Shown: positions 1 to 64,000 of the stretch, one piece after another | Layout of the letters: the number at the start of each line of letters is the position of its first letter | Position numbering within the stretch: position 1 is the first letter of the stretch | NCBI GenBank assembly: GCA_024644595.1 | Contig: JAHEHL010000009.1 | Coordinates: forward strand, 1-64,000 | Source of the DNA: Porticoccaceae bacterium | Lineage (GTDB): Bacteria > Pseudomonadota > Gammaproteobacteria > Pseudomonadales > Porticoccaceae | Reading direction: 5' to 3' | Length of the DNA: 64,000 nt | Program-made: the position numbers and the translations under genes | Notes under the pieces: generated by a model | Told to the model about the DNA's origin: nothing | The model's input: only the letters and a program-made list of their open reading frames with translations | Database searches by the model: none

Positions 1-110
1 TAGAAATGTTCTATAACTCTGTTCGCAGGCACACTGCGAACAATTTATTGTCGCCGAGAGAGTTCGAGCGACGGTTTGAAAGTGAGACTGGGAAGTGTCT
101 ACTGAACTAG
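1..110 (+). CDS. IS3-family transposase (OrfB, rve integrase core), C-terminal end only
   Basis: Reading the plus strand in the frame that starts at position 3 gives a tail with FYNSVRRHTANN followed by LSPREFERRF and a TAG stop at 108-110. The arrangement of an F-Y-N-x-x-R-R-H block followed by an LSPxEFE block is the typical last segment of the DDE integrase core of IS3-family OrfB proteins, just after the catalytic Glu region. The stop lies about 10 bases from the presumed element end, as usual in this family. The catalytic residues themselves are outside the window, so whether the transposase is intact cannot be judged. Confidence 0.8.
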   Translation, partial: EMFYNSVRRHTANNLLSPREFERRFESETGKCLLN

Positions 111-120
111 TGGCGATTCA
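1..120 (+). mobile_element. Right end of an IS3-family insertion sequence, truncated by the window edge
   Basis: The plus strand carries the last codons of an IS3-type transposase followed by a terminal sequence that ends in ...GGCGATTCA. Read inward from position 120 the end begins TGAATCGCC, which fits the TG...CA termini of IS3-family inverted repeats. Immediately beyond 120 the sequence becomes coding sequence of a TonB-dependent receptor on the other strand, so 120 is my estimate of the IS boundary. The other end and any target-site duplication lie outside the window, so the boundary is inferred rather than proven. Confidence 0.75.
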
Positions 121-2018
121 AACCCACCACTCTTAAATCCTTGTGAAAACGATACATAGGTCATAGTGTCGTCATTTATAAAATAATCGATACCAATTTT
201 AGGCGTTACGGAGGACCAGCTATCACTTACAGTTTCAGGCCCAGCCACTAAAGCTGAATTTATCTCAAGAGCTCTAGTTTGCTCTCGATCTTCTGAACTA
301 TATCGTATGCCAGCATTCAGCCTAATTTTTTCAGATAGCTCGTAGCTTGCATGACCAAAAATTGCATATGCTTCTGTATAAGCCTGGCTTGTAGTAACAA
401 AAAATGAGTCCACAAACGGCGCATCGAAGCCACCAACTATGAAGGGGTTCTCCTCAAAATAAAACGCTCCTAGCACCCAATCCAAGGCTTCATCACCATT
501 CGATGCTAGTAAAAACTCCTGACTAAAGGATTCTGTGTCGTATTGTGTTCCATTTCTAACTCCTACCTCTCCCTGATGCCCCAAAGCTAGCTCACTACCA
601 TCGACATCACGAATTTTCGGACCGACTTCACGATCAATATAAGCGCTTATTGAAGACAGCGTCGCCCAATCCATATCGAAGTTAATTGTCAGATCAACAT
701 ACTCATCATTAAAAGAAGTATAATTTGGTTGATCTGCATTAATCTTTCTGGGGTCATCGACAATCTCCATTCCAGCATTTGGAGCAGTGGGGTCTATTTT
801 TTCTACCTTGAACGCAGGCAGCAACCCGCCCTCTCGGTCTGATATTCCTGCGCGCAAAATAATATCAATATTTTCACTAGGCATATATTGCAAAGCAAAT
901 CGGGCCGCAAACAAATCCTCCTCTTCTAATGCATCCGAAGGAAGAAGTAAATTTTCTGAATATCCGTCGCGAGTTTCCCTGTGAATAGCACCGCGAAATA
1001 AAAGCTTATCTTCAATAATAGGAATATCTATCTGTCCCTGTACTTTCCTTAAATCATAGTTACCAACGGAGACATTAAGTTTTCCGCCTAGCTCATTCTG
1101 CGGGCCACGCGTAATATAATTAACTGCTCCACCCGGCGAGTTCCGGCCATAAAGAACGCCCTGCGGCCCCTTGAGCACCTCAACCCGCTCAATATCCATT
1201 AACTTTAAATGAGCACTCGTAAATCGAGACTGATAAACACCATCAATGTAAACTGAAGTGCTTGGATCCAATGCGCTCCCTTGAAGAAAGGGTGAACCCA
1301 CGCCTCTTATGGTGATAACACCAAGCTCTGCAACTGAGAGAAAACTCATCCCAGGAGTTACCAACTCAAGCGCTTCCGAACCATCAATCCCTGCATTAGC
1401 TAACTGATCACCAGTAAAAGCAGTAATAGCAATTGGCACCTTCTGCAACGAAGCCTCACGCTTCTCGGCCGTAACAATAATTTCATCCAGCACATTCTGC
1501 GCTCTGGCGCTCTCTTGCATCTCATCCTGAGCAGTGGCCGTAGCCGCACCACCCGCCGCAAACAAGCCAACTAATGTGGCCAACAAACTTTTTCTATGTT
1601 TGATATTCATACTCTTCCCCTTCGTTTCAATCGCTATGTTCAAAACAAGTTGATCGCTGAATGTGGGTGTTAGTCCGGTGTTGTCTAGCAGTAGCTTGAC
1701 TGCTGTGTGGACCGGGTAGTCACCAACCAATCGGTTGGCGGTTTTTTCTCTGACTTTGTCAAAGGGAAACACCAGGGTTAGATTGGCTTGTTCAGCAAAC
1801 AGTGTGAGCGCGGTGTCTGCACGCTGTTGGGGAATATTGAAAGGAATAGTGTCATCCGTGACGGCGAGACTGTTATGTGAATGGAGGCAAAAGATCACTG
1901 CCAACACAGCTACCGCATTGCGAAAGGATAACCTGTCCTCTTTCCCAACTGCGCGCTTTATCTGCGCGTTTGAAATAGACGACTGGTTCAAAATTTTCCC
2001 CCATAACAGTTCTCGCAT
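99..2018 (-). pseudogene. STN-domain TonB-dependent receptor (FecA-like), C-terminus removed by IS insertion
   Basis: An outer-membrane TonB-dependent receptor with an N-terminal secretin/TonB short (STN) domain at about residues 55-130. This domain lets such receptors signal to a FecR anti-sigma factor. It is followed by a second signal-peptide-like stretch (MNIKHRKSLLATLVG, about 137-160), a TonB-box/plug region (EIIVTAEKRE, then a plug with VEVLKGPQGVLYGRN) and part of the beta barrel. The frame reaches the conserved barrel motif FKSGGF and then passes into IS sequence at about 120, adding roughly six foreign residues before TAG. Receptors of this type normally continue for well over 100 residues to an aromatic C-terminus, so the protein should not fold into a closed barrel. 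It lies just downstream of its fecR and sigma genes. Confidence 0.85.
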
Positions 2019-2106
2019 TTATGGTTTGCCCTCTATATCAGGATGACGGTGATGTGTTAGTGAGATGCTGGTGTAACCTCCGGTACTATACCTCGGGTGG
2101 GTGGGG

Positions 2107-3150
2107 TTAATCGGCGCTTAGCAGTACTTTGCCGTTGCCATCTTTCTGCGAGACGATGTCGAAGTTCTCGCGCAGGGTCGCCAACAGCCCCTCTACGTCG
2201 CCAGCTTTAAACAAGCCGGCTACACGCATTTTTTTCAGGTCTTCGTTCATAAACACAAATTCCACGGAGGTGTAGCGGCCAATTTCCTTGACCGCTTCTT
2301 CCAGTGATTCACCACGGAATATCAGGTTGCCCTGACGCCAGGAGAGCTTAACTTTGATGTCGTCGGCAGAGACTTCGGTGATTTCATCCGGGGTGACTTC
2401 CACGCCTTTGCCGCTGAGCACGACCTGTTCGCCGGCGACGACGACGGTGACAGCATTTTCCGGCAGGGTGAGATCCGGTTGCTGGTCATCGGCCTGAGCC
2501 AATGTCTTTTGCGGGTCTCGGCGCACGTTTACCTTAACCTTGCCTTCGGTTACCACCAGTTCGATTTTTTGTTGGTCGGTGATTTCAATATTAAATTCGG
2601 TGCCCACGGCCTGAACCACTTGATCGCCAACCATCACACTGAGGGGTCGCGCCGGGTCTTTGGCGACGCGCACATGAAGTTCGCCGTTGCTGAGTTGTAA
2701 CAGGCGGGCGCGGGCGGTGTATTTCACCTGGACTTTGGTGTTGGTGTTAAGGGTGATCTGGCTACCATCGCTGAGGATAACGGTGGACTGTTCGCCTATG
2801 GCGGTGCGATAGATATTATCGCCGGACTCGGGGCTGTTGCCACCGATGATGGCCCATATGGCGACACTGAGAGCAAATAACACGGAGGCGGCCAGAGCAC
2901 TGACCAAGGGCCATTGAGGGGCGGCAGGTTTAGGTTTTACAAACAGGTCGCTGAGTCGCGACATGGCGTCCATTTTGTCCCAAAGTTGGGTCATTTCCAT
3001 AAGAATGTCGTAGTGAGCCTGGTCGGCCTGCATCCATTCCTGCAGTGCGGTTTGTTCATCTGCAGAGAGGCCTTTGTCCATTTTCACGATCCACAGGCTG
3101 GCTTCGTCATACAACTCTTGGGTGCTGGGCATGGGACGAATATTGTTCAT
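2107..3150 (-). CDS. FecR-family anti-sigma factor / sigma regulator
   Basis: Inner-membrane FecR-type protein that passes a signal from a TonB receptor to an ECF sigma factor. The cytoplasmic N-terminal part has the family's short motif (EASLWIVKMDKGLSADEQ, about residues 12-30). A single membrane segment follows (about 80-100, LAASVLFALSVAIWAIIG). The periplasmic FecR domain carries the sequences YRTAIGEQSTVILSDGS and LSNGELHVRVAKDP, then a C-terminal STN-like contact domain. I chose the ATG at 3148-3150 because it overlaps the sigma stop as ATGA; a longer upstream in-frame start would run deep into the sigma gene. Translational coupling with the sigma gene is therefore likely. Its receptor partner at 99-2018 is broken. 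Confidence 0.9.
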   Translation of the reverse strand: MNNIRPMPSTQELYDEASLWIVKMDKGLSADEQTALQEWMQADQAHYDILMEMTQLWDKMDAMSRLSDLFVKPKPAAPQWPLVSALAASVLFALSVAIWAIIGGNSPESGDNIYRTAIGEQSTVILSDGSQITLNTNTKVQVKYTARARLLQLSNGELHVRVAKDPARPLSVMVGDQVVQAVGTEFNIEITDQQKIELVVTEGKVKVNVRRDPQKTLAQADDQQPDLTLPENAVTVVVAGEQVVLSGKGVEVTPDEITEVSADDIKVKLSWRQGNLIFRGESLEEAVKEIGRYTSVEFVFMNEDLKKMRVAGLFKAGDVEGLLATLRENFDIVSQKDGNGKVLLSAD

Positions 3151-3752
3151 GATCGTGGTCCTTTTGCGCAGTCTGTAGGACTGGTGGGCGCACATTGGAG
3201 CTGCTGTTGTTCTTCGCTGTCCTGGTCGGCGTTGTTGTGCTGCTGCATAAAATAGGTGCAGCGTTTTATGCCCTGGCTTATGTGTTTTTCGACGGTGCCC
3301 ATGCTGATTTTGAGCTTTCGGGCTATTTCAATTTGCGAGTAGCCATACACTTTTTTCATTACAAACACGCGGCGGCATTTAACCGGCAAGTGGCGGACGG
3401 CTTCGCAAAACAGGGCAAACTCTTCATTGCTGGCGATCTGGTCAAAGGTGCTGTCGTCACCTCGGCTGTGGTCAATCAGGTTTTCAATTGCCTGCTCGTC
3501 CATGCCGTCGGTCAGTTTGTTATCCCAGCGTTTGAGGTAATCCAGCGCCAGATTGCGCGCGGTGCGAAACAGGTAGGAGCGCGGCTGGCGAATATCTTCG
3601 GGGCGCTTGATCTGGCACACGCGCACGTAGGTTTCCTGAACTATATCTTCGACTTCCCGCGGGGGCACCAGGCCCATCACGGCGCGGGCGAGACTGCCAC
3701 GCATGCCCATAAAGATACTTTGGATACTTTCTTTGTCGTCCTTTTCTTTCAA
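3147..3752 (-). CDS. ECF-family RNA polymerase sigma factor (FecI-like)
   Basis: A 201-residue extracytoplasmic-function sigma factor. Region 2 is seen around residues 30-75 (DIVQETYVRVCQ, PRSYLFRTARNLALDYLKR). Region 4 is around 110-170, with a helix-turn-helix GYSQIEIARKLKISMGTVEKH. FecI-type factors turn on the adjacent TonB receptor and transport genes after a signal through FecR. It is the first gene of a three-gene unit (sigma, fecR, receptor) and overlaps fecR by four bases. The C-terminal tail is glutamine-rich and low in complexity. The exact cargo (iron, citrate, haem or a polymer) cannot be told from sequence. Confidence 0.9.
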   Translation of the reverse strand: MKEKDDKESIQSIFMGMRGSLARAVMGLVPPREVEDIVQETYVRVCQIKRPEDIRQPRSYLFRTARNLALDYLKRWDNKLTDGMDEQAIENLIDHSRGDDSTFDQIASNEEFALFCEAVRHLPVKCRRVFVMKKVYGYSQIEIARKLKISMGTVEKHISQGIKRCTYFMQQHNNADQDSEEQQQLQCAPTSPTDCAKGPRS

Positions 3753-3996
3753 TCCCTGCCCCTCGGTGCGCTAGCTTTGACTTCCTGTTGCGTTCCTCAT
3801 GTACTCGACGACTGGAGGTGCTTTATCCCCCAGTGTGGGTGATTGGGTGTGTTTGATTTGATTAGTTTATTTATAGCAGATGGGGGTTCTGGTGCGGGGG
3901 TTTTGTAATGCTAGTGGTGGTGCTGTATCAGAAAAGAATTTTAGGGGTTTAAGTGTCTTGCGCGGTAAGGGCCGCAGTGATGCATGGTGAATCTGA

Positions 3997-4287
3997 TCAG
4001 AAATCGAGGCCGTTATTGACGCGAACCCGCAGTTCTTTGCCGGGCTTGAAATAGGGAACGTACTTGCCGCTGAGAGAGACCGCATCGCCGGTCTTGGGGT
4101 TGCGACCTACGCGGGGGGCGCGGTAGTGAAGTGAGAAGCTGCCAAATCCACGGATCTCGGTGCGCTGATTGGTGACCAGGGCATGGGTCATGCGCTCGAG
4201 GATCATTCTCACCGCCAGTTCAACGTCCTTAGGTGGAAGATGGTCCTGGCTTGCGGCGATTTTTTCAATCAGTTCAGATTTGGTCAT
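3997..4287 (-). CDS. ihfB: Integration host factor subunit beta
   Basis: A 96-residue DNA-bending protein of the HU/IHF family. It starts [12 protein letters not shown] and has the signature [22 protein letters not shown], with the beta-arm proline region leading to [11 protein letters not shown]. These features match IhfB (HimD) rather than HU. IHF heterodimers bend DNA at specific sites and act in recombination, transcription and replication. It sits directly downstream of rpsA, the conserved gammaproteobacterial arrangement, but the strong terminator-like hairpin between them suggests that much of its expression comes from its own promoter in the 186-base gap. Confidence 0.96.
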
Positions 4288-4416
4288 GGGCGTTGTCTTC
4301 GTTTTTATCGCATTCAGTCGAGTCGATAATGTCGAGTTCGATTCTTATTACTCGTTGATTTTATTGAAGTTTTGATTTTATACAAGCGAAATATGCCAAT
4401 TGGTGTTTTTCAGACG

Positions 4417-4447
4417 AAAAAAAAGGGTGGCAGAGCCACCCTTTTTT
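4417..4447 (-). terminator. Rho-independent terminator downstream of rpsA, usable in both directions
   Basis: A perfect 7-bp stem, GGGTGGC (4425-4431) with GCCACCC (4435-4441), closes a three-base loop AGA. It is flanked by an A-run on the left and a T-run on the right. On the minus strand this gives a GC stem followed by a U tract, ending the rpsA transcript 27 bases after its stop codon. The symmetry means it could also stop plus-strand transcription. Confidence 0.92.
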
Positions 4448-4473
4448 ATACTGATGTCACAAAACGCTGAATA

Positions 4474-6147
4474 TTACTTGTCCATCTGCGCTTTGATCAG
4501 GTCACCAATTGTCGTTGGCGCGCTGGTGTCAGCTTCAGTCTTACGATGAGCTTTAACCACTGCTTTTTCGTCAGCAGCATCTTTCGCCTTAACAGACAGG
4601 CTGATTACGCGTGTCTTGCGGTCGACATTGATCACCTTGGCTTCGATTTCCTGGCCTTCCTGTAGCTCGTGACGGGCATCTTCTACCTTTTCACGAGATA
4701 GCTCAGAGGCTTTCAGATAACCTTCGATATCGTTGCCAAGATCGACTGTGGCACCTTTGGCATCAACTTCTCTAACAATGCCTTTGACGATTGCGCCTTT
4801 GTCATTGTCGGTTACGAAGTTGCCGAACGGATCGTCAGACAGTTGTTTGATACCCAGAGAGATGCGCTCGCGCTCTGCATCGATGCTGAGTACAACTGTT
4901 TCAACTTCTTCGCCTTTCTTGAAGTTGCGAACCGCTTCTTCACCGGTTTCGTTCCAAGAGATATCAGACAGGTGAACCAGTCCGTCAATGCCGCCATCGA
5001 GTCCGATAAAGATACCGAAGTCAGTGATGGATTTGATCTTGCCGGAAATCTTGTCGCCTTTAACCATAGTGGTGGCAAAGTCGTCCCAAGGGTTGGTGTG
5101 ACACTGCTTGATGCCCAGTGAGATACGACGACGTTCTTCGTCGATATCCAGAACCATAACTTCAACTTCGTCACCCAGATTAACGATCTTAGATGGGTGA
5201 ACATTTTTGTTGGTCCAATCCATTTCAGAAACGTGTACCAGACCTTCAACACCGTCTTCCAGCTCGGCAAAACAGCCGTAGTCTGTAAGGTTGGTGATCT
5301 TGGCTTTAGCACGCGCACCTTCAGGGTAACGACCTTTGATGTCGCCCCAAGGATCTTCGCCCATCTGCTTCATGCCCAGCGATACGCGGTTGCGCTCGCG
5401 GTCAAACTTGAGGACTTTAACGTCAATTTCGTCGCCAACATTGATCATTTCGGAAGGATGCTTGATGCGCTTCCAAGACATGTCAGTAATGTGCAACAGG
5501 CCATCAATTCCACCCAGGTCAACGAACGCACCGTAATCGGTCAGGTTCTTGACAACACCCTTGAGTGATGAGCCCTCTTCGAGGTTGGCCAGCAGCTCTT
5601 CACGCTCTACAGAGTTTGCACTCTCCATCACGGCACGGCGGCTGACAACAACGTTGTTGCGCTTGGGGTCGAGTTTGATAACTTTAAATTCTAATTCGAT
5701 GTTTTCAAGGTGAGTGATCTCACGCAGTGGGCGAACATCAACCAGTGAACCTGGCAGGAACGCACGCAGGCCGCGTACATCAACTGTAAAGCCACCTTTA
5801 ACCTTGCCGCTGATAATACCGATAACCACTTCGTCTGCCTTATGAGCAGCTTCGAGTTCGATCCAGGATTCAGCGCGGCGGGCTTTTTCACGGGAAAGCT
5901 TGGTTGCACCAAAGCCATCTTCAACGGCTTCGAGAGCGACCTGAACTTCATCGCCTACGGCAACTTCAAGTTCGCCTTTCTCGTTATAAAATTGGTCTAG
6001 GGGAATAACGCCTTCAGACTTCAGTCCAGCGTGGACTGTAACCCAGTCTTTATCGATGTCGATAATTACGCCAGTGATAATGGCGCCTGGATTCATCTCA
6101 ACGGTCTTGAGACTTTCTTCAAATAGTTCTGCGAAATTTTCGCTCAT
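4474..6147 (-). CDS. rpsA: 30S ribosomal protein S1
   Basis: A 557-residue ribosomal protein that helps the 30S subunit bind and unfold mRNA. Six S1/OB-fold repeats can be followed. Each has a [20 protein letters not shown] start and a HxSxxSW-like middle, for example [16 protein letters not shown] and [10 protein letters not shown], beginning near residues 18, 104, 190, 275, 362 and 450. Length and repeat number match the proteobacterial form. The cmk-rpsA-ihfB order is conserved in gammaproteobacteria. The 159-base gap before the gene gives room for a promoter and the leader used in S1 autoregulation, though I see no structure there that I can call. Confidence 0.98.
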
Positions 6148-6306
6148 GGGGAGTACCTGAGGTTTGACAGAGAGTCGACAGAAGACGTGCTAGCGCCGCT
6201 CTCTTTTTTCCACGTGGCCAGTTTACGCGGGTCAGTTAAAATTAAGGCCTACAGCAATATTGTGCTGGCGATTGCTGCAGTGCCCAGTGGTAAAACAGTT
6301 TTTACG

Positions 6307-7017
6307 CTAGTTTGTCACCTGACTGGACAACTTAAAGCCCTTAACAGCCAGGATATTCAACAGCGTATCTGTAACGTCTTGAATCGACATGTCCGATGTA
6401 TCTATCTCGATTGCGCCCTCGGCGGGTCGCAATGGTGAGGCGTCTCGGCTCATGTCGCTTTCATCTCGTGAGCGTACCTGCTCCACGAGGGCCGGCAGAC
6501 TAACATCTTCACCTTTGGCAATCAACTCTTTATAGCGCCGACTGGCGCGCTCTTCAGCGCTGGCGGTGAGGTAAATCTTGAGCTCTGCAGCGGGAAAAAC
6601 CTCGGTGCCCATATCGCGCCCATCGGCAACCAATCCTGGCGTCCGGGCAAACATTCGCTGGCGGTTGAGCAAGGCCCCTCGAACCGCGGGAAACTGTGCC
6701 ACTTGTGAGGCCAGCAAACCGGTCTCTTCGGTACGCAGTTCGCGGCTGACGTCTTCGCCCTCAAGAACCGTTTTAAACTGTCCGTTGTCGCCGGTAATAA
6801 AATTAATGTCCATGTGCTCTGCGAGCGCACTCAGGCCATTTTCGCTGGTGATGCTGACATTATGGCGTTTGGCCGATAGCCCGAGTAGTCGATAGAGTGC
6901 GCCACTATCAAGATAATAGAAGCCAAGTTTTTTTGCGATAATTCGACTGATGGTACCTTTTCCGGCTCCACTTGGACCATCGATGGTGATTACAACGGGC
7001 TGTTTGTCGGCGGCCAT
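6307..7017 (-). CDS. cmk: Cytidylate kinase
   Basis: A 236-residue nucleoside monophosphate kinase that phosphorylates CMP and dCMP with ATP in pyrimidine nucleotide metabolism. The P-loop GPSGAGKGTISR lies at about residues 14-25. The CMP-binding region includes YYLDSGALYRLLGL, and a VADGRDMGTEVFP segment matches the family's substrate-contact motif. The ATG directly follows the TAA of the upstream tyrA-aroA gene (TAAATG), so the two are probably translated from one message. The size is normal for the bacterial enzyme. Confidence 0.97.
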   Translation of the reverse strand: MAADKQPVVITIDGPSGAGKGTISRIIAKKLGFYYLDSGALYRLLGLSAKRHNVSITSENGLSALAEHMDINFITGDNGQFKTVLEGEDVSRELRTEETGLLASQVAQFPAVRGALLNRQRMFARTPGLVADGRDMGTEVFPAAELKIYLTASAEERASRRYKELIAKGEDVSLPALVEQVRSRDESDMSRDASPLRPAEGAIEIDTSDMSIQDVTDTLLNILAVKGFKLSSQVTN

Positions 7018-9267
7018 TTAAGACTCCACGGTGTCTATGTCAATGGCCAAGCCGATTGCAGCTGCAAGATCGACAAATCCAGGAAACGAGGTAGCAACGT
7101 TGTTGCACTCGAGAATAGTAATCTTGCCTGATGCGCGCAAACCGGCAATCGCAAAAGCCATGGCAATACGGTGATCGTCATGGCTGTGTACTGTGCCACT
7201 GCCGAGTTGGCCACCCTGAATGCGGATGCCGTCTGCAGTTGCCTGGGCGTCGATGCCCAATGTCACCAGGCCGTCTGCCATGCTCTGAATGCGGTCACTT
7301 TCTTTTACGCGCAGCTCTTCGGCGCCGGTCAATACGGTTTCGCCCGACGCACAGGCGGCGGCAACAAACAGCACCGGAAATTCGTCAATGGCTAGTGGCA
7401 CCTGACTTTCGGGGATTGTCACGCCGCGCAGTTCGGCATGACGTACACGAATATCGGCAACTGGCTCACCGCCGACTTCACGCTCATTGGAGAGTTCAAT
7501 GCTGGTGCCCATCTGCCGCAAAATATTAATCACACCAATGCGGGTGGGGTTGACGCCAACATGACGCAGGGTGATATCGGATCCGGGCGTGATAGCAGCG
7601 GCGACCATAAAGAAGGCGGCAGAGGAAATATCGGCAGGCACATCAATTCGCGTTGCCTTGAGTGAGCCACCGCCCACCAGTGATGCGCGATTTCCGTCAC
7701 TGGTTACCGGATAGCCAAAGCCACGCAGCATCCGCTCACTGTGGTCGCGGGTCGGGGCTGGCTCGGCAGTTGAGGTCTCTCCCTCGGCGTAGAGACCGGC
7801 GAGCAAGACACAGGATTTAACCTGGGCGCTGGCCATTGGCATGTCGTAGTGGATCGCGTGAAGTCTGTTGCCACCTTTAATACGCAACGGTGGTTTGCCA
7901 CCCGGTGCAGTTTCAATCACTGCACCCATCTCTGCCAACGGATCGGCAACCCGAGCCATTGGGCGGCCAGTTAGTGAGGCATCGCCGGTGAGCTCCACAT
8001 CAAAGGGTTGGCCGGCAAGCAGACCACTGAGCAGACGCATTGAGGTGCCTGAGTTGCCTAAATAAAGTGGTTTGGCTGGTGCTTTTAATCCGTGCAGACC
8101 GACGCCATGAATAACTACACGCCCCTGATCTGGTCCCTCAATGAGCACTCCCATATCGCGGAATGCCTGCAGTGTTGCCAGGCTGTCTTCACCCTCGAGA
8201 AATCCGGTGACTTCGGTCATGCCGTCGGCAATTGAGCCAAGCATAATTGAACGGTGCGACATGGACTTGTCACCTGGCACGCGAATATCGCCACGTGCAA
8301 CGCCGCCTGGGGAGACTGCGTAATTTATTATTTTTTCTGACATAGGTTTCTTCGAAGCCTTGGTTTCAATGAGTTTCCCAAAATGGTTACGCGCATCACG
8401 CGCTCTGGTGAAGACATCCATAAGATAGGTGCCATCGCCATTGTCTATCGCACTGCGCATCTGACCGAAGTCGGTCATAATCTGATCAAGCACAGAGAGA
8501 ATCGCCTCGCGATTGGCCAGGGCAATATCGCGCCACATAATCGGGTCGCTGGCAGCAATGCGGGTAAAGTCGCGAAATCCGCCGGCGGCATAGCGAAATA
8601 TTTCACGGTTTTCACGCATACCGGCGAGGGTGTCGACCAGTGAATAAGCGAGAAAATGGGGTAGATGGCTGGTGGCGGCAAGCACTTCATCGTGCTCTTT
8701 AATGTCCATACAGGAGACAACTGCACCGACTTCCTGCCAGAGTTTTTCAACGCGTTCGATATGCTCGGCACCGGATCTCGGGTGAGGGGTCAAAATAACC
8801 CGATGATCGACAAACAGATCGGCTTTGGCCGCCGTGACGCCGCTTTTTTCCGAGCCTGCGATCGGGTGTCCGGGCACCAGCTGAGCAGGTAATTCTCCGT
8901 AAATTTCTTGTGCAGCGAGGACCACACTGCCTTTCACACTGGCCACGTCGGTAATGGTCACCTGATCGGAGAGCAGCTGGCGACACTGTTCAAGGATCGC
9001 CGGCACAGTGAGTGTTGGCACTCCGATCAAAACGATATCACCGGCACCCAACTGCGGCGCAATAGCGGCCAGGTCAGTTTCCGCTCGGTCAATAATCGAC
9101 TGTTCAAGGGCCAGTTCCAGCGTTGAGGCGCGCCGTGAGATGCCCACCACTTGGTGAGCCAAACCCGCGTTGCGTGCAGCCAGCGCCAGGCTCGAGCCGA
9201 TCAGCCCGAGTCCGATAACAACCAGGCGATTGATCACCGGTTGTGTTGTTTGAGCGTTATCCAGCAT
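7018..9267 (-). CDS. tyrA-aroA: Fused prephenate dehydrogenase / 3-phosphoshikimate 1-carboxyvinyltransferase (TyrA-AroA)
   Basis: A 749-residue fusion of two aromatic amino-acid enzymes. The N-terminal part (about 1-305) is an arogenate/prephenate dehydrogenase with the Rossmann motif VIGLGLIGSSLALAARNAG and the HPIAGSEKSG active-site segment. The C-terminal part (about 312-749) is EPSP synthase with VPGDKSMSHRS, YLGNSGTSMRLLSGLLAG and HDDHRIAMAFA. The two reactions are separate steps of the shikimate/tyrosine route, so the fusion probably gives co-expression rather than direct channelling. The same fusion occurs in pseudomonads. It lies between pheA and cmk. The usual neighbours serC and hisC are absent here. 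Confidence 0.95.
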   Translation of the reverse strand: MLDNAQTTQPVINRLVVIGLGLIGSSLALAARNAGLAHQVVGISRRASTLELALEQSIIDRAETDLAAIAPQLGAGDIVLIGVPTLTVPAILEQCRQLLSDQVTITDVASVKGSVVLAAQEIYGELPAQLVPGHPIAGSEKSGVTAAKADLFVDHRVILTPHPRSGAEHIERVEKLWQEVGAVVSCMDIKEHDEVLAATSHLPHFLAYSLVDTLAGMRENREIFRYAAGGFRDFTRIAASDPIMWRDIALANREAILSVLDQIMTDFGQMRSAIDNGDGTYLMDVFTRARDARNHFGKLIETKASKKPMSEKIINYAVSPGGVARGDIRVPGDKSMSHRSIMLGSIADGMTEVTGFLEGEDSLATLQAFRDMGVLIEGPDQGRVVIHGVGLHGLKAPAKPLYLGNSGTSMRLLSGLLAGQPFDVELTGDASLTGRPMARVADPLAEMGAVIETAPGGKPPLRIKGGNRLHAIHYDMPMASAQVKSCVLLAGLYAEGETSTAEPAPTRDHSERMLRGFGYPVTSDGNRASLVGGGSLKATRIDVPADISSAAFFMVAAAITPGSDITLRHVGVNPTRIGVINILRQMGTSIELSNEREVGGEPVADIRVRHAELRGVTIPESQVPLAIDEFPVLFVAAACASGETVLTGAEELRVKESDRIQSMADGLVTLGIDAQATADGIRIQGGQLGSGTVHSHDDHRIAMAFAIAGLRASGKITILECNNVATSFPGFVDLAAAIGLAIDIDTVES

Positions 9268-9313
9268 GTCACGTCACAGTTATAAAAAAGACTAAAACAG
9301 ATTGAGCGCAGGG

Positions 9314-10399
9314 TTACAGCACTGCGCGCGGATAGGATCCCAGCACCTTGAGTTCAGCCACGCTGGGAGCCAGCTCGGCGAGTACAGCCGCCGCAGCCGG
9401 GTCTTCAACATGTCCGGAAAAGTCGATAAAGAAGATGTAGGACCACTTGCTATTGCGCGAGGGTCGCGACTCGAGACGAGTCATGTCCACGTTGTGCTTG
9501 CGGAAAGGCTCCAGCAAATCGTGCAAGGCACCGGGACGATTGTGCACAGACACCACCAGCGAGGTCTTATCGTCACCGCTGGGCGGTACATCTTCGCGAC
9601 CGATAATCAAAAAACGCGTAGAGTTGTCGGGTCGATCCTCAATTTTTTCCCACAGTTTTTCAAGCTTGTACAGTTCACAGGACATATCGCCGGCAATCGC
9701 TGCGGAATTCCATTCACCCTGCACTCGTCGCGCTGCTTCGGCATTGCTGCTGACCGCTACACGCTCAATATTCGGGTAGTTGGAGTCCAGCCATTTGCGG
9801 CACTGAGCCAATGACTGGGCGTGGGAATAAACCCGGGTGATATTATCTTTATTGGTGCTGGGGCCAATCATAAAGTGCTGATGGATACGCAACTCCACCT
9901 CGCCACAGATTTTGACCTCGGAATCGATAAAGCTGTCCAGGGTATGACTCACCACACCTTCAGTGGAGTTTTCTACTGGCACCACGCCGTAGTTGCATGA
10001 TTCAGCCAGAACATCGCGGAACACCTCGTCAATGGCCGCTTTGGGAACGGTCACCGCAGAGTCGCCGAAGTGTTTAAGGGTGGCCTCCTGAGTGAAGGTG
10101 CCCTCGGGCCCAAGAAAAGCCACTTTGATCGGCTTTTCAAGCGCCAGACAGGCTGACATGATCTGGCGGAACAGACGTGCCATCTCTTCATTGCCGAGGG
10201 GTCCGGTGTTTTTCTCCATCACCGCACGCAGCACCTGAGCTTCGCGCTCAGGCCGGTAATAGCTCTCATCGCCCTGCTGCTTTTTGATCTTGGCCACGTC
10301 CTGTGCACAGCGCGCACGTGCACTGATGTTTTCCATGATCTGCTTATCTATGGCATCAATTTTATTGCGTAGCTCGAGAAGCGGGTTTTTCTCTGTCAT
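9314..10399 (-). CDS. pheA: Bifunctional chorismate mutase / prephenate dehydratase (P-protein)
   Basis: A 361-residue enzyme that converts chorismate to prephenate and then to phenylpyruvate for phenylalanine synthesis. An AroQ-type chorismate mutase is at residues 1-90 (ELRNKIDAIDKQIMENISAR, YYRPEREAQVLR). The dehydratase domain is at about 92-270, with FLGPEGTFTQEA, GVVPVENSTEGVV and the catalytic-loop STRFLIIGRE. A C-terminal ACT domain, likely the phenylalanine feedback site, is at about 283-360 (PGALHDLLEPFRKHN, ESRPSRNSKWSY). It follows gyrA by nine bases, so it is probably in the same transcript. A serC gene, often found between them in pseudomonads, is not present. Confidence 0.97.
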   Translation of the reverse strand: MTEKNPLLELRNKIDAIDKQIMENISARARCAQDVAKIKKQQGDESYYRPEREAQVLRAVMEKNTGPLGNEEMARLFRQIMSACLALEKPIKVAFLGPEGTFTQEATLKHFGDSAVTVPKAAIDEVFRDVLAESCNYGVVPVENSTEGVVSHTLDSFIDSEVKICGEVELRIHQHFMIGPSTNKDNITRVYSHAQSLAQCRKWLDSNYPNIERVAVSSNAEAARRVQGEWNSAAIAGDMSCELYKLEKLWEKIEDRPDNSTRFLIIGREDVPPSGDDKTSLVVSVHNRPGALHDLLEPFRKHNVDMTRLESRPSRNSKWSYIFFIDFSGHVEDPAAAAVLAELAPSVAELKVLGSYPRAVL

Positions 10400-10408
10400 G
10401 GTCCAGCC

Positions 10409-12988
10409 TTAATCCTCAGCGCCCTGATCTGCAGTATCGTCTGCAATGAATTCCTCTTCTTCAGGCTCGGCAATGCGTGCCAACCTGACCAGATTTTCAT
10501 CGACTTTCAGGCGGATAATACGCACACCCTGAGTGTTGCGCCCGACCACCGAAATCTCATCACCTCGCGTTCGCACCATCGTGCCCTGATCAGAGATCAA
10601 CATGATCTCATCACCGGCGAACAGCTGTGTTGCACCAACCAATGGGCCGTTGCGCTCGCTGGCCTGGATCGCGATCATGCCTTTACCTCCGCGACCTTTG
10701 GTTGGGAACTCATCAACTTTGGTGCGCTTGCCATAGCCGTTTTCACAGACCGTCAACAGGAAGCCATCCTCTTCTGGCACGACCATGGATATCACACTCT
10801 GACCCTCGGGCAGGCGCATACCGCGCACACCTTTTGAGACACGCCCCATTGGCCGGGCATCGGTGCTGGCAAAACGCACTGCCTTACCCTCGGAGCTGAA
10901 CAACATAATGTCGCTGTTGTCATCGATAATTGCGGTGTCGACCAGATGGTCGCCTTCGACCAGATCAACCGCACGCAAGCCGACGCTGCGCGGACGGGAA
11001 TACTGGTCCAGCGAGGTTTTCTTAACCGTGCCATTGGCCGTCGCCATAATCACATATTTGTCCGCGCTGTACTCTTCCACTGGCAGGATTGAGCTGATGC
11101 TCTCACCTTCATCCAGCGGTAACAGATTGACCACTGGGCGGCCGCGGGAGTTACGTCCGGCGACCGGGATCTGATAGACCTTAAGCCAGTAAACCTTGCC
11201 AAAATTGGTAAAGCAGAGAATCGTGGCGTGGGTGCTGGCGACCAGCAGATGTTCAACAAAGTCTTCATCTTTTACCGCAGTGGCCGACTTGCCCATGCCG
11301 CCGCGACGCTGCGCCTGATAATCACTCAGGGGCTGGGTTTTAGCATAGCCGCCATTGGAGATAGTCACCACGCGATCTTCTTCGGTGATCAGCTCTTCCA
11401 CGGTGAGGTCGTGCTGAGACTCAACAATTTCTGTGCGGCGCTCATCGCCAAACTCTTCGACAACCGCCTCAAGCTCTTCACGGATCACGCTCATCAGACG
11501 CACGAGGTCACCGAGAATGTCCTGATACTCGGCAATCTCTTCCAGCTTGACGGCGAACTCTTCGATGATCTTGCCGGTTTCCATACCGGTGAGACGATGC
11601 AGTCGCAGCTCGAGAATATCTTTGGCCTGTTCTGGAGACAGATAGTACTGGCCGTCTCGCAGACCATATTGCTCTTCCAGCCACTCGGGGCGTGTCGCCT
11701 CGGCGCCGGCACGATCGAGCATCTGAATAACAGTGCCAGGATCCCAGCCACGCGCCACCAACGCTTCACGGGCTTCCGTGGCAGTCGGAGACTGTTTGAT
11801 CAACGCAATCACTTCATCGATGTTGGCCAGCGCAATCGCAAAGCCTTCCAAGGTATGGGCGCGCTCGCGAGCCTTTTTCAGCAGATAGATGGTTCGGCGT
11901 GTCACCACTTCACGGCGGTGGCGCAAGAAGGCTTCAATCAATTGCTGCAGGTTGAGAATCTTCGGCTGACCATCGACCAGTGCCACGACATTGATACCAA
12001 ACACACTCTGCAACTGAGTCTGCGCGTACAGATTGTTCAATACCACTTCACCGACGTCGCCGCGCTTGATCTCAATCACCACGCGCAGGCCGTCTTTATC
12101 TGATTCATCACGCAGCTCTGAGATACCTTCGAGCTTCTTCTCTTTGACCAGCTCGGCAATGCGCTCAATCAAGCGCGCCTTGTTAAGCTGGTAGGGAATT
12201 TCAGTGATAATAATGGTCTCACGGCGAGTCTTTTCGTTGACCTCGACGCTGGCTTTGGCACGCACATAGATGCGCCCGCGACCGGTGCGATAAGCCTGAA
12301 TAATGCCCGCTTTACCATTGATTATGGCGCCGGTGGGGAAGTCAGGACCGGGAATATACTCCATCAATTCATCGACAGTGATATCCGGGTTGTCCACCAT
12401 CGCCAGACAACCTTTAACGACTTCCGTCAGGTTGTGAGGCGGAATATTGGTCGCCATACCCACTGCAATACCGGAGGAGCCATTGACCAACAGGTTGGGG
12501 ATACGGGTCGGCAGCACGTGGGGAATCTGCTCAGTTTCGTCATAGTTGGGGACGAAATCGACGGTTTCTTTTTCCAGATCTTCGAGCAGAGCATGGGCGA
12601 TCTTGGTCATGCGAATTTCGGTGTATCGCATTGCCGCAGCGGAGTCACCGTCGACCGAACCAAAGTTGCCCTGCCCATCGACCAGCATATAGCGCAGCGA
12701 GAACGGCTGGGCCATCCGGACGATGGTTTCATAGACCGCAGAATCACCGTGAGGGTGATACTTACCAATCACGTCACCGACCACACGGGCAGATTTTTTG
12801 TAGGCCTTGTTCCAATCATTGCCGAGTTCGCTCATGGCAAACAGGGCTCGCCTGTGCACAGGCTTGAGCCCGTCGCGAACGTCAGGCAGTGCACGTCCGA
12901 CAATCACACTCATGGCATAAGCCAGATAGGACTGTTTGAGCTCGTCTTCGATATTTACCGGAACAATTTCTTTTGCTAGATCACCCAT
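10409..12988 (-). CDS. gyrA: DNA gyrase subunit A
   Basis: An 859-residue type II topoisomerase subunit that cuts and rejoins DNA during negative supercoiling. The catalytic tyrosine is Tyr122 in the segment [11 protein letters not shown]. The quinolone-determining loop reads [12 protein letters not shown], with Ser83 and Glu87 in E. coli-like numbering. The GyrA box QRRGGMGK and the six-bladed C-terminal wrapping domain with repeated (S/V)RxxxxxxRxxxGV-like blades follow. An acidic tail closes the protein. The gene heads the unit gyrA-pheA-tyrA/aroA and is transcribed away from mtaD across a 231-base divergent promoter region. Confidence 0.98.
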
Positions 12989-13219
12989 AAGTTTCTGTCG
13001 TGCCCTAAAGTGTTATCGCTATTATTCTGGAGCCGTGAACGACTGCTGTAGAGCAATCCGGCCGGCCTGTTATCAGCCCCTAAAAGAGGCCTTTTTTAAG
13101 CCTTGAATTCTACCACAGGTTTACCCCCAAAGGGTCTCTTTTATTGCCCTGAAAGTCTCTCCAGGGCTTAAACCACGGCGAAAAGCGGGTATACTCCGAT
13201 CACTCGTTCAGGAGGCTAC

Positions 13220-14542
13220 ATGCAGCCAACAAAAATCGATTTACTTATCAATGCCCGATGGATTATTCCGGTGGTTCCGGAAGCTGCGGTTTTTGAAAAC
13301 TGCGCCCTGGCCGTCGACCGTCAGCGGATTGTCGGCATCTATCCTCAGGCTGAAGCAAAACTGAAATTCATCGCTGATTCAGTGGTCAACCTGGCCGACC
13401 ATATCCTTATGCCAGGGATGGTGAATGCCCATGGACATGCCGCGATGAGTCTGCTGCGCGGCTATGCAGATGACCTGCCGCTCAAACCCTGGTTGGAGGA
13501 GCACATCTGGCCAGTTGAGGGCCGCATGATGAGTGAACAATTTGTCGCCGACGGCACCGATCTGGCAATAGCCGAGATGATCACAACCGGCACCACCTGT
13601 TTCGCCGATATGTACTTCTTCGCCGACCGCATCGCCGAACAGGTTCAACGCAGCGGTATCCGCAGTCAGGTGGGTTTTACCGTGTTCGATTTTGCCACCG
13701 CCGGAGGCAAGGATCCCGACGACTATATCCACAAGGGATTGCGACTACGCGACACGTATAAAGGCAATGATTTAATCAAGATTGCCTGTGCGCCCCATGC
13801 GCCCTATACCGTGGGCGACGAAACCCTGCGCCGCATCGCCACCTATGCCAACGAACTGGATATGGCGGTTCATATCCACTGTCATGAGACAGCTCAGGAA
13901 GTGAGCGACTCACTGCAGCTTTACAGTTGTCGGCCTCTACAGCGGCTCGAAGATCTCGGCGTGTTGCTGCCACAGACTCAGCTGGTGCATATGACTCAGA
14001 TCGGCGATAACGATATTCGCCTGATTCAGGAAAACAACTGTCACGTCGTTCACTGCCCGGAATCCAACCTCAAACTCGCCAGCGGCTTCTGTCCGGTGGC
14101 TGAGCTGATGGAAGCCGGGATCAATGTTGCCCTCGGCACTGATGGCGCAGCCAGCAATAATGACCTCGACCTGTTTGCCGAACTGAAAACCGCCGCTCTG
14201 CTGGCCAAAGGGGTTGCCGGCGATGCCGCAGCGCTGGACGCCCATGCAGCGCTGCGCATGGCCACCATCAACGGGGCCCGCGCACTCGGCTGGCAGGATG
14301 AGATCGGCAGCCTGGAAGCGGGCAAAAGTGCCGATATGATTGCCGTGGAAGTCAGCTCACTGAGCCAAAAACCACTCTACAACCCAGCCTCGCAGCTGGT
14401 CTATTGCAATGCCGGCAGCCAGGTTACCCACAGCTGGGTGGCGGGCAAGGCATTGCTGACCAATCGCACTCTGACCACCCTTAATAAACAAAACCTGATC
14501 CAGCTTGCAGAACAATGGCGTAACCAGATCAGCCCCAACTAA
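13220..14542 (+). CDS. mtaD: TRZ/ATZ-family amidohydrolase, probable 5-methylthioadenosine / S-adenosylhomocysteine deaminase
   Basis: A 440-residue metal-dependent amidohydrolase of the TRZ/ATZ group. Metal and active-site motifs are visible: GMVNAHGHAAMSLLRG (the HxH), VHIHCHETAQEV, and LGTDGAASNNDLDLFAEL with the metal-binding Asp. By family it should deaminate methylthioadenosine or S-adenosylhomocysteine, or a related purine or amine. The same gene precedes ubiG in pseudomonads. There the deaminase role recycles the methylthioadenosine left by polyamine synthesis. SD-like AGGAGG is present a few bases before the ATG. Substrate assignment is by family only. Confidence 0.85.
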   Translation: MQPTKIDLLINARWIIPVVPEAAVFENCALAVDRQRIVGIYPQAEAKLKFIADSVVNLADHILMPGMVNAHGHAAMSLLRGYADDLPLKPWLEEHIWPVEGRMMSEQFVADGTDLAIAEMITTGTTCFADMYFFADRIAEQVQRSGIRSQVGFTVFDFATAGGKDPDDYIHKGLRLRDTYKGNDLIKIACAPHAPYTVGDETLRRIATYANELDMAVHIHCHETAQEVSDSLQLYSCRPLQRLEDLGVLLPQTQLVHMTQIGDNDIRLIQENNCHVVHCPESNLKLASGFCPVAELMEAGINVALGTDGAASNNDLDLFAELKTAALLAKGVAGDAAALDAHAALRMATINGARALGWQDEIGSLEAGKSADMIAVEVSSLSQKPLYNPASQLVYCNAGSQVTHSWVAGKALLTNRTLTTLNKQNLIQLAEQWRNQISPN

Positions 14543-14573
14543 TCCTATTTTCAAATTCAGGTAGCCAAACACT

Positions 14574-15308
14574 ATGTCCAACTCAACCCGTTCCGAACAC
14601 AGCGCGTCGATCAATGTCGACCCCGCCGAAGTGGCCAAGTTTGAGCAGCTGGCAAGTCGCTGGTGGGATCGCAACAGTGAGTTTAAACCGCTGCATGATA
14701 TCAACCCACTGCGGGCAAACTGGATTGATAAGCTGGCCCCGGTGGCGGAAAAGAAGGTGCTCGATGTCGGCTGCGGTGGCGGTATTCTCTGTGAAGCTTT
14801 GGCCCAGCGCGGGGCTTTCGTTACCGGAATTGACATGGGGGAAGCGCCCCTGGCGGTTGGCAAACTGCATCAGCTCGAATCTGGTGTGGAGGTCGACTAT
14901 CAGAAATCTACCGCTGAGGCCTTTGCCCAGGATCACGCAGAAAGCTTCGATGTTGTTACCTGCCTCGAGATGCTCGAGCATGTGCCCGATCCCGGTTCGG
15001 TGGTCGCCGCCTGTGCCGCAATGACCAAACCCGGAGGCACATTGTTTTTTTCGACCATTAACCGCAACCCGAAGTCCTATCTGCTGGCGATTATCGGTGT
15101 TGAATATGTGTTGGGCATGCTGCCCAAGGGAACTCACGAATACGGCAAGTTTATTCGCCCCGCAGAACTCGGCCAGTGGATACGGGAATCAGGACTGGAG
15201 CTCGACCAAATGACCGGCCTGACCTACAACCCGCTGACCAAAACCTATCGTCTCACTGAATCCGATGTCGATGTCAATTACATGATCTGCGCGCGCAAGC
15301 CGGCTTAG
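14574..15308 (+). CDS. ubiG: Bifunctional ubiquinone O-methyltransferase
   Basis: A 244-residue SAM-dependent methyltransferase that makes both O-methylations of ubiquinone synthesis. The UbiG hallmarks are the N-terminal [19 protein letters not shown], the SAM-binding [19 protein letters not shown], and the ends [12 protein letters not shown] and [13 protein letters not shown]. The length matches the family. It lies 31 bases after mtaD and 11 before mupP, suggesting one operon. The presence of ubiquinone synthesis fits an aerobic respiratory organism, like the ccm operon further along. Confidence 0.97.
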
Positions 15309-15319
15309 GGAACTGCTTT

Positions 15320-15982
15320 ATGCTTGATTTCAAGGCGTTGTTGTTTGACCTAGACGGCACATTGCTCGACACCGCGCCAGACTTTATCAGTGCGCTGAAT
15401 ATTCTGCTTCAGCGTCATCAGCGAGCGGCGCTGCCCGACTCGGTTATTCGCACAAGCGTCACCAACGGCTCGGCGGGACTGGTTCAAGTAGCCTTTGATA
15501 TCGACCCCAGCGATCCGACATTTGAACCACTGCGGGAAGAGTTTCTCGAACTCTATTTCGCCAATCTGGCTGACAAAACTGTCCTCTTCGACGGCCTGCA
15601 GTCAGTGCTCGACGAGTGTGCAGCGCGCAGCATTCCCTGGGGTGTTGTGACCAACAAACCCTGGAAGTACACCCAGGCCTCGATGACCCAGTTGGGCTTG
15701 TTTGACGGTGCCGCAACCATTATCTGTCCGGATCATGTGAAGCAACCAAAACCCGATCCAGAGGCCATCCTGCTTGCCTGCAAAGAGATTGCTCTGGCGC
15801 CGTCAGACTGCCTCTATGTCGGCGATCATATTCGTGATATCGACGCCGGTCGTGCAGCGGGAACACGCAATATTGCCGCAGCCTGGGGTTACATTGACGC
15901 CGGCGAACAGCTCGCCAACTGGCAGGCCGATTGGATTGTTGAACGGTCGCAGCAATTGCATGGTCTGCTGTTTGCTGACTAA
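15320..15982 (+). CDS. mupP: HAD-superfamily phosphatase, probable N-acetylmuramic acid 6-phosphate phosphatase
   Basis: A 220-residue HAD hydrolase with motif I LFDLDGTLLDT, motif II around GVVTNKPWKYT, a lysine in CPDHVKQPKPDPE and motif IV YVGDHIRDIDAGRAAG. The fold and length also fit phosphoglycolate phosphatase (Gph). The position between ubiG and a YciK-type reductase is the one occupied by mupP in Pseudomonas. That enzyme removes phosphate from MurNAc-6-P in the anhydromuropeptide recycling route that bypasses MurA and affects fosfomycin tolerance. I prefer MupP on gene order; sequence alone cannot settle MupP versus Gph. Confidence 0.8.
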   Translation: MLDFKALLFDLDGTLLDTAPDFISALNILLQRHQRAALPDSVIRTSVTNGSAGLVQVAFDIDPSDPTFEPLREEFLELYFANLADKTVLFDGLQSVLDECAARSIPWGVVTNKPWKYTQASMTQLGLFDGAATIICPDHVKQPKPDPEAILLACKEIALAPSDCLYVGDHIRDIDAGRAAGTRNIAAAWGYIDAGEQLANWQADWIVERSQQLHGLLFAD

Positions 15983-16045
15983 CGTCGCGTTCGTGCTCGG
16001 CGATTTTAAAACCATCTATTTAACCATTTAACAAGAGTCTATTTT

Positions 16046-16813
16046 ATGTTGTCAGAAGCCCAGATAGCCGCCTATCAAGCCCCTGAAAATTTGCTTGCCG
16101 AGCGGGTGATTATGATCACTGGTGCCGGAGACGGCATTGGCAAGACTGCGGCATTAAGTTGCGCACAACATGGCGCCACGGTCATTCTCGCTGGGCGCAC
16201 TGTGGCCAAACTGGAGCAGGTCTACGACGCGATTATTGCCAGCGGTGGCGCTGAACCGATTATCTATCCTATCGATCTTGAAGGCGCCAGCAGTGAAGAT
16301 TATGACCAGCTGTGCAGCCATATAGATGAACAGTTTGGCCGCCTTGACGGGCTGCTGCACAATGCCGGAATTCTCGGTCAGCGCACCCCCTTGAACAACT
16401 ATCGCAGTGATGTCTGGGAAAAGGTGATGCAGGTTAATGTTACAGCCGGCTTTTTGATGACGCAGGCTCTGATGCCGGTGCTTGAAAAATCGGATAGCGC
16501 CTCGGTGGTTTTAACATCGTCGAGCGTTGGCCGCACCGGCCGCTCATTTTGGGGTGCCTATGCGGTATCAAAGTTTGCGGTTGAGGGAATGGTGCAAGTC
16601 TGGGCAGAGGAACTCGAGGGACTGGGTTCAGTGCGGATCAATGCCATCAATCCGGGTGCGACGCGCACCAACATGCGTATGCAGGCGTTCCCGGCGGAAG
16701 ACCCCGGCACGCTGAAGACTGCTGAGGAGATTATGCCAAGCTATCTTTATTTACTCGGCGCGGACAGTGCCAATGTCAATGGTCAGTCTATCGATGCTCA
16801 ACCGCACCGATAG
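16046..16813 (+). CDS. yciK: YciK-family short-chain oxidoreductase
   Basis: A 255-residue NAD(P)-dependent SDR. The nucleotide-binding motif MITGAGDGIGKTAAL is at about residues 23-36, the NAG motif in LLHNAGILGQ, and the catalytic Ser and YxxxK in YAVSKFAVEGM. The N-terminal leader QAPENLLAERV is a feature of the YciK subgroup. The substrate is unknown in the family. It is the last gene of the mtaD-ubiG-mupP-yciK run and converges on rluB with only 27 bases between their stop codons; I see no clear terminator there. Confidence 0.9.
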   Translation: MLSEAQIAAYQAPENLLAERVIMITGAGDGIGKTAALSCAQHGATVILAGRTVAKLEQVYDAIIASGGAEPIIYPIDLEGASSEDYDQLCSHIDEQFGRLDGLLHNAGILGQRTPLNNYRSDVWEKVMQVNVTAGFLMTQALMPVLEKSDSASVVLTSSSVGRTGRSFWGAYAVSKFAVEGMVQVWAEELEGLGSVRINAINPGATRTNMRMQAFPAEDPGTLKTAEEIMPSYLYLLGADSANVNGQSIDAQPHR

Positions 16814-16840
16814 ACCGGCTTCGGGAAAATAAGTAGCGGA

Positions 16841-17680
16841 TTATTTCCAGGGATTGCCGCGAGCGCGGAGTTTCTTTTCCTTGCGCTCACGCATATCTCT
16901 GTGAATATTTTTCTCACTGAATTTGGGCGGACGCAGACTGACCGCTTTAAACAGCGAGACAACCTGTTTTGGATCGAGCTCGATAAAGTCAGCGCGACGA
17001 ACAATCGACGGCAATTCAATTGGGCCGTAGCTGATGCGCTTGAGACGATTGACTTCGACATCCTGAGATTCCCACAGACGTCGCACTTCGCGGGTGCGGC
17101 CCTCAGCCAGAATAACCCTAAACCAACGATTGCGGCCGCCAATATCGTCATCGCCACTGCGCGCATGCTGAGCTTTGACACTATGGAAACGCGCTACACC
17201 GTCTTCCAGCACCACGCCTTCGGTCAGGCGTCTGATCATAGCCTCATCTACCTCACCGTGAATTCGGGCCATATACTCGCGCTGAACTTCATAAGATGGG
17301 TGCATCAAACGGTTGGCCAGCTCGCCGTGATTGGTAAATAGCAGCAGACCGCTGGTGTTGATGTCCAGGCGTCCAATCGCAATCCAACGGCCACGACTCA
17401 GTCGCGGCAGACGATCAAATACGGTCGGCCGACCGTCCGGGTCTGAGGTTGTGCAGACCTCACCCTCTGGCTTGCTGTACATCAACACACGGGGATTGTC
17501 GTCGGTAACAATTTTGATCGCCCGCCCATCGACCATAATGCGGTCGTCAGCTTCGGCGCGGTCACCCAACTTGGCCACTGAGCCATTCACTGAAACCCGA
17601 CCTGCGGAGATCCACTTTTCCAGCTCACGGCGCGACCCTAGGCCTGCGGTGGCGAGCACTTTTTGAAGTTTTTCACTCAT
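16841..17680 (-). CDS. rluB: 23S rRNA pseudouridine(2605) synthase
   Basis: A 279-residue RsuA/RluB-type pseudouridine synthase. An N-terminal S4 RNA-binding domain is present (EKLQKVLATAGLGSRRELEKWI, residues 3-25). The catalytic domain has the active Asp in GRLDINTSGLLLFTNHG, followed by RLMHPSYEVQREYMARIHG. The basic C-terminal tail (KEKKLRARGNPWK) is like that of RluB. The start overlaps the end of scpB by eight bases, consistent with the common scpA-scpB-rluB operon. RluF or RsuA are less likely given that context. Confidence 0.92.
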   Translation of the reverse strand: MSEKLQKVLATAGLGSRRELEKWISAGRVSVNGSVAKLGDRAEADDRIMVDGRAIKIVTDDNPRVLMYSKPEGEVCTTSDPDGRPTVFDRLPRLSRGRWIAIGRLDINTSGLLLFTNHGELANRLMHPSYEVQREYMARIHGEVDEAMIRRLTEGVVLEDGVARFHSVKAQHARSGDDDIGGRNRWFRVILAEGRTREVRRLWESQDVEVNRLKRISYGPIELPSIVRRADFIELDPKQVVSLFKAVSLRPPKFSEKNIHRDMRERKEKKLRARGNPWK

Positions 17681-18452
17681 TGGATGTACCGCTTATCCGA
17701 TCGTCGGCATCCAGTTCTTCGCTGTCTAATTCGTCGCGGTCTAATTCCTCGCTATGCAGCTCGGCAGTTTCCAGTTGACTAACCATATCGCTTTCACCAT
17801 CCGTTTCCTGATCGAGACTAAACTCGTCAGGCGCCACCGGCTCTACAACATCGATGGCATCATTGGCGGCGACAGGCGCGCCACCGGTTCCAGACAGTGC
17901 CAGCTCAAGCTCGGGGTCGAGTTCGGCAAAATCTTTGATTTCACTCAATGCCGGGAGCTGCTCAAGGCTCTTGATATTGAAATAGTCGAGAAAAATCTTG
18001 GTCGTCGCATAGAGCGCCGGTTTGCCGGGCACATCTCGGTAGCCCACTACTCTCACCCAGTCTCGCTCCTGCAGGGTTTTGATAATGTCTGAGCTCACTG
18101 CAACTCCACGCACTTGCTCAATGTCACCGCGCGTCAGTGGCTGGCGATAGGCAATCAGTGCCAATGTCTCAAGCATCGCTCGGGAATAGCGCTTGGGCTT
18201 TTCACTCCACAGGCGATTGACCCACTCGGAGAGATCCTGGCGAACCTGAAAGCGATAACCGCTGCCGGTCTGCTGAAGCTCAAAACCTCGCCCGCGACAG
18301 TCTGCCTCAATCTCTTCCAGGGCCGCACGCAGTTGATCTCGAGGCGGCCGTTCGTCCTCTTCAAAGAGGTTTTCAATGCGCGCTAAATCCAGCGGTTTGC
18401 CCGCTGCCAACAGCGCACCTTCGACAATTTTTTTAATCAGATCAGCATTCAT
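17673..18452 (-). CDS. scpB: Segregation and condensation protein B
   Basis: A 259-residue winged-helix protein of the SMC-ScpA-ScpB condensin, which compacts and segregates the chromosome. It shows the paired winged-helix region with LALIAYRQPLTRGDIEQVRGV and LYATTKIFLDYFNIKSL. The C-terminal 70 residues are acidic and repetitive (SEELDRDELDSEELDADD), a low-complexity tail longer than the core needs. It overlaps both scpA and rluB by four to eight bases. Its partner smc lies elsewhere in the window, at 42076-45573. Confidence 0.95.
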   Translation of the reverse strand: MNADLIKKIVEGALLAAGKPLDLARIENLFEEDERPPRDQLRAALEEIEADCRGRGFELQQTGSGYRFQVRQDLSEWVNRLWSEKPKRYSRAMLETLALIAYRQPLTRGDIEQVRGVAVSSDIIKTLQERDWVRVVGYRDVPGKPALYATTKIFLDYFNIKSLEQLPALSEIKDFAELDPELELALSGTGGAPVAANDAIDVVEPVAPDEFSLDQETDGESDMVSQLETAELHSEELDRDELDSEELDADDRISGTSNE

Positions 18453-19351
18453 GATGTTCTAGCTTTAACGTGGATGGGGCCAAAGGTTTCACTCTGTACG
18501 ATCTCAACCAGTGACTCTTTAATCAGTTCCATAATGGCCAAAAAGGTTACCACTACACCCAACTTGCCCTCGGAGGTTTTAAACAGGCTCACAAAGGGCA
18601 CAAATTGTTCACCGCGCAGCGCTTCCAGCACATAGGTCATCCGCTCTCGGGTTGAGAGCTTTTCCAGCTGCACCTGATGGCTTTCGAACATCTCGGCTCG
18701 CTGCAGCACTTCAGCCAGTGCGGTCAACAGCTCACGCATGTCCACATCGGGGTGTTGGACATCCTGGTTGCGCTCCGGCGCGTGCGCCGAGGCCTGGTGA
18801 ATGTCACGGCCGAGGCGGGGCATTTCGTCGAGATCGTCGGCCGCTTTCTTGAACCGCTCATATTCCTGCAAGCGACGGATCAGTTCGGCGCGCGGGTCAC
18901 CCTCATCGTCTTCATCCATTACCTGACGCGGCAACAGCATGCGCGACTTAATCTCGGCAAGCATCGCTGCCATCACCAGATATTCTGCCGCCAGTTCCAA
19001 CTGAATGGATTTCATCAGGCCGATATAACCCATATATTGACGAGTGATTTCGGCGACATTAATTTCGAGAATATCGAGATTCTGGCGCCTGATCAGGTAT
19101 AGCAGCAGATCGAGGGGGCCTTCAAACGCTTCGAGAAATACTTCCAGCGCATCCGGTGGAATATAGAGATCTTTGGGCAGGACAGTGAGCTCTTTACCCT
19201 GCACCATGGCAAACGGCATTTCACTCTGCTGGGGACGCAGTGCCTGCGGGTCGACGCCGACGGTCTGATCCGCTGCGGCAATGCCATCACTGCCCACTTC
19301 AGGCAGTTCTGCGGGCTGTTCGGAATCAATAGATGTGGCTTCGTTGCTCAC
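18449..19351 (-). CDS. scpA: Segregation and condensation protein A
   Basis: A 300-residue kleisin subunit of the bacterial condensin that bridges SMC heads. The family N-terminus FEGPLDLLLYLIRRQNLDI appears only at about residue 74. About 70 extra residues precede it (rich in Q, E and P), so translation might start further in, for example at MPFAMVQGKE near residue 45. AAEYLVMAAMLAEIKSRMLLP and the C-terminal winged helix (VVVTFLAIMELIKESLVEI) are typical. The stop overlaps the scpB start as ATGA. Confidence 0.94.
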   Translation of the reverse strand: MSNEATSIDSEQPAELPEVGSDGIAAADQTVGVDPQALRPQQSEMPFAMVQGKELTVLPKDLYIPPDALEVFLEAFEGPLDLLLYLIRRQNLDILEINVAEITRQYMGYIGLMKSIQLELAAEYLVMAAMLAEIKSRMLLPRQVMDEDDEGDPRAELIRRLQEYERFKKAADDLDEMPRLGRDIHQASAHAPERNQDVQHPDVDMRELLTALAEVLQRAEMFESHQVQLEKLSTRERMTYVLEALRGEQFVPFVSLFKTSEGKLGVVVTFLAIMELIKESLVEIVQSETFGPIHVKARTS

Positions 19352-19452
19352 AGGCGGCTCGATTGTTTAGTAGTCTGCAATTATAACCACAATGCCGGCC
19401 GTGGCCATCATGATTATTGAAATTAGGAACTGTGGAATCTGCGGCATGAAAC

Positions 19453-20067
19453 TCAGGACGCAAAGTCACCCATTCCCTGGCGGGTAATCTCGGGCAATGG
19501 CCCGGTCATATCGATAACCGTGGTGGGCTCAAGCCCGCAGTAGCCGCCATCGATCAGCACATCAACTCGGGATTCAAGTGCGCTGCGAATATCGTATGGA
19601 TCTGAGAGCGGGTATTCATCACCGGGCAAGATCAGTGTCACGCTCATCATTGGCTCACCCAATTCTTCAAGCAGCGCCTGAACGATTGGGCTGTCGGGCA
19701 CACGCAAGCCAATGGTTTTGCGTTTCGGGTGCATCAACCGACGCGGCACTTCGGAAGTAGCCTGTAAAATAAAAGTAAAGGGGCCGGGGGTATGCGCTTT
19801 GAGACTTCGAAAAGCGGTGTTATCAACTCGAGCATAGCTGGCCAATTCTGAGAGATCACGACACATCAGGGTGAAATTATGGTTCTTGTTCACGTCCCTG
19901 ATACTGCGAATACGGTCGAGCGCCTGCTTGTCACCAATGTGGCAGCCAATGGCATAAACCGAGTCGGTGGGATATACGATAACCCCACCTTTGCGAACAA
20001 TCTGCGCGGCTTGCGAGATCAATCTCTGCTGGGGGTTTTCCGGATGAATAGTAAGGTAGTCGCTCAT
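19453..20067 (-). CDS. YciO/Sua5/YrdC-family protein (L-threonylcarbamoyladenylate synthase-like)
   Basis: A 204-residue Sua5/YrdC-fold protein. The characteristic nucleotide-binding start reads GGVIVYPTDSVYAIGCHIGD, with the later motif GPFTFILQATSEVPRRLMHP and the KTIGLRVPD segment. The threonylcarbamoyl-AMP enzymes TsaC/YrdC have this fold. The longer form with LMHPKRKTIGLR and its place next to scpA-scpB match YciO, whose cellular role is less certain than that of TsaC. I set the start at MSDYLTIHPENP (20065-20067). An upstream in-frame extension lacks conserved content. Confidence 0.85.
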   Translation of the reverse strand: MSDYLTIHPENPQQRLISQAAQIVRKGGVIVYPTDSVYAIGCHIGDKQALDRIRSIRDVNKNHNFTLMCRDLSELASYARVDNTAFRSLKAHTPGPFTFILQATSEVPRRLMHPKRKTIGLRVPDSPIVQALLEELGEPMMSVTLILPGDEYPLSDPYDIRSALESRVDVLIDGGYCGLEPTTVIDMTGPLPEITRQGMGDFAS

Positions 20068-20127
20068 CAAAATACAGGCCCTGAATAATGGGCGCATTAT
20101 CACATAGCGTGGGGCTGAGCGGTAAAA

Positions 20128-23100
20128 TTAGATGTCTTTATCGACTTCTAAATCGGACTCTAAAAACTGCGTTGCAAAGTCGTCGGCGGTAAGCGGCTTG
20201 CTGACCAGATAGCCCTGGAAATTGTCACAGCCAAGCTGCTGCAAAATTTTGCGCTGACCCGGAGTTTCGACACCTTCGGCGACAGTCGACATATTCAGAC
20301 TTTTAGCCAGGGCAATAATGCCCGAGACAATCGCCCTGTCACTCGGATCCGACTCAATGTCAGAGACAAAGGAACGGTCAATTTTCAATACATCTACCGG
20401 CAGGCGTTTGAGATAATTGAGCGATGAGTAACCACTGCCAAAGTCGTCTACGGCAATGGTCATACCCATTTCCCTGATTTTTTCCAGTTCGGTAATCATC
20501 AGCTCGGGGTGCTCCATCAAAGTACTCTCGGTAATTTCCAGTTCGAAAACATTCCCCGGCAGACCAACTCGATCGAGTAGATTTTTGAGTTTGGTGTGAA
20601 GGTCCTGCTGCATCAAATCTTTGACCGAGAGATTGACCGCCAGCGTCAGGTGATGGCCCTTATCGAGCCATTGTTTAAGCTGCACAGCTACGCGCTCCAG
20701 CACCCAGTAGGTAAGCTGATTGATCAGGCCGCTCTCTTCGGCTAGAGGAATAAAAACATCCGGTGGAATCAGACCTTTTAGCGGATGTTGCCAGCGTACC
20801 AGTGCCTCGGCACCAACCAGCTTTGCATTGGTCAAATCGAGCTGAGGCTGATAGTGCAGAATCAGCTCTTCACCGTCGATCGCCTTGCGCAGTTCCTGCT
20901 CCAGCTTGAGGCGTTTTGCAATCTCGGCCTCCATGCCGCGCTCATAGAAGCAGAAATTATTACGCGTTTCCTTGGCGCGAAACATCGCCGAGTCAGCGTG
21001 CTTGATCAACGCACTGACATCTTGACCATCGTCAGGAAAAATCGAAATACCAATGCTGGTGGTAACAAACATTTTTTGCTGCAAAAACACAAATGGGCGT
21101 GCTACCGAGCGACAAATTTTATCCGCGACACTGGCAGCAGCTTCCAGATCGAGAATATTTTCCAGCACAATGGTGAATTCATCACCCCCGAGACGGGCGA
21201 TAAAATCACTTTCCCGCACACAGTGTCGAATTCGGTCAGCCACTGCCTTGAGCAGCAGGTCACCGGCATCGTGACCCATGGTGTCATTGATCATTTTAAA
21301 GCGATCGAGGTCGAGAAAGAGAATGGCAAAGCGCTGGGTCTCGGAGGCGGCGCGATTGACAATCACAGCAAGCTGTTGCTTCAGGTGGGTGCGATTGGGC
21401 AGTCCAGTGAGAGAATCGTGGTAAGCCAGTTTTTTGACATCTTTCTCCGCTTTGCTGGCTTTGATCAAGCGCGCCACTCGCTGCTTGATGACTGAAAAAT
21501 TAATCGGCTTGGAAATATAGTCTGTGGCGCCCGAGGAGAAGGCGCGAACAATTGAATTCTCATCATCCAGCGCGGTAATCATCAGCACCGGAATATCACC
21601 ACCGTGGGGCAGCTCACGAATCATCTGGCAGGCGTCAAAACCATCCAGCTCCGGCATCACGGCATCCATTAATACCAGATCAGGCATATGCCGCTTGCAA
21701 ATATTTAGCGCCTGCATGCCATTGCTGGCCTCTTCCACTTCGTAGCTCTCTCGGGTAAAGGCATCGATCAGCGCCATGCGCACAGTGCGATCATCGTCGA
21801 CCACCAGAATTCTGCTGTACTTGCCATTTTTAAAGAGAACCGGCACCGCCTGATGGTCGTTTGAGGCTTCCTGTTTGAGGTCGTCCTTGAGCACATTGAA
21901 CGCAGAAGAAATCTGTTTGATCAATTCAGTGCCTTTGGACAGATCCTCTCGACCGGCATCGTCTTCCAGCTGCTTGCTAATCGCCACCAGATTATGGGCA
22001 CCAAAATTAGCCGCACTGCCCTTGATGGTATGCGCCATATCCCGCACTAGGCGCGCATTCCCCTCTTCAAAGGCGGCATTCAGCTTGTCGATATAGACCG
22101 GGGTGTCTTCAATAAATGCGGCTATCATCGACGATACCACTTCACCTACGGCCTCTCGAAGTGAGCCAATAACCCCGGGGTCATAACTAAGCGCGTGGTA
22201 TTGCGCTGCTGGTTGTTCTACCTCATCGATAGATTGGCCAGTCGCTTCGTCTGTAATTTTTGCCGGCGCGCAGCGCCAGGTCGCCAACGTTTCACGCAAG
22301 CCGGCCAGATTCAATGGCTTGGGCAGAAAATCACTCATCCCGGCATCACGACAGTTCTGCTCTTCATTTTCAGAGTTGTTAGCGGTCATGGCGACAATCG
22401 GTAACTCACCCGCTTTGCCGCCCTCGTAAAGCCGTATCTGTCGGGTTGCATCGTAGCCGTTCATAATCGGCATGTTGCAATCCATAAACACAAGATCAAA
22501 TTCTTCACGCATCACTTTTTCAACCGCTTCTTTACCATTGTTGGCCAGTGCAGTTTGACAGCCAAGTCTCTCCAACATAGCGGTCGCTACCTGCTGATTG
22601 GCGCGACTGTCGTCAACCACCAAAATTTTGCAAGAGCGTGGAAAAATAACCTCTTCAGGCAATCTATCGCCATCAATCTCGTCGAGCTCATCAGCCAGAT
22701 TGGGCTCATCACCCACAAAATACTTTTTCAACACGTTCGACAACGAACCTGAGCGCAACGGCTTATTCAAACGCGGCAGGGAGAGATCACTTATATGGGA
22801 TTCTTTATTCCACGGATTACTCAACATGACAGCCAGACGTTTGGAGAAGTTTTTCTCCAATTGAATAAAGTTAATCAGCTCATTGAGTTTAATATCATCA
22901 ATATTCTGGTCGACAAACAGCGCATCAAAACTCTCTCCGGACTGCCGCTCACGTATCAGGCTCAAGGCCTTTAAACCGGAATCAGCAAGCTCGAAGCCGA
23001 CACCCAATGTCGCAAATTGCTGTGCTGCGAACTGGCGGATAATCTTGCTATTACTGACCAGTAGCACACTGATATTTTGCAATTCGGAAGGCGGAGTGTC

Positions 23101-24705
23101 TTTTTCAGGGGGCTGCGCGACCATAACCGGAAGCGTAAAGCCAAACTGGCTTCCACGTCCGAGCTCGCTGCTGACAAAGATATCCCCACCCATTAGCTCC
23201 ACAATCTGCTTGCTGATAGCAAGGCCTAATCCGGTTCCCTGATAGCCTTTTGTATTCGATGAATCGACCTGAGTGAAGGCATCAAAAATCCGCGATTGAT
23301 CATGGGGAGCAATACCGATACCTGTGTCCTCAACCACAAACTTAAGTCGCACCATCGACCCGGGCGCTTGACGGTCGGGGTTTACCGAGAGGCCTGAACT
23401 GGTGTCTGCCGAGTCATGCTGCAAACTGATACGAATGGAAATCTCACCGGTTTCAGTAAATTTAACGGCGTTGCCTGCAAGATTGATCAACACCTGACGA
23501 ATTCGTTCGCTGTCGCTGTGCAGCGCCGGCGGAACATCGTCGTCGATAATATAGCCAATATTTAAATTCTTCTTCAGCGCCGTGCTTGAGAGCAGCCCGA
23601 CCACATCGTCAAGACTTTGGGACAACAGACAGTCGCGATTGATAACACTGATTTTGCCGGAGTTGGCCTCCGAGAAATTTAAAATGTCGTCAATCAGCGA
23701 GAGTAAATTTTCGCCCGACGATTTCGCAGTCTGCACATACTCCTTCTGCTTCAAACTCAAACCCATGGTCAGCAACAGATCTAACATACCCAACACGGCA
23801 TTCATCGGCGTGCGCAGCTCATGGGTGACATTGGCGGCAAATTCCACTTTCATCTCCGCCGATTCCAGTGCAGTCTTCATCGCACGCTTCAACTCCCGGC
23901 GGCGGCTTTCGAGCACATGCATCATGCGGTTAAACGACTGCTGCATTTCGGTGATGTCCACCGGCCCCTGAATAGGGGCGCGAATTTTCTCCTCACCCTG
24001 CTGGGCTCTTTTCATCACCGCGGACAAACGCTCTATCGGTTTTGTCAGGCGGCGGGAAAAATAAAGCAACACCAGCAACAAAATCATGGCGCCAATAAAT
24101 GAGGCCGCCATATTATTTCTAAGCGTACTCTTCTGCATCAGCCGCAGAGTGTCCTTGCCCACCAGAACCGTGATATAGCCGAGCAGAACATCCTCTTCAA
24201 TCTCGGAACCCAACACCTGTGCCTCATCGCTACTGCTGGCCAGAATAGGCGCGGTAAATTTCCATAGATCATTGTTCTCAGCTACCAGGCCCAGTGCGTG
24301 GGGTCGCTTATCTCGCTGCATAACAAGGTCTTGAAAAGGCATCGCAGGATCACTGTCAAGTTGATTATTCTGAGCACTAAAACTGGCGCCGACCGAATAC
24401 AGTATGTCGGCCTTGTCCGTTTCAATGGCGATGCCCTTAACGCCGGGAAAGTTCATGGCATCCTCGGCGATCTCGCGGGCGGCTTCAGCACTTTGATAAA
24501 GCAGCGCAATTTCACTGCGGCGGGCCAGAGATTCGGTCACCTGCATACCTTGACGCACCTCGTGCTTTTCAATTATCGAGCTGGAGAGTGAGCTCACCAT
24601 AACCGAGGTGACAAAGGCCAACAGCAAAATACCAACGATAAACACTGTAGAAAGCTGGGTTTTAAAACGCAGCCGATCGATCCAGTTTTGTTTTAATTTA
24701 CCCAT
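20128..24705 (-). CDS. BarA-like hybrid sensor kinase fused to REC-GGDEF-EAL (c-di-GMP enzyme)
   Basis: A 1525-residue inner-membrane signalling protein. Order: TM1 (17-40), periplasmic sensor (41-199), TM2 (200-218), HAMP (about 219-270). Next is the histidine kinase with His295 in NVTHELRTPMN, N-box INLAGNAVKF, DTGIGI and GTGLGL. A diverged receiver (about 543-663) precedes a full receiver with Asp742 (VFMDCNMP). An HPt domain has His892 (AHTIKGSAANFG). A third receiver has Asp1014 (VLMDAVMP). The GGDEF domain is intact at 1173-1177 with the RxxD inhibitory site (RESD) five residues before it. The EAL domain has EAL at 1300-1302 plus DDFGSGYSSL and AEGVET. So it has a whole phosphorelay and, by motif, both c-di-GMP synthesis and breakdown. 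The start lies six bases after the stop of the periplasmic-protein gene, which may feed its sensor domain. Confidence 0.95.
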   Translation of the reverse strand: MGKLKQNWIDRLRFKTQLSTVFIVGILLLAFVTSVMVSSLSSSIIEKHEVRQGMQVTESLARRSEIALLYQSAEAAREIAEDAMNFPGVKGIAIETDKADILYSVGASFSAQNNQLDSDPAMPFQDLVMQRDKRPHALGLVAENNDLWKFTAPILASSSDEAQVLGSEIEEDVLLGYITVLVGKDTLRLMQKSTLRNNMAASFIGAMILLLVLLYFSRRLTKPIERLSAVMKRAQQGEEKIRAPIQGPVDITEMQQSFNRMMHVLESRRRELKRAMKTALESAEMKVEFAANVTHELRTPMNAVLGMLDLLLTMGLSLKQKEYVQTAKSSGENLLSLIDDILNFSEANSGKISVINRDCLLSQSLDDVVGLLSSTALKKNLNIGYIIDDDVPPALHSDSERIRQVLINLAGNAVKFTETGEISIRISLQHDSADTSSGLSVNPDRQAPGSMVRLKFVVEDTGIGIAPHDQSRIFDAFTQVDSSNTKGYQGTGLGLAISKQIVELMGGDIFVSSELGRGSQFGFTLPVMVAQPPEKDTPPSELQNISVLLVSNSKIIRQFAAQQFATLGVGFELADSGLKALSLIRERQSGESFDALFVDQNIDDIKLNELINFIQLEKNFSKRLAVMLSNPWNKESHISDLSLPRLNKPLRSGSLSNVLKKYFVGDEPNLADELDEIDGDRLPEEVIFPRSCKILVVDDSRANQQVATAMLERLGCQTALANNGKEAVEKVMREEFDLVFMDCNMPIMNGYDATRQIRLYEGGKAGELPIVAMTANNSENEEQNCRDAGMSDFLPKPLNLAGLRETLATWRCAPAKITDEATGQSIDEVEQPAAQYHALSYDPGVIGSLREAVGEVVSSMIAAFIEDTPVYIDKLNAAFEEGNARLVRDMAHTIKGSAANFGAHNLVAISKQLEDDAGREDLSKGTELIKQISSAFNVLKDDLKQEASNDHQAVPVLFKNGKYSRILVVDDDRTVRMALIDAFTRESYEVEEASNGMQALNICKRHMPDLVLMDAVMPELDGFDACQMIRELPHGGDIPVLMITALDDENSIVRAFSSGATDYISKPINFSVIKQRVARLIKASKAEKDVKKLAYHDSLTGLPNRTHLKQQLAVIVNRAASETQRFAILFLDLDRFKMINDTMGHDAGDLLLKAVADRIRHCVRESDFIARLGGDEFTIVLENILDLEAAASVADKICRSVARPFVFLQQKMFVTTSIGISIFPDDGQDVSALIKHADSAMFRAKETRNNFCFYERGMEAEIAKRLKLEQELRKAIDGEELILHYQPQLDLTNAKLVGAEALVRWQHPLKGLIPPDVFIPLAEESGLINQLTYWVLERVAVQLKQWLDKGHHLTLAVNLSVKDLMQQDLHTKLKNLLDRVGLPGNVFELEITESTLMEHPELMITELEKIREMGMTIAVDDFGSGYSSLNYLKRLPVDVLKIDRSFVSDIESDPSDRAIVSGIIALAKSLNMSTVAEGVETPGQRKILQQLGCDNFQGYLVSKPLTADDFATQFLESDLEVDKDI

Positions 24706-24711
24706 AACTGG

Positions 24712-25644
24712 TCACCGCGCCGGCAGCACGAGATCAACCTGCCGCAGAACATCATCGGTCAAGTGAACACCCAAGTGTTTACTGGCGCGCTCATTGATGG
24801 TCACAAAAACATCATCCAGTGGCTGCATCTTGCGATCGGGGGCTTTATCCGCCGCAATATCTCGCGCCAGACGTCCAAGACTGAGGCCCATTTTGTAATT
24901 GTTGGGATAGAGGGAAAACAGCGCACCGCGCTTGACATGAACCGGATTTGAGGAGAAAACAACAAAGTGTTTATCCCAGGAAGCCTGCAATAAAATAGAC
25001 AGCATGGCATTGCCGATAAACGACCCACTGGGAAGAATCCATACGGCATCTTTTTCGTCAAGCTTCTGAATCAGGGCGCGATATACCGCCGCCGCCGCTC
25101 TTATATCTTCGGCAGGATGGACAATCAGCTTGAGGTTTTGCTGCAGAAATAAGTCGACAGCAGACGTTAGTGGTCCGCCCTCATTGGGCCCGACAATCAC
25201 ATGAATATTTTTTACCCCGGGAACCAATAACCGCAGTTTGCTGGAAACAATCTCAAAGCTTGGACTGAGAGTGATACCAAAGACGTTGTCAAACTCAACA
25301 TTTACAGCGCCGACAATCACCTTGTGATCAGGGTTATAGGTCGACACCTCGCGCGCCAGCCTGTTGCCAAGCACCAAAACCGGTGACTGGCGATCAAGTA
25401 CACTGACAAAGGCGACGGGTGATTGATTTTCCGATAGCGCAACAAGCTGAGCACGCTGTTTGTAGCCATCTCTGGCGCCTTTGACAATGTCCTCAAACAC
25501 CTGCGCGAATGGCTCACGCACCTCGGGATAGATCACCACCAACTCGGAGGCGGTTAGCATAGTGCTGAAAAATAATGAGCTTACATAGAGTGACAGTGCG
25601 GCGGAAGCAGTTATCCATAGCCTGAAGATCCGTGGAATTTTTAT
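24712..25644 (-). CDS. Periplasmic ABC_sub_bind-type ligand-binding protein, apparently starting at ATA
   Basis: A substrate-binding-fold protein of the ABC_sub_bind (PF04392-like) type, with a two-lobed layout. Segments such as VIVGAVNVEFDNVFGI and IVGPNEGGPLTSAV resemble this family. No ABC permease or ATPase is nearby, so it is more likely a sensor adaptor. The first in-frame ATG (25558-25560) would leave out a good signal peptide. The frame stays open upstream through a basic-then-hydrophobic stretch (KIPRIFRLWITASAAL, then SLYVSSLFF). That stretch begins at ATA (25642-25644), seven bases after a perfect AGGAGG. I therefore place the start at ATA (310 residues). A sequencing error or an ATG-to-ATA mutation is the alternative. 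It lies six bases before the hybrid kinase gene. Confidence 0.8.
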   Translation of the reverse strand: MKIPRIFRLWITASAALSLYVSSLFFSTMLTASELVVIYPEVREPFAQVFEDIVKGARDGYKQRAQLVALSENQSPVAFVSVLDRQSPVLVLGNRLAREVSTYNPDHKVIVGAVNVEFDNVFGITLSPSFEIVSSKLRLLVPGVKNIHVIVGPNEGGPLTSAVDLFLQQNLKLIVHPAEDIRAAAAVYRALIQKLDEKDAVWILPSGSFIGNAMLSILLQASWDKHFVVFSSNPVHVKRGALFSLYPNNYKMGLSLGRLARDIAADKAPDRKMQPLDDVFVTINERASKHLGVHLTDDVLRQVDLVLPAR

Positions 25645-25650
25645 AGCACT

Positions 25651-25657
25651 ACCTCCT
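25651..25657 (-). promoter_or_regulatory. Strong Shine-Dalgarno that fixes an ATA start
   Basis: The minus strand reads AGGAGGT, complementary to the 16S anti-SD. It is seven bases upstream of ATA at 25642-25644. No ATG, GTG or TTG in the correct frame lies at a suitable distance: the nearby GTG is in another frame and meets TAA after two codons. Confidence 0.75.
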
Positions 25658-25693
25658 GTACTGCTCTTGACGTCCTGAACCGCAATCTAGAAA

Positions 25694-25734
25694 CGGGCAA
25701 TTTGCTCTATATATCCATTGTCGAAAATTGCCCG
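25694..25734. repeat. Perfect 10-bp inverted repeat between receptor and periplasmic-protein genes
   Basis: CGGGCAATTT at 25694-25703 pairs with AAATTGCCCG at 25725-25734 across a 21-base AT-rich loop. It lies in the only sizeable gap (122 bases) of the six-gene cluster. There is no T-run after the stem in either direction, so a simple intrinsic terminator is not supported. It could be an operator, an RNA-processing stem that sets different levels for the genes on either side, or a stem around an internal promoter; TATATAGA occurs in the loop on the minus strand. Confidence 0.6.
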
Positions 25735-25766
25735 CTGCTAATAACGATTTACGCTTTAAGGATAGT

Positions 25767-27923
25767 TCAAAAACTGTATCGGATCTCACCCAATATCGCC
25801 TGCCCCTGCAAGGGCAGGTCATTTGGAATAAACGGCACCGGATCTGAATTTGGGCTCGGTTCGCGAGCATCCTGGTCAAACGCATTGGTCACTATCAGGG
25901 CAAGCTCAAAGGAATTATTCAGCACTTTGCGCAGAGATATATCCAGCAGCGTGTAATCGCCAACGGGAGCGCGCAGATCACCGCTGATACGATTGCGATC
26001 CATCACTCGGTTGGCACGCAGATTGACGCGCCAGTCTCTGGGCAGACTCCAATCGACACTAAGATACAACTGCTTCTCAGGCGATTTTTCCGCCGGTGCA
26101 TCAACCCTTTCGTCGGTCGACTTTTGAATGGCAAAGTTACCCGTCACAGTCAGGTCATCGCTAACCTGCCACACAGCTTCAAATTCAGCACCAAAGCCAG
26201 TCTGTTCTCCGGCATTTTGCGCAGTGCGAGTGCTACCATTAGCATCCGGTACAAACTGAATAATATCGCTCCAGTCGTAATAGAAAAAATTGCTAATCAG
26301 CGTCCAGGCGTAGTTAGGTCGATAGTCAAAGGCCAGTTCATAACTCTGAATTTCTTCCGGCTTAAGGTCTAGATTGCCCTGAATTAACGGATTATTAATT
26401 GCCCGCGTCTGGGCAAATGACGGTGCGCGAAAGGCCTCGCCATAGAGAAACTTGGTGGTAAGGTTATAACTGGTTGACCAGACCAGTGCCAATCGAGGGT
26501 TTGTGGTGGCCCCAAAGTCTGAGTACTTGTCATACCGCACGCCTGTAGTCAGCTCCCAGTCATTGGCAAACAGCCAGACATCCTGAAAAAACAGATAGCG
26601 GTTATCACGACTGTCCTCGGTTAAAAACACAAATGGCGTGTCCGACACATCAACCAAAGGATCGCCAGGCAGTATCGGCAGCCCGGTATCGGGGTTGATG
26701 CCAAAGTTTTTGTGTTCGGTAATCTTGTCGATTTCGCCCTTGTAATAGCCACCACCAACAGTAAGCAAGTGTTTTTCAATGCCACTGTGATCAAAGCGCA
26801 CACCGACCCGACTATGGTTTTCAAAAATTTCCGGGTTGCCGATCACACCATCAGGGAAAGCTGAGAAAATAGGTGCGCCAGTGGGACCGAAAAATGGTCC
26901 TGTCGATCCGGGAGGGTAAAGAATAAAATCGCCTTCAACTTCCTGTGATGTATCAAAGTAACTGGCTTGAATCTCCATTGAGGTCTTTTCAAACAGAGCC
27001 TCTTCGGTATAGGTTAAATCAATATTAAAACGTTGGCTGGAAAATCTATTTTGTGGATATAGAACCTGCGCCGCACCTGCTCCCGCGCCCCAATTATTTC
27101 TTATTTGACCACCTGCACGCAGGGTTAAATTTCTGTAATTAGCCTGAACTCTAAAATCAACATTATCTCGTTCGAGATCTAAAGGTCCTGGAGCATAAGA
27201 CACGTTGGTACCCGTCAGTAAATCCAGTAGCGTCTGGGCGTCACTATCAATTAATGCATCAGAGCCATCCGTTTTGCCCATTTCAACAGCTGCGAAGTAA
27301 CTCAGATCTCCATGTGCACCTGCTGTGCTAACCCAGGCATCTCTGGTATTAAAATTACCGACCCGCACACCCGCCGATTGCGTTCTTTGTTCGTCGGGTG
27401 TTTTGGTGACAATGTTAATCACTCCGGCAAAGGCATCGGCACCGTAGAGCGCGGAACCGGGCCCGCGGATCACCTCGATTCTTGAAATGGCCTCAACCGG
27501 CATTCCGCCCCATACCACGTTGCGATCACCCTGAAATAGATTGGTAATCGGAATACCATTTATCAGCATTAAAACCTGGGGATTAAAGTCTGAAGAGACA
27601 CCACGAAACAGATACTGAGAATTATGCCCAATAACATCTCGACCAATGTGTAGGCCGGGCACAGATTCCAGCACCTGGTCTATATCCCTGGCACCCATAG
27701 CCTTAATTTGCCGTGCAGTTATTACCGATGCCACAGCCGGTGCCTTGGCGATCGGCTGAACACTGCCTGTAGCAATCGACACATAGTCCTCGTCACCGTA
27801 GAGGCCGGCAAAATCCACATCTGAGTCTGGTTTTTCCTGGGCGCTAATCAGCCCCGTTATCAGAGAGAGCAACAGAGCCGAAACCCATCTTAAAACAATC
27901 GATACGCCATACAGTTTAGTCAT
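25767..27923 (-). CDS. TonB-dependent outer-membrane receptor, CirA/vitamin B12 receptor-like
   Basis: A 718-residue TonB-dependent receptor without an STN domain. A signal peptide ends near SAQ (about residue 29). The TonB-box area is followed by a plug domain at about 60-175, with VASVITARQIKAMGARDIDQVLE-type sequence, LFRGVSSDFNPQVLMLINGIP and IEVIRGPGSALYGADAFAGVIN. A 22-stranded barrel follows, with the conserved GEAFRAPSFAQTRAINNP segment and a C-terminal phenylalanine (GEIRYSF) for BAM recognition. It looks intact. Neighbours encode a periplasmic binding protein and a hybrid c-di-GMP kinase downstream and metabolic enzymes upstream, so ligand import could be coupled to signalling. The ligand is unknown. 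Confidence 0.93.
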   Translation of the reverse strand: MTKLYGVSIVLRWVSALLLSLITGLISAQEKPDSDVDFAGLYGDEDYVSIATGSVQPIAKAPAVASVITARQIKAMGARDIDQVLESVPGLHIGRDVIGHNSQYLFRGVSSDFNPQVLMLINGIPITNLFQGDRNVVWGGMPVEAISRIEVIRGPGSALYGADAFAGVINIVTKTPDEQRTQSAGVRVGNFNTRDAWVSTAGAHGDLSYFAAVEMGKTDGSDALIDSDAQTLLDLLTGTNVSYAPGPLDLERDNVDFRVQANYRNLTLRAGGQIRNNWGAGAGAAQVLYPQNRFSSQRFNIDLTYTEEALFEKTSMEIQASYFDTSQEVEGDFILYPPGSTGPFFGPTGAPIFSAFPDGVIGNPEIFENHSRVGVRFDHSGIEKHLLTVGGGYYKGEIDKITEHKNFGINPDTGLPILPGDPLVDVSDTPFVFLTEDSRDNRYLFFQDVWLFANDWELTTGVRYDKYSDFGATTNPRLALVWSTSYNLTTKFLYGEAFRAPSFAQTRAINNPLIQGNLDLKPEEIQSYELAFDYRPNYAWTLISNFFYYDWSDIIQFVPDANGSTRTAQNAGEQTGFGAEFEAVWQVSDDLTVTGNFAIQKSTDERVDAPAEKSPEKQLYLSVDWSLPRDWRVNLRANRVMDRNRISGDLRAPVGDYTLLDISLRKVLNNSFELALIVTNAFDQDAREPSPNSDPVPFIPNDLPLQGQAILGEIRYSF

Positions 27924-27926
27924 AAC

Positions 27927-28733
27927 CTACACCCTCCAGTGCTTGACTTCCTCGCCCCCTGTATAGTTGAGTCGAGAAGTCCGTAAGGGAAAAAAGCATC
28001 CTTCTTGCTGTTGCAGTGCATCAATAAAACAAGGCATCGCGCCAGCAGAAAAACCTAAAATCATCAGGTTGTAGAAGTCGATAGGCCTCAGATCTTGGTC
28101 GGCTAATAAACCGGCACATACCGCCGCAATATTGATCTGATATTTAAGTCGGCTTGCACTTAAATAGTCACCTACTTCAAAGGCAAGTTTGGTGTACCTG
28201 CCTGCGTCACAACCCACTGAGCGCGCAAAATCCATCATTGGCTTTACTCGCTCATCCCCCTCAACTATTGGCCGTCCATAGCCGTAAACACTCCGGTGCT
28301 GCTTTAATTCTGATTTAATAATCTGCTCTAGGCTCTCGCCCTCACGCAGACGCTGATCTGCGCGATATAAAAAATCGGTCGCCCCCTTAATCGGCTTTAG
28401 CCCATAGAGGGTTGCCTCGGTGACCGCGACTGATGCCGCTGAGGCCAGTGCTCCGGTGGAACGTGCGGTACCCGCCAGCGCAGATACTCGGTTATTCCAA
28501 ATGCGCGGATCGGGAAAGCTGGTGCAGATCACCCACATTCCCTCCATTAAACGTGCAATTTTGGGCGACTCTTTCCCGGTTGTCGCAAACAGCAAATACT
28601 CCATCCATGAACTGTGATTGACTTCGGTAAAAACATCCTTGCCACGCAGAACTACTTTGTCCCCGGGAAACCATCCGCCCATAGACGTGCGCCAATTATC
28701 CTCAAACTTCTCTAACTTACTGTGAACAGACAT
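27927..28733 (-). CDS. Short citrate synthase / citryl-CoA lyase-like protein (copy A)
   Basis: A 268-residue protein that resembles the short citrate-synthase superfamily (citryl-CoA lyase-like). The pattern matches helix segments of the family: SWMEYLLFATTGKESPK near the start, RVSALAGTARSTGALASAAS in the middle, GYGRPIVEGDERVKPMM where citrate synthases have GHxVYxxxDPR, and PIDFYNLMILGF where they have VDFYSG. In this alignment by eye the histidine of GHxVY is Arg, and the other catalytic His position (PLHGGANE region) reads PIKGATD. The Asp of DFY is kept. So it belongs to the fold but may not be a normal synthase. The stop lies three bases before the TonB receptor start. Confidence 0.7.
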   Translation of the reverse strand: MSVHSKLEKFEDNWRTSMGGWFPGDKVVLRGKDVFTEVNHSSWMEYLLFATTGKESPKIARLMEGMWVICTSFPDPRIWNNRVSALAGTARSTGALASAASVAVTEATLYGLKPIKGATDFLYRADQRLREGESLEQIIKSELKQHRSVYGYGRPIVEGDERVKPMMDFARSVGCDAGRYTKLAFEVGDYLSASRLKYQINIAAVCAGLLADQDLRPIDFYNLMILGFSAGAMPCFIDALQQQEGCFFPLRTSRLNYTGGEEVKHWRV

Positions 28734-28760
28734 ACATTTTTCTCACTAGATCAATCAACC

Positions 28761-29552
28761 TCACGAAGTTAATTTGAAGCCGTCACCAAAAAAGGGGTAT
28801 TTTCGCCAACCGAGTCGCTCTTGTTCCAGGCTATGGATCGCCGCACCGGGTAAGCGCAGCAACAAAAACAACATCTCTGCTTCTTGAGGTAAAAACTCGA
28901 GTTCATAAAGCACCGCCGCCGCAACGCCCGAAAAAGCGAGTGGACAACCTGCAAAATCTTCCAGCTGTGTTCGACAAGCCTGCAACCAGCGCAGAGTTTC
29001 ACTGTTGCCCACTTCAACCAGATGCGCCAGAGTCTGTTTAACCGGTGTCGGGCAACTTATGCCATTGGGGTCAAATCCTGGTGCATGTTCCATCGGATGC
29101 CAGATATCTTCGCGCCCAAGCTGCGGCGGATCTGCAATCCACTGCTGCCACTTATCCAGATCAGTGTGACAGTGTTGCCAGTATTCAAGTGCGGTAAAAA
29201 CTTCGCGCGCGCCACCCAAATTGCCCGCGCCTACGGCCAGTGCAGCAATTAATGCCGAGGCATGCGTTGAACCGCCAACCCCTGCACTCATAGCCGCCCT
29301 GACGCTGTGATCTCGCGGTCCGGGATTGGCCAGCGCAATAGCCAGCCCTTCGAGCAATGCAGATTGCTCAGCGCTGGGCTGTTTATGTTTGAACAGCAGA
29401 TAGAGATAGTCGCTGTAGCGCGCGTTTTTTAGCAGGTCGTTATAAACATCGTAGCCACAGCAAACACAGCTGGAGGCTGCAAATGGGTTATCTAGTTCGG
29501 GAGTCTCACACCAGATTCGAGAACTAATAACTTCAGAAAATTTTTTAGACAT
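28761..29552 (-). CDS. Short citrate synthase / citryl-CoA lyase-like protein (copy B)
   Basis: A 263-residue protein, again citrate-synthase-like. It has GYDVYNDLLKNARYSDYLYLL (the GYD element of the large domain), RDHSVRAAMSAGVGGSTHAS and GAGNLGGAREVFTAL, which lines up with the family's GPLHGGANEA stretch but with Leu where the catalytic His is expected. The C-terminal AAAVLYELEFLPQEAEMLFL and RLPGAAIHSLEQ match the small-domain ending of citryl-CoA lyases. It is clearly diverged from copy A, so the two may form a heteromer. The ATG overlaps the end of the ThDP-enzyme gene by eight bases. Catalytic function is not assigned. Confidence 0.7.
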   Translation of the reverse strand: MSKKFSEVISSRIWCETPELDNPFAASSCVCCGYDVYNDLLKNARYSDYLYLLFKHKQPSAEQSALLEGLAIALANPGPRDHSVRAAMSAGVGGSTHASALIAALAVGAGNLGGAREVFTALEYWQHCHTDLDKWQQWIADPPQLGREDIWHPMEHAPGFDPNGISCPTPVKQTLAHLVEVGNSETLRWLQACRTQLEDFAGCPLAFSGVAAAVLYELEFLPQEAEMLFLLLRLPGAAIHSLEQERLGWRKYPFFGDGFKLTS

Positions 29553-31362
29553 TTTGTAGTTTCAGAACATCTGTTCGCAGGCCAATTGGCGGGGCTTCAT
29601 TAATATCGATGCGGACATCCAGCACGGTTGGTCCTTTGCGTGCACAAATAGCCTTTATATCCAGTTCCCTGAGATCTTGCGGTGACCGGATAACATGCCC
29701 GGATGCACCCATCGCCCGAGCCACGGCAGCAAAATCTACTGCTGTTAACTGGTTGGCAATAGGTTCGGCACCGGTTAATGTTTGTCCATGCTTCACCATG
29801 CCAAAGGCACTGTCATTCAAGATGACAAAGATTAGAGTTAATTTTTCCTCCACCGCCACGGTGAGTTCCTGACCGCTCATTAACCAGCTTCCATCTCCGG
29901 TAATACAGACCACCGGGGTATCCTCCAATGCCAAACAGGTTCCTACTGCACTGCCAATTGCCCAGCCCATGGATGCAAAATCCATTGCCGCACTAAACAG
30001 ACCACCATAGTCACGCTGTCCGGCGATACGACGATCAAAAGGGTGCAAATAGTGCGTCCCCCATGCGAAGCTATTGCCAGAATCTGCCAGATATCGCGTA
30101 TTGGGCGGGAATAGTTTCGGAAGGTAATACATTAAACGTTGAGGTTTGATTGGCGTCGTGTCGGTGCTGTACGCAGACAAATTATCAAACTCAAAATGCA
30201 TTGCTAGCTCGTCAGACGTAACGTCAGCATGACGCTGAAATCTCTTCGGATTTTCTTTCGGTAGAATTTTCCGAAACCATTGCCGTTGGTTTTTACTGTA
30301 TTCACCGTCAAGTCGACTAAAAATAGTTTCAAGACAACCGCGCACATGAAGTTTTGCCATCGGAGTGCGCGTCAAATTAGACTCGGTGGACTCAACATGT
30401 ATCAGTCTACTATTGAGAAGATTTTCAGTATCCCAAGCATTGCTGGAAAACTCGCCAAAGCGCGCGCCAATCGCTACAACCAAATCGACTGCTGGATCCC
30501 CTAGCAATTTAATCGCTGAGAGATGCCCGGCAAAACCAATTACACCCATAAATAGTGGGTGATATGGACTGACTAACCCCTTACCGTGGGGCGTCACTAT
30601 GATTTTCGCGTTAACTCTCGACGCAATACGCAAAATATTAATAATGGCTGCTCCCGCCTCATCACCAATAATAAATACCGGATTACGCGCACGGACAATT
30701 TCTGCATGTAGTCTGGCAACTGCATTTTCATCAATCAATGCCGGCCTATCCAGCAAGGTGTTGAGTTGGTAATTGACCCGTTCATCCAATGTTGGCATGG
30801 CCATCACATCGCGGGGAACGCTGATATGCGCCGGGCCGGCTGGCGAGCCCATGGCGGACATAATTGCGGCCGCCAGTTTATGTTCAAACTGGTTAATATG
30901 AGAGATCAATGTGTTGTATCGAGTGCAGTGGGTATACAGACCCACGGTGTTAACGCCGGTGCACGAGGAGTCCTGAATAGCGCCCTTGCCAAAGGTGGCA
31001 ATGGCGGTTTGGGCTGTGATCACGAGCATCGGCACATTGTTTTCGTAAGCCGAGGCAACCCCGGTAATCATATTGGTGGCGCCCGGACCCGTGGTTGAAC
31101 AGCAGACTCCCAATTTGCCACTATTCCTGGCATAGCCGTCAGCCATAAAGGCGGCGCCAGTTTCATGGCGGGCGACTACGGCGCGCACGCCGCCGCGTCG
31201 CTCACTGCGTGCCAGAGCATTGTAGAGTGGCTCTATGGCGCCACCGGGTACACCAAAAACATATTCAATACCTAACTGATCAAGATAGGCCACCAACAGG
31301 TCAGCCATGGTTGGTCCGACCGTGCTGTCAAGATAAGTCACTTTTGCGTTTTTGCCTGTCAT
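29545..31362 (-). CDS. Thiamine diphosphate-dependent enzyme, acetolactate synthase-like
   Basis: A 605-residue ThDP enzyme of the acetolactate synthase / sulfoacetaldehyde acetyltransferase group. The Pyr domain has GIEYVFGVPGGAIEPLYNAL and the catalytic Glu in ARHETGAAFMADGYAR. A central domain follows, and the PP domain has the ThDP motif GDGSWLMSGQELTVAVEEK ending in ILND. It has no neighbouring small subunit (IlvN/IlvH), and the rest of the ilv pathway is absent, so valine biosynthesis is unlikely to be its main role. It opens the cluster of citrate-synthase-like and TonB/signalling genes. A 2-oxoacid or 2-hydroxyacyl-CoA reaction is plausible but not shown. Confidence 0.85.
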   Translation of the reverse strand: MTGKNAKVTYLDSTVGPTMADLLVAYLDQLGIEYVFGVPGGAIEPLYNALARSERRGGVRAVVARHETGAAFMADGYARNSGKLGVCCSTTGPGATNMITGVASAYENNVPMLVITAQTAIATFGKGAIQDSSCTGVNTVGLYTHCTRYNTLISHINQFEHKLAAAIMSAMGSPAGPAHISVPRDVMAMPTLDERVNYQLNTLLDRPALIDENAVARLHAEIVRARNPVFIIGDEAGAAIINILRIASRVNAKIIVTPHGKGLVSPYHPLFMGVIGFAGHLSAIKLLGDPAVDLVVAIGARFGEFSSNAWDTENLLNSRLIHVESTESNLTRTPMAKLHVRGCLETIFSRLDGEYSKNQRQWFRKILPKENPKRFQRHADVTSDELAMHFEFDNLSAYSTDTTPIKPQRLMYYLPKLFPPNTRYLADSGNSFAWGTHYLHPFDRRIAGQRDYGGLFSAAMDFASMGWAIGSAVGTCLALEDTPVVCITGDGSWLMSGQELTVAVEEKLTLIFVILNDSAFGMVKHGQTLTGAEPIANQLTAVDFAAVARAMGASGHVIRSPQDLRELDIKAICARKGPTVLDVRIDINEAPPIGLRTDVLKLQNV

Positions 31363-31678
31363 AGCTTTCCTTAATGATGTGGGGGTACGAATAGGTGCAA
31401 CTGAAGTGAACGGGTGATTTTTATTAACCTCATTAATAGTTTATGAAGTAGGCCTTATCAAACTCATATGCCAGTCTTTACGCATTTAGAATTATTGCCG
31501 GCAATTTTGAAAACTCACTGTGCTGGCCATACACCTGAACCATTTCTCTCAACAGTCGATCTCCACCGTCAATTTAGAGATCCCTGCAGCCAATCACTGC
31601 GAACTTCTTAGCGAGCTTTCATTCGACATGGGCACCCGAGTGGGTACAATGCGCTTCTTGCTTAAACAAAAGACATTT
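31363..31678. promoter_or_regulatory. Divergent intergenic region with two palindromic candidate operators
   Basis: A 316-base gap separates the six-gene cluster (left) from a VC0807-type gene (right). It holds no convincing gene: a 53-codon in-frame extension of the right-hand gene is not conserved-looking. Two dyads stand out. TATTAA-CCTCA-TTAATA lies at 31422-31438, about 60 bases before the ThDP gene start. A perfect 12-bp palindrome ATTGCCGGCAAT lies at 31494-31505. The half-site GGCAATTT recurs in the inverted repeat at 25694-25734 inside the cluster, which hints at a shared regulator. Confidence 0.5.
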
Positions 31679-32419
31679 ATGAATAACCCGATACTCAACC
31701 CGGAGAACCAAGCCGAGAATCACCAGCAGCCACAGCCGGAGAAAAGAGAAAGTCTGTTACTCAATCTGGCTTTTAATATTGCGATCCCCACCCTGGTGTT
31801 AACCAAGCTCAGCGGTGATGAATATCTGGGGATCAAGCTGGCAATTATTGTGGCGCTGTCATTCCCGATTATTTATGGCGTGCGCGACTTTTTTAGCCGC
31901 GGCAAAATCAATTTTTTCTCAGCGCTGGGCGTGGTCAGTGTGGCTCTGACAGGCGGCATCAGTCTGATGGAGCTTGACGCAATCTATATCGCCGTCAAAG
32001 AGGCTAGCATCCCGGCTCTGATTGGTCTGGCCACACTCATCTCGCTCAAGACGCGGCAGCCGTTGATCCACACTTTCTTGCTTAACGACGCTATATTTGA
32101 GCTCAATAAGATTAATCACGCCCTGCAGCTCAATCAGCGCCAGGCCGAGTTTGATCGTCTGCTGATCAATGCGTCGTGGATTCTCGCCGGCTCGTTTCTG
32201 CTCTCGGCAATACTCAACTATTTACTGGCAGTCTATCTGCTCACAGCAGAGCCCGGCACCCAGGTATTTAATGAGCAGCTCGGCAAAATGACAGCATTGA
32301 GCTTTCCGGTTATCGCCGTCCCAGCCATGTTGGTCATGATTGGCGATATGATTTATCTGTTCAAAGGCATTACCCGTATCACTGGGTTGTCGATGGATGA
32401 AATTATTAAGCAGAAATAA
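31679..32419 (+). CDS. VC0807-family integral membrane protein
   Basis: A 246-residue membrane protein resembling the VC0807 family. After a short polar N-terminus rich in Q, N and E there are about five hydrophobic segments, including [73 protein letters not shown] and [21 protein letters not shown] start it at [10 protein letters not shown]. Its function is unknown; members are predicted intracellular septation or transport-like proteins. It is three to seventeen bases before the next gene, depending on the start used there. Confidence 0.8.
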
Positions 32420-32436
32420 CAGTGAGAGACGTCACC

Positions 32437-32736
32437 ATGTGGTACGCAATTATCAGTGAAGATATTACAAACAGCCTTGAGAAGCGCAAGCAGGCGCGTC
32501 CGGCGCATTTGGAGAGATTGCACCAACTCAGGGAAGACGGTCGCCTGCTGATTGCGGGACCACACCCAGCCATTGACTCTGAGGATCCTGGCGAGGCGGG
32601 TTTTAGCGGCAGCCTGGTGGTGGCTGAATTTGACTCACTGGCAGCGGCGCAGCAGTGGGCCGATGCTGACCCCTACATGGCGGCGGGTGTTTATAAACAG
32701 GTTACGGTAAAGCCGTTTAAGAAAGTGCTGCCCTGA
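32437..32736 (+). CDS. YciI-family protein
   Basis: A 99-residue alpha/beta barrel protein of the YciI family. It has [10 protein letters not shown] at the start, [21 protein letters not shown] with the conserved His and Asp, and a closing [20 protein letters not shown]. The family is a ferredoxin-like fold with a possible acid/base site and no agreed function. A GTG 15 bases upstream (32422) could also start it, but MWYAI aligns with the family. It may be co-transcribed with the VC0807-type gene. Confidence 0.88.
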
Positions 32737-32853
32737 TGGCCTCTGTCAGAGCCGGCAGCGCATAGCTGCTGGGGAATAGCGCGCAAATGGTTATCATTTG
32801 TCGCTGATCGGAGTATTATCCGAGGAGCTTTTATTTATCGTTTTAAAAATCTT

Positions 32854-33642
32854 ATGGACTCTTTTATGCAGCAACGTTTCATAACACCACTGGCACTGGC
32901 CCTTCTCGCGCTCATTTTTAATTCTGCCACTCTGGCTCAGGAGCCCGAGACGGAAGAACTGACTACAGAGCTGGAATCGACAACAGCAGCGCAAGCCGTT
33001 GTCGCCAACGATGACCGTGAGAAAGATTATCTGACAGACACCTATGTCTATATCGCAGATGAATTTTTGGTGCCACTGCGCTCTACGCCTTGCGGGCGTT
33101 GCACTATTGTTCATCGTGGCCTCAAATCCGGGACCAAATTGCAGTTGCTGGAGATTGTTGACGGCTGGGGCCACCTGATCACCGACAAAGGCACCGAAGG
33201 GTGGCTGGAAGAACAGTTTATCAGCAGGGAGCCCATTGCTCGTATTCAGGTGGTTCAGCAAGCCAAAAAGCTGGCCTCTCTGACAGCCAGCAATGCTGAA
33301 CTACGTAACACCATTAAGGAATTGCGCGACTCATCCAAGACGATTCGTGGCAAGCTCAACCAATTTGACGGAGACAAAGCGTCTCTGCAGCGCGAGCTAG
33401 CTGAAATCAAAACGATCTCAGCAGATGCCATTGCAATCAATCAGCAAAATGAGCAGCTGGTAAAAAATAATCTGATGCTGCAACGTGAAAATGACACCCT
33501 GAAAGCCAATGTTGATGATCTGCAAAAAGATCACCGCAATCAGTCATTTCTGTACGGTGGTCTGACGGTTTTCCTCGGCGCGATCCTGGTGGTGTTGATT
33601 CCCAAGCTGCGCGGTCGCAAGCGTTTTTCCGAGTGGAGCTAG
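32854..33642 (+). CDS. Exported SH3-domain, coiled-coil protein (YgiM / TIGR04211-like)
   Basis: A 262-residue envelope protein. A signal peptide (LALALLALIFNSATLA) is followed by an acidic linker. A bacterial SH3 domain lies at about 65-125 (YIADEFLVPLRSTP, LEIVDGWGHLITDKGTEGWL). A long coiled coil covers about 130-225 (SLTASNAELRNTIKEL, ENDTLKANVDDLQKD), then one C-terminal membrane helix (GGLTVFLGAILVVLIPKL) and a basic tail. This matches the TIGR04211/YgiM pattern, a protein often linked to the cell wall. The starts at M1 and M5 are both possible. Confidence 0.88.
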   Translation: MDSFMQQRFITPLALALLALIFNSATLAQEPETEELTTELESTTAAQAVVANDDREKDYLTDTYVYIADEFLVPLRSTPCGRCTIVHRGLKSGTKLQLLEIVDGWGHLITDKGTEGWLEEQFISREPIARIQVVQQAKKLASLTASNAELRNTIKELRDSSKTIRGKLNQFDGDKASLQRELAEIKTISADAIAINQQNEQLVKNNLMLQRENDTLKANVDDLQKDHRNQSFLYGGLTVFLGAILVVLIPKLRGRKRFSEWS

Positions 33643-33686
33643 AGGCTCCATTTAGTCACGTTAGATAAAAGAAACAAGGAATAACG

Positions 33687-34340
33687 ATGAACAACTGGTA
33701 TAAATCGGTCTGCCGGCCTGCGGCAGTGATGCTGGTTTTGTTGGCCCAAGCCTGGTCCAGCAGCAGTATTGCTCAAAACCCACAGGTAAAGCTGCGCACC
33801 GATATGGGTGATATTGTCGTTGAGCTGTATTCCCAGCAGGCGCCGATAACCGTGGATAACTTTATCAAGAATGTTAACAACTTCCACTACGACGGACTGA
33901 TTTTTCACCGCGTTATAAAGGGCTTTATGATCCAGAGCGGGGGTCATACCTTTGATTTGACTATGCGCGAGTCGGGGCGCGATCCGATTGTGAATGAGTC
34001 GTTTAACGGCCTGGCTAACAATCGTGGCACGATTGCCATGGCCCGCACCCAGGATCCTGACAGCGCTCAGGCCCAGTTTTTTATCAATCATCGGAATAAT
34101 TCATCACTCAATGCCAGTGGCTCGAGGGCGGGCTATGCCGTTTTTGGCACGGTGATATCCGGCATGCAGGTGGTCGATGCGATTGCCGAAACAGAGGTGC
34201 ATAACGTTGGCATGTACCAGAATGTGCCAGTTACGCCGATCCGTATTCTGACTGCGCGGCTGTTAAATCCAGCTGTCTGGAAAGCGCTGCCCGAACCGAA
34301 AAAACTCCCGGCTTATGAAAAGCCAACTCCGATTCGATAG
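33687..34340 (+). CDS. ppiA: Periplasmic peptidyl-prolyl cis-trans isomerase (cyclophilin)
   Basis: A 217-residue cyclophilin with a signal peptide (AAVMLVLLAQAWSSSSIAQ). The catalytic core has NFIKNVNNFHYDGLIFHRVIKGFMIQSGG with the active Arg, and FFINHRNNSSLNA. GYAVFGTVISGMQVVDAI is the usual ending. It has an extra 30-residue proline- and lysine-rich tail. It should speed proline isomerisation in periplasmic proteins. The next gene, pdxJ, starts 12 bases after the stop, so the two may share a transcript. Confidence 0.9.
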   Translation: MNNWYKSVCRPAAVMLVLLAQAWSSSSIAQNPQVKLRTDMGDIVVELYSQQAPITVDNFIKNVNNFHYDGLIFHRVIKGFMIQSGGHTFDLTMRESGRDPIVNESFNGLANNRGTIAMARTQDPDSAQAQFFINHRNNSSLNASGSRAGYAVFGTVISGMQVVDAIAETEVHNVGMYQNVPVTPIRILTARLLNPAVWKALPEPKKLPAYEKPTPIR

Positions 34341-34352
34341 TTGCCCTGCCCT

Positions 34353-35111
34353 ATGACCGCTCTCAGTATCAATCTCAACAAAGTCGCTCTGATTCGCAAC
34401 TCCCGCGAGGGCAGTTACCCGGATGTTACCGAGTTTGCGCAGCTGTGCATTGATCAGGGCGCCGATGGCATCACTGTTCACCCGCGCCCCGATCAGCGGC
34501 ATATTCGGCCCGATGATGTGCGAAACCTGGCCGAGCTGGTCAAGTCAGCGCGCGAAGGCCTACCCAAACTGGAGTTTAATGTTGAGGGCAATCCCTTTGC
34601 ACCGGCAATCGGTAACTACCCCGGGTTTCTTGAACTGGTCACTGAGACTTTGCCAGACCAGTGCACGCTAGTTCCCGATGGCGACGATCAACTGACCTCG
34701 GATCACGGTTTTGACCTTATCAGTTCGGGTGAACAACTGAAACCGATTATCCAGCGACTTCACAAGCTGGGAATGCGCGTCAGCCTGTTTATGGATCCGG
34801 ATCTGGAACAGATTGAGCTGGCCAAGGCAGTGGGCGCAGACCGGATTGAACTCTACACCGGGCCCTATGCGGCAGCCTGGGGATCAGATCAGCTGGAAGC
34901 ACTTTTTCAACAGCATCTGGCCGCGGCTAAACTGGCCACCAGCCTTGGCATGGGCGTCAATGCAGGGCACGATCTCAATCTCGAGAATCTAGCCAAGTTT
35001 GCCACTATCCCGGACCTTCTTGAGGTCTCGATTGGCCATGCCTTTACCGTTGATTCTCTGCTGATGGGCATGCCGCAAGCTGTGCAGCGCTACAAAGCGC
35101 TGCTGGCGTAA
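34353..35111 (+). CDS. pdxJ: Pyridoxine 5'-phosphate synthase
   Basis: A 252-residue TIM-barrel enzyme that joins 1-deoxy-D-xylulose 5-phosphate and 3-amino-2-oxopropyl phosphate to make pyridoxine 5'-phosphate. It shows SINLNKVALIRNSREGSYPD, the phosphate/catalytic loop GITVHPRPDQRHIRPDDV, QCTLVPDGDDQLTSDHG and GVNAGHDLNLENLAKFA, ending with EVSIGHAFTVDSLLMGM. I start at MTALSINLNK (34353-34355), not at an upstream TTG that touches the previous stop. The common neighbours era, recO and acpS are not here. Confidence 0.95.
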   Translation: MTALSINLNKVALIRNSREGSYPDVTEFAQLCIDQGADGITVHPRPDQRHIRPDDVRNLAELVKSAREGLPKLEFNVEGNPFAPAIGNYPGFLELVTETLPDQCTLVPDGDDQLTSDHGFDLISSGEQLKPIIQRLHKLGMRVSLFMDPDLEQIELAKAVGADRIELYTGPYAAAWGSDQLEALFQQHLAAAKLATSLGMGVNAGHDLNLENLAKFATIPDLLEVSIGHAFTVDSLLMGMPQAVQRYKALLA

Positions 35112-35128
35112 GCAGCCGGAAGCCGCCA

Positions 35129-36046
35129 ATGACGACCACGGCGACAGTAGCTCTGACTCTCTCCTGTATTGGCGCCGGACGCCTCGGGTCAACGCTGTGT
35201 CGGCTCTTTGCCGAGCAGGCGACCCAGCCCTTGCAGATTAACCAAATACTCAATAACCATCTTGAGTCTGCCACAAGGGCGGTACAATTTATTGGGTCAG
35301 GTGAGGCCACCGAGTCTATCCAGCAGCTTGTCCCAGCTGATTTGTGGCTGATCGCAACACCTGATGATGCGATCGCAGAGGCCAGCCGGGCGCTTGTTGA
35401 CGCAGGGGTTTTGCGGGCGGGTGATATTGTTTTCCACTGCAGCGGAGTACTTGGTTCTGAAACGCTGGCAAACACCGTTTCGACCACAGACTCCTATCGT
35501 GCCTCGGTGCACCCTGTTCACAGCTTTGCCGATCCAATGAGCTCACTCTCCCATTTTGCCGGCAGCAGCTGTGCAGTGGAAGGTGACGACCAGGCATGCG
35601 CACGCTTGGGCGATTTGTTTAGCGCGATTGGCGGGAACTGCTTTGCCCTGCAAGGCGGTCACAAAGCGCTCTATCATGCCGCCACGGTGATGGCCTGCAA
35701 TAATCTGGTCGCGCTGTTGGCCACTAGCAAGCAGATGCTCGCGGCAGCCGGTATCGATGACCAACTGCAAGCAAAGATACTCGCACCGCTGATTCGTCAG
35801 ACAGCCGAAAACACCATCAACAACCCTGATCCGGCCACTGTTCTAACCGGACCTGTTTCACGAGGTGACAGCCATACCGTGGCAGCTCACCTTGAGGCCA
35901 TGGCGGGCCGACCGCAATGGCAAAAAATCTACTCCACACTGGGTGAAGCGGCAGTCGACATTGCCCGGCAACAGGGTTATGCCAGTGATGATGAGCTAGA
36001 ACAAATAACAGCGCTGCTAACGGCGGCGAGCAAGCCTGATCACTAA
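35129..36046 (+). CDS. Rossmann-like and DUF2520 domain protein
   Basis: A 305-residue protein with an N-terminal NAD(P)-type Rossmann motif (LSCIGAGRLGSTLCRLF) and a central IATPDDAIAEASRAL block. The DUF2520 part follows, with VHPVHSFADP, the family's G-KALYHAA segment (HKALYHAATVMACNNL) and LTGPVSRGD. The layout recalls 6-phosphogluconate or ketopantoate reductases, with a helical dimerisation domain. The reaction is not known. It starts 17 bases after pdxJ. Confidence 0.85.
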   Translation: MTTTATVALTLSCIGAGRLGSTLCRLFAEQATQPLQINQILNNHLESATRAVQFIGSGEATESIQQLVPADLWLIATPDDAIAEASRALVDAGVLRAGDIVFHCSGVLGSETLANTVSTTDSYRASVHPVHSFADPMSSLSHFAGSSCAVEGDDQACARLGDLFSAIGGNCFALQGGHKALYHAATVMACNNLVALLATSKQMLAAAGIDDQLQAKILAPLIRQTAENTINNPDPATVLTGPVSRGDSHTVAAHLEAMAGRPQWQKIYSTLGEAAVDIARQQGYASDDELEQITALLTAASKPDH

Positions 36047-36128
36047 ATCTTATTGTTCTATCTCACCACTAAATCCAGTGGTTGAGCCTGACAACCACGA
36101 CAAAAACGGTTAATTACACGGAACCCCC

Positions 36129-36923
36129 ATGACGCAAGCCAAAGACCCATCTAAAACTGACAGTTCCGAGTACTTGGCTCGCAAGTCAGTCTATAACCGT
36201 CTGATTACTGTCTACGGCCGCAAGCCAGTGGTAGAAATTCTCAGCGATCCAGCCTTGAAAATTTTCCGTGTGCATTTGGCCGAATCCAATCGTGGCGGTG
36301 GCATTGTCGAGCAGATAAAAACGCTCGCCGGTCAGCGCAACATCGAGATTTGCTATCACAGCCGCGAACAGCTGGCGCGAATTTCACGCAACAGCAAACA
36401 GGATCAGGGAGTCGCCTGTGATATTCACAGCGCGGGCTATCAGCCTTTTTCCGAAGCGCTAAAACAGCTGCCTGTGTCCGGGCAACAGCCGCTTATCGCT
36501 CTGGATGGCGTCACCAATCCGCAAAACCTGGGCATGATTATTCGCAGTGTTACCGCCAGCCCAGCCTTTGGTTTGCTGCTGCCAAGTAAAGGCTGCGCTG
36601 ATATCTCACCACTCGTGATCAAGGCCAGTGCCGGCACGGTCTTTAAGGGCAATATTTTGCGCTGTGAGTCGCTTGCCTCAGCCTTGCCCGCGTTTATTGA
36701 AAAGGGTTTTGAGATCTGTACGCTGTCATCCCATCAGGCGACGCCGCTCGCGGAATTTCGACCGCAGGCACCAGTAATCTACGTTTTGGGGAATGAAACT
36801 GAAGGGGTCAGCGCCGAGATCGCGGCACTGAGCAAACATCGTGTAGGTATTCCCATGGCCAATGGTGTTGAATCACTGAATGTGGCGATTACCGCAGCAT
36901 TAATAGCCTTTAACGGCCTCTAG
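36129..36923 (+). CDS. TrmH-family (SpoU) RNA 2'-O-methyltransferase
   Basis: A 264-residue SPOUT methyltransferase. The N-terminal substrate-binding domain is present (YNRLITVYGRKPVVEIL, then a KQDQGVACDI segment). The knotted catalytic domain has motif 1 ALDGVTNPQNLGMIIRS, motif 2 YVLGNETEGVS and motif 3 GIPMANGVESLNVAITAAL. RlmB, TrmH-like and uncharacterised groups share this design, so I do not name the target nucleotide. It converges on the MFS gene; the two stop regions overlap by four bases. Confidence 0.9.
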   Translation: MTQAKDPSKTDSSEYLARKSVYNRLITVYGRKPVVEILSDPALKIFRVHLAESNRGGGIVEQIKTLAGQRNIEICYHSREQLARISRNSKQDQGVACDIHSAGYQPFSEALKQLPVSGQQPLIALDGVTNPQNLGMIIRSVTASPAFGLLLPSKGCADISPLVIKASAGTVFKGNILRCESLASALPAFIEKGFEICTLSSHQATPLAEFRPQAPVIYVLGNETEGVSAEIAALSKHRVGIPMANGVESLNVAITAALIAFNGL

Positions 36924-38188
36924 CCTGCTACTTTTTCCTGCTCAGCCGCTCTTAAAGCCCACAGCGGCGAGAAGGCGGCACCCAGCGCCGAGACCAATAT
37001 AGTAAGCAGTGCAATCACAGTAAAGGTCTGCGCCAGTCCGGCATGCTCAACCGCATAGCCGCAGGCCCAAGCGCCCAGCGGTGCTCCTCCAAACAGGCAG
37101 AGTTGATAGACCGAGGCAGCGCGAGAGCGATGCGAGTGGGGAACCTGATTGTGCAAAATCGTGCGCCCCAATGTCATTGACAGCCCGGAGAATGCTCCCC
37201 AGGCAAAAACCACGGGAAACAGGATCCAGAAATCAGGCAATAGTCCGATCACCGCAACCAGTGAACCGCGACCGAGAAAGCTGATAATCATTAAACGGCC
37301 GGGACGCCTAAAAGTGTTCTTCTGCCGACTGACAGCAAAATTGGCCGACACAATGCCCACCGTAAACGTCACCTGCAGCAACGCAAAAAGGCCTGCCCCG
37401 CCCTGATAACCCTGCCGTGCCACCAATGGCATACCGACCAGATAGATACCAAAAGCAAGGAAGCCTGTGGCAGAGACCAGCAGCAATAGATGACGCAGGG
37501 TTTTGTCTTCAGTAAACAGAGCAAAACCCGCGCGCAATTCACGCAACTTGGCACGCGGAGAAGACTTGTCCTGCTCGGGGTCAGTGTCAGTCTCCGATGT
37601 GACAGATTGATCTTGGTTGGCAACCCGCTGTGGGTGACTGCGCTTGATCAATATCGAACTGGTGATATACATCAACATCTGCAGCAATAGCAAAACGACT
37701 ATGCCAATGCTGTCGAGCTGACCGGCAAGCGTAAAGCCGATTCCCTGAGCAATAAACTGCACCATCACTACTTTCGCGACCGCTTGATGCATCAGCGTCT
37801 GCGAAGCATAACCGAGCAGGCTCTCACGTGCCGGCTGCACAAACGCCGACACAGTGCCGTAGGTCATGCCAAACAAAATTAAGAGTGGAAAGCTGACTTC
37901 GGCAAAAATAATGACCCAGAGCAACAGCATGATGGGGATGGTGTAGAGCAGATACAACTGCCCCAGCCAGGAGCCACGGTGTCGGCTATCGGAGATCACG
38001 CCGCCTGGCAGGATAAACAACAAGTTGGGCAACAATACCGCCAGCTGCGCTAATCCCAGACGACTGGGAGACTCTTCCAGCACGCCGACCACCAGCCAGG
38101 GGTAGAGCACTGCGTGCAGGCCAAGGGCTAAATTACTACTGCCGATAGTCGCCAGATAATGACGAAAAGAGAAGGTTTGATTGGTCAA
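36920..38188 (-). CDS. MFS transporter, EntS/DHA3-like
   Basis: A 422-residue major facilitator with about twelve membrane helices. The N-terminal half has LYPWLVVGVLEESPSRLG, LFILPGGVISDSRHRGSWL (the loop 2-3 motif) and a long charged central loop around residue 190-215 (SETDTDPEQDKSSPRAK). The C-terminal half has FAWGAFSGLSMTLGRTILHN. This fits the drug/siderophore-exporter type (EntS, MFS_3). The start is TTG, which directly follows the TAA of the upstream small gene (TAATTG), so translational coupling is likely. The substrate is unknown. Confidence 0.85.
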   Translation of the reverse strand: MTNQTFSFRHYLATIGSSNLALGLHAVLYPWLVVGVLEESPSRLGLAQLAVLLPNLLFILPGGVISDSRHRGSWLGQLYLLYTIPIMLLLWVIIFAEVSFPLLILFGMTYGTVSAFVQPARESLLGYASQTLMHQAVAKVVMVQFIAQGIGFTLAGQLDSIGIVVLLLLQMLMYITSSILIKRSHPQRVANQDQSVTSETDTDPEQDKSSPRAKLRELRAGFALFTEDKTLRHLLLLVSATGFLAFGIYLVGMPLVARQGYQGGAGLFALLQVTFTVGIVSANFAVSRQKNTFRRPGRLMIISFLGRGSLVAVIGLLPDFWILFPVVFAWGAFSGLSMTLGRTILHNQVPHSHRSRAASVYQLCLFGGAPLGAWACGYAVEHAGLAQTFTVIALLTILVSALGAAFSPLWALRAAEQEKVAG

Positions 38189-38485
38189 TTATTTAGGCCG
38201 CTTGCGAAACTTCGCTATCAGCCAGCCGAGCGATGCGGCGACACAGAGCACCATCGCCAACAGCACTAACGCGACGAGCAAATTGGCTGTCAACTCGGCA
38301 ACCGGAACATGGTAGATCTTGACCGCCAGCAGCAGAAATGCCGCGCAGCCAAACATCGATGCCAGCCAGGCAGAACGCTGTCTGATCGCTTTTTTTGCCG
38401 TTGCCACTTTCAAATAACTGATCCTCAATTGCCCTATTGGTTTACGCCGCTGATTGACTTTGACTGTTCTGGGCCGACCATTCAA
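38189..38485 (-). CDS. Small two-helix membrane protein of unknown function
   Basis: A 98-residue protein that I do not recognise. A basic N-terminus of about 40 residues (RRKPIGQLRISYLKVATAKK) is followed by two hydrophobic helices (AWLASMFGCAAFLLLAVKI and LLVALVLLAMVLCVAASLGWLI) and a short basic tail. This suggests a cytosolic-in, two-pass membrane protein. The start is a TTG with no clear SD, and a shorter internal start is possible. Because its stop touches the start of the MFS gene, it is probably an accessory protein of that transporter; this is inference from position only. Confidence 0.55.
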   Translation of the reverse strand: MNGRPRTVKVNQRRKPIGQLRISYLKVATAKKAIRQRSAWLASMFGCAAFLLLAVKIYHVPVAELTANLLVALVLLAMVLCVAASLGWLIAKFRKRPK

Positions 38486-38501
38486 TTCGCCATGAAGCTT
38501 G

Positions 38502-38972
38502 CTAGCCCAGATCTCTTACCCACTCACAGCGAATCTGTATGTCCGATTGATCGGGCTGATGACCTGCCCCATCGGTGGCAAAAACAAAACTGTGCAATCC
38601 GGACATTTCAGTCTCCAGATGCACCGTGGCGCTGACCCAATACATCTTACGCAACAGCGACTCAAACTGTTCAAGCCAGCATCGCCACTCATGTTCCACT
38701 CCTTGATAAGACGCCCCAAAGTGAACCACTTCAGTATTAAGACTAAAGTCGGCCACCCCGGGATCATGCAACGAAAACATCTCCCGATTAACCAGGCACC
38801 AGGTTTCAGCTGAGGGCAACGCCTGCATGGCATCTCGATTGTGGAAGCGGTGCCGGTTGAGATCGTCAGTGACTATATTTTTGATGCAGCCATAAACTAC
38901 AGACTCGCTGCGACTATTCCTGTTTATCAGGTGATTTTCCATTTCACCGCCTTTCATTTCACTGCCTTCCAT
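38502..38972 (-). CDS. Hypothetical protein, about 146-156 residues
   Basis: I do not recognise this protein. It is soluble, rich in W, H and E, with no signal peptide, and has a DAMQALPSAETWCLVNREMF segment and a VHLETEMSGLHSFVFATDGAG segment. The N-terminus repeats the motif M-E/K-G-S/G-E three times (from an imperfect 15-18-base DNA repeat at about 38938-38980). So translation could begin at M1, M6 or M11 (MENHLINRNS, about 38942). The repeat lies where the RBS would be, which may change how many starts are usable. It runs into the next small gene, 16 bases away. Confidence 0.55.
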   Translation of the reverse strand: MEGSEMKGGEMENHLINRNSRSESVVYGCIKNIVTDDLNRHRFHNRDAMQALPSAETWCLVNREMFSLHDPGVADFSLNTEVVHFGASYQGVEHEWRCWLEQFESLLRKMYWVSATVHLETEMSGLHSFVFATDGAGHQPDQSDIQIRCEWVRDLG

Positions 38973-39031
38973 TTCAACGCTCCATTTTACCTGCTTTCCT
39001 TTATCCGTCGCTGCGATGATTCAGTGTTGAT

Positions 39032-41062
<2,031 letters not shown>

Positions 41063-41148
41063 TTAGACATCCTTTAGAATACTCTTGGATCACTCTGACC
41101 CTCTTCTGCCTGCTCTTTTTGGCAGGCTATCTTTGAACAACGCTCTAT

Positions 41149-42024
41149 TCAAGCGCCATGACTGCGCCGAAAAGCGACGTCTCGGGCACGCTGCCGATAG
41201 TGATCAATGGTTTGCCGTGTCATGGAACTGCGGGTTTCATCTAGTATATTACAACCCAGCTTCTCAGCCATGGCATCCACCGAGTCGATCATCAGATCGA
41301 AAGCGGAGACAGGATCCGCTATATCGTCCAGGGCCATAAACAGGGTGACACCTGGTGTCATCATCTGATCGATAGTCTTGAGGTCAAAGGTTCCCGGGTT
41401 AACCAGATTGGCCATGCTAAACAGCACATCTCCAGAACCCTCTTCATTGAGATGGCGCTGAAATATTTTCGCCTCGCCGTAACGCAGACCCACACTCAAA
41501 GCCACCTCTTGCAGCTGTCTGCCACTGAGCTGTTCCCCTTTGGGGGCCATCAAATGCATCACCAGTATCTGCTGTTGCAGAGTTTCGGATCTGGCTGGCT
41601 TGGCAGCCCCGGAACCCACTGCTCTGGAAGAGCTTGATGCAGCGCTGGATGACTCGGCCGTAGGTCGTCGACTGGCAACAGGGTTGCTGGCGGGCCCTTC
41701 ATTGAGATCAAACTGTTCCTGCTTGGGCTGTTTGAAGCCAAAGTCAGGCTTGTTATTCAGTGCGCGACGCAGGTTTTCCTCAACCTGGCGAATATCATTC
41801 TCATCCCTGATACCCACAAGCCGTGACCCACCTGAAGGGAACTGGCTATCACTGAACGGATCGTCGTCGTAATCATCGCGAGCATTTTTTTGTAACTTGC
41901 GCGATGACATATGCAGATTTTCATAGCGGTGCTGTTTGATACGCCGCGCGCCGTCAAGAATCAGCGCCAACAGCACCAGCAACCCAATAGCAATTAAAAC
42001 TTCTCTTGGTCCAAACACATCCAT
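41149..42024 (-). CDS. zipA: Cell division protein ZipA
   Basis: A 291-residue inner-membrane protein that anchors FtsZ at the division ring. The N-terminal membrane helix (VLIAIGLLVLLALILDGARR) is followed by a basic and then a P/Q/S-rich linker of about 100 residues. The C-terminal FtsZ-binding domain has VMHLMAPKGEQLSGRQLQEV, FSMANLVNPGTFDL and VTLFMALDDIADPVSAFDLM. The smc-zipA-ligA order is the expected one. ZipA is found in Gammaproteobacteria, which supports the assignment of the host. Confidence 0.96.
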   Translation of the reverse strand: MDVFGPREVLIAIGLLVLLALILDGARRIKQHRYENLHMSSRKLQKNARDDYDDDPFSDSQFPSGGSRLVGIRDENDIRQVEENLRRALNNKPDFGFKQPKQEQFDLNEGPASNPVASRRPTAESSSAASSSSRAVGSGAAKPARSETLQQQILVMHLMAPKGEQLSGRQLQEVALSVGLRYGEAKIFQRHLNEEGSGDVLFSMANLVNPGTFDLKTIDQMMTPGVTLFMALDDIADPVSAFDLMIDSVDAMAEKLGCNILDETRSSMTRQTIDHYRQRARDVAFRRSHGA

Positions 42025-42075
42025 ATAAATAACTACTTAATTGAAAACCAAAGTTCTTTTAACCTCTGCTTGAGA

Positions 42076-45000
42076 TCAGGCATCAGCCAGTTCAGCGGCC
42101 TGATTCACATCCACACTAACCAGACGCGATACGCCGGGCTCGTGCATGGTTACACCCATTAACTGGTTGGCGGCTTCCATGGAGATTTTATTGTGGGTGA
42201 TAAAGATAAACTGAACCTGATCAGACATCTCTTTCACCATAGCAGCATAGCGGCCAACGTTGGCATCATCCAACGGCGCATCGACTTCGTCAAGCATACA
42301 AAAAGGGGCTGGATTGAGTCGGAAAATCGCAAAAACCATCGCAATGGCCGTGAGCGCTTTTTCACCGCCGGAGAGCAACTGAATAGAGGCATTCTTTTTG
42401 CCGGGAGGCCTGGCCATCAGGGTTACACCGGTGTCGAGCAAGTCGTCGCCGGTCATTTCAAGATAGGCATGACCGCCGCCAAACAGTTTCGGGAACAGCT
42501 CCTGAATATGATTGTTGACCAACTCAAAGGTCTCTTTAAAACGGGTTCGCGTCTCGCGGTCAATTTTCTGAATCGCACTTTTCAGCGTTTCCATCGCTTC
42601 TTCGAGTTCCGCATTTTGGGTATCGAGATACTCCTTGCGCTCAGACTCGATCTTGTACTCATCAATGGCGGCGAGGTTAATCGGGCCAAGGCGCTGGATG
42701 CGGTTGCCGATTAACTGAAGTTGCTCTTCCCAATCGCGTATATCGGCGTCCTCGGCAAGATTTTCCAGTAGCGTTTCAAGCTCGGTATTTTTCTCGGCAA
42801 TCTGCTCTTCGATGGTGCGGCTTAAGGTCGTGATTTCCTGAGCGGCAATGCGCTGAGTCTCTAGTTTACCGCGCACATCCTGCAGTTGATCATCAAGTTC
42901 ACTGCGCAGCTTTTCATGTTCCCGCATATCATGTTCAACGGCTTCCATGGCCGTTCTCGCTTCATTCAGCTCTGCCTCAATCGTCAGCCGCTGTTCAAGC
43001 TTTTCTTCGAGTTCAATCTTGTACTGATCTGAGGGGTCGTCCTTGATATTGAAGGCTTCACGGAGTTGCGCGCGGCGCTCCTGCAGTCGTGCCACCTGTA
43101 CTTTGAGGCGCTCAATGCCCTCTAGAATCGACGTCAGCTGAGTGCTTAGAGAGGTCTCGCGAACAGCTAGATCATGACGTTTGTCGCGATCCTGACGCGC
43201 TTGCTGACGCGCCTTTTCGAGTTGCTCACGGAAACCATCACGCTGAGCGACCAGACTTTCTCGACGCTCGGTATCGGCCTCCATTTTTTCGATAGCCTGT
43301 TGTAAGATCTGTCGTGCCTCGGCGAGGTTATCCTGCTCAACAAGTTGTTGTTGCTGAACCTCGGCAAGCTCCTTCTCGGCGCGCTCTTTACGTGCATTGA
43401 GCTGCTCAATCTGTACCTCACGGGCACTGAGCTTGGAGCGCAGATCAGCGTAACTGCTCTGCTGCTGTGCGACGCGACTGGCAATCTCCTGACGCTGAGT
43501 CTCCAACGCTTTAAGTTGATTTTCAGTGGTTTGACGGTTTTTTTCCAGCTCAGCGACCTGTTTGTCGAGGGTCTCTTTTTCGCTGCTGATAGAGCTCAGT
43601 TCCTGCTTGCGCTTGAGCACGCCGGCAGAGGCATCTTTATCCCGCGCCACTCGCAGCCAGTTATTGCCCAGCCAGATGCCCTCGCGAGTCACCACCGACT
43701 CAATCGCTGACAAGGTGGGTTGCAAGGCCAGTGCCTCAGCCAAGGTCTCCGCTGCATAGACGTTACCCAGCAGCCCCTGCACCGAGTCACCGCTGACCAG
43801 CTCGCTGAGCAGTCTAGCCTTGTCACCGCCAGTAACAACCTGACGGGCCTTGCCAATGAGTAGTAGTTCGCCTTTCTTAAAGTCGTCAAGCAAGCCAATA
43901 TTGGCCGCGACATCATCCACTGCGACCGCTTGTAAATAACTGCCGAGCACCGTTTCAGCGGCAACTTCCCAACCCTCGGTCGCTTTTACTGACTCGGCAA
44001 GGCGCGGATTGGAACCGAGGCCCTTGGCGTCGAGCCATTTTTTTTCTGCATCATCACCCATCGCGGCCTGCTGCAGGGCTTCGAGAGAGGCACGACGTCC
44101 CTCCAGATTTTGCTGGCGGCTACGCGCCTGATTGAGTTCGCTGCTCAACTGCTTTTCGCTGCTGCGCGCCGCGTCAATCTGCTGACTGTTATCCAGTCGC
44201 TGGCTTTCGGTTTTTTCACGCTCTTGATCGGCGTCTGCCAGCTGTTGCTGGAGCTGAACCACCTCTTCTTCAGCCGGGCTGGCCTGAAAGCTGCTTGCCT
44301 CCGTGGACAGGCTTTCATGGCGCTCGGTGAGGCGTCGCATCAGTTGTTCAAGATGTTGAATTCGCGACTGCTGCACTTCGGCTTGCTGGCGTGGCGCGGC
44401 GGACTGCTGATTAAACTCATCCCAGGCCTGTTGCCACTGCTGCATGGACTCTTCCGCTGCCTGCAGCGCCTGGGAGGAAATCTGCTCGGCTTCACGAGCT
44501 AGCGCCAGGGCCGGAGTCAACTCATCGAATTCAGCCTGCCAACCGGCGGCTTTTTGAATATCTGTGTTGAGGTGCTGCTCGGATTCGGTAAAGTTTCGCT
44601 CGGTCTGCTCAAGGTCTTTGTGCAGCTCGGAGGCGCGCTGCTGAGCGTGCTCAATAGCCTGCTCAATCCGTGCCACATCACCACCCACTTTGTAGAACCG
44701 CGCCTGCACTTCATTAAAGTTGTCATTCAGACCAGTCGACTGACTGCGCAGTTTTTCAATGGCCGTTTCACAACCGGTGCGCTCCGTGACCACGCGCTCG
44801 CGATCAATTTCCAGCTCACCGATCAGCTGCTTCTGCTGCATCGCCGAATGGTTGTAACCGCGCCATTTAAGGGCCAGCAACTCGGCGGAGGTTTGACGCT
44901 CTTCCTTTTTGTATTCGGCATATTTTTCTGCGGATTTGGCCTGGCGCTCAAGGCGGCTGAGTTGACGGCCGAGTTCATCGCGAATATCAGTCAGTCGCTC

Positions 45001-45573
45001 GAGGTTTTCCATGGTGCGACGAATACGATTTTCAGTATCGCGACGACGCTCTTTATATTTTGAAATGCCCGCTGCTTCTTCGATATAGATACGCAATTCA
45101 TCGGGGCGCGCTTCGATCAGACGCGAAATCATGCCCTGTTCGATAATGGCATAACTGCGCGGACCAAGGCCGGTGCCGAGGAAAATGTCAGTGATATCTC
45201 GGCGGCGACATTTGTTGCCGTTTAAATAGTAATTGGACTGGCCGTCACGGGTAACCTTGCGCTTGATCCCGATCTCGGAATAGGCGGCGTATTCGCCGAC
45301 AATACGTCCTTCGGAGTTATCAAAGATCAGCTCAATTGAGGCCTGACCGACAGGCTTGCGACCACCAGAACCATTGAAGATAACGTCGGACATAGACTCG
45401 CCGCGCAGGTTCTTGGCTGAGCTTTCACCCATCACCCAGCGAACAGCATCGATAATATTGGATTTACCACAGCCATTGGGGCCGACAACGGCGCAGAGAT
45501 TACTTGGGAAATGGACTGATGTCGGGTCTACAAAAGATTTAAATCCTGCCAGTTTTATCGATTTAAGCCGCAT
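42076..45573 (-). CDS. smc: Chromosome segregation protein SMC
   Basis: An 1165-residue condensin ATPase. Walker A is in VVGPNGCGKSNIIDAVRWVM (about 27-45). Two long coiled coils surround a hinge at about 505-640 (VLGSYLQAVAVDDVAANIG). The C-terminal head has the signature LLSGGEKALTAIAMVFAI and Walker B CMLDEVDAPLDDAN. Its partners scpA and scpB are at 17.7-19.4 kb. Many gammaproteobacteria use MukBEF instead, so the presence of SMC-ScpAB places this organism with the pseudomonad/Cellvibrionales side rather than the enterics. Confidence 0.98.
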   Translation of the reverse strand: MRLKSIKLAGFKSFVDPTSVHFPSNLCAVVGPNGCGKSNIIDAVRWVMGESSAKNLRGESMSDVIFNGSGGRKPVGQASIELIFDNSEGRIVGEYAAYSEIGIKRKVTRDGQSNYYLNGNKCRRRDITDIFLGTGLGPRSYAIIEQGMISRLIEARPDELRIYIEEAAGISKYKERRRDTENRIRRTMENLERLTDIRDELGRQLSRLERQAKSAEKYAEYKKEERQTSAELLALKWRGYNHSAMQQKQLIGELEIDRERVVTERTGCETAIEKLRSQSTGLNDNFNEVQARFYKVGGDVARIEQAIEHAQQRASELHKDLEQTERNFTESEQHLNTDIQKAAGWQAEFDELTPALALAREAEQISSQALQAAEESMQQWQQAWDEFNQQSAAPRQQAEVQQSRIQHLEQLMRRLTERHESLSTEASSFQASPAEEEVVQLQQQLADADQEREKTESQRLDNSQQIDAARSSEKQLSSELNQARSRQQNLEGRRASLEALQQAAMGDDAEKKWLDAKGLGSNPRLAESVKATEGWEVAAETVLGSYLQAVAVDDVAANIGLLDDFKKGELLLIGKARQVVTGGDKARLLSELVSGDSVQGLLGNVYAAETLAEALALQPTLSAIESVVTREGIWLGNNWLRVARDKDASAGVLKRKQELSSISSEKETLDKQVAELEKNRQTTENQLKALETQRQEIASRVAQQQSSYADLRSKLSAREVQIEQLNARKERAEKELAEVQQQQLVEQDNLAEARQILQQAIEKMEADTERRESLVAQRDGFREQLEKARQQARQDRDKRHDLAVRETSLSTQLTSILEGIERLKVQVARLQERRAQLREAFNIKDDPSDQYKIELEEKLEQRLTIEAELNEARTAMEAVEHDMREHEKLRSELDDQLQDVRGKLETQRIAAQEITTLSRTIEEQIAEKNTELETLLENLAEDADIRDWEEQLQLIGNRIQRLGPINLAAIDEYKIESERKEYLDTQNAELEEAMETLKSAIQKIDRETRTRFKETFELVNNHIQELFPKLFGGGHAYLEMTGDDLLDTGVTLMARPPGKKNASIQLLSGGEKALTAIAMVFAIFRLNPAPFCMLDEVDAPLDDANVGRYAAMVKEMSDQVQFIFITHNKISMEAANQLMGVTMHEPGVSRLVSVDVNQAAELADA

Positions 45574-45786
45574 AAGTCATCAGTCGTCTAAGTCAGTCTT
45601 GGAGTAAATCGCAGCCGAATCGAGGACAGTGCTGCGTCTATTAACCCAACATTCTACACGCTAGAGCGCTGACACAAAACAGAAATAATGGGCCGCGGCA
45701 ACACCCGCGCAAGGTCTGTCAGCAGCGTGAAACCTGAGCGACCAAAGAGCCGCTTAAAGGGGGATTAAAATCGAGCCGAAGATCGA

Positions 45787-46977
45787 CTACTGGCGAAATT
45801 CTGTATCGATTTTGAGCTTTAAGTTTACTGACCCGGAGCTGATATCAGCGGGTTCACTGATCGCCTGCCAGTCTCCTTGTTGAGGAGTTGCACTGCCTGA
45901 GCTGGACAACCGTGCCACTACCACCACCGAAGACACATCACCGAGCTTACGCCCAGCTATCAGCGCATCACTGTCACTCAACACCAATTCGGTAGGCAAC
46001 TGGGCAGCGCTGAGCTTGCGTGCCGCAAGTGGCATCGGTGGGCCATTGGCCTCGATGACCGCAATAAAGACCAACTGGTCCGGAGAAAACTGAATCGCCG
46101 GATCAATACTCAAACTGACAGCAATGCGGGGGCCATCAGCCACTATCAGCTCAGGCCCACCCAATTGACGCGCCTGCTGGATCCCTTTTTGTAGCGCCTG
46201 CCAGCCATCGCTGGCAGGGTTCAAACCGCGAGCAGCGGCCTGCCAGTAGCTGATGGCACGCGGGTAGTCGGCTTCCTGAAAGGCATGAATGCCTTTTAAA
46301 CCCAAGACAGTCTGATTTGAGGGGTCGACAGCATAAGCCCTATCCATCGCCGCCAGAACGCGGTCGGAAAATAGATTGGCGTCGACAAAAAACAGCGCCT
46401 GAGCATATTGCCCAAGCAGATAACTCTCGTTCGGCTGAATGCGGATGCCCTCGGCAAAATAGTCGGCGGCACCACTCATATCACCACTCGCCACGGCATT
46501 CTCAGCAAGGATGGTCCAGTAGTAAATATTGTCCGGACGCTGCTCGGCACGCTGCGCAATACTGGCTTTCAAGTCAGCGGTCCAGCTCTGCTGCTCTCTG
46601 AGAGCTTCGGCAATCTGCTGATCAGGCCCGGCGCCAATACCGCGGTAGATCATCACACTGGCCAGCGCGATCACCACCACCAGAACCGGCAGTAACCAGA
46701 GGCCTTCGCGCGCTGCAACTCGCTGCTGAATCCTTGCGGTGTTGGCCAACAATAACTGCTCTGCTTCGGCCAACATCTGCTGGTGCTGCTGCGCGCTTAT
46801 CTCTCCGCGCTCAAGCTGCTGCTGGTATTGGTACTGCTGATCGCGAAAAATATCGACATTGGCCTGCTCAGTGGTATTGGCGGACTCTTCAGGCGCGCGG
46901 CGCCCGGTGAAAAAAGGAAAGGCTACAAATAGCCCAGCAGCCAGCAGTAACAGCGCGATTCCAAACCACAGACTCAT
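45787..46977 (-). CDS. ccmI: Cytochrome c biogenesis protein CcmI
   Basis: A 396-residue membrane protein that holds apocytochrome c for the haem-lyase complex. It has two N-terminal membrane segments (FGIALLLLAAGLFVAFPFF; LLPVLVVVIALASVMIYRG) around a basic, Q-rich cytoplasmic loop. A TPR region at about 145-260 follows (YYWTILAENAVASGDMSGAADY, LLGQYAQALFF). The last third is a periplasmic beta-rich domain ending in KIDTEFRQ. It is the last gene of the ccm operon and overlaps ccmH by four bases. A separate CcmI is the pseudomonad arrangement, unlike the fused E. coli CcmH. Confidence 0.94.
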   Translation of the reverse strand: MSLWFGIALLLLAAGLFVAFPFFTGRRAPEESANTTEQANVDIFRDQQYQYQQQLERGEISAQQHQQMLAEAEQLLLANTARIQQRVAAREGLWLLPVLVVVIALASVMIYRGIGAGPDQQIAEALREQQSWTADLKASIAQRAEQRPDNIYYWTILAENAVASGDMSGAADYFAEGIRIQPNESYLLGQYAQALFFVDANLFSDRVLAAMDRAYAVDPSNQTVLGLKGIHAFQEADYPRAISYWQAAARGLNPASDGWQALQKGIQQARQLGGPELIVADGPRIAVSLSIDPAIQFSPDQLVFIAVIEANGPPMPLAARKLSAAQLPTELVLSDSDALIAGRKLGDVSSVVVVARLSSSGSATPQQGDWQAISEPADISSGSVNLKLKIDTEFRQ

Positions 46978-47564
46978 TGTTCACGATCCTTTTTTTGCGA
47001 CTCTGATTGAACATCACCGACGTAATCGCTGAGCTCATTATTTGGCTGCTCGTTATCTACCTGCTCGTTGCGCAAAAGCGCGGCTAATCGCTGCCGATCA
47101 CCAGCACTCTGGCCCGCAGCAGCCGATGCTTGGGCTGCGCTACGCGTGTCGCGCCGAGCCATATACACGGCGATCAGCAGGCCGATCAGCAACAGAACGA
47201 CCGGCGAGGACCACAAAAACCATGTAGCTCGATTGACCTCGGGTTTATAGAGAATAAACTCCGAGTAACGACTCTTGAGATACGCTTTAATTTCCGGGTT
47301 CGAGGCGCCCTCTTCCAGCAACCTGTGCACTTCGCTGCGCAGGTCCTGAGAAATTGGCGAATTGGAGTCAGCGAGATTTTGGTTTTGGCACTTGGGACAG
47401 CGCAGCTCCTCCAGCAGTTGCTGATAGCGCGGCCGCAGTGACTCATCGGAAAAACTGACAATATCCTCAACCGCCAATACCGAGCCTGAGAGCAGCATTA
47501 GCAGACCTAGCGTTTGCAAGCCTGTTAGACAACGGGACAGTAAAGTGGCCGAATTACTGGTCAT
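46974..47564 (-). CDS. ccmH: Cytochrome c biogenesis protein CcmH
   Basis: A 196-residue haem-lyase partner. After a signal segment (LGLLMLLSGSVLAVED) comes the reductase motif LRCPKCQNQNLADS (CxxC), followed by LRSEVHRLLEEGASNPEIK and a membrane helix (SSPVVLLLIGLLIAVYM). It keeps apocytochrome CXXCH cysteines reduced. A longer than usual C-terminal tail (Q/N/E-rich, about 50 residues) follows the helix. The start overlaps ccmG by about 11 bases. Confidence 0.95.
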   Translation of the reverse strand: MTSNSATLLSRCLTGLQTLGLLMLLSGSVLAVEDIVSFSDESLRPRYQQLLEELRCPKCQNQNLADSNSPISQDLRSEVHRLLEEGASNPEIKAYLKSRYSEFILYKPEVNRATWFLWSSPVVLLLIGLLIAVYMARRDTRSAAQASAAAGQSAGDRQRLAALLRNEQVDNEQPNNELSDYVGDVQSESQKKDREQ

Positions 47565-48096
47565 GGGTGGTATCCATCAATTTTTGATAGAGATCGCGAA
47601 ATTCGTTATCCCACACACGATCATCCACCACGCCGACACGGCGGTGACGAATAATGCCTTCGGCATCGACCAGATAGGTCTCTGGCGCACCATAGACACC
47701 AAGATCAATTCCCAGGATTCCACGAGAATCGAAAATCGAGAATTGATAGGGGTTGCCACGCTGATCCAGCCATTCCTGCGCCATAGCGCGATCGTCTTTG
47801 TAGTTAAGGCCGATAATCTTGACCCCGTTTTCAGCCAGATCGTTGAGCCAGGTATGCTCAATACGGCAGGCAAAACACCAGGTCGCCCAGACATTGACCA
47901 GCACGACCTGACCGGCAAAATCCGCCTGTGTTACCTGCCGCTGCGGGTCACTCAGTTCTTCCAGAGCAAACTCCGGAAACGGCTCACCGATCAGTGCCGA
48001 GGGTAGCTCTTGGGGGTCTTTGCCGAGACTGGAATAGAGAAAACCACCCAGCGCCACACATAGAATCAGCGGAATAAACAGGGTTAATCGGCTCAC
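47554..48096 (-). CDS. ccmG: Thiol:disulfide interchange protein CcmG (DsbE)
   Basis: A 180-residue membrane-anchored thioredoxin that reduces the disulfides of CcmH and apocytochrome c. The N-terminal anchor is LTLFIPLILCVALGGFL. The active site reads WATWCFACRIEH, so the two cysteines are separated by Phe-Ala instead of the commoner Pro-Thr or Pro-Ser. GVYGAPETYLVDAEG is the cis-proline segment of the family. The start overlaps the ccmF stop by four bases. Confidence 0.95.
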   Translation of the reverse strand: MSRLTLFIPLILCVALGGFLYSSLGKDPQELPSALIGEPFPEFALEELSDPQRQVTQADFAGQVVLVNVWATWCFACRIEHTWLNDLAENGVKIIGLNYKDDRAMAQEWLDQRGNPYQFSIFDSRGILGIDLGVYGAPETYLVDAEGIIRHRRVGVVDDRVWDNEFRDLYQKLMDTTHDQ

Positions 48097-50129
48097 TGAA
48101 CTACCACCGGCTGCGGCTGCGACTTCACAGCGCGTTTTTGCCGCCGTCGGTAGCGCTTATCCAACACCGAGAGCAGTCCACCCAAGGAAATCATTAACCC
48201 ACCTAGCCAGATACAACGCACAAAGGGTTTTACATGCAGCCGGATTGCCCAGGCATCTCCTTTGAGTGGCTCACCCAAAGAGACGTAGAGATCACGAGTT
48301 AACCCTGGATCCAGTGCCGCTTCAGTCATGACCTGATTTCGAGCACTGTAGTTACGCTTCTCCGGATGTAACACAGCAACCAGACGGTCATTTTTGTAAG
48401 CACTAATCTGGGCTCGGCTGGCGACAAAATTGGGGCCCTGCACTGCGTCGAGCGAATCGAATCTAAAGCTATAACCGGATACCGACACGGAGTCGCCAGG
48501 TACCATACGCACATCTTTCTGAACATCATAAACAGAGCTTAAACCCACCCCGATAGCACAGACCGCGACGCCAATATGTGCACACAGCATGCCCCAATAG
48601 CTTGCCGCAAGACCTTTAGCACTGGCTATAAGTCCTTTTGCACTGGCCGCAGGGCTGGAGATATTGGTCCGGGTCAATTTTTGCCGCAGATCGTCTAGGG
48701 TCATAGTCACTACCCACAGACTGATAAACAACGTGATCACAGCCACGATTGAGTAGTCAGCCCAAGATAGGGTTTCGGCGAGAAACAGCGGCAGTATCAG
48801 TCCGCCAGCCAAACTGATCAGCAAGGGCACAGCACCTTTTTGTCGAAGCAGTGCGGCGTCAGTTTTCTTCCAGCGGGAAAACACCGCTAAACCCATCGCC
48901 GCCATCAATCCGAGGGTGAGTGGCACAAAGAAAAAGTCAAAATACGGCGGACCCACCGAGATTTTGCCGATTTCCAAAACATCGGCAATCAAGGGATAGA
49001 GCGTTCCGATCAAGATCATTGCCATGGCGCTGACCAGTAGAATATTGTTTAGCAACAACATCATCTCACGGGACAGCCCGCCAAAGCTGGCCACTTCTAC
49101 CGTGCCATTCTGATTCTGCATCGACGGACCGCGCAGCGCAAACAGCAGTAGCGAACTGCCAACCACTATGCCGAGAAAGGCGAGGATAAAAACACCGCGC
49201 TCGGGATCACTGGCAAAGGCATGAACCGAGGTCAGCACACCTGAGCGCACCATAAAGGTTCCCAACAGGCTCAGAGAAAAGGCCAGAATCGACAGTAATA
49301 GCGTCCAGCTGCGAAAGACCCCGCGCTTCTCGGTGGCAGAAATACTATGCACCAGCGCCGTGCCGACTAACCATGGCATAAACGAGGCATTTTCCACCGG
49401 ATCCCAGAACCACCAGCCACCCCAGCCAAGTTCGTAGTAAGCCCACCAGCTGCCAAGCGTTATACCAATAGTCAGAAAGACCCAGGCGCTGTTAATCCAG
49501 GGGCGCGACCAGCGTGCCCAGGCACTGTCGAACTGACCGCCAATCAGCGCCGCCACGGCAAAGGCGAAGGGAACTGAAAAGCCAACATAGCCCATATAGA
49601 GCATCGGTGGATGCACAATCAGACCGAAGTCCTGTAGCAGTGGGTTAAGGTCTCCGCCCTCAGTGGGAGAGAATGGCAGAATCCGTGCAAACGGATTGGA
49701 TGTAAGCAGCAAAAACAGTGCAAAGCCGACCGAGATAGCACCTAATATCGACAGCACTCTGGCCGATAGCACCAGTGGTAGATGGCGACTAAAAAGCGCC
49801 ACGGCGGCTGACCAACCGGCAAGAATCAGTGCCCATAGTAATAGTGAGCCCTCATGGGCACCCCACACGGCGCTAAACTTAAAATGAATTGGTAGCAACG
49901 TGTTTGAATTATTCGCCACATACTGCAATGAGAAATCATCTTGCAAAAAGGCTGTCGCCAAACAGGCAAAAGAAATTGCCACAAAGACTAATTGGCCCAA
50001 GGCCAATGAGTGTCCAAGGCGCATCCAGCTGCGGTAGCCGGCAAATGAACCAACCATCGGCACGATTGCCTGAACCACACAAAGGCACAACGCTATAATC
50101 AGCGCGGCATGACCCAATTCAGCTGTCAC
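48093..50129 (-). CDS. ccmF: Haem lyase subunit CcmF
   Basis: A 678-residue polytopic membrane protein that joins haem to apocytochrome c. About fifteen hydrophobic segments can be traced. The WWD haem-handling motif reads WGGWWFWDPVENASFMPW near residue 235. Conserved segments around it include LSLLGTFMVRSGVLTSVHAFA and the N-terminal HFKFSAVWGAHEGSLLLW. The length and order match the family. It overlaps ccmE and ccmG by four bases each. Confidence 0.97.
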   Translation of the reverse strand: MTAELGHAALIIALCLCVVQAIVPMVGSFAGYRSWMRLGHSLALGQLVFVAISFACLATAFLQDDFSLQYVANNSNTLLPIHFKFSAVWGAHEGSLLLWALILAGWSAAVALFSRHLPLVLSARVLSILGAISVGFALFLLLTSNPFARILPFSPTEGGDLNPLLQDFGLIVHPPMLYMGYVGFSVPFAFAVAALIGGQFDSAWARWSRPWINSAWVFLTIGITLGSWWAYYELGWGGWWFWDPVENASFMPWLVGTALVHSISATEKRGVFRSWTLLLSILAFSLSLLGTFMVRSGVLTSVHAFASDPERGVFILAFLGIVVGSSLLLFALRGPSMQNQNGTVEVASFGGLSREMMLLLNNILLVSAMAMILIGTLYPLIADVLEIGKISVGPPYFDFFFVPLTLGLMAAMGLAVFSRWKKTDAALLRQKGAVPLLISLAGGLILPLFLAETLSWADYSIVAVITLFISLWVVTMTLDDLRQKLTRTNISSPAASAKGLIASAKGLAASYWGMLCAHIGVAVCAIGVGLSSVYDVQKDVRMVPGDSVSVSGYSFRFDSLDAVQGPNFVASRAQISAYKNDRLVAVLHPEKRNYSARNQVMTEAALDPGLTRDLYVSLGEPLKGDAWAIRLHVKPFVRCIWLGGLMISLGGLLSVLDKRYRRRQKRAVKSQPQPVVVQ

Positions 50130-50584
50130 AGTGCACCCTCTTGCTGCAGTTGCTTCTGTTTGTACGCCTCACTCATCGCATCGGCGACTTCCGGCGGCGT
50201 GTAATTTTCATCATGTTTGGCTAATATTTCGGTCGCCTGCAACACCAAATTATCATCCACAGTTCCCGAAGCAATCGCGGCCTCTCCCTCAGCAAACAGA
50301 TCAGGCAATATGCCGCTGTATTCGACCGTTAGAGTCTCAATACCGTCGGTGACTTTAAACTGCGCCCAAAGCGAATCGTCGGCGCGCTGCAGCGAGCCAT
50401 CCACCACCATGCCGCCAGCCCGCAGATAGACCCCGCGCGGCGCTTCGCCGGACATAATTTCCGCTGGCGTATAAAAGAAGTTGCCATTCTCGCGCAGCAT
50501 ATAAAGCACCAGCCCGACTGCAAGTGATGTGGCAATAACCAGCAGAATGACCAGCTGTAGACGCTGTTTACGTAGTGAATGCAT
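50126..50584 (-). CDS. ccmE: Haem chaperone CcmE
   Basis: A 152-residue membrane-anchored beta-barrel protein that carries haem through a covalent His link. The N-terminal anchor is LVILLVIATSLAVGLVLYML. Then come FFYTPAEIMSGEAPRGVYLR and RAGGMVVDGSLQRA. The haem-binding His and the Tyr four residues later are in LAKHDENYTPPE. Its start overlaps the ccmD stop (TAATG). Confidence 0.96.
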   Translation of the reverse strand: MHSLRKQRLQLVILLVIATSLAVGLVLYMLRENGNFFYTPAEIMSGEAPRGVYLRAGGMVVDGSLQRADDSLWAQFKVTDGIETLTVEYSGILPDLFAEGEAAIASGTVDDNLVLQATEILAKHDENYTPPEVADAMSEAYKQKQLQQEGAL

Positions 50585-50805
50585 TAAATACTTTCCTCGC
50601 TAATATCAGGTTGACTTCTAGTGCTAGCTTGACGAGCCTGTTCGCGCTGTAGATCCCGCGCAACATCTTTTAGCAGCGCACGGTGATTGATTATCGGCGC
50701 CAGCACCAGCCAGACAAGGGCGGCAATGGTGACGGCGAAGGCAGACCAAACATAGGGGCCATGGCCACCCATTAACATCAGTTGTTCAAGATTGTTGAAG
50801 TACAT
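50584..50805 (-). CDS. ccmD: Haem exporter protein CcmD
   Basis: A 73-residue small membrane protein of the CcmABCD haem-export complex. It starts MYFNNLEQLMLMGGHGPYVW. One helix (SAFAVTIAALVWLVLAPII) is followed by a basic and then Q/R/S-rich tail. A longer in-frame reading upstream would run into ccmC and is not conserved, so I use the ATG at 50803-50805. It is seven bases from the ccmC stop. Confidence 0.9.
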   Translation of the reverse strand: MYFNNLEQLMLMGGHGPYVWSAFAVTIAALVWLVLAPIINHRALLKDVARDLQREQARQASTRSQPDISEESI

Positions 50806-50812
50806 AGTTATA

Positions 50813-51592
50813 TTAATCCCCGGCTCTGGCGTCAAAACCAGACTTGGATTGGGCCAGTTCGCGCACCCAGCCGGTCTTGCGCTCGCGGCGCAGAATTTCA
50901 CTGCGAGTGTTCAATATCAGCACCAAGGCATAAAAAAGATAAAACCCGAGAATCATGACCAGCAGTGGCTGAAACATATCCGGGTGCATACTCGGCGCCG
51001 ACGTCAGTTTGATGGTTGCCGGCTGATGCAGGGTGTACCACCAGTCGACCGACTTGTAAATGATCGGGATATTGACCGTGCCGACAAGTGCAAGAATTGC
51101 ACCGGCTTTGCTCGCGGCATCAACACTATGGTAGGCGTACTGCAAGGACATGACCCCGGCGTAGAGAAACAGCAAAATCAACATAGAAGTGATTCGTGCA
51201 TCCCAAACCCAGTAAGTTCCCCAGGTCGGCTTGCCCCAAACAGCACCCGTAAACAGAGCGATAAAAGTCAGTACGGCACCGATAGGAGCGGCGGCTTTCA
51301 TGACCATAAAAGACAGCTTCATTCTCCAGATTAGACCGACGGCTCCGGCGATCGCCATAATGTAATAGCCCGCCAAAGCCAAAAACGAGGCTGGCACATG
51401 GATGTAAATAATTCTGAAACTGTTGCCCTGTTTGGCATCAGCCGGTGCATAGGCGAGCCCCCAGACCAGGCCAATAATTAGCACCAGCAGCGTTGCCACG
51501 GACAACCAGGGTAACCAACGACCCGTGGTTTGGTAAAACCAGCGCGGCGATCCGAGACGGTGAAACCACTGCCAATTCGAAAACACTTTCAT
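50813..51592 (-). CDS. ccmC: Haem exporter / transfer protein CcmC
   Basis: A 259-residue membrane protein that loads haem on CcmE. The haem-handling motif is WGTYWVWDARITSMLILLFLY, with conserved histidines in IIYIHVPASFLALAGYY and the loop WWYTLHQPATIKL. About six helices are present. I start at MKVFSNWQWFHRLGSP (51590-51592). A longer in-frame start would run into ccmB, and its residues are not like the family. The C-terminus ends in a basic tail. Confidence 0.96.
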   Translation of the reverse strand: MKVFSNWQWFHRLGSPRWFYQTTGRWLPWLSVATLLVLIIGLVWGLAYAPADAKQGNSFRIIYIHVPASFLALAGYYIMAIAGAVGLIWRMKLSFMVMKAAAPIGAVLTFIALFTGAVWGKPTWGTYWVWDARITSMLILLFLYAGVMSLQYAYHSVDAASKAGAILALVGTVNIPIIYKSVDWWYTLHQPATIKLTSAPSMHPDMFQPLLVMILGFYLFYALVLILNTRSEILRRERKTGWVRELAQSKSGFDARAGD

Positions 51593-51612
51593 CAACAAAC
51601 CTTTTCCATTTT

Positions 51613-52296
51613 TTAATTGCTGGCTGTTACACGCAACGCTCCAGCAACAGCCAGTGGGCAGAGCGCAACCGCGGCGGCAAACAGCGCCCCGAGAATCGCC
51701 AAGGGTGGCAGCCAATTAAAACCATCAATGGCATAATTCACGGTTGCCGTGCCAAAAATGACCACCGGCATATAGAGCGGCATAACTAGTAGAGTTAGCA
51801 GCAGACCGCCTTTTCTCAGTGATACAGTTAGCGCGGCACCCACTGCACCGAGAAAACTTAAACAGGCTGTGCCCAGAGCCAGACTGCAAATTAGCGGTAT
51901 GTAACCGGCGCCGGGCAGTGACAACATCAACCCCAGCAAGGGTGACACCAGCGTCAGCGGCAAACCGGTGGTCAACCAGTGTGCGGTAATTTTGCCCAAC
52001 ACCGGCAGTGGTAACAGTTGCGGGGTGAGTAACATCTGCTCAAGACTGCCGTCCTGATAGTCACTGGCGAATAGCCCGTCTACCGACAACAGTGTGGCTA
52101 GCAGCGCGATGACCCAGATCATTCCGGCCGCAACCTCCGCAAGCCGCGCTGACTCTGGGGTTAAACCCAAGGGAATCAGCGTTGAAACCATCACGAAAAA
52201 CAGTACCGGACTGGCTACTTCACCACGGCGCCGATAAGCGAGTAACAGATCGCGTCGCAACCAGGCGGAAAAGCCGCTGTTCATCTGCCGCGCCAT
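51613..52296 (-). CDS. ccmB: Haem exporter protein CcmB
   Basis: A 227-residue ABC permease of the CcmAB complex. It has the start AWLRRDLLLAYRRRGE and about six helices, including PVLFFVMVSTLIPLGLTP and MIWVIALLATLLSVDGLFASDY. SLEQMLLTPQLLPLPVLGKI is a conserved cytoplasmic segment, and VMPLYMPVVIFGT a typical late helix. The start abuts the ccmA stop region, overlapping by one base. Confidence 0.95.
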   Translation of the reverse strand: MARQMNSGFSAWLRRDLLLAYRRRGEVASPVLFFVMVSTLIPLGLTPESARLAEVAAGMIWVIALLATLLSVDGLFASDYQDGSLEQMLLTPQLLPLPVLGKITAHWLTTGLPLTLVSPLLGLMLSLPGAGYIPLICSLALGTACLSFLGAVGAALTVSLRKGGLLLTLLVMPLYMPVVIFGTATVNYAIDGFNWLPPLAILGALFAAAVALCPLAVAGALRVTASN

Positions 52297-52943
52297 TAGG
52301 CGATATGCTCCGTGCGTGCCAACAGGTTGTATTTACGCACATTATTAAGTGCCAGATCTTGGTGTGTCGACAGTACTACCAGACCGCCCCGCGAGACATG
52401 CTGTTGGAGGCAGGAATGCAACAACTGCACCCCCTGTTTATCGATCGCGGTAAACGGTTCGTCGAGATACCAAAGGCGCGCCTCGCTGATCAGCAGTCGT
52501 GCCAATGCAACGCGCCGATGCTGCCCAGCCGACAGGGTGTAACAGGGAATATCGCTATAACCGGCCAAGCCGACTTCAGTAAGTGCGTCGCTAATTGAGA
52601 TCTGATTTGACTGCGCGGCATTGGCGACCATCCAGCGCAGGTTTTCTTCCGCAGTGAGATTTAATTTAACCGCCGGTTGATGCCCGATATAGAGCATATT
52701 GGCAAAATAGTCATAACGGCAGTCTGCAATATTGCACCCGAGGTAGTTGATGCTACCTGCACTGGGTTGGAGTGCGCCGGTGAGGAGTCGCAGCAGTGTG
52801 GTCTTGCCACTGCCATTGGCTCCCTCGATCTGTAAGATATCGCCGCCATTCACAGTGAGGTCTATCGCATCAAACAGGCAGCTGTCATCGCGCTCAAAAG
52901 CGAGATTTTCGACACTCAATAAAGGTGATTGCGACACAGACAT
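52296..52943 (-). CDS. ccmA: Haem exporter ATP-binding protein CcmA
   Basis: A 215-residue ABC ATPase that powers release of haem-loaded CcmE. Walker A is IEGANGSGKTTLLRLLTGAL, the Q-loop region lies near YIGHQPAVKLNLTAEENL, the signature is YTLSAGQHRRVALARLL and Walker B is LWYLDEPFTAID. It is the first gene of the ccmABCDEFGHI operon on the minus strand. Any promoter should lie in the 146-base gap before it. I do not see a confident FNR-like site there. Confidence 0.96.
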   Translation of the reverse strand: MSVSQSPLLSVENLAFERDDSCLFDAIDLTVNGGDILQIEGANGSGKTTLLRLLTGALQPSAGSINYLGCNIADCRYDYFANMLYIGHQPAVKLNLTAEENLRWMVANAAQSNQISISDALTEVGLAGYSDIPCYTLSAGQHRRVALARLLISEARLWYLDEPFTAIDKQGVQLLHSCLQQHVSRGGLVVLSTHQDLALNNVRKYNLLARTEHIA

Positions 52944-53089
52944 CTTCCGAGCTAGGTGAACATTTGGCGTGGGGCATTATGCCAAAAATAGCGCTCGAAT
53001 GTGGTAAAAATCTGCCTGCTCAGATGGCTGCATTTACAGGGCTTGGATGCAGAGATCAGGCAGCGCTGATTCTAGAGAGGGAAAGTGGG

Positions 53090-53293
53090 CTAATCGAAAT
53101 CCAGATCGAAATCCAGATCGAAATCATAGTCCTGGGTCTGTCTTCTGACCCTGGCTTCTTCAAGTTTCTGCTCAAGGCGTCGACGTGACTCGAGATTAAT
53201 AGCGAACTGCCGCTTCTCTGAAAGCGCGGTCGTTTCAGCCTCATCATCGCCTTCAAAATCGTCGTCTGTATCCAGATCTTCGTCGTCGCTCAT
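53090..53293 (-). CDS. Small acidic protein, PA3496-like
   Basis: A 67-residue protein with an acidic N-terminus (MSDDEDLDTDDDFEGDDEAE), a basic amphipathic middle (INLESRRRLEQKLEEARVRR) and a repeated acidic end DFDLDFDLDFD. This matches the plan of the PA3496 family in Pseudomonas, described as putative envelope-integrity proteins; the role is not established. I start at the ATG at 53291-53293, preceded by an AAGGG-type RBS. The repeated end comes from a 12-base DNA repeat. It is transcribed toward ccmA. Confidence 0.75.
   Translation of the reverse strand: MSDDEDLDTDDDFEGDDEAETTALSEKRQFAINLESRRRLEQKLEEARVRRQTQDYDFDLDFDLDFD
53093..53125. repeat. 12-base tandem repeat inside a coding end
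   Basis: ATCGAAATCCAG occurs twice, at 53093-53104 and 53105-53116, then nine more bases of a third copy. It encodes the repeated F-D-L-D of the small acidic protein. The unit length is a multiple of three, so copy-number change would alter only tail length. Confidence 0.85.
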
Positions 53294-53299
53294 TATCAA

Positions 53300-53709
53300 C
53301 CCTTTTTTCAGAGCCTAAAGACTGCCGCTGTTGACGCTAGCGACACCTTAACAATGCGAAAAGTAAGTCCAAAACCCATTTTCGTCAAGCAATTAAAACC
53401 TATATATTTCAAACGCTTAAAACTTATTTTTAGCGATTAACAGGTCGGCGGCAAATAAACGGGTCAATTCACCTCTTGGGCTGACCATTGACTATAATTT
53501 TAGTTGTTTTAGCGCCGACCGCAGAAACTCTTGGCAGGTAATCCCAAACCACTTAAAACATTTGCCAGTCCTGTCGTTCAATCTTTAAATCCGCCGTCTG
53601 CGTACTTAGGACTAGAATGTTCTACCCAAGACTAGAATGTTTTACCCAAGACTAGAATGGGTTACCAAAGTTTAGAACGGTCTACCCAAGTTTGTGAACT
53701 GCACGGAGC
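53300..53709. other. Intergenic region upstream of msrA
   Basis: About 410 bases with no convincing gene on either strand. It is AT-rich in the middle (around 53395-53440). Its only marked structure is the 20-base tandem repeat at 53611-53690. Promoters for the small acidic gene (leftward) and for msrA (rightward) should lie here. I cannot point to convincing -35/-10 pairs. Confidence 0.7.
53611..53690. repeat. Four tandem copies of a 20-base unit, upstream of msrA
   Basis: Copies start at 53611, 53631, 53651 and 53671. The first two read ACTAGAATGTTCTACCCAAG and the same with one base changed. The third has a few changes, and the fourth begins TTTAGAACGG. The unit holds the dyad TAGAA-TG-TTCTA. 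The 20-base period is close to two helical turns, so all copies face the same side of the DNA. The array ends just before the msrA start, in the position of a regulator-binding or leader region. No CRISPR-like spacers are present. Confidence 0.85.
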
Positions 53710-54351
53710 ATGCCCGAAATGAAAAACCGATATTTTTCCTCTGGCTCTTTAGCCGCTTCTTTTATCGCCCCCATCGTTGCCCTTGGCGTGTTTGGCCTTA
53801 TCTCATCCATTAGCCTGGCCGAAGAGCGCAGCGCAGTATTTGCCGGCGGATGCTTTTGGTGTACCGAGAGCGATTTTGAAAAGCTTGACGGTGTTATCTC
53901 AGCCACCTCTGGCTATATTGGCGGCGATCTCAAGAACCCAACCTACAAACAGGTCTCCAGTGGCGGCAGCGGCCACACCGAAGCTGTTGAGGTTGTTTTT
54001 GATGACAAAACGATCAGCTATGCTGAGTTGGTGACCTATTTCTGGACGACTATCGATCCCACTGATGGTGACGGGCAGTTTTGTGATCGCGGTCAGCAGT
54101 ATCGCAGCGAGATTTTTTATCGCAATCAACAACAGCGAAAAATTGCCGAGGAGTCAAAGCGAGCTCTTGCTGCCAGCGGCCTACTGAAACAGCCCATCGT
54201 CACAGCAATCACCGCGGCAAAAACATTCTACAAAGCTGAGGATTACCATCAGGATTACTACCTCAAAAATCCACTGCGCTACAACTACTATCGCTGGGGC
54301 TGTGGTCGCGACAAACGCCTGGCCGATTTGTGGGGGGAACCGAAAAAATAG
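53710..54351 (+). CDS. msrA: Exported peptide methionine sulfoxide reductase A
   Basis: A 213-residue MsrA with a signal peptide (about residues 1-37, AASFIAPIVALGVFGLISSI). The catalytic motif is AGGCFWCTESDFEKLDGV. Further on are SGYIGGDLKNPTYKQVSSGGSGHTE-type segments and the DQYSD-like DRGQQYRSEIFY. The enzyme repairs methionine-S-sulfoxide; export means it protects envelope proteins. Translation may begin at the first Met or at MKNRYFSS (53719). No MsrB is nearby. It converges on the stress-protein gene with 24 bases between the stops. Confidence 0.92.
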   Translation: MPEMKNRYFSSGSLAASFIAPIVALGVFGLISSISLAEERSAVFAGGCFWCTESDFEKLDGVISATSGYIGGDLKNPTYKQVSSGGSGHTEAVEVVFDDKTISYAELVTYFWTTIDPTDGDGQFCDRGQQYRSEIFYRNQQQRKIAEESKRALAASGLLKQPIVTAITAAKTFYKAEDYHQDYYLKNPLRYNYYRWGCGRDKRLADLWGEPKK

Positions 54352-54375
54352 CCTCTGGCCCATCTGGCGAAGATG

Positions 54376-55284
54376 TTAATGAACAACAAACACGTCGCCG
54401 CGGACATGGTGAATAACCTTTTCCGACGTATTGCCGAACAGTTTACCGGCGATGCGAGTTGACAGATGGCGGGCCGCAGCGCTGCCGATAACCAGCGCTC
54501 CGCGGTCGCCCACAGCGTCCGCCAGCTCAGAATCGACAAAGCCGCAGCGCACTTCAGTCGCATCTGCGTCGATATGCAAGCGCCGCAGTGTGTCACTCAA
54601 AATCTCTTCAGCGCGATCAATAGCCTGTTCACCCAAGTCTGCCAGTGCAGCTGGAAACTGGCCCGGCATACCCGGCACTGGGCCCAAAATAGATTGCGAG
54701 TGAAGCCAGTCCGGAACGACTGAGATAACCTGCAATTCAGTTCCCAGAGCAGTGGCCAGATCGCAGGCTTTCTTTAGCACCCGCTCACCCAGAGCACGGT
54801 GCTCTGCGCTCTCTTCTAATGTACTAAATGCCGCGACGACTTTGTCGATATGTTCTGTGGTGTCATTGACTAGCCATACCGGACAACTGGAGTCTCGCAG
54901 CAGGTGCCAATCCTCCGGAGTCTGCAAAAACTCAGCGAGACGCGAGTGACGGTGCACCGCTTTGATAATCAGATCAGCCGAGAGTTTATTCGCCTCGGCA
55001 ATCACATTAGTGTGCCAGCGTCGGCCCCAGTGGATGGTTGATGAAAAATGGTCGCCAAACTTATCGGTAAGCCGGCGTAATTTGACCTCTGCATCATCGA
55101 GTATCGCCTGCTTCACATCATGGTAATTATCGAACCCGACGTAGCGATTGAGCTCCTCAATCGGATCATAAACCGTCATAAAGAGATGAACATCACCCCC
55201 GCTGGCAGTGGCCAACTGCACAGCCTGACCCAACACTTGCTCATCGCTATCGGAACCATCAAGTACAACCAGACTATTTTTCAT
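54376..55284 (-). CDS. Tandem universal stress protein (UspE-like)
   Basis: A 302-residue protein with two Usp domains. The first (about 1-145) starts NSLVVLDGSDSDEQVLGQAV and has ADLIIKAVHRHSRLAEFL. The second (about 150-302) has ALGERVLKKACDLATALGTELQVISVVPD and the nucleotide-binding GxVxxxGxxA-type end (GALVIGSAAARHLSTRIAG, then LFGNTSEKVIHH). Such tandem proteins respond to starvation or oxygen limitation. It is divergent from fnr, with an FNR-like site between them placed well for FNR activation of this gene. Confidence 0.92.
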   Translation of the reverse strand: MKNSLVVLDGSDSDEQVLGQAVQLATASGGDVHLFMTVYDPIEELNRYVGFDNYHDVKQAILDDAEVKLRRLTDKFGDHFSSTIHWGRRWHTNVIAEANKLSADLIIKAVHRHSRLAEFLQTPEDWHLLRDSSCPVWLVNDTTEHIDKVVAAFSTLEESAEHRALGERVLKKACDLATALGTELQVISVVPDWLHSQSILGPVPGMPGQFPAALADLGEQAIDRAEEILSDTLRRLHIDADATEVRCGFVDSELADAVGDRGALVIGSAAARHLSTRIAGKLFGNTSEKVIHHVRGDVFVVH

Positions 55285-55376
55285 TGCAACTCCTATTACG
55301 GCTATATCGACTTTGTTTTCAGTGTAGTTTGCAATTTTGTCGACGGTTAAATAATCGGTGCGAGGCGAAAATCGAA

Positions 55377-55390
55377 CTGATCTAAATCAA
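55377..55390. promoter_or_regulatory. FNR/ANR-like binding site between usp and fnr
   Basis: CTGAT-CTAA-ATCAA matches the FNR consensus TTGAT-N4-ATCAA with one change. Leftward, a GATTAT hexamer (reverse complement of 55351-55356) would place the start near 55343, so the site is centred about 41 bases upstream. That is the usual place for FNR activation of the usp gene. Rightward, TATAGT at 55400-55405 would put the site near -28 for fnr, where binding would repress. So one site may activate usp and limit fnr. Confidence 0.65.
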
Positions 55391-55460
55391 CTCGGGGTCT
55401 ATAGTAATGAGTGTTAACCCCCTGCCTTGAAGGCCATTTTAAAGGATTAGCTATACCAGC

Positions 55461-56207
55461 ATGGACACCAACAGCACCACCCAGCACACGCCCTCACAGC
55501 CGACAAATCTGATCAACTGCCAGACTTGCCGCATGAGTAATCTCTGCCTGCCACTGGCGATAGACGCACAAGAGCTGTACAAACTTGACGAGCTAATTCG
55601 CCACAGCAATCCACTGCAGCCACGCGAGACTATTTTTTCAAGCGGTACTCCATTTACCTCAATCTATGCTGTGCGCAGCGGCTCGGTTAAGTCCTTTTTT
55701 ATCGATCCAGACAACCATGAGCAGATCACTGGCTTCTATCTGCCGGGGGAGATATTTGGCTGGGATGGCATTGCCGAAGACCAGTATCAAACGACTGCTA
55801 TTGCTCTCGAGACCAGCTCAGTATGTGAAATACCCTATGACAAGCTGGAACAACTCAGCGATACGCTGCCAGAAATAAAGAGACATGTTATGAAACTGAT
55901 CAGTCGGGAGATCAATAGCGATCAACAATTCATTGCACTCCTGGCAGGATTTTCGGCTCAACAAAAGTTAGCCAGCCTGATACTCAGCTTTTCCGATCGC
56001 ATGGCGCGACAAAAACGCTCGCCCACACGCCTGTGGCTACCCATGTCGAGAATTGAGATCAGCAACTATCTGGGACTTACCATTGAGACTGTCAGCCGCG
56101 TTTTCGGCCGCTTGCATAAGAACAATATTCTTAAAGTTAATAAAAGAGAGGTGGAGATACTCGACAAAAAGAGGCTTGAGAACCTAACCACCACCTCTGG
56201 CAATTAG
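55461..56207 (+). CDS. fnr: FNR/ANR-type oxygen-responsive transcription regulator
   Basis: A 248-residue CRP-family regulator. Cys20, Cys23, Cys29 and Cys122 are all present and match the four iron-sulfur ligands of E. coli FNR in number and position. A cyclic-nucleotide-like domain is followed by the C-terminal helix-turn-helix. Its recognition segment LGLTIETVSRVFGRLHK keeps the Glu, Ser and Arg that read TTGAT-N4-ATCAA. It should switch to anaerobic or low-oxygen genes. In pseudomonads the same protein is called Anr. An FNR-like site lies just upstream of it. Confidence 0.95.
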   Translation: MDTNSTTQHTPSQPTNLINCQTCRMSNLCLPLAIDAQELYKLDELIRHSNPLQPRETIFSSGTPFTSIYAVRSGSVKSFFIDPDNHEQITGFYLPGEIFGWDGIAEDQYQTTAIALETSSVCEIPYDKLEQLSDTLPEIKRHVMKLISREINSDQQFIALLAGFSAQQKLASLILSFSDRMARQKRSPTRLWLPMSRIEISNYLGLTIETVSRVFGRLHKNNILKVNKREVEILDKKRLENLTTTSGN

Positions 56208-56393
56208 ACTGGTTATCTAACTACCTCCCCCAAAAACCTTCCCCCCAACAAAACTCAAGCGCCTTATTAATTGAGGTGCGCTTCAGTGCCGCTTACAATG
56301 GCTGGCCGTCGACACAGTATTTAACAGGAAACCGACGCATACTAACCGGCAGGCTCTGACACACTGCGCCGAAGCCCAGACAGTGGACACTAA

Positions 56394-57617
56394 ATGAAAA
56401 TTTATCGAGTTGGCGGCGCTGTTCGCGACAAACTCCTCAATTACCCCAGTGATGAAGTCGATTGGCTGGTGGTCGGCGCAACGCCTGAAGAGATGATAGA
56501 GCTCGGTTATGTTCCAGTCGGCAACGATTTTCCGGTATTTATCAAACCGGATACCGGTGAAGAGTACGCCCTGGCACGAACCGAACGCAAATCCGGTCAC
56601 GGATATGCCGGGTTTACTTTTCATGCCGCCGCAGGTGTGAGTCTTGAAGACGATCTGGTGCGCCGTGACCTGACTATTAATGCAATGGCCGAAGATGACG
56701 ATGGCAATCTCTTCGACCCCCATAATGGCCGCAGTGATCTGAACAACAAACTGCTGCGCCATGTCTCTGACGCCTTTATCGAAGATCCACTGCGTGTGCT
56801 GCGAGTAGCTCGGTTTGCTGCACGCTATCATCACCTCGGCTTTACCATCGCTTCGGAAACCCTGGAGCTGATGACGACTATTTCACAAAGCGGCGAGCTC
56901 GATCACCTGGTGGCAGAGCGCGTATGGAAAGAGACCGAACGCGCTCTGGGTGAACGCTCACCGGATATTTTTATTCAAACACTGAGACAGTGCGACGCGT
57001 TAAAGATATTGTTCCCGGAAGTGGAAAAACTATTTGGCGTGCCTCAGCGCGCCGACTACCACCCAGAAATTGATACCGGCATCCATACGCTGATGGCACT
57101 GCAACAATCAGCGCGACTCTCTGACCGCAGCGCTATTCGCTTTGCTGTCCTGGTTCACGACCTCGGCAAAGGCATCACCCCCGATCACGTGCTACCCAGC
57201 CATCGCGGCCATGAAGAGCGCGGCGTGGCACTGGTCAATAATATCTGCGATCGCCTCAAAGTACCCAATGATGTGCGTCAACTGGCACTCGCGGTCACCG
57301 AGTACCATCTGATGTGCCACAAAGCGCAGCAACTGAAGCCTGAAACCATTGTCAATCTGTTGAAAGGCATAGGTGCACTCAAGTCGCGCGCTAAACTGGA
57401 AGACTTTATCCTCTGTTGTGAAGCCGATGCCCGTGGCAGAACCGGCTTTGAAGAGCGCGACTACCCCTCCTCCGACTACCTCCGCCAAGCGCTAGAGTTG
57501 ATTACCGATGTCGGCGTCGCCGATCTGGTGGAGGCTGGAATTGATGGCGCGGAAATTGGTCGGCAATTACATCTGCGTCGTAGTGCTCGTATCGCAGAAC
57601 TTAAACAACACTATTAG
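56394..57617 (+). CDS. cca: Multifunctional CCA tRNA nucleotidyltransferase
   Basis: A 407-residue class II nucleotidyltransferase that builds and repairs the tRNA CCA end. The N-terminal NTP domain has YRVGGAVRDKLLNYPSDEVDWLVVG with the catalytic DxD, and LVRRDLTINAMAEDDDGNLFDP. The template region has RVLRVARFAARYHHLGF. A C-terminal HD domain (FAVLVHDLGKGITP) gives phosphatase/phosphodiesterase activity, as in E. coli Cca. It is 11 bases before folM, so they probably share a transcript. Confidence 0.96.
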   Translation: MKIYRVGGAVRDKLLNYPSDEVDWLVVGATPEEMIELGYVPVGNDFPVFIKPDTGEEYALARTERKSGHGYAGFTFHAAAGVSLEDDLVRRDLTINAMAEDDDGNLFDPHNGRSDLNNKLLRHVSDAFIEDPLRVLRVARFAARYHHLGFTIASETLELMTTISQSGELDHLVAERVWKETERALGERSPDIFIQTLRQCDALKILFPEVEKLFGVPQRADYHPEIDTGIHTLMALQQSARLSDRSAIRFAVLVHDLGKGITPDHVLPSHRGHEERGVALVNNICDRLKVPNDVRQLALAVTEYHLMCHKAQQLKPETIVNLLKGIGALKSRAKLEDFILCCEADARGRTGFEERDYPSSDYLRQALELITDVGVADLVEAGIDGAEIGRQLHLRRSARIAELKQHY

Positions 57618-57628
57618 GCCATTCAGAC

Positions 57629-58378
57629 ATGACCACAAGCCTCCAACCAGCACCCGTCGTCCTGATTACCGGCGCGGCACGACGCATCGGTGCCGTCACT
57701 GCCGAGCTGTTCCACAACGCCGGCTATACCGTGATTATTCATTACAATCGATCGGCAGCCGAGGCCGACCGCCTGTGTGAGGGTTTTAATCGCCAGCGTT
57801 CGGATAGCTGCCTGTTGGTGCAGGCCGACCTCAACGATATGGCTGGGCTGGATAAAATTGTTGCGCTGGTCAGCTCTGTCGGGCGTCTGGACATCCTGAT
57901 TAACAATGCCTCGAGCTTCTATCCAACACCCCTAGAAAAGTGCAATAACGAGCAGTGGGATGATCTGATCAACAGTAATTTGAAAGGGCCATTTTTTCTC
58001 GCCCAACGACTGGCAGGCCAGTTGATAAATACCCGCGGTGCGGTGATCAATATCTCTGATATGCATGCCCGACAGGCTCTCCGAAACCATCCGATTTATT
58101 CCATTGCCAAAGCCGGCAATATCGCCATGACCAAGTCACTGGCGCTGGAATTGGCCCCCCATGTGCGGGTCAACAGTGTGGCGCCCGGCGCCATTCTATG
58201 GCCCGAACATGAAGAAGATGATATTGCGAAACAGAATTCGGTTCTCGGCAAGGTACCGATGGGCCGCCTCGGCAATGAAATGGATATTGCCGCGACAGCC
58301 TTTTTTCTTGCGGTTCATGCCAGCTATATGACCGGCCAGACTGTTGCCGTAGATGGCGGCAGTTCAAACTGTCTCTAG
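57629..58378 (+). CDS. folM: Pteridine reductase-like SDR (FolM/PTR1 type)
   Basis: A 249-residue short-chain reductase. The nucleotide motif is VLITGAARRIGAVTAELFHNAG (only parts shown in conservation: TGxxxRIG, as in pteridine reductases). NNASSFYPTP and the catalytic Tyr/Lys in HPIYSIAKAGNIAMTKS are present, and ALELAPHVRVNSVAPGAILWP is typical of the group. It reduces dihydrobiopterin or dihydrofolate-type pterins. folK and folB, other pterin/folate genes, lie close by on the opposite strand. Confidence 0.9.
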   Translation: MTTSLQPAPVVLITGAARRIGAVTAELFHNAGYTVIIHYNRSAAEADRLCEGFNRQRSDSCLLVQADLNDMAGLDKIVALVSSVGRLDILINNASSFYPTPLEKCNNEQWDDLINSNLKGPFFLAQRLAGQLINTRGAVINISDMHARQALRNHPIYSIAKAGNIAMTKSLALELAPHVRVNSVAPGAILWPEHEEDDIAKQNSVLGKVPMGRLGNEMDIAATAFFLAVHASYMTGQTVAVDGGSSNCL

Positions 58379-58398
58379 TTCAGGGCTATCAACCAATC

Positions 58399-59073
58399 TT
58401 AACTGTGCACCGGCAACAGAGTAATTTCCACCCGGCGATTGAGCTGCTTGCCCTGCGCCGTGGTATTAGCCGCGATCGGTTGACGTTCGCCAAAGCCGAT
58501 TGTCTCCAGCCGATCAGCGAGTATTGAGCGCGAGATCAGGTAATCGGACACTGACTGCGCACGACGCTGCGATAACAACTGGTTAAAATCATCGTCACCA
58601 TCGCTGTCGGTATGTCCAGCGACCACTACCACTGTCTTGTTATATTCCTCCAACACCAATCCGACAGAATCAAGCACTGGATAGAAGCTGGCGCTAATAT
58701 CGGCACTGTTGGTCGCGAAGGTAATATTGCCGGGCATTATCAAATTGATATTGTCACCGACTCGCTCGACGCTGACACCGGAGCCGCGCAGCTGTTTGCG
58801 CAGCTTGGCCTCCTGGGCATCCATGTAATAACCGATCCCACCTCCAACCGCCGCACCACCGCCGGCAGCGGCCAAAATACGCTGATTGCGTTTGCGGCTG
58901 TCTTCATCTTTGTTGTCGAGATAGGCCAGCACTGCACCAACACCCGCACCAATGCTGGCACCGACTGCGGTTTTGGATGCCTTCTGCTCACCGGTGTAGG
59001 GATCAAAGGTTGTGCAAGAGGAAAGTGTGACTATTACCGTGACTAAAAAAAGACTGATAGAGAATCTGTTCAT
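58399..59073 (-). CDS. OmpA-family lipoprotein with a glycine-zipper region
   Basis: A 224-residue outer-membrane lipoprotein. The signal peptide ends in a lipobox (VTLSSC). Next is a Gly/Ala-rich zipper (VGASIGAGVGAVLAYL; AAAGGGAAVGGGIGYYMD) with a basic/acidic turn between the two helices. The C-terminal OmpA domain (about 100-222) has the peptidoglycan-binding GHTDSDGDDDFNQLLSQRRAQSV and the ending LNRRVEITLLPV. It should tie the outer membrane to the cell wall. I start at MNRFSISLFL (59071-59073); the longer reading is less likely. Confidence 0.9.
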   Translation of the reverse strand: MNRFSISLFLVTVIVTLSSCTTFDPYTGEQKASKTAVGASIGAGVGAVLAYLDNKDEDSRKRNQRILAAAGGGAAVGGGIGYYMDAQEAKLRKQLRGSGVSVERVGDNINLIMPGNITFATNSADISASFYPVLDSVGLVLEEYNKTVVVVAGHTDSDGDDDFNQLLSQRRAQSVSDYLISRSILADRLETIGFGERQPIAANTTAQGKQLNRRVEITLLPVHS

Positions 59074-59206
59074 GGTTACTCCTTTAACATTATCAATACC
59101 GTTGGGCATCATTGCCTCAAATAGCCACCCAACAGGGGTCGCCGGAGTCAGTATAGTGTCTGAAACTACAAGCGGTTTAACGAATCTCTAATCAGAGAGC
59201 TGAGTC

Positions 59207-59722
59207 TCAGTCTCCGCGAGTGATATTACTGCCGCGCCAGATAAACTCGATCGGCCAGAGTTTCTGTTTGACCTTGTCGAAGGCATCCCAGTGCTGCTGA
59301 TAGCTGAGCCCGGTTTGCGGATGGCACGCGGCAGGAGCAATCTCGGCAAGCGGCAACAGCACAAAGGCATTTTTCAAGATCTCATCCCGCGGTATCTGAA
59401 TACCATCCATTACCCCTACGTTGCTATCAACAGTCAAAATGTCAATATCAAGGCTTCGTGAGCCATATTTTGGTGCTGTGCGATCACGACCATGCTGATC
59501 TTCTATGCCCTTGAGCATTTTTGACAATTCACCGACCGCCAGCGACGAGCGAACACCGACCACCAGATTGTAGAAACTGTCTCCCTCAAAGCCGACCGCC
59601 TCACTCTCGTAGACAGACGAAATAATCAGTTCACCAAACGCTTCATTCAAAGCATCCAACGCCGTGCCGATATGGTACTTGCGATCAATATTGCTACCGA
59701 GACTGAGGTAAATAAGTGCCAT
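59207..59722 (-). CDS. folK: 6-hydroxymethyl-7,8-dihydropterin pyrophosphokinase
   Basis: A 171-residue HPPK of folate synthesis. The start YLSLGSNIDRKYHIG and the loop YGSRSLDIDILTVD (Asp pair for Mg-ATP) are diagnostic, with IPRDEILKNAFVLLPLAEIAP following. It has a normal size. The ATG overlaps the stop of folB (TGATG), so the pair is coupled; the unit is tsaD-folB-folK on the minus strand. Confidence 0.94.
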   Translation of the reverse strand: MALIYLSLGSNIDRKYHIGTALDALNEAFGELIISSVYESEAVGFEGDSFYNLVVGVRSSLAVGELSKMLKGIEDQHGRDRTAPKYGSRSLDIDILTVDSNVGVMDGIQIPRDEILKNAFVLLPLAEIAPAACHPQTGLSYQQHWDAFDKVKQKLWPIEFIWRGSNITRGD

Positions 59723-60078
59723 CAGGGTTTTTCTCCACGCTCAATCAGAATGCCGACATCCTGGGAACCACGCAATGCACCGGGTTTGCTTACCCGCAAC
59801 CGCAACCAGGGTACCGAGAACTCATTGCGAACAATATTGGCAACCTCTTCCGCCATGCGCTCAACCAACAGAAACTCGCTCTCTTCGATAAACCGAATCA
59901 GTCGCTTGGCAATCGATTTATAATTCAGGGCGTACTGAATATCGTCGGTCTCTGCCGCTTGGCGAATATCATGAGCCATCTCGAGATCCAGGCTCACTGT
60001 TTGCTTGACCTCGCGCTCCCAATCGTAGATGCCGATAATAGTCTCGATGCGAAGGTCTCTTATGTACACAATATCCAT
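59722..60078 (-). CDS. folB: Dihydroneopterin aldolase
   Basis: A 118-residue aldolase that cleaves dihydroneopterin in folate synthesis. It has DIVYIRDLRIETIIGIYDWE, the conserved E and Y of the family in the start, and YKSIAKRLIRFIEESEFLLVERMAEEVA. I start at [10 protein letters not shown] (60076-60078). That start overlaps the stop of tsaD by one base (TGATG). A longer in-frame reading upstream overlaps tsaD and is not conserved. The FolX group of epimerases is related, but FolB is expected next to folK. Confidence 0.93.
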   Translation of the reverse strand: MDIVYIRDLRIETIIGIYDWEREVKQTVSLDLEMAHDIRQAAETDDIQYALNYKSIAKRLIRFIEESEFLLVERMAEEVANIVRNEFSVPWLRLRVSKPGALRGSQDVGILIERGEKP

Positions 60079-61118
60079 CAAACAATTTCCTGTAACGGTT
60101 TCAGTTGATCCAGCGGCCAACGTGGCGTCGCCGAAATCTCCAGATTATTTTTCTCACCTGCCAGCAATCTCTGACAGCCGGCATAGGCAATCATCGCACC
60201 ATTGTCAGTACAAAACTCATGGCGCGCATAAAAGACCTCGGCGCCCTCTTTGGCTAGCGCTTGCTCCAGCTTGTGCCGCAACCGGGTGTTAGCTGACACA
60301 CCGCCGGCAATCACCAGACGTTGCATAGCAGTCTGCTGCAGTGCACGGCGACACTTGATCACCAATGTATCGACCACCGCTTCCTGAAAACCGGCACAGA
60401 TATCCAGTGTGGTTTGCTCGTCGGGAAGGACATCATCACCACGGTGTTTTTCAATCAAATTGCGCGTGAAGGTCTTGAGCCCGGAAAAGCTGAAGTCAAG
60501 CCCTGGCCGATCTGTCATTGGCCGCGGGAACTCAAACCGTTCAATACAGCCGTGTTCGGCCATGGCTGCCAGTCGCGGCCCACCAGGATAGTCAAGATCA
60601 AGTAGCTTTGCGGTTTTATCAAACGCCTCACCGGCGGCATCATCAATTGACTCGCCGAGTAATGCATATTCGCCGATCGCCGTTACCGCAACCAGTTGAG
60701 TGTGGCCGCCAGAAACCAGCAGTGCCACAAAGGGAAATGCTGGTGGATTGTCTTCCAGCATCGGCGCCAATAGATGGCCTTCCATATGATGTACGCCCAA
60801 CACCGGAATGTTCAGCGCATAGCCCATTGCGGTGGCTGCACCACCACCCACCATCAGCGCACCCATCAAACCAGGGCCAGAGGTATAGGCGATGGCATCG
60901 AGATCGCCTCTCTCCACCTCAGCATCGGCGAGGACTTTTTCCAGCATCGGCAGAATTTTGCGCACATGATCTCGTGATGCCAGCTCAGGCACCACACCAC
61001 CATACTCGGCGTGCAGCTTTACCTGCGAATAGAGATTGTGCGCCAGCAAGCCACGATCGCTGTCATAGACAGCCACCCCGGTCTCATCGCAGGACGTTTC
61101 AACACCAAGCACAAGCAT
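60078..61118 (-). CDS. tsaD: tRNA N6-adenosine threonylcarbamoyltransferase
   Basis: A 346-residue Kae1/TsaD ATPase that makes t6A37 in tRNA with TsaB, TsaC and TsaE. The start [18 protein letters not shown], the metal motif [11 protein letters not shown], the loop [11 protein letters not shown] and [12 protein letters not shown] are all present. It is the first gene of the tsaD-folB-folK unit and is divergent from rpsU, the common arrangement in this class. Confidence 0.97.
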
Positions 61119-61267
61119 TTGAATAAGGCCTTACAGCACTATTTTATTGGACGCGCCAGAGAGCTCTGTGCCACTGGCATAAAGCCGTAACTGTACCCCC
61201 TCTGTCGCGCTCTGTGAACCGGTAGTTTGAAGGGCCTGTAAAGCGCCCGAAATGTCGCCGAAAAAAC

Positions 61268-61295
61268 TTTGCATCAAAACAGGGAAATGTATAGA
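61268..61295 (+). promoter_or_regulatory. Candidate sigma-70 promoter for rpsU
   Basis: TTTGCA (61268-61273) and TATAGA (61290-61295) are separated by 16 bases, a fair match to -35 and -10 elements. They lie about 80 bases before the rpsU start, in the 259-base divergent region shared with tsaD. No experimental support is visible. Confidence 0.5.
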
Positions 61296-61377
61296 CTACG
61301 CGCCCTTAAAGAGACAGCTAACTGAAGTGTTAGCGATAATTCACAGTACAGACGTGTTTACACAGGATTATTTATAG

Positions 61378-61593
61378 ATGCCAAGCGTTCGACTTAAAGA
61401 AAACGAGCCCTTTGACGTAGCACTACGTCGTTTCAAACGTTCTTGCGAAAAAGCCGGTATCCTGGCTAAAGTTCGCAGCTGCGAGTTCTATGAGAAGCCC
61501 ACGTGGGAACGCAAGCGTAAAGCGGCTGCCGCTGTTAAGCGCAACCAGAAGAAAGTCTCTCGCGAATCTCGCAAGTTTACTCGACTCTATTGA
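61378..61593 (+). CDS. rpsU: 30S ribosomal protein S21
   Basis: A 71-residue basic ribosomal protein. It has [24 protein letters not shown] and the C-terminal arginine-rich RNA-binding tail [19 protein letters not shown]21 helps mRNA binding and start selection. It heads the macromolecular-synthesis unit with yqeY and dnaG. A hairpin terminator follows it within about 40 bases and would lower expression of the downstream genes. Confidence 0.98.
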
Positions 61594-61633
61594 TTCCGAC
61601 CTTAAAGGTCAGACCCAAAGAGTTGTAGCAAAG

Positions 61634-61660
61634 AGCGCCTGAATGGCGCTTTTTGTGTTT
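61634..61660 (+). terminator. Terminator-like hairpin between rpsU and yqeY
   Basis: AGCGCC (61634-61639) pairs with GGCGCT (61645-61650) around a five-base loop, followed by TTTTGTGTTT. It should attenuate transcription between the highly expressed rpsU and the downstream genes, as is known for the rpsU-dnaG-rpoD operon of E. coli. Confidence 0.85.
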
Positions 61661-61695
61661 CTGGAATTCAAAAAACTAATCCAAGGAGTATTGAT

Positions 61696-62142
61696 ATGTC
61701 GATGAAGTCACAGCTTACCGATGCTATGAAAGAGGCCATGCGGGCCAAAAATAAAGAGCGCCTGGGTGCCATTCGCCTGATCCTCGCCGAAATCAAGCGC
61801 ATCGAAGTGGATGAGCGAATCGAAATCGATGATGCACGGGTTCTCACCGTTCTCGACAAAATGGTCAAACAGCGCCGCGACTCTATTACCCAGTATGAAT
61901 CCGCGGGACGTCAAGAACTCGCCGATATTGAAATCGCCGAGATCAATGTGATTCAAGATTTCCTGCCCACCGCTCTCACTGAAAAAGAAATCAATCAGCT
62001 GGTGCAGACCGCTATCAGCGAAACCGGCGCATCCTCGATGGCCGACATGGGCAAGGTGATGGGTATTCTGCGACCACAGCTCCAGGGTCGTGCAGACACA
62101 GGCGCCGTAAGCGGTCTGGTTAAAGCCGCTCTCAACAGTTAA
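61696..62142 (+). CDS. GatB/YqeY-domain protein
   Basis: A 148-residue protein of the GatB/YqeY family. It shows LTDAMKEAMRAKNKERLGAI, the conserved VLDKMVKQRRDSITQYESAGR and FLPTALTEKEINQLV. The C-terminal MADMGKVMGILRPQLQGRAD resembles the tRNA-binding tail domain of GatB. The function of stand-alone YqeY is not firmly known. Its position between rpsU and dnaG is common in gammaproteobacteria. Confidence 0.94.
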   Translation: MSMKSQLTDAMKEAMRAKNKERLGAIRLILAEIKRIEVDERIEIDDARVLTVLDKMVKQRRDSITQYESAGRQELADIEIAEINVIQDFLPTALTEKEINQLVQTAISETGASSMADMGKVMGILRPQLQGRADTGAVSGLVKAALNS

Positions 62143-62208
62143 TCACGTTTATTTCCCGGCTGAAGGCGTTACACTAGTGCGCTTGGATGAGAGAAACGTG
62201 TAACGCCA

Positions 62209-64000
62209 ATGGCCGGACGAATACCACAAACCTTTATTGATGATCTGCTTGATCGCGTCGACATTGTCGATGTAATCAACGGTCGTGTGCAGCTAAAAAA
62301 AGCGGGTAAAAACTACAAAGCCTGCTGCCCGTTCCACGAAGAGAAAAGTCCCTCTTTTACCGTCGCCCAAGATAAACAATTTTACTACTGCTTTGGCTGT
62401 GGCGCCGGCGGCAATGCCCTCGGCTTTGTGATGGAATTCGACCGCCTTGATTTTCTGCCAGCGGTCGAGCTGCTGGCACGCAATGCCGGCCTCGAAATTC
62501 CCCGCGAAGCCGTTCAAGACGCTCAGATCAGCAAACAGAAAGACAGCCTGTACTCGGTCTTGTCGGAATCCGATCGCTATTTTCGCCAGCAACTGCGCCA
62601 GCATCAGGCCGCCGCCAGCGCCGTCGACTACCTCAAAGGGCGCGGACTCAGCGGACAGGTCGCAGCGCAGTACGGTGTCGGCTATGCACCGCCGGGCTGG
62701 GATAATTTATTAAAAGCCGTCGGTACTGACCAACAGCGCATCGGCTTGCTCGACGAGTCGGGCATGTTGGTCAGCAAACCAGAAGAGAAAAAACAGTACG
62801 ATCGCTTCCGTCATCGCATCACCTTTCCGATCCGAGACCAGCGCGGCCGCACTGTCGGCTTTGGCGGACGTGTTCTCGACGACAGCACACCGAAATATCT
62901 CAACTCTCCAGAGACACCCGTTTTTTCCAAGGGCCGAGAACTTTACGGGCTCTATGAAGCACGTCAGAAGCTCAAGGAAATTCCCTGCCTGATTATGGTA
63001 GAGGGCTATATGGATGTGATCGCCCTTGCACAGTTTAATATTAATAACGCCGTGGCCACGCTCGGTACCGCCTTGACTGAAAGTCATCTACAAAAAATCT
63101 TCCGCTACACCTCGGAAATTGTTTTCTGCTTTGACGGCGACAATGCCGGCCGCAAGGCCGCTGCGCGAGCACTGGACACCGCACTCCCGGAAATGCGTGA
63201 CGGCGTCTCGGCAAAGTTTCTGTTTTTGCCCGACGGCGAAGATCCTGACACGATGGTACGCAAGCTCGGCAAGCAGGCATTTCTTGAGCAGGTAGAGAAG
63301 GCTCAACCACTCTCGGAATTTCTGTTCGAACAGATGAGCGACGGTGTCGACGCAAGCACCGCGGATGGCAAAGCACGCCTGAGCAAAATCTGTGCGCCAC
63401 AGATCAACCGCATCCCTCAGGGTGTATTCCGCCAGCTGATGCTCGAGGAGTTATCCCGCCGTACCGGCATCTCCGCGGACAATCTACGTGACTATGTTGC
63501 AACTCACAAACCGCCCCAGCAGTACGCCAGCGACACCCACGCCACGCCCACACCGCCCGTCTACAACGAGCCTGAAGCGGCAGAGATCTATGGCGGCGTG
63601 GACTACCAACCCTACCCCGACAGCGTCGCAGCACGAACTAAAAAAATGCGCCTGTCACCGGTAAAATTTCTCACAGCCCTGTTAATCAACCACCCCGCGA
63701 TGGCCGAGTATGTCGAGGATGCCGAGCTTCTTCGCGTCTCAGCCGACCCTGATATGGCACTGTTTCTGAAGCTACTGGCACTCATAAATAACGACTCCGC
63801 CTGCACTAAAACCTCGCATATTTTTGCACGCTGGCAGGCAACCTACCCGGATCAGCAGGAACTGCAGCAATTGAAGTCCCTGGCGGGAAGCGAGCTTCAC
63901 CACCCCCCCAAGGGTACCGGCCGCGATGACGACCAAGAGTTTGCCGATACCCTGGCACATGTAATTCGGGACGCGTTTGAAGCACTCCCGGGTGAGCGCA
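62209..64000 (+). CDS. dnaG: DNA primase, partial (runs off the right edge)
   Basis: The first 597 residues of primase, open to the window end. The start is MAGRIPQTFIDDLLDRVDIV. The zinc finger has Cys/His ligands in CCPFHEEKSPSF and YYCFGCGAGGNA. The TOPRIM core has LIMVEGYMDVIALAQF and VFCFDGDNAGRKAA, with the RNA polymerase basic patch before it. The DnaB-binding C-terminal domain begins near residue 480. It is the last gene here; rpoD is expected beyond the edge. Confidence 0.97.
   Translation, partial: MAGRIPQTFIDDLLDRVDIVDVINGRVQLKKAGKNYKACCPFHEEKSPSFTVAQDKQFYYCFGCGAGGNALGFVMEFDRLDFLPAVELLARNAGLEIPREAVQDAQISKQKDSLYSVLSESDRYFRQQLRQHQAAASAVDYLKGRGLSGQVAAQYGVGYAPPGWDNLLKAVGTDQQRIGLLDESGMLVSKPEEKKQYDRFRHRITFPIRDQRGRTVGFGGRVLDDSTPKYLNSPETPVFSKGRELYGLYEARQKLKEIPCLIMVEGYMDVIALAQFNINNAVATLGTALTESHLQKIFRYTSEIVFCFDGDNAGRKAAARALDTALPEMRDGVSAKFLFLPDGEDPDTMVRKLGKQAFLEQVEKAQPLSEFLFEQMSDGVDASTADGKARLSKICAPQINRIPQGVFRQLMLEELSRRTGISADNLRDYVATHKPPQQYASDTHATPTPPVYNEPEAAEIYGGVDYQPYPDSVAARTKKMRLSPVKFLTALLINHPAMAEYVEDAELLRVSADPDMALFLKLLALINNDSACTKTSHIFARWQATYPDQQELQQLKSLAGSELHHPPKGTGRDDDQEFADTLAHVIRDAFEALPGER

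Follow-up and report, generated by a model that had tools for sequence, protein, structure and literature searches.

In the NspS-MbaA system of Vibrio and Sinorhizobium, described as polyamine sensing, a membrane protein that modulates c-di-GMP learns of a small molecule from a periplasmic binding protein, an arrangement that may also hold here. The NspS binder is PotD-like, and MbaA is a receptor that bears GGDEF and EAL domains and no kinase. LuxP-LuxQ and TorT-TorS combine a periplasmic binder with a hybrid histidine kinase, and we know of no outer-membrane receptor or synthase genes adjoining them. In siderophore loops of the pyoverdine/FpvA type, a self-made molecule is retrieved by a TonB-dependent receptor that feeds signalling. 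Here we analyzed the window, a 64,000-nucleotide stretch from a Porticoccaceae bacterium in which an earlier note had proposed that six adjacent genes form a new system. By gene order and Pfam domains this cluster places a binder beside a GGDEF-EAL output, as NspS-MbaA does, and like LuxP-LuxQ and TorT-TorS it has a binder and a hybrid histidine kinase. It differs from NspS-MbaA in that its binder belongs to PF04392, in that HisKA, HATPase, receiver and Hpt domains stand between binder and GGDEF-EAL, and in that it also encodes a TonB receptor and enzymes. It differs from LuxP-LuxQ and TorT-TorS in its sCache_4 sensor and its binder family, and from pyoverdine/FpvA in that the genes scanned here included neither an NRPS/NIS enzyme nor an anti-sigma/sigma pair, nor any signalling domain on a receptor. 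The component families are all known already. The earlier note knew of no named system with this gene set, and none was found in the open-access literature (titles and abstract openings, among the matches listed).

Results

ORF calling on the window placed the six genes on the minus strand within 20128..31362 (Table 1), and their coordinates confirmed the reported junctions: the ThDP enzyme and CSA genes overlap by 8 bases, and gaps of 27, 3, 122 and 6 bases follow between CSA and CSB, CSB and receptor, receptor and binder, and binder and kinase, the gap of 122 assuming the ATA as the start of the binder. No ABC transporter was found in ten further flanking genes scanned around the cluster, which bears out the description of a binding protein without one. 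Predicted promoters (10, mean for shuffled sequence 14.3) and terminators (13, shuffled 13.5) did not exceed the shuffled control, and we make no claim on transcription. PADLOC returned zero matches for the five cluster proteins other than the kinase, and plasmid records contained no CSB match at E<=1e-5.

Table 1 Genes of the cluster, in order from the ThDP enzyme to the kinase.
Product	Length (aa)	Position	Strand	Basis
ThDP-dependent enzyme, acetolactate-synthase superfamily	605	29545..31362	-	Pfam, invariant motifs
CS-like A (CSA)	263	28761..29552	-	AlphaFold + Foldseek, alignments
CS-like B (CSB)	268	27927..28733	-	AlphaFold + Foldseek, alignments
TonB-dependent outer-membrane receptor	718	25767..27923	-	Pfam, PDB matches
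Periplasmic binding protein, PF04392		24712..25560 (first ATG) or 24712..25644 (ATA)	-	Pfam
Hybrid kinase, sCache_4-HAMP-HisKA-HATPase-receivers-Hpt-receiver-GGDEF-EAL	1525	20128..24705	-	Pfam, motifs by eye

The ThDP enzyme carries all three Pfam domains TPP_enzyme_N/M/C. Glu67, the expected catalytic Glu of the ThDP family, and the G489-D490-G491 ... N516-D517 motif are invariant in 37 aligned members. With the ThDP domains and catalytic Glu of acetolactate synthase, it nevertheless misses the equivalog cut-off for that enzyme (best 284.3 versus 509 bits) and lies under the cut-off of each of the 25 NCBIfam models listed. The closest PDB sequences are BbmA (8x3x) and CsmA (8x3z); together with ScyA-type enzymes they are among its closest ThDP relatives, the cluster enzyme reaching 255 bits against a ScyA-related cut-off of 1000. 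To our knowledge none of these has a CS-like partner. A function for BbmA or CsmA was not found in the open-access literature.

CSA and CSB reach no Pfam family and match the citryl-CoA lyase NCBIfam models weakly, under cut-off. For their AlphaFold models (pLDDT 91.0 and 91.6, respectively) the top Foldseek match was citryl-CoA lyase 6hxp (E 1.9e-8 and 1.2e-9; TM-score over query length 0.69 and 0.75), and ATP-citrate lyase cores were also matched. As modelled, both proteins share the citryl-CoA-lyase fold and belong by fold with citryl-CoA lyase and the ATP-citrate lyase core. They differ from citryl-CoA lyase in being two paralogous subunits in which the catalytic Asp, and the His as aligned, are not conserved. 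The catalytic columns were aligned to 6hxp, with His, His and Asp as the catalytic residues of this enzyme group, and were counted for CSA in alignments A1 (30 rows) and A3 (67 rows) and for CSB in A2 (35 rows) and A4 (72 rows). In the Asp column, D is absent from all 30 and 67 rows of CSA and is likewise absent from CSB in A2 and A4; Asp mutants appear in the titles of Foldseek-matched PDB entries. At the first catalytic His position CSA has Pro and, in rare cases, Leu or Ala; its second position is poorly aligned, with His156 nearby in 66/67 close and 16/30 wider rows. In CSB, Arg154 stands at or adjoining the GxGH His in 35/35 (A2) and 72/72 (A4) rows, and placement of the first His is less sure since the alignment is gapped there. 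Judged from these alignments the pair lacks the catalytic Asp and, as far as residues are placed, the catalytic His. The term citrate-synthase-like, used by the earlier note, is right for the fold and wrong for the active site, and because the known catalytic residues are absent the chemistry of the pair is a guess. In a passage of PMC3751524, a Caulobacter citrate-lyase/citryl-CoA-lyase gene is listed in a table row.

The receptor contains the Pfam plug and barrel, and its PDB matches fall in the plug of receptors that include those for colicin I, B12 and enterobactin; it misses the TIGR01783 siderophore-receptor cut-off (146 versus 223.5 bits). The binder matches PF04392 (E 4.9e-10). A signal-peptide-like stretch lies in frame before its first ATG (25560), back to about 25644, where a non-standard ATA is a possible start, and a Shine-Dalgarno-like AGGAGG lies upstream. 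In the kinase, Pfam detects sCache_4, HAMP, HisKA, HATPase, receivers (two stretches pass alone), Hpt, GGDEF and EAL, and the H-box, receiver Asp, Hpt His, RESD I-site with GGDEF, and EAL are visible by eye in the translation, so the complete phosphorelay and intact output motifs described earlier are confirmed. The LuxQ model scores 301.7 against a cut-off of 1200 and the sensor domain is sCache_4, so the kinase is not of LuxQ type.

One scan gave 347 CSB relatives, and the 80 retained for inspection are nearly all Pseudomonadota. Cultured environmental bacteria with such loci include Porticoccus sp. W117, SAR92 H231 and Shewanella salipaludis. Among 48 CSB-anchored loci with enough flank, the ThDP enzyme and CSA were present in 48, the receptor in 47 and all six components in 45, counts that are inflated for the enzymes because retrieval by CSB makes CSB-lacking loci invisible. 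The neighbourhood thus recurs in other genomes, where the earlier note had asked to look for it. That note had taken synteny of the receptor, binder and kinase alone, with variable enzymes, to speak against its proposal; because of the 45 complete loci this is mostly not what we found, but the CS-like pair is replaced in three loci described below. GGDEF and EAL sequence occurs in 43 of the 48, so that the proposed c-di-GMP output is common; it is not universal, since loci L183-L186 have another kinase. The exact order ThDP-CSA-CSB-TBDR-BIND-HK is found in 58 of 163 annotated loci (window, duplicates and cut contigs included) and others have the same set in a different order. These 163 are a 168-locus set minus five without a CS match (L071, L151, L214, L216 and L232); L072, L073 and L187-L193, with weak CS matches and no cluster, were excluded from the 168. 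In distant lineages gene order is reshuffled and the gene set kept, and in some the binder and kinase lie on the opposite strand. In L066 an sCache_4 kinase adjoins the binder on one side and a receiver-PAS-GGDEF-EAL protein on the other, further loci of this layout being assigned by HMM alone. Component distances correlate in all 15 pairs (r 0.68-0.87; 44 loci, uncorrected for the species tree). Given the synteny counts the cluster is not due to chance, and the comparisons support the view that the six genes, enzymes included, are one conserved, recurring unit.

ThDP-anchored searches led to the identification of three loci with other partners. A KAS III-type condensing enzyme replaces the CS-like pair in L253 and L280 (in L253 its Cys-His-Asn aligned with FabH) and a methyltransferase takes its place in L277, the receptor-binder-kinase module being retained in all three. 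The class-wide ThDP search, in which three candidates were scored per genome, missed at least six genomes with ThDP-bearing loci (G675, G676, G733, G816, G919 and G952; L201, L233, L196, L194, L206 and L204, respectively). Not counted as swaps were G141, G164, G186, G247 and G267 (contig edges) and G051 in the order search, and G717 (contig edge), G850 and G851 (no cluster by the ThDP gene) in the class search. A KAS III gene near the ThDP gene of L284 appeared by eye to sit among ordinary fatty-acid genes and was likewise left uncounted. Divergence of binder and receptor was compared for pairs with and without the KAS III swap, the idea being that both diverge faster with it. Between L253 and the CS-type locus L038, identity is 60.5% for the kinase, 27.4% for the binder and 57.8% for the receptor; 18 CS-CS pairs with kinases at 56-64%, compared by a different kind of alignment, have binders at 38.8-45.8% and receptors at 60.8-77.2%. 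The L038 binder is itself divergent: in the ten listed pairs with relatives of CS type, it shows 21-24% identity where the kinases show 50-53%.

Tailoring enzymes occur inside or beside the clusters in 13 of the 163 loci: SDR in 5, O-methyltransferase in 3, sulfotransferase in 2, carbamoyltransferase in 2, and an amidotransferase and a haloperoxidase-like enzyme in 1 each. No exporter recurs in the clusters, nor does an importer inside them (22/27 interior reading frames scanned). One gene past the L066 cluster there is a binding-protein/permease/ATPase importer set, with frames of similar size in L065 and L068. In L183-L186 the enzymes have no visible receptor and neighbour a large protein (Ser/Thr-kinase, AAA, GAF and histidine kinase by Pfam in L185) and a LuxR/NarL-type regulator, and L130 has ThDP-CSA-CSB only, the other three components being absent. 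In the family of the window the block has disappeared several times, and what remains is a kinase tail or an empty site. Of 19 tsaC-anchored loci, 11 are empty sites and 5 retain kinase tails, which differ from one another; at E<=1e-30, 16 of 17 family genomes without CSB yielded no receptor ortholog.

Discussion

We observe a gene set, its conservation, the fold and motif status of its products, partner swaps and joint loss. With about an even chance of being right, we propose that the cluster is a self-contained circuit that makes, retrieves and senses a molecule. The ThDP enzyme, judging from its family, would use a 2-oxo acid to form a C-C bond and the CS-like pair, in the position that KAS III occupies in two relatives, would complete or modify the product. 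The small diffusible product, which might be an autoinducer or a metallophore, would leave the cell, return to the periplasm through the dedicated TonB-dependent receptor and be recognised there by the PF04392 binder; a binder-kinase complex would then drive the phosphorelay, GGDEF/EAL activity and the c-di-GMP level. The biochemical steps, the ligand, its export and the binder-kinase contact are those that we infer. For this circuit we weighed synteny, the split parts that stay near in L066, distance correlation, joint loss, swaps, tailoring and the lack of a recurring importer in the interior frames scanned, and against it the lack of a recurring exporter, the missing catalytic residues of the CS-like pair, the CSB-anchored sampling, the restriction of tailoring to 13 loci, the L066 importer, L183-L186 and L130.

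The enzymes might instead degrade, in the cytosol, an environmental carboxylate or cofactor that the receptor imports and the binder and kinase sense. TonB-dependent receptors typically serve uptake, lyases occur among ThDP and CS-fold enzymes, the CS-like pair is closest to a cleaving enzyme and the L066 cluster has an ABC importer set close by; yet no importer recurs in the interior frames scanned, the lyase catalytic residues are lost, and KAS III, O-methyl-, sulfo- and carbamoyltransferases and the haloperoxidase-like enzyme are of anabolic types. The tailoring genes and the replacement by KAS III lead us to favour synthesis over catabolism, so that of the earlier wording, a molecule made or used by the enzymes, made is preferred; we consider uptake and use unlikely. 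A metal-binding hydroxy acid or hydroxyketone, returned by the receptor as its metal complex with the kinase reporting retrieval, would fit the make-retrieve logic of siderophores and a receptor that, among named models and PDB entries, comes closest to those for siderophores, B12 and colicin. That receptor falls short of the siderophore cut-off, however, and no NRPS or NIS synthetase was found among the genes scanned, which makes a metallophore quite unlikely. It is highly improbable that two independent operons, one metabolic and one for reception and sensing, merely lie side by side: the 122 bases ahead of the binder, which hold a separate Shine-Dalgarno-like sequence, and the opposite strand of binder and kinase in some lineages, would suit two units, but the genes stay together through several reshuffled orders and the receptor went undetected in 16 of the 17 family genomes that lack CSB.

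More tentatively than the make-retrieve-sense circuit itself, such clusters may represent a new class of bacterial chemical signal, in which ThDP-derived small molecules vary in scaffold by partner swap (CS-like pair, KAS III or methyltransferase) and by lineage-specific decoration. Each would have its own TonB receptor for retrieval, and a periplasmic binder and kinase inherited together with it would read the molecule and set c-di-GMP, the usual switch between motile and sessile life. If the proposal is right, many environmental Pseudomonadota, SAR92-type marine bacteria included, would possess a small-molecule pathway, so far unrecognised, that is linked to c-di-GMP. It would comprise a set of synthase, receptor and sensor, put the citrate-synthase fold to a new use without its classical active site and help to explain how c-di-GMP is controlled in marine bacteria that have received little study.

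The six-gene cluster and its sensor

The six minus-strand genes of the window form the cluster described in the earlier note, and the ORF coordinates give junctions of the same sizes. Downstream lie tsaC, scpA and scpB, the first of which begins 24 bases away, and upstream lies a divergently oriented VC0807-family gene. No ABC transporter was found among ten further flanking genes scanned around the cluster. The hybrid kinase contains sCache_4, HAMP, HisKA, HATPase, receiver, Hpt, GGDEF and EAL domains (Pfam), and inspection of the translation by eye bears out the claim that its motifs are intact. The genome of the window has one PilZ domain match above cut-off, indicating that a c-di-GMP receptor of known type is present. 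In a set of 64 kinases, each 1300 aa or longer and with duplicates left in, all have the H-box and DDFG, 58 have GG(D/E)EF, 57 the I-site, 55 E(A/V)LxR and 51 the Hpt motif. The two output activities are therefore usually retained.

At the beginning of the binder gene (PF04392) no ATG, GTG or TTG that retains the signal-peptide-like stretch is present in the window. The AGGAGG-like sequence of the window, with an in-frame ATA AA(A/G) AT(T/C) after it, is seen again before the binder in the near relatives L034, L074 and L081, where an ATG is also present a few codons downstream. Locus L077 has an AGGAGG-like sequence then ATA AAA, and L083 and L094 have ATT AAA ATT at a like place. It is possible that AUA or AUU are conserved start codons of this gene.

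Coordinates of the features discussed
Locus	Feature	Positions	Strand
Window	Six-gene cluster	20128-31362	-
Window	ThDP enzyme	29545-31362	-
Window	Citrate-synthase-like protein A (CSA)	28761-29552	-
Window	Citrate-synthase-like protein B (CSB)	27927-28733	-
Window	TonB-dependent receptor	25767-27923	-
Window	Periplasmic binder	24712-25644	-
Window	Hybrid kinase	20128-24705	-
Window	Binder start region	25560-25686	-
L066	ABC importer set	1623-4387	
L225	YfiR/HmsC-like gene	11804-12424	
L281	Site of ThDP gene and FIST-like neighbour	6862-8016	
L254	In-frame stops in cluster copy	7893-10835	
L255	Kinase C-terminal piece	5882-6826	
L256	Kinase C-terminal piece	5833-6645	
L257	Kinase C-terminal piece	6096-6542	
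L040	CSA-kinase fusion	9494-10399	

Conservation of the gene set in other genomes

Of 80 CSB loci, the 48 with a flank of at least 6 kb left and 9 kb right of CSB were counted, and a component was scored as present when a tblastn hit of more than 40 bits, or more than 60 in the case of the kinase, lay anywhere in the locus. All six components occur in 45 of the 48: ThDP and CSA in 48 each, the receptor in 47, the binder in 45 and the kinase in 46, with the GGDEF and EAL parts in 43 each. Because the loci were selected by CSB, these counts show what accompanies CSB. Across the whole locus, tblastn gave no receptor, binder or kinase hit in L130 and no binder or kinase hit in L150; L152 has no binder hit, yet a PF04392 protein adjoins its kinases (Pfam).

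The gene order of the window is the commonest, found in 58 of 163 annotated loci (several fetched sets plus the window, with some organisms twice and many contigs cut), beside at least eight other arrangements. In L066 the sCache_4 kinase and binder are divergent at one flank, with a receiver-PAS-GGDEF-EAL protein at the opposite flank; HMM assignment gives nine loci of this layout. In L179-L182 the order is receptor-CSA-CSB-ThDP-binder-kinase. The neighbours in L183-L186 include a protein some 1,730 aa long (it cannot be seen in L184, where the contig ends), carrying Ser/Thr kinase, AAA, GAF and histidine kinase domains in L185 (Pfam), and a LuxR/NarL-type regulator; neither receptor nor binder was seen in these fetched loci. 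A YfiR/HmsC-like periplasmic protein gene, of a family linked to c-di-GMP control, adjoins one kinase of the cluster region in L225.

Across the 44 loci in which all six genes are full-length, each pair of components has correlated tree distances (r 0.68-0.87, matched by 0 of 999 permutations), which shows joint descent, uncorrected for the species tree. Mean pairwise identity is 34% for the binder, the most variable part, versus 45-59% for the other five, as would be expected if it tracked a changing ligand, although other reasons are possible.

CSA matches were obtained in 52/293 genomes of the order (E<=1e-3), and two weak ones among those fetched (L072, L073) are without the cluster. CSB matches 21/398 genomes of the phylum (E<=1e-3), 10 strongly (E<=1e-50) and 11 weakly; none of the seven weak ones fetched (L187-L193) has the cluster. 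At E<=1e-20, CSB is present in 43/369 genomes of the class, 43/98 of the family and 12/36 of the window's genus, which makes it an accessory trait. When named genomes were scanned, 347 relatives came up, and the best 80 of these fall in SAR92 and Porticoccaceae, Cellvibrionales, Cycloclasticus, Methylococcaceae, Shewanella salipaludis, Exilibacterium, Gallionella and Sideroxydans, Pelotalea chapellei, and single bins under Planctomycetota and Flavobacteriales, which may hold foreign contigs.

The citrate-synthase-like pair and its replacements

AlphaFold models of CSA and CSB (pLDDT 91.0 and 91.6) both have citryl-CoA lyase as best structural match. Catalytic positions were placed through profile alignments to the lyase structure 6hxp and residues counted in four alignments, none of which has an Asp in the catalytic Asp column. 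At the first catalytic His position CSA has Pro, rarely Leu or Ala, and in CSB this position falls within a gapped stretch. The second His stretch of CSA is poorly aligned, with His156 nearby in 66/67 and 16/30 rows of its two alignments; in CSB the position of the GxGH His, or the one next to it, carries an invariant Arg, the alignment here being ambiguous by one residue. On these counts classical citrate or citryl-CoA chemistry is unlikely for either protein, and the simplest reading would be an enzyme of two subunits whose site has been rebuilt.

A ThDP profile found 45/293 genomes of the order (E<=1e-150) and, in an incomplete search, at least 37/369 of the class (E<=1e-170); 7/45 and 5/37 of these have no CS hit. 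In one of them (G159, locus L253) a 316-aa KAS III-like gene sits between ThDP and receptor, and its Cys, His and Asn align with their FabH counterparts. That position is occupied by another KAS III-like gene plus a 131-aa frame in G687 (L280) and by a methyltransferase gene in G782 (L277). None of the remaining nine, which include cut contigs and genomes with an isolated ThDP gene, was counted as a replacement. Elsewhere, the ThDP gene of L281 lies beside a FIST-like protein (by eye) and a hybrid kinase, the CS pair being elsewhere in the genome, and in L278 and L286 a ThDP-family gene adjoins a 2-oxoglutarate dehydrogenase E1/E2-like pair (by eye).

Loss of the cluster

In Porticoccaceae the cluster site is between the VC0807 gene and tsaC. 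A CSB match is absent from 55/98 family genomes and broken in one (G1067); 20 of these 56 were sampled and the tsaC locus was obtained for 19. In 11 the flanking genes are side by side and the cluster is gone, in five (G181, G242, G262, G1053, G1074) the kinase survives as C-terminal remnants whose end points differ, one (G1071) has a kinase with just 34% likeness and one is the KAS III variant G159. In the last, G1067 (L254), all six genes are full-length, and the only in-frame stops in the matched stretches are 4 in CSB and 6 in the receptor, which reads as decay in progress. Of 17 sampled family genomes of this set, one (G159) gave a receptor ortholog (E<=1e-30); in the sampled family genomes the receptor is not kept once the enzymes are gone.

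Kinase C-terminal pieces lie beside tsaC after cluster loss in L255, L256 and L257; that of L255 is an open 314-aa frame containing the EAL part, perhaps retained as a free phosphodiesterase. L040 carries a natural deletion that fuses CSA residues 1-217 in frame to the kinase EAL tail. In L231 the receptor, ThDP and CS genes are short or split frames and the surrounding binder and kinase genes are longer, reflecting either a further decaying copy or sequence errors.

Proposed pathway and relation to known systems

The enzymes, the receptor, the binder that lacks an importer in the window's cluster and the c-di-GMP kinase fit one chain, in which a small molecule would be made by the biosynthetic-looking enzymes, released from the cell, retrieved by the receptor, which is of the type that imports molecules whose size or scarcity puts them beyond the reach of porins, and sensed by the periplasmic binder and the kinase ending in c-di-GMP enzymes. 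Alternatively, the enzymes could use a molecule imported by the receptor. Such a catabolic pathway could use the ABC importer set encoded one gene past the L066 cluster, which comprises a solute-binding protein, a permease and a TOBE-type ATPase; L065 and L068 have frames of similar size. Tailoring families typical of biosynthesis are found inside or directly beside the cluster in 13 distinct loci out of 163: SDR (L042, L114, L137, L224, L225), O-methyltransferase (L115, L126, L230), sulfotransferase (L054, L063), carbamoyltransferase (L047, L114), asparagine-synthase-like amidotransferase (L222) and a vanadium-haloperoxidase-like gene (L208). Other interior frames, from the 22 scanned of 27 of at least 200 aa, are YfiR-like (L225), nucleotidyltransferase (L229), cohesin/TSP3 (L221) and a weak solute-binding match (L060), and four of those scanned gave no family match. 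For a molecule that is made and retrieved, a metallophore and a self-signal are both compatible readings.

The sensing half of the cluster resembles LuxP-LuxQ and TorT-TorS, and the whole proposed make-retrieve-sense loop resembles siderophore retrieval. The sensing half likewise operates as NspS-MbaA does. From each known family tested the cluster departs in at least one defining feature. No paper on this six-gene set was found among the matches listed from the open literature searched, most subscription papers lying outside that search, and the set is unnamed there and to our knowledge. The component families are already known; what is new is their combination and, probably, the pathway that they form.
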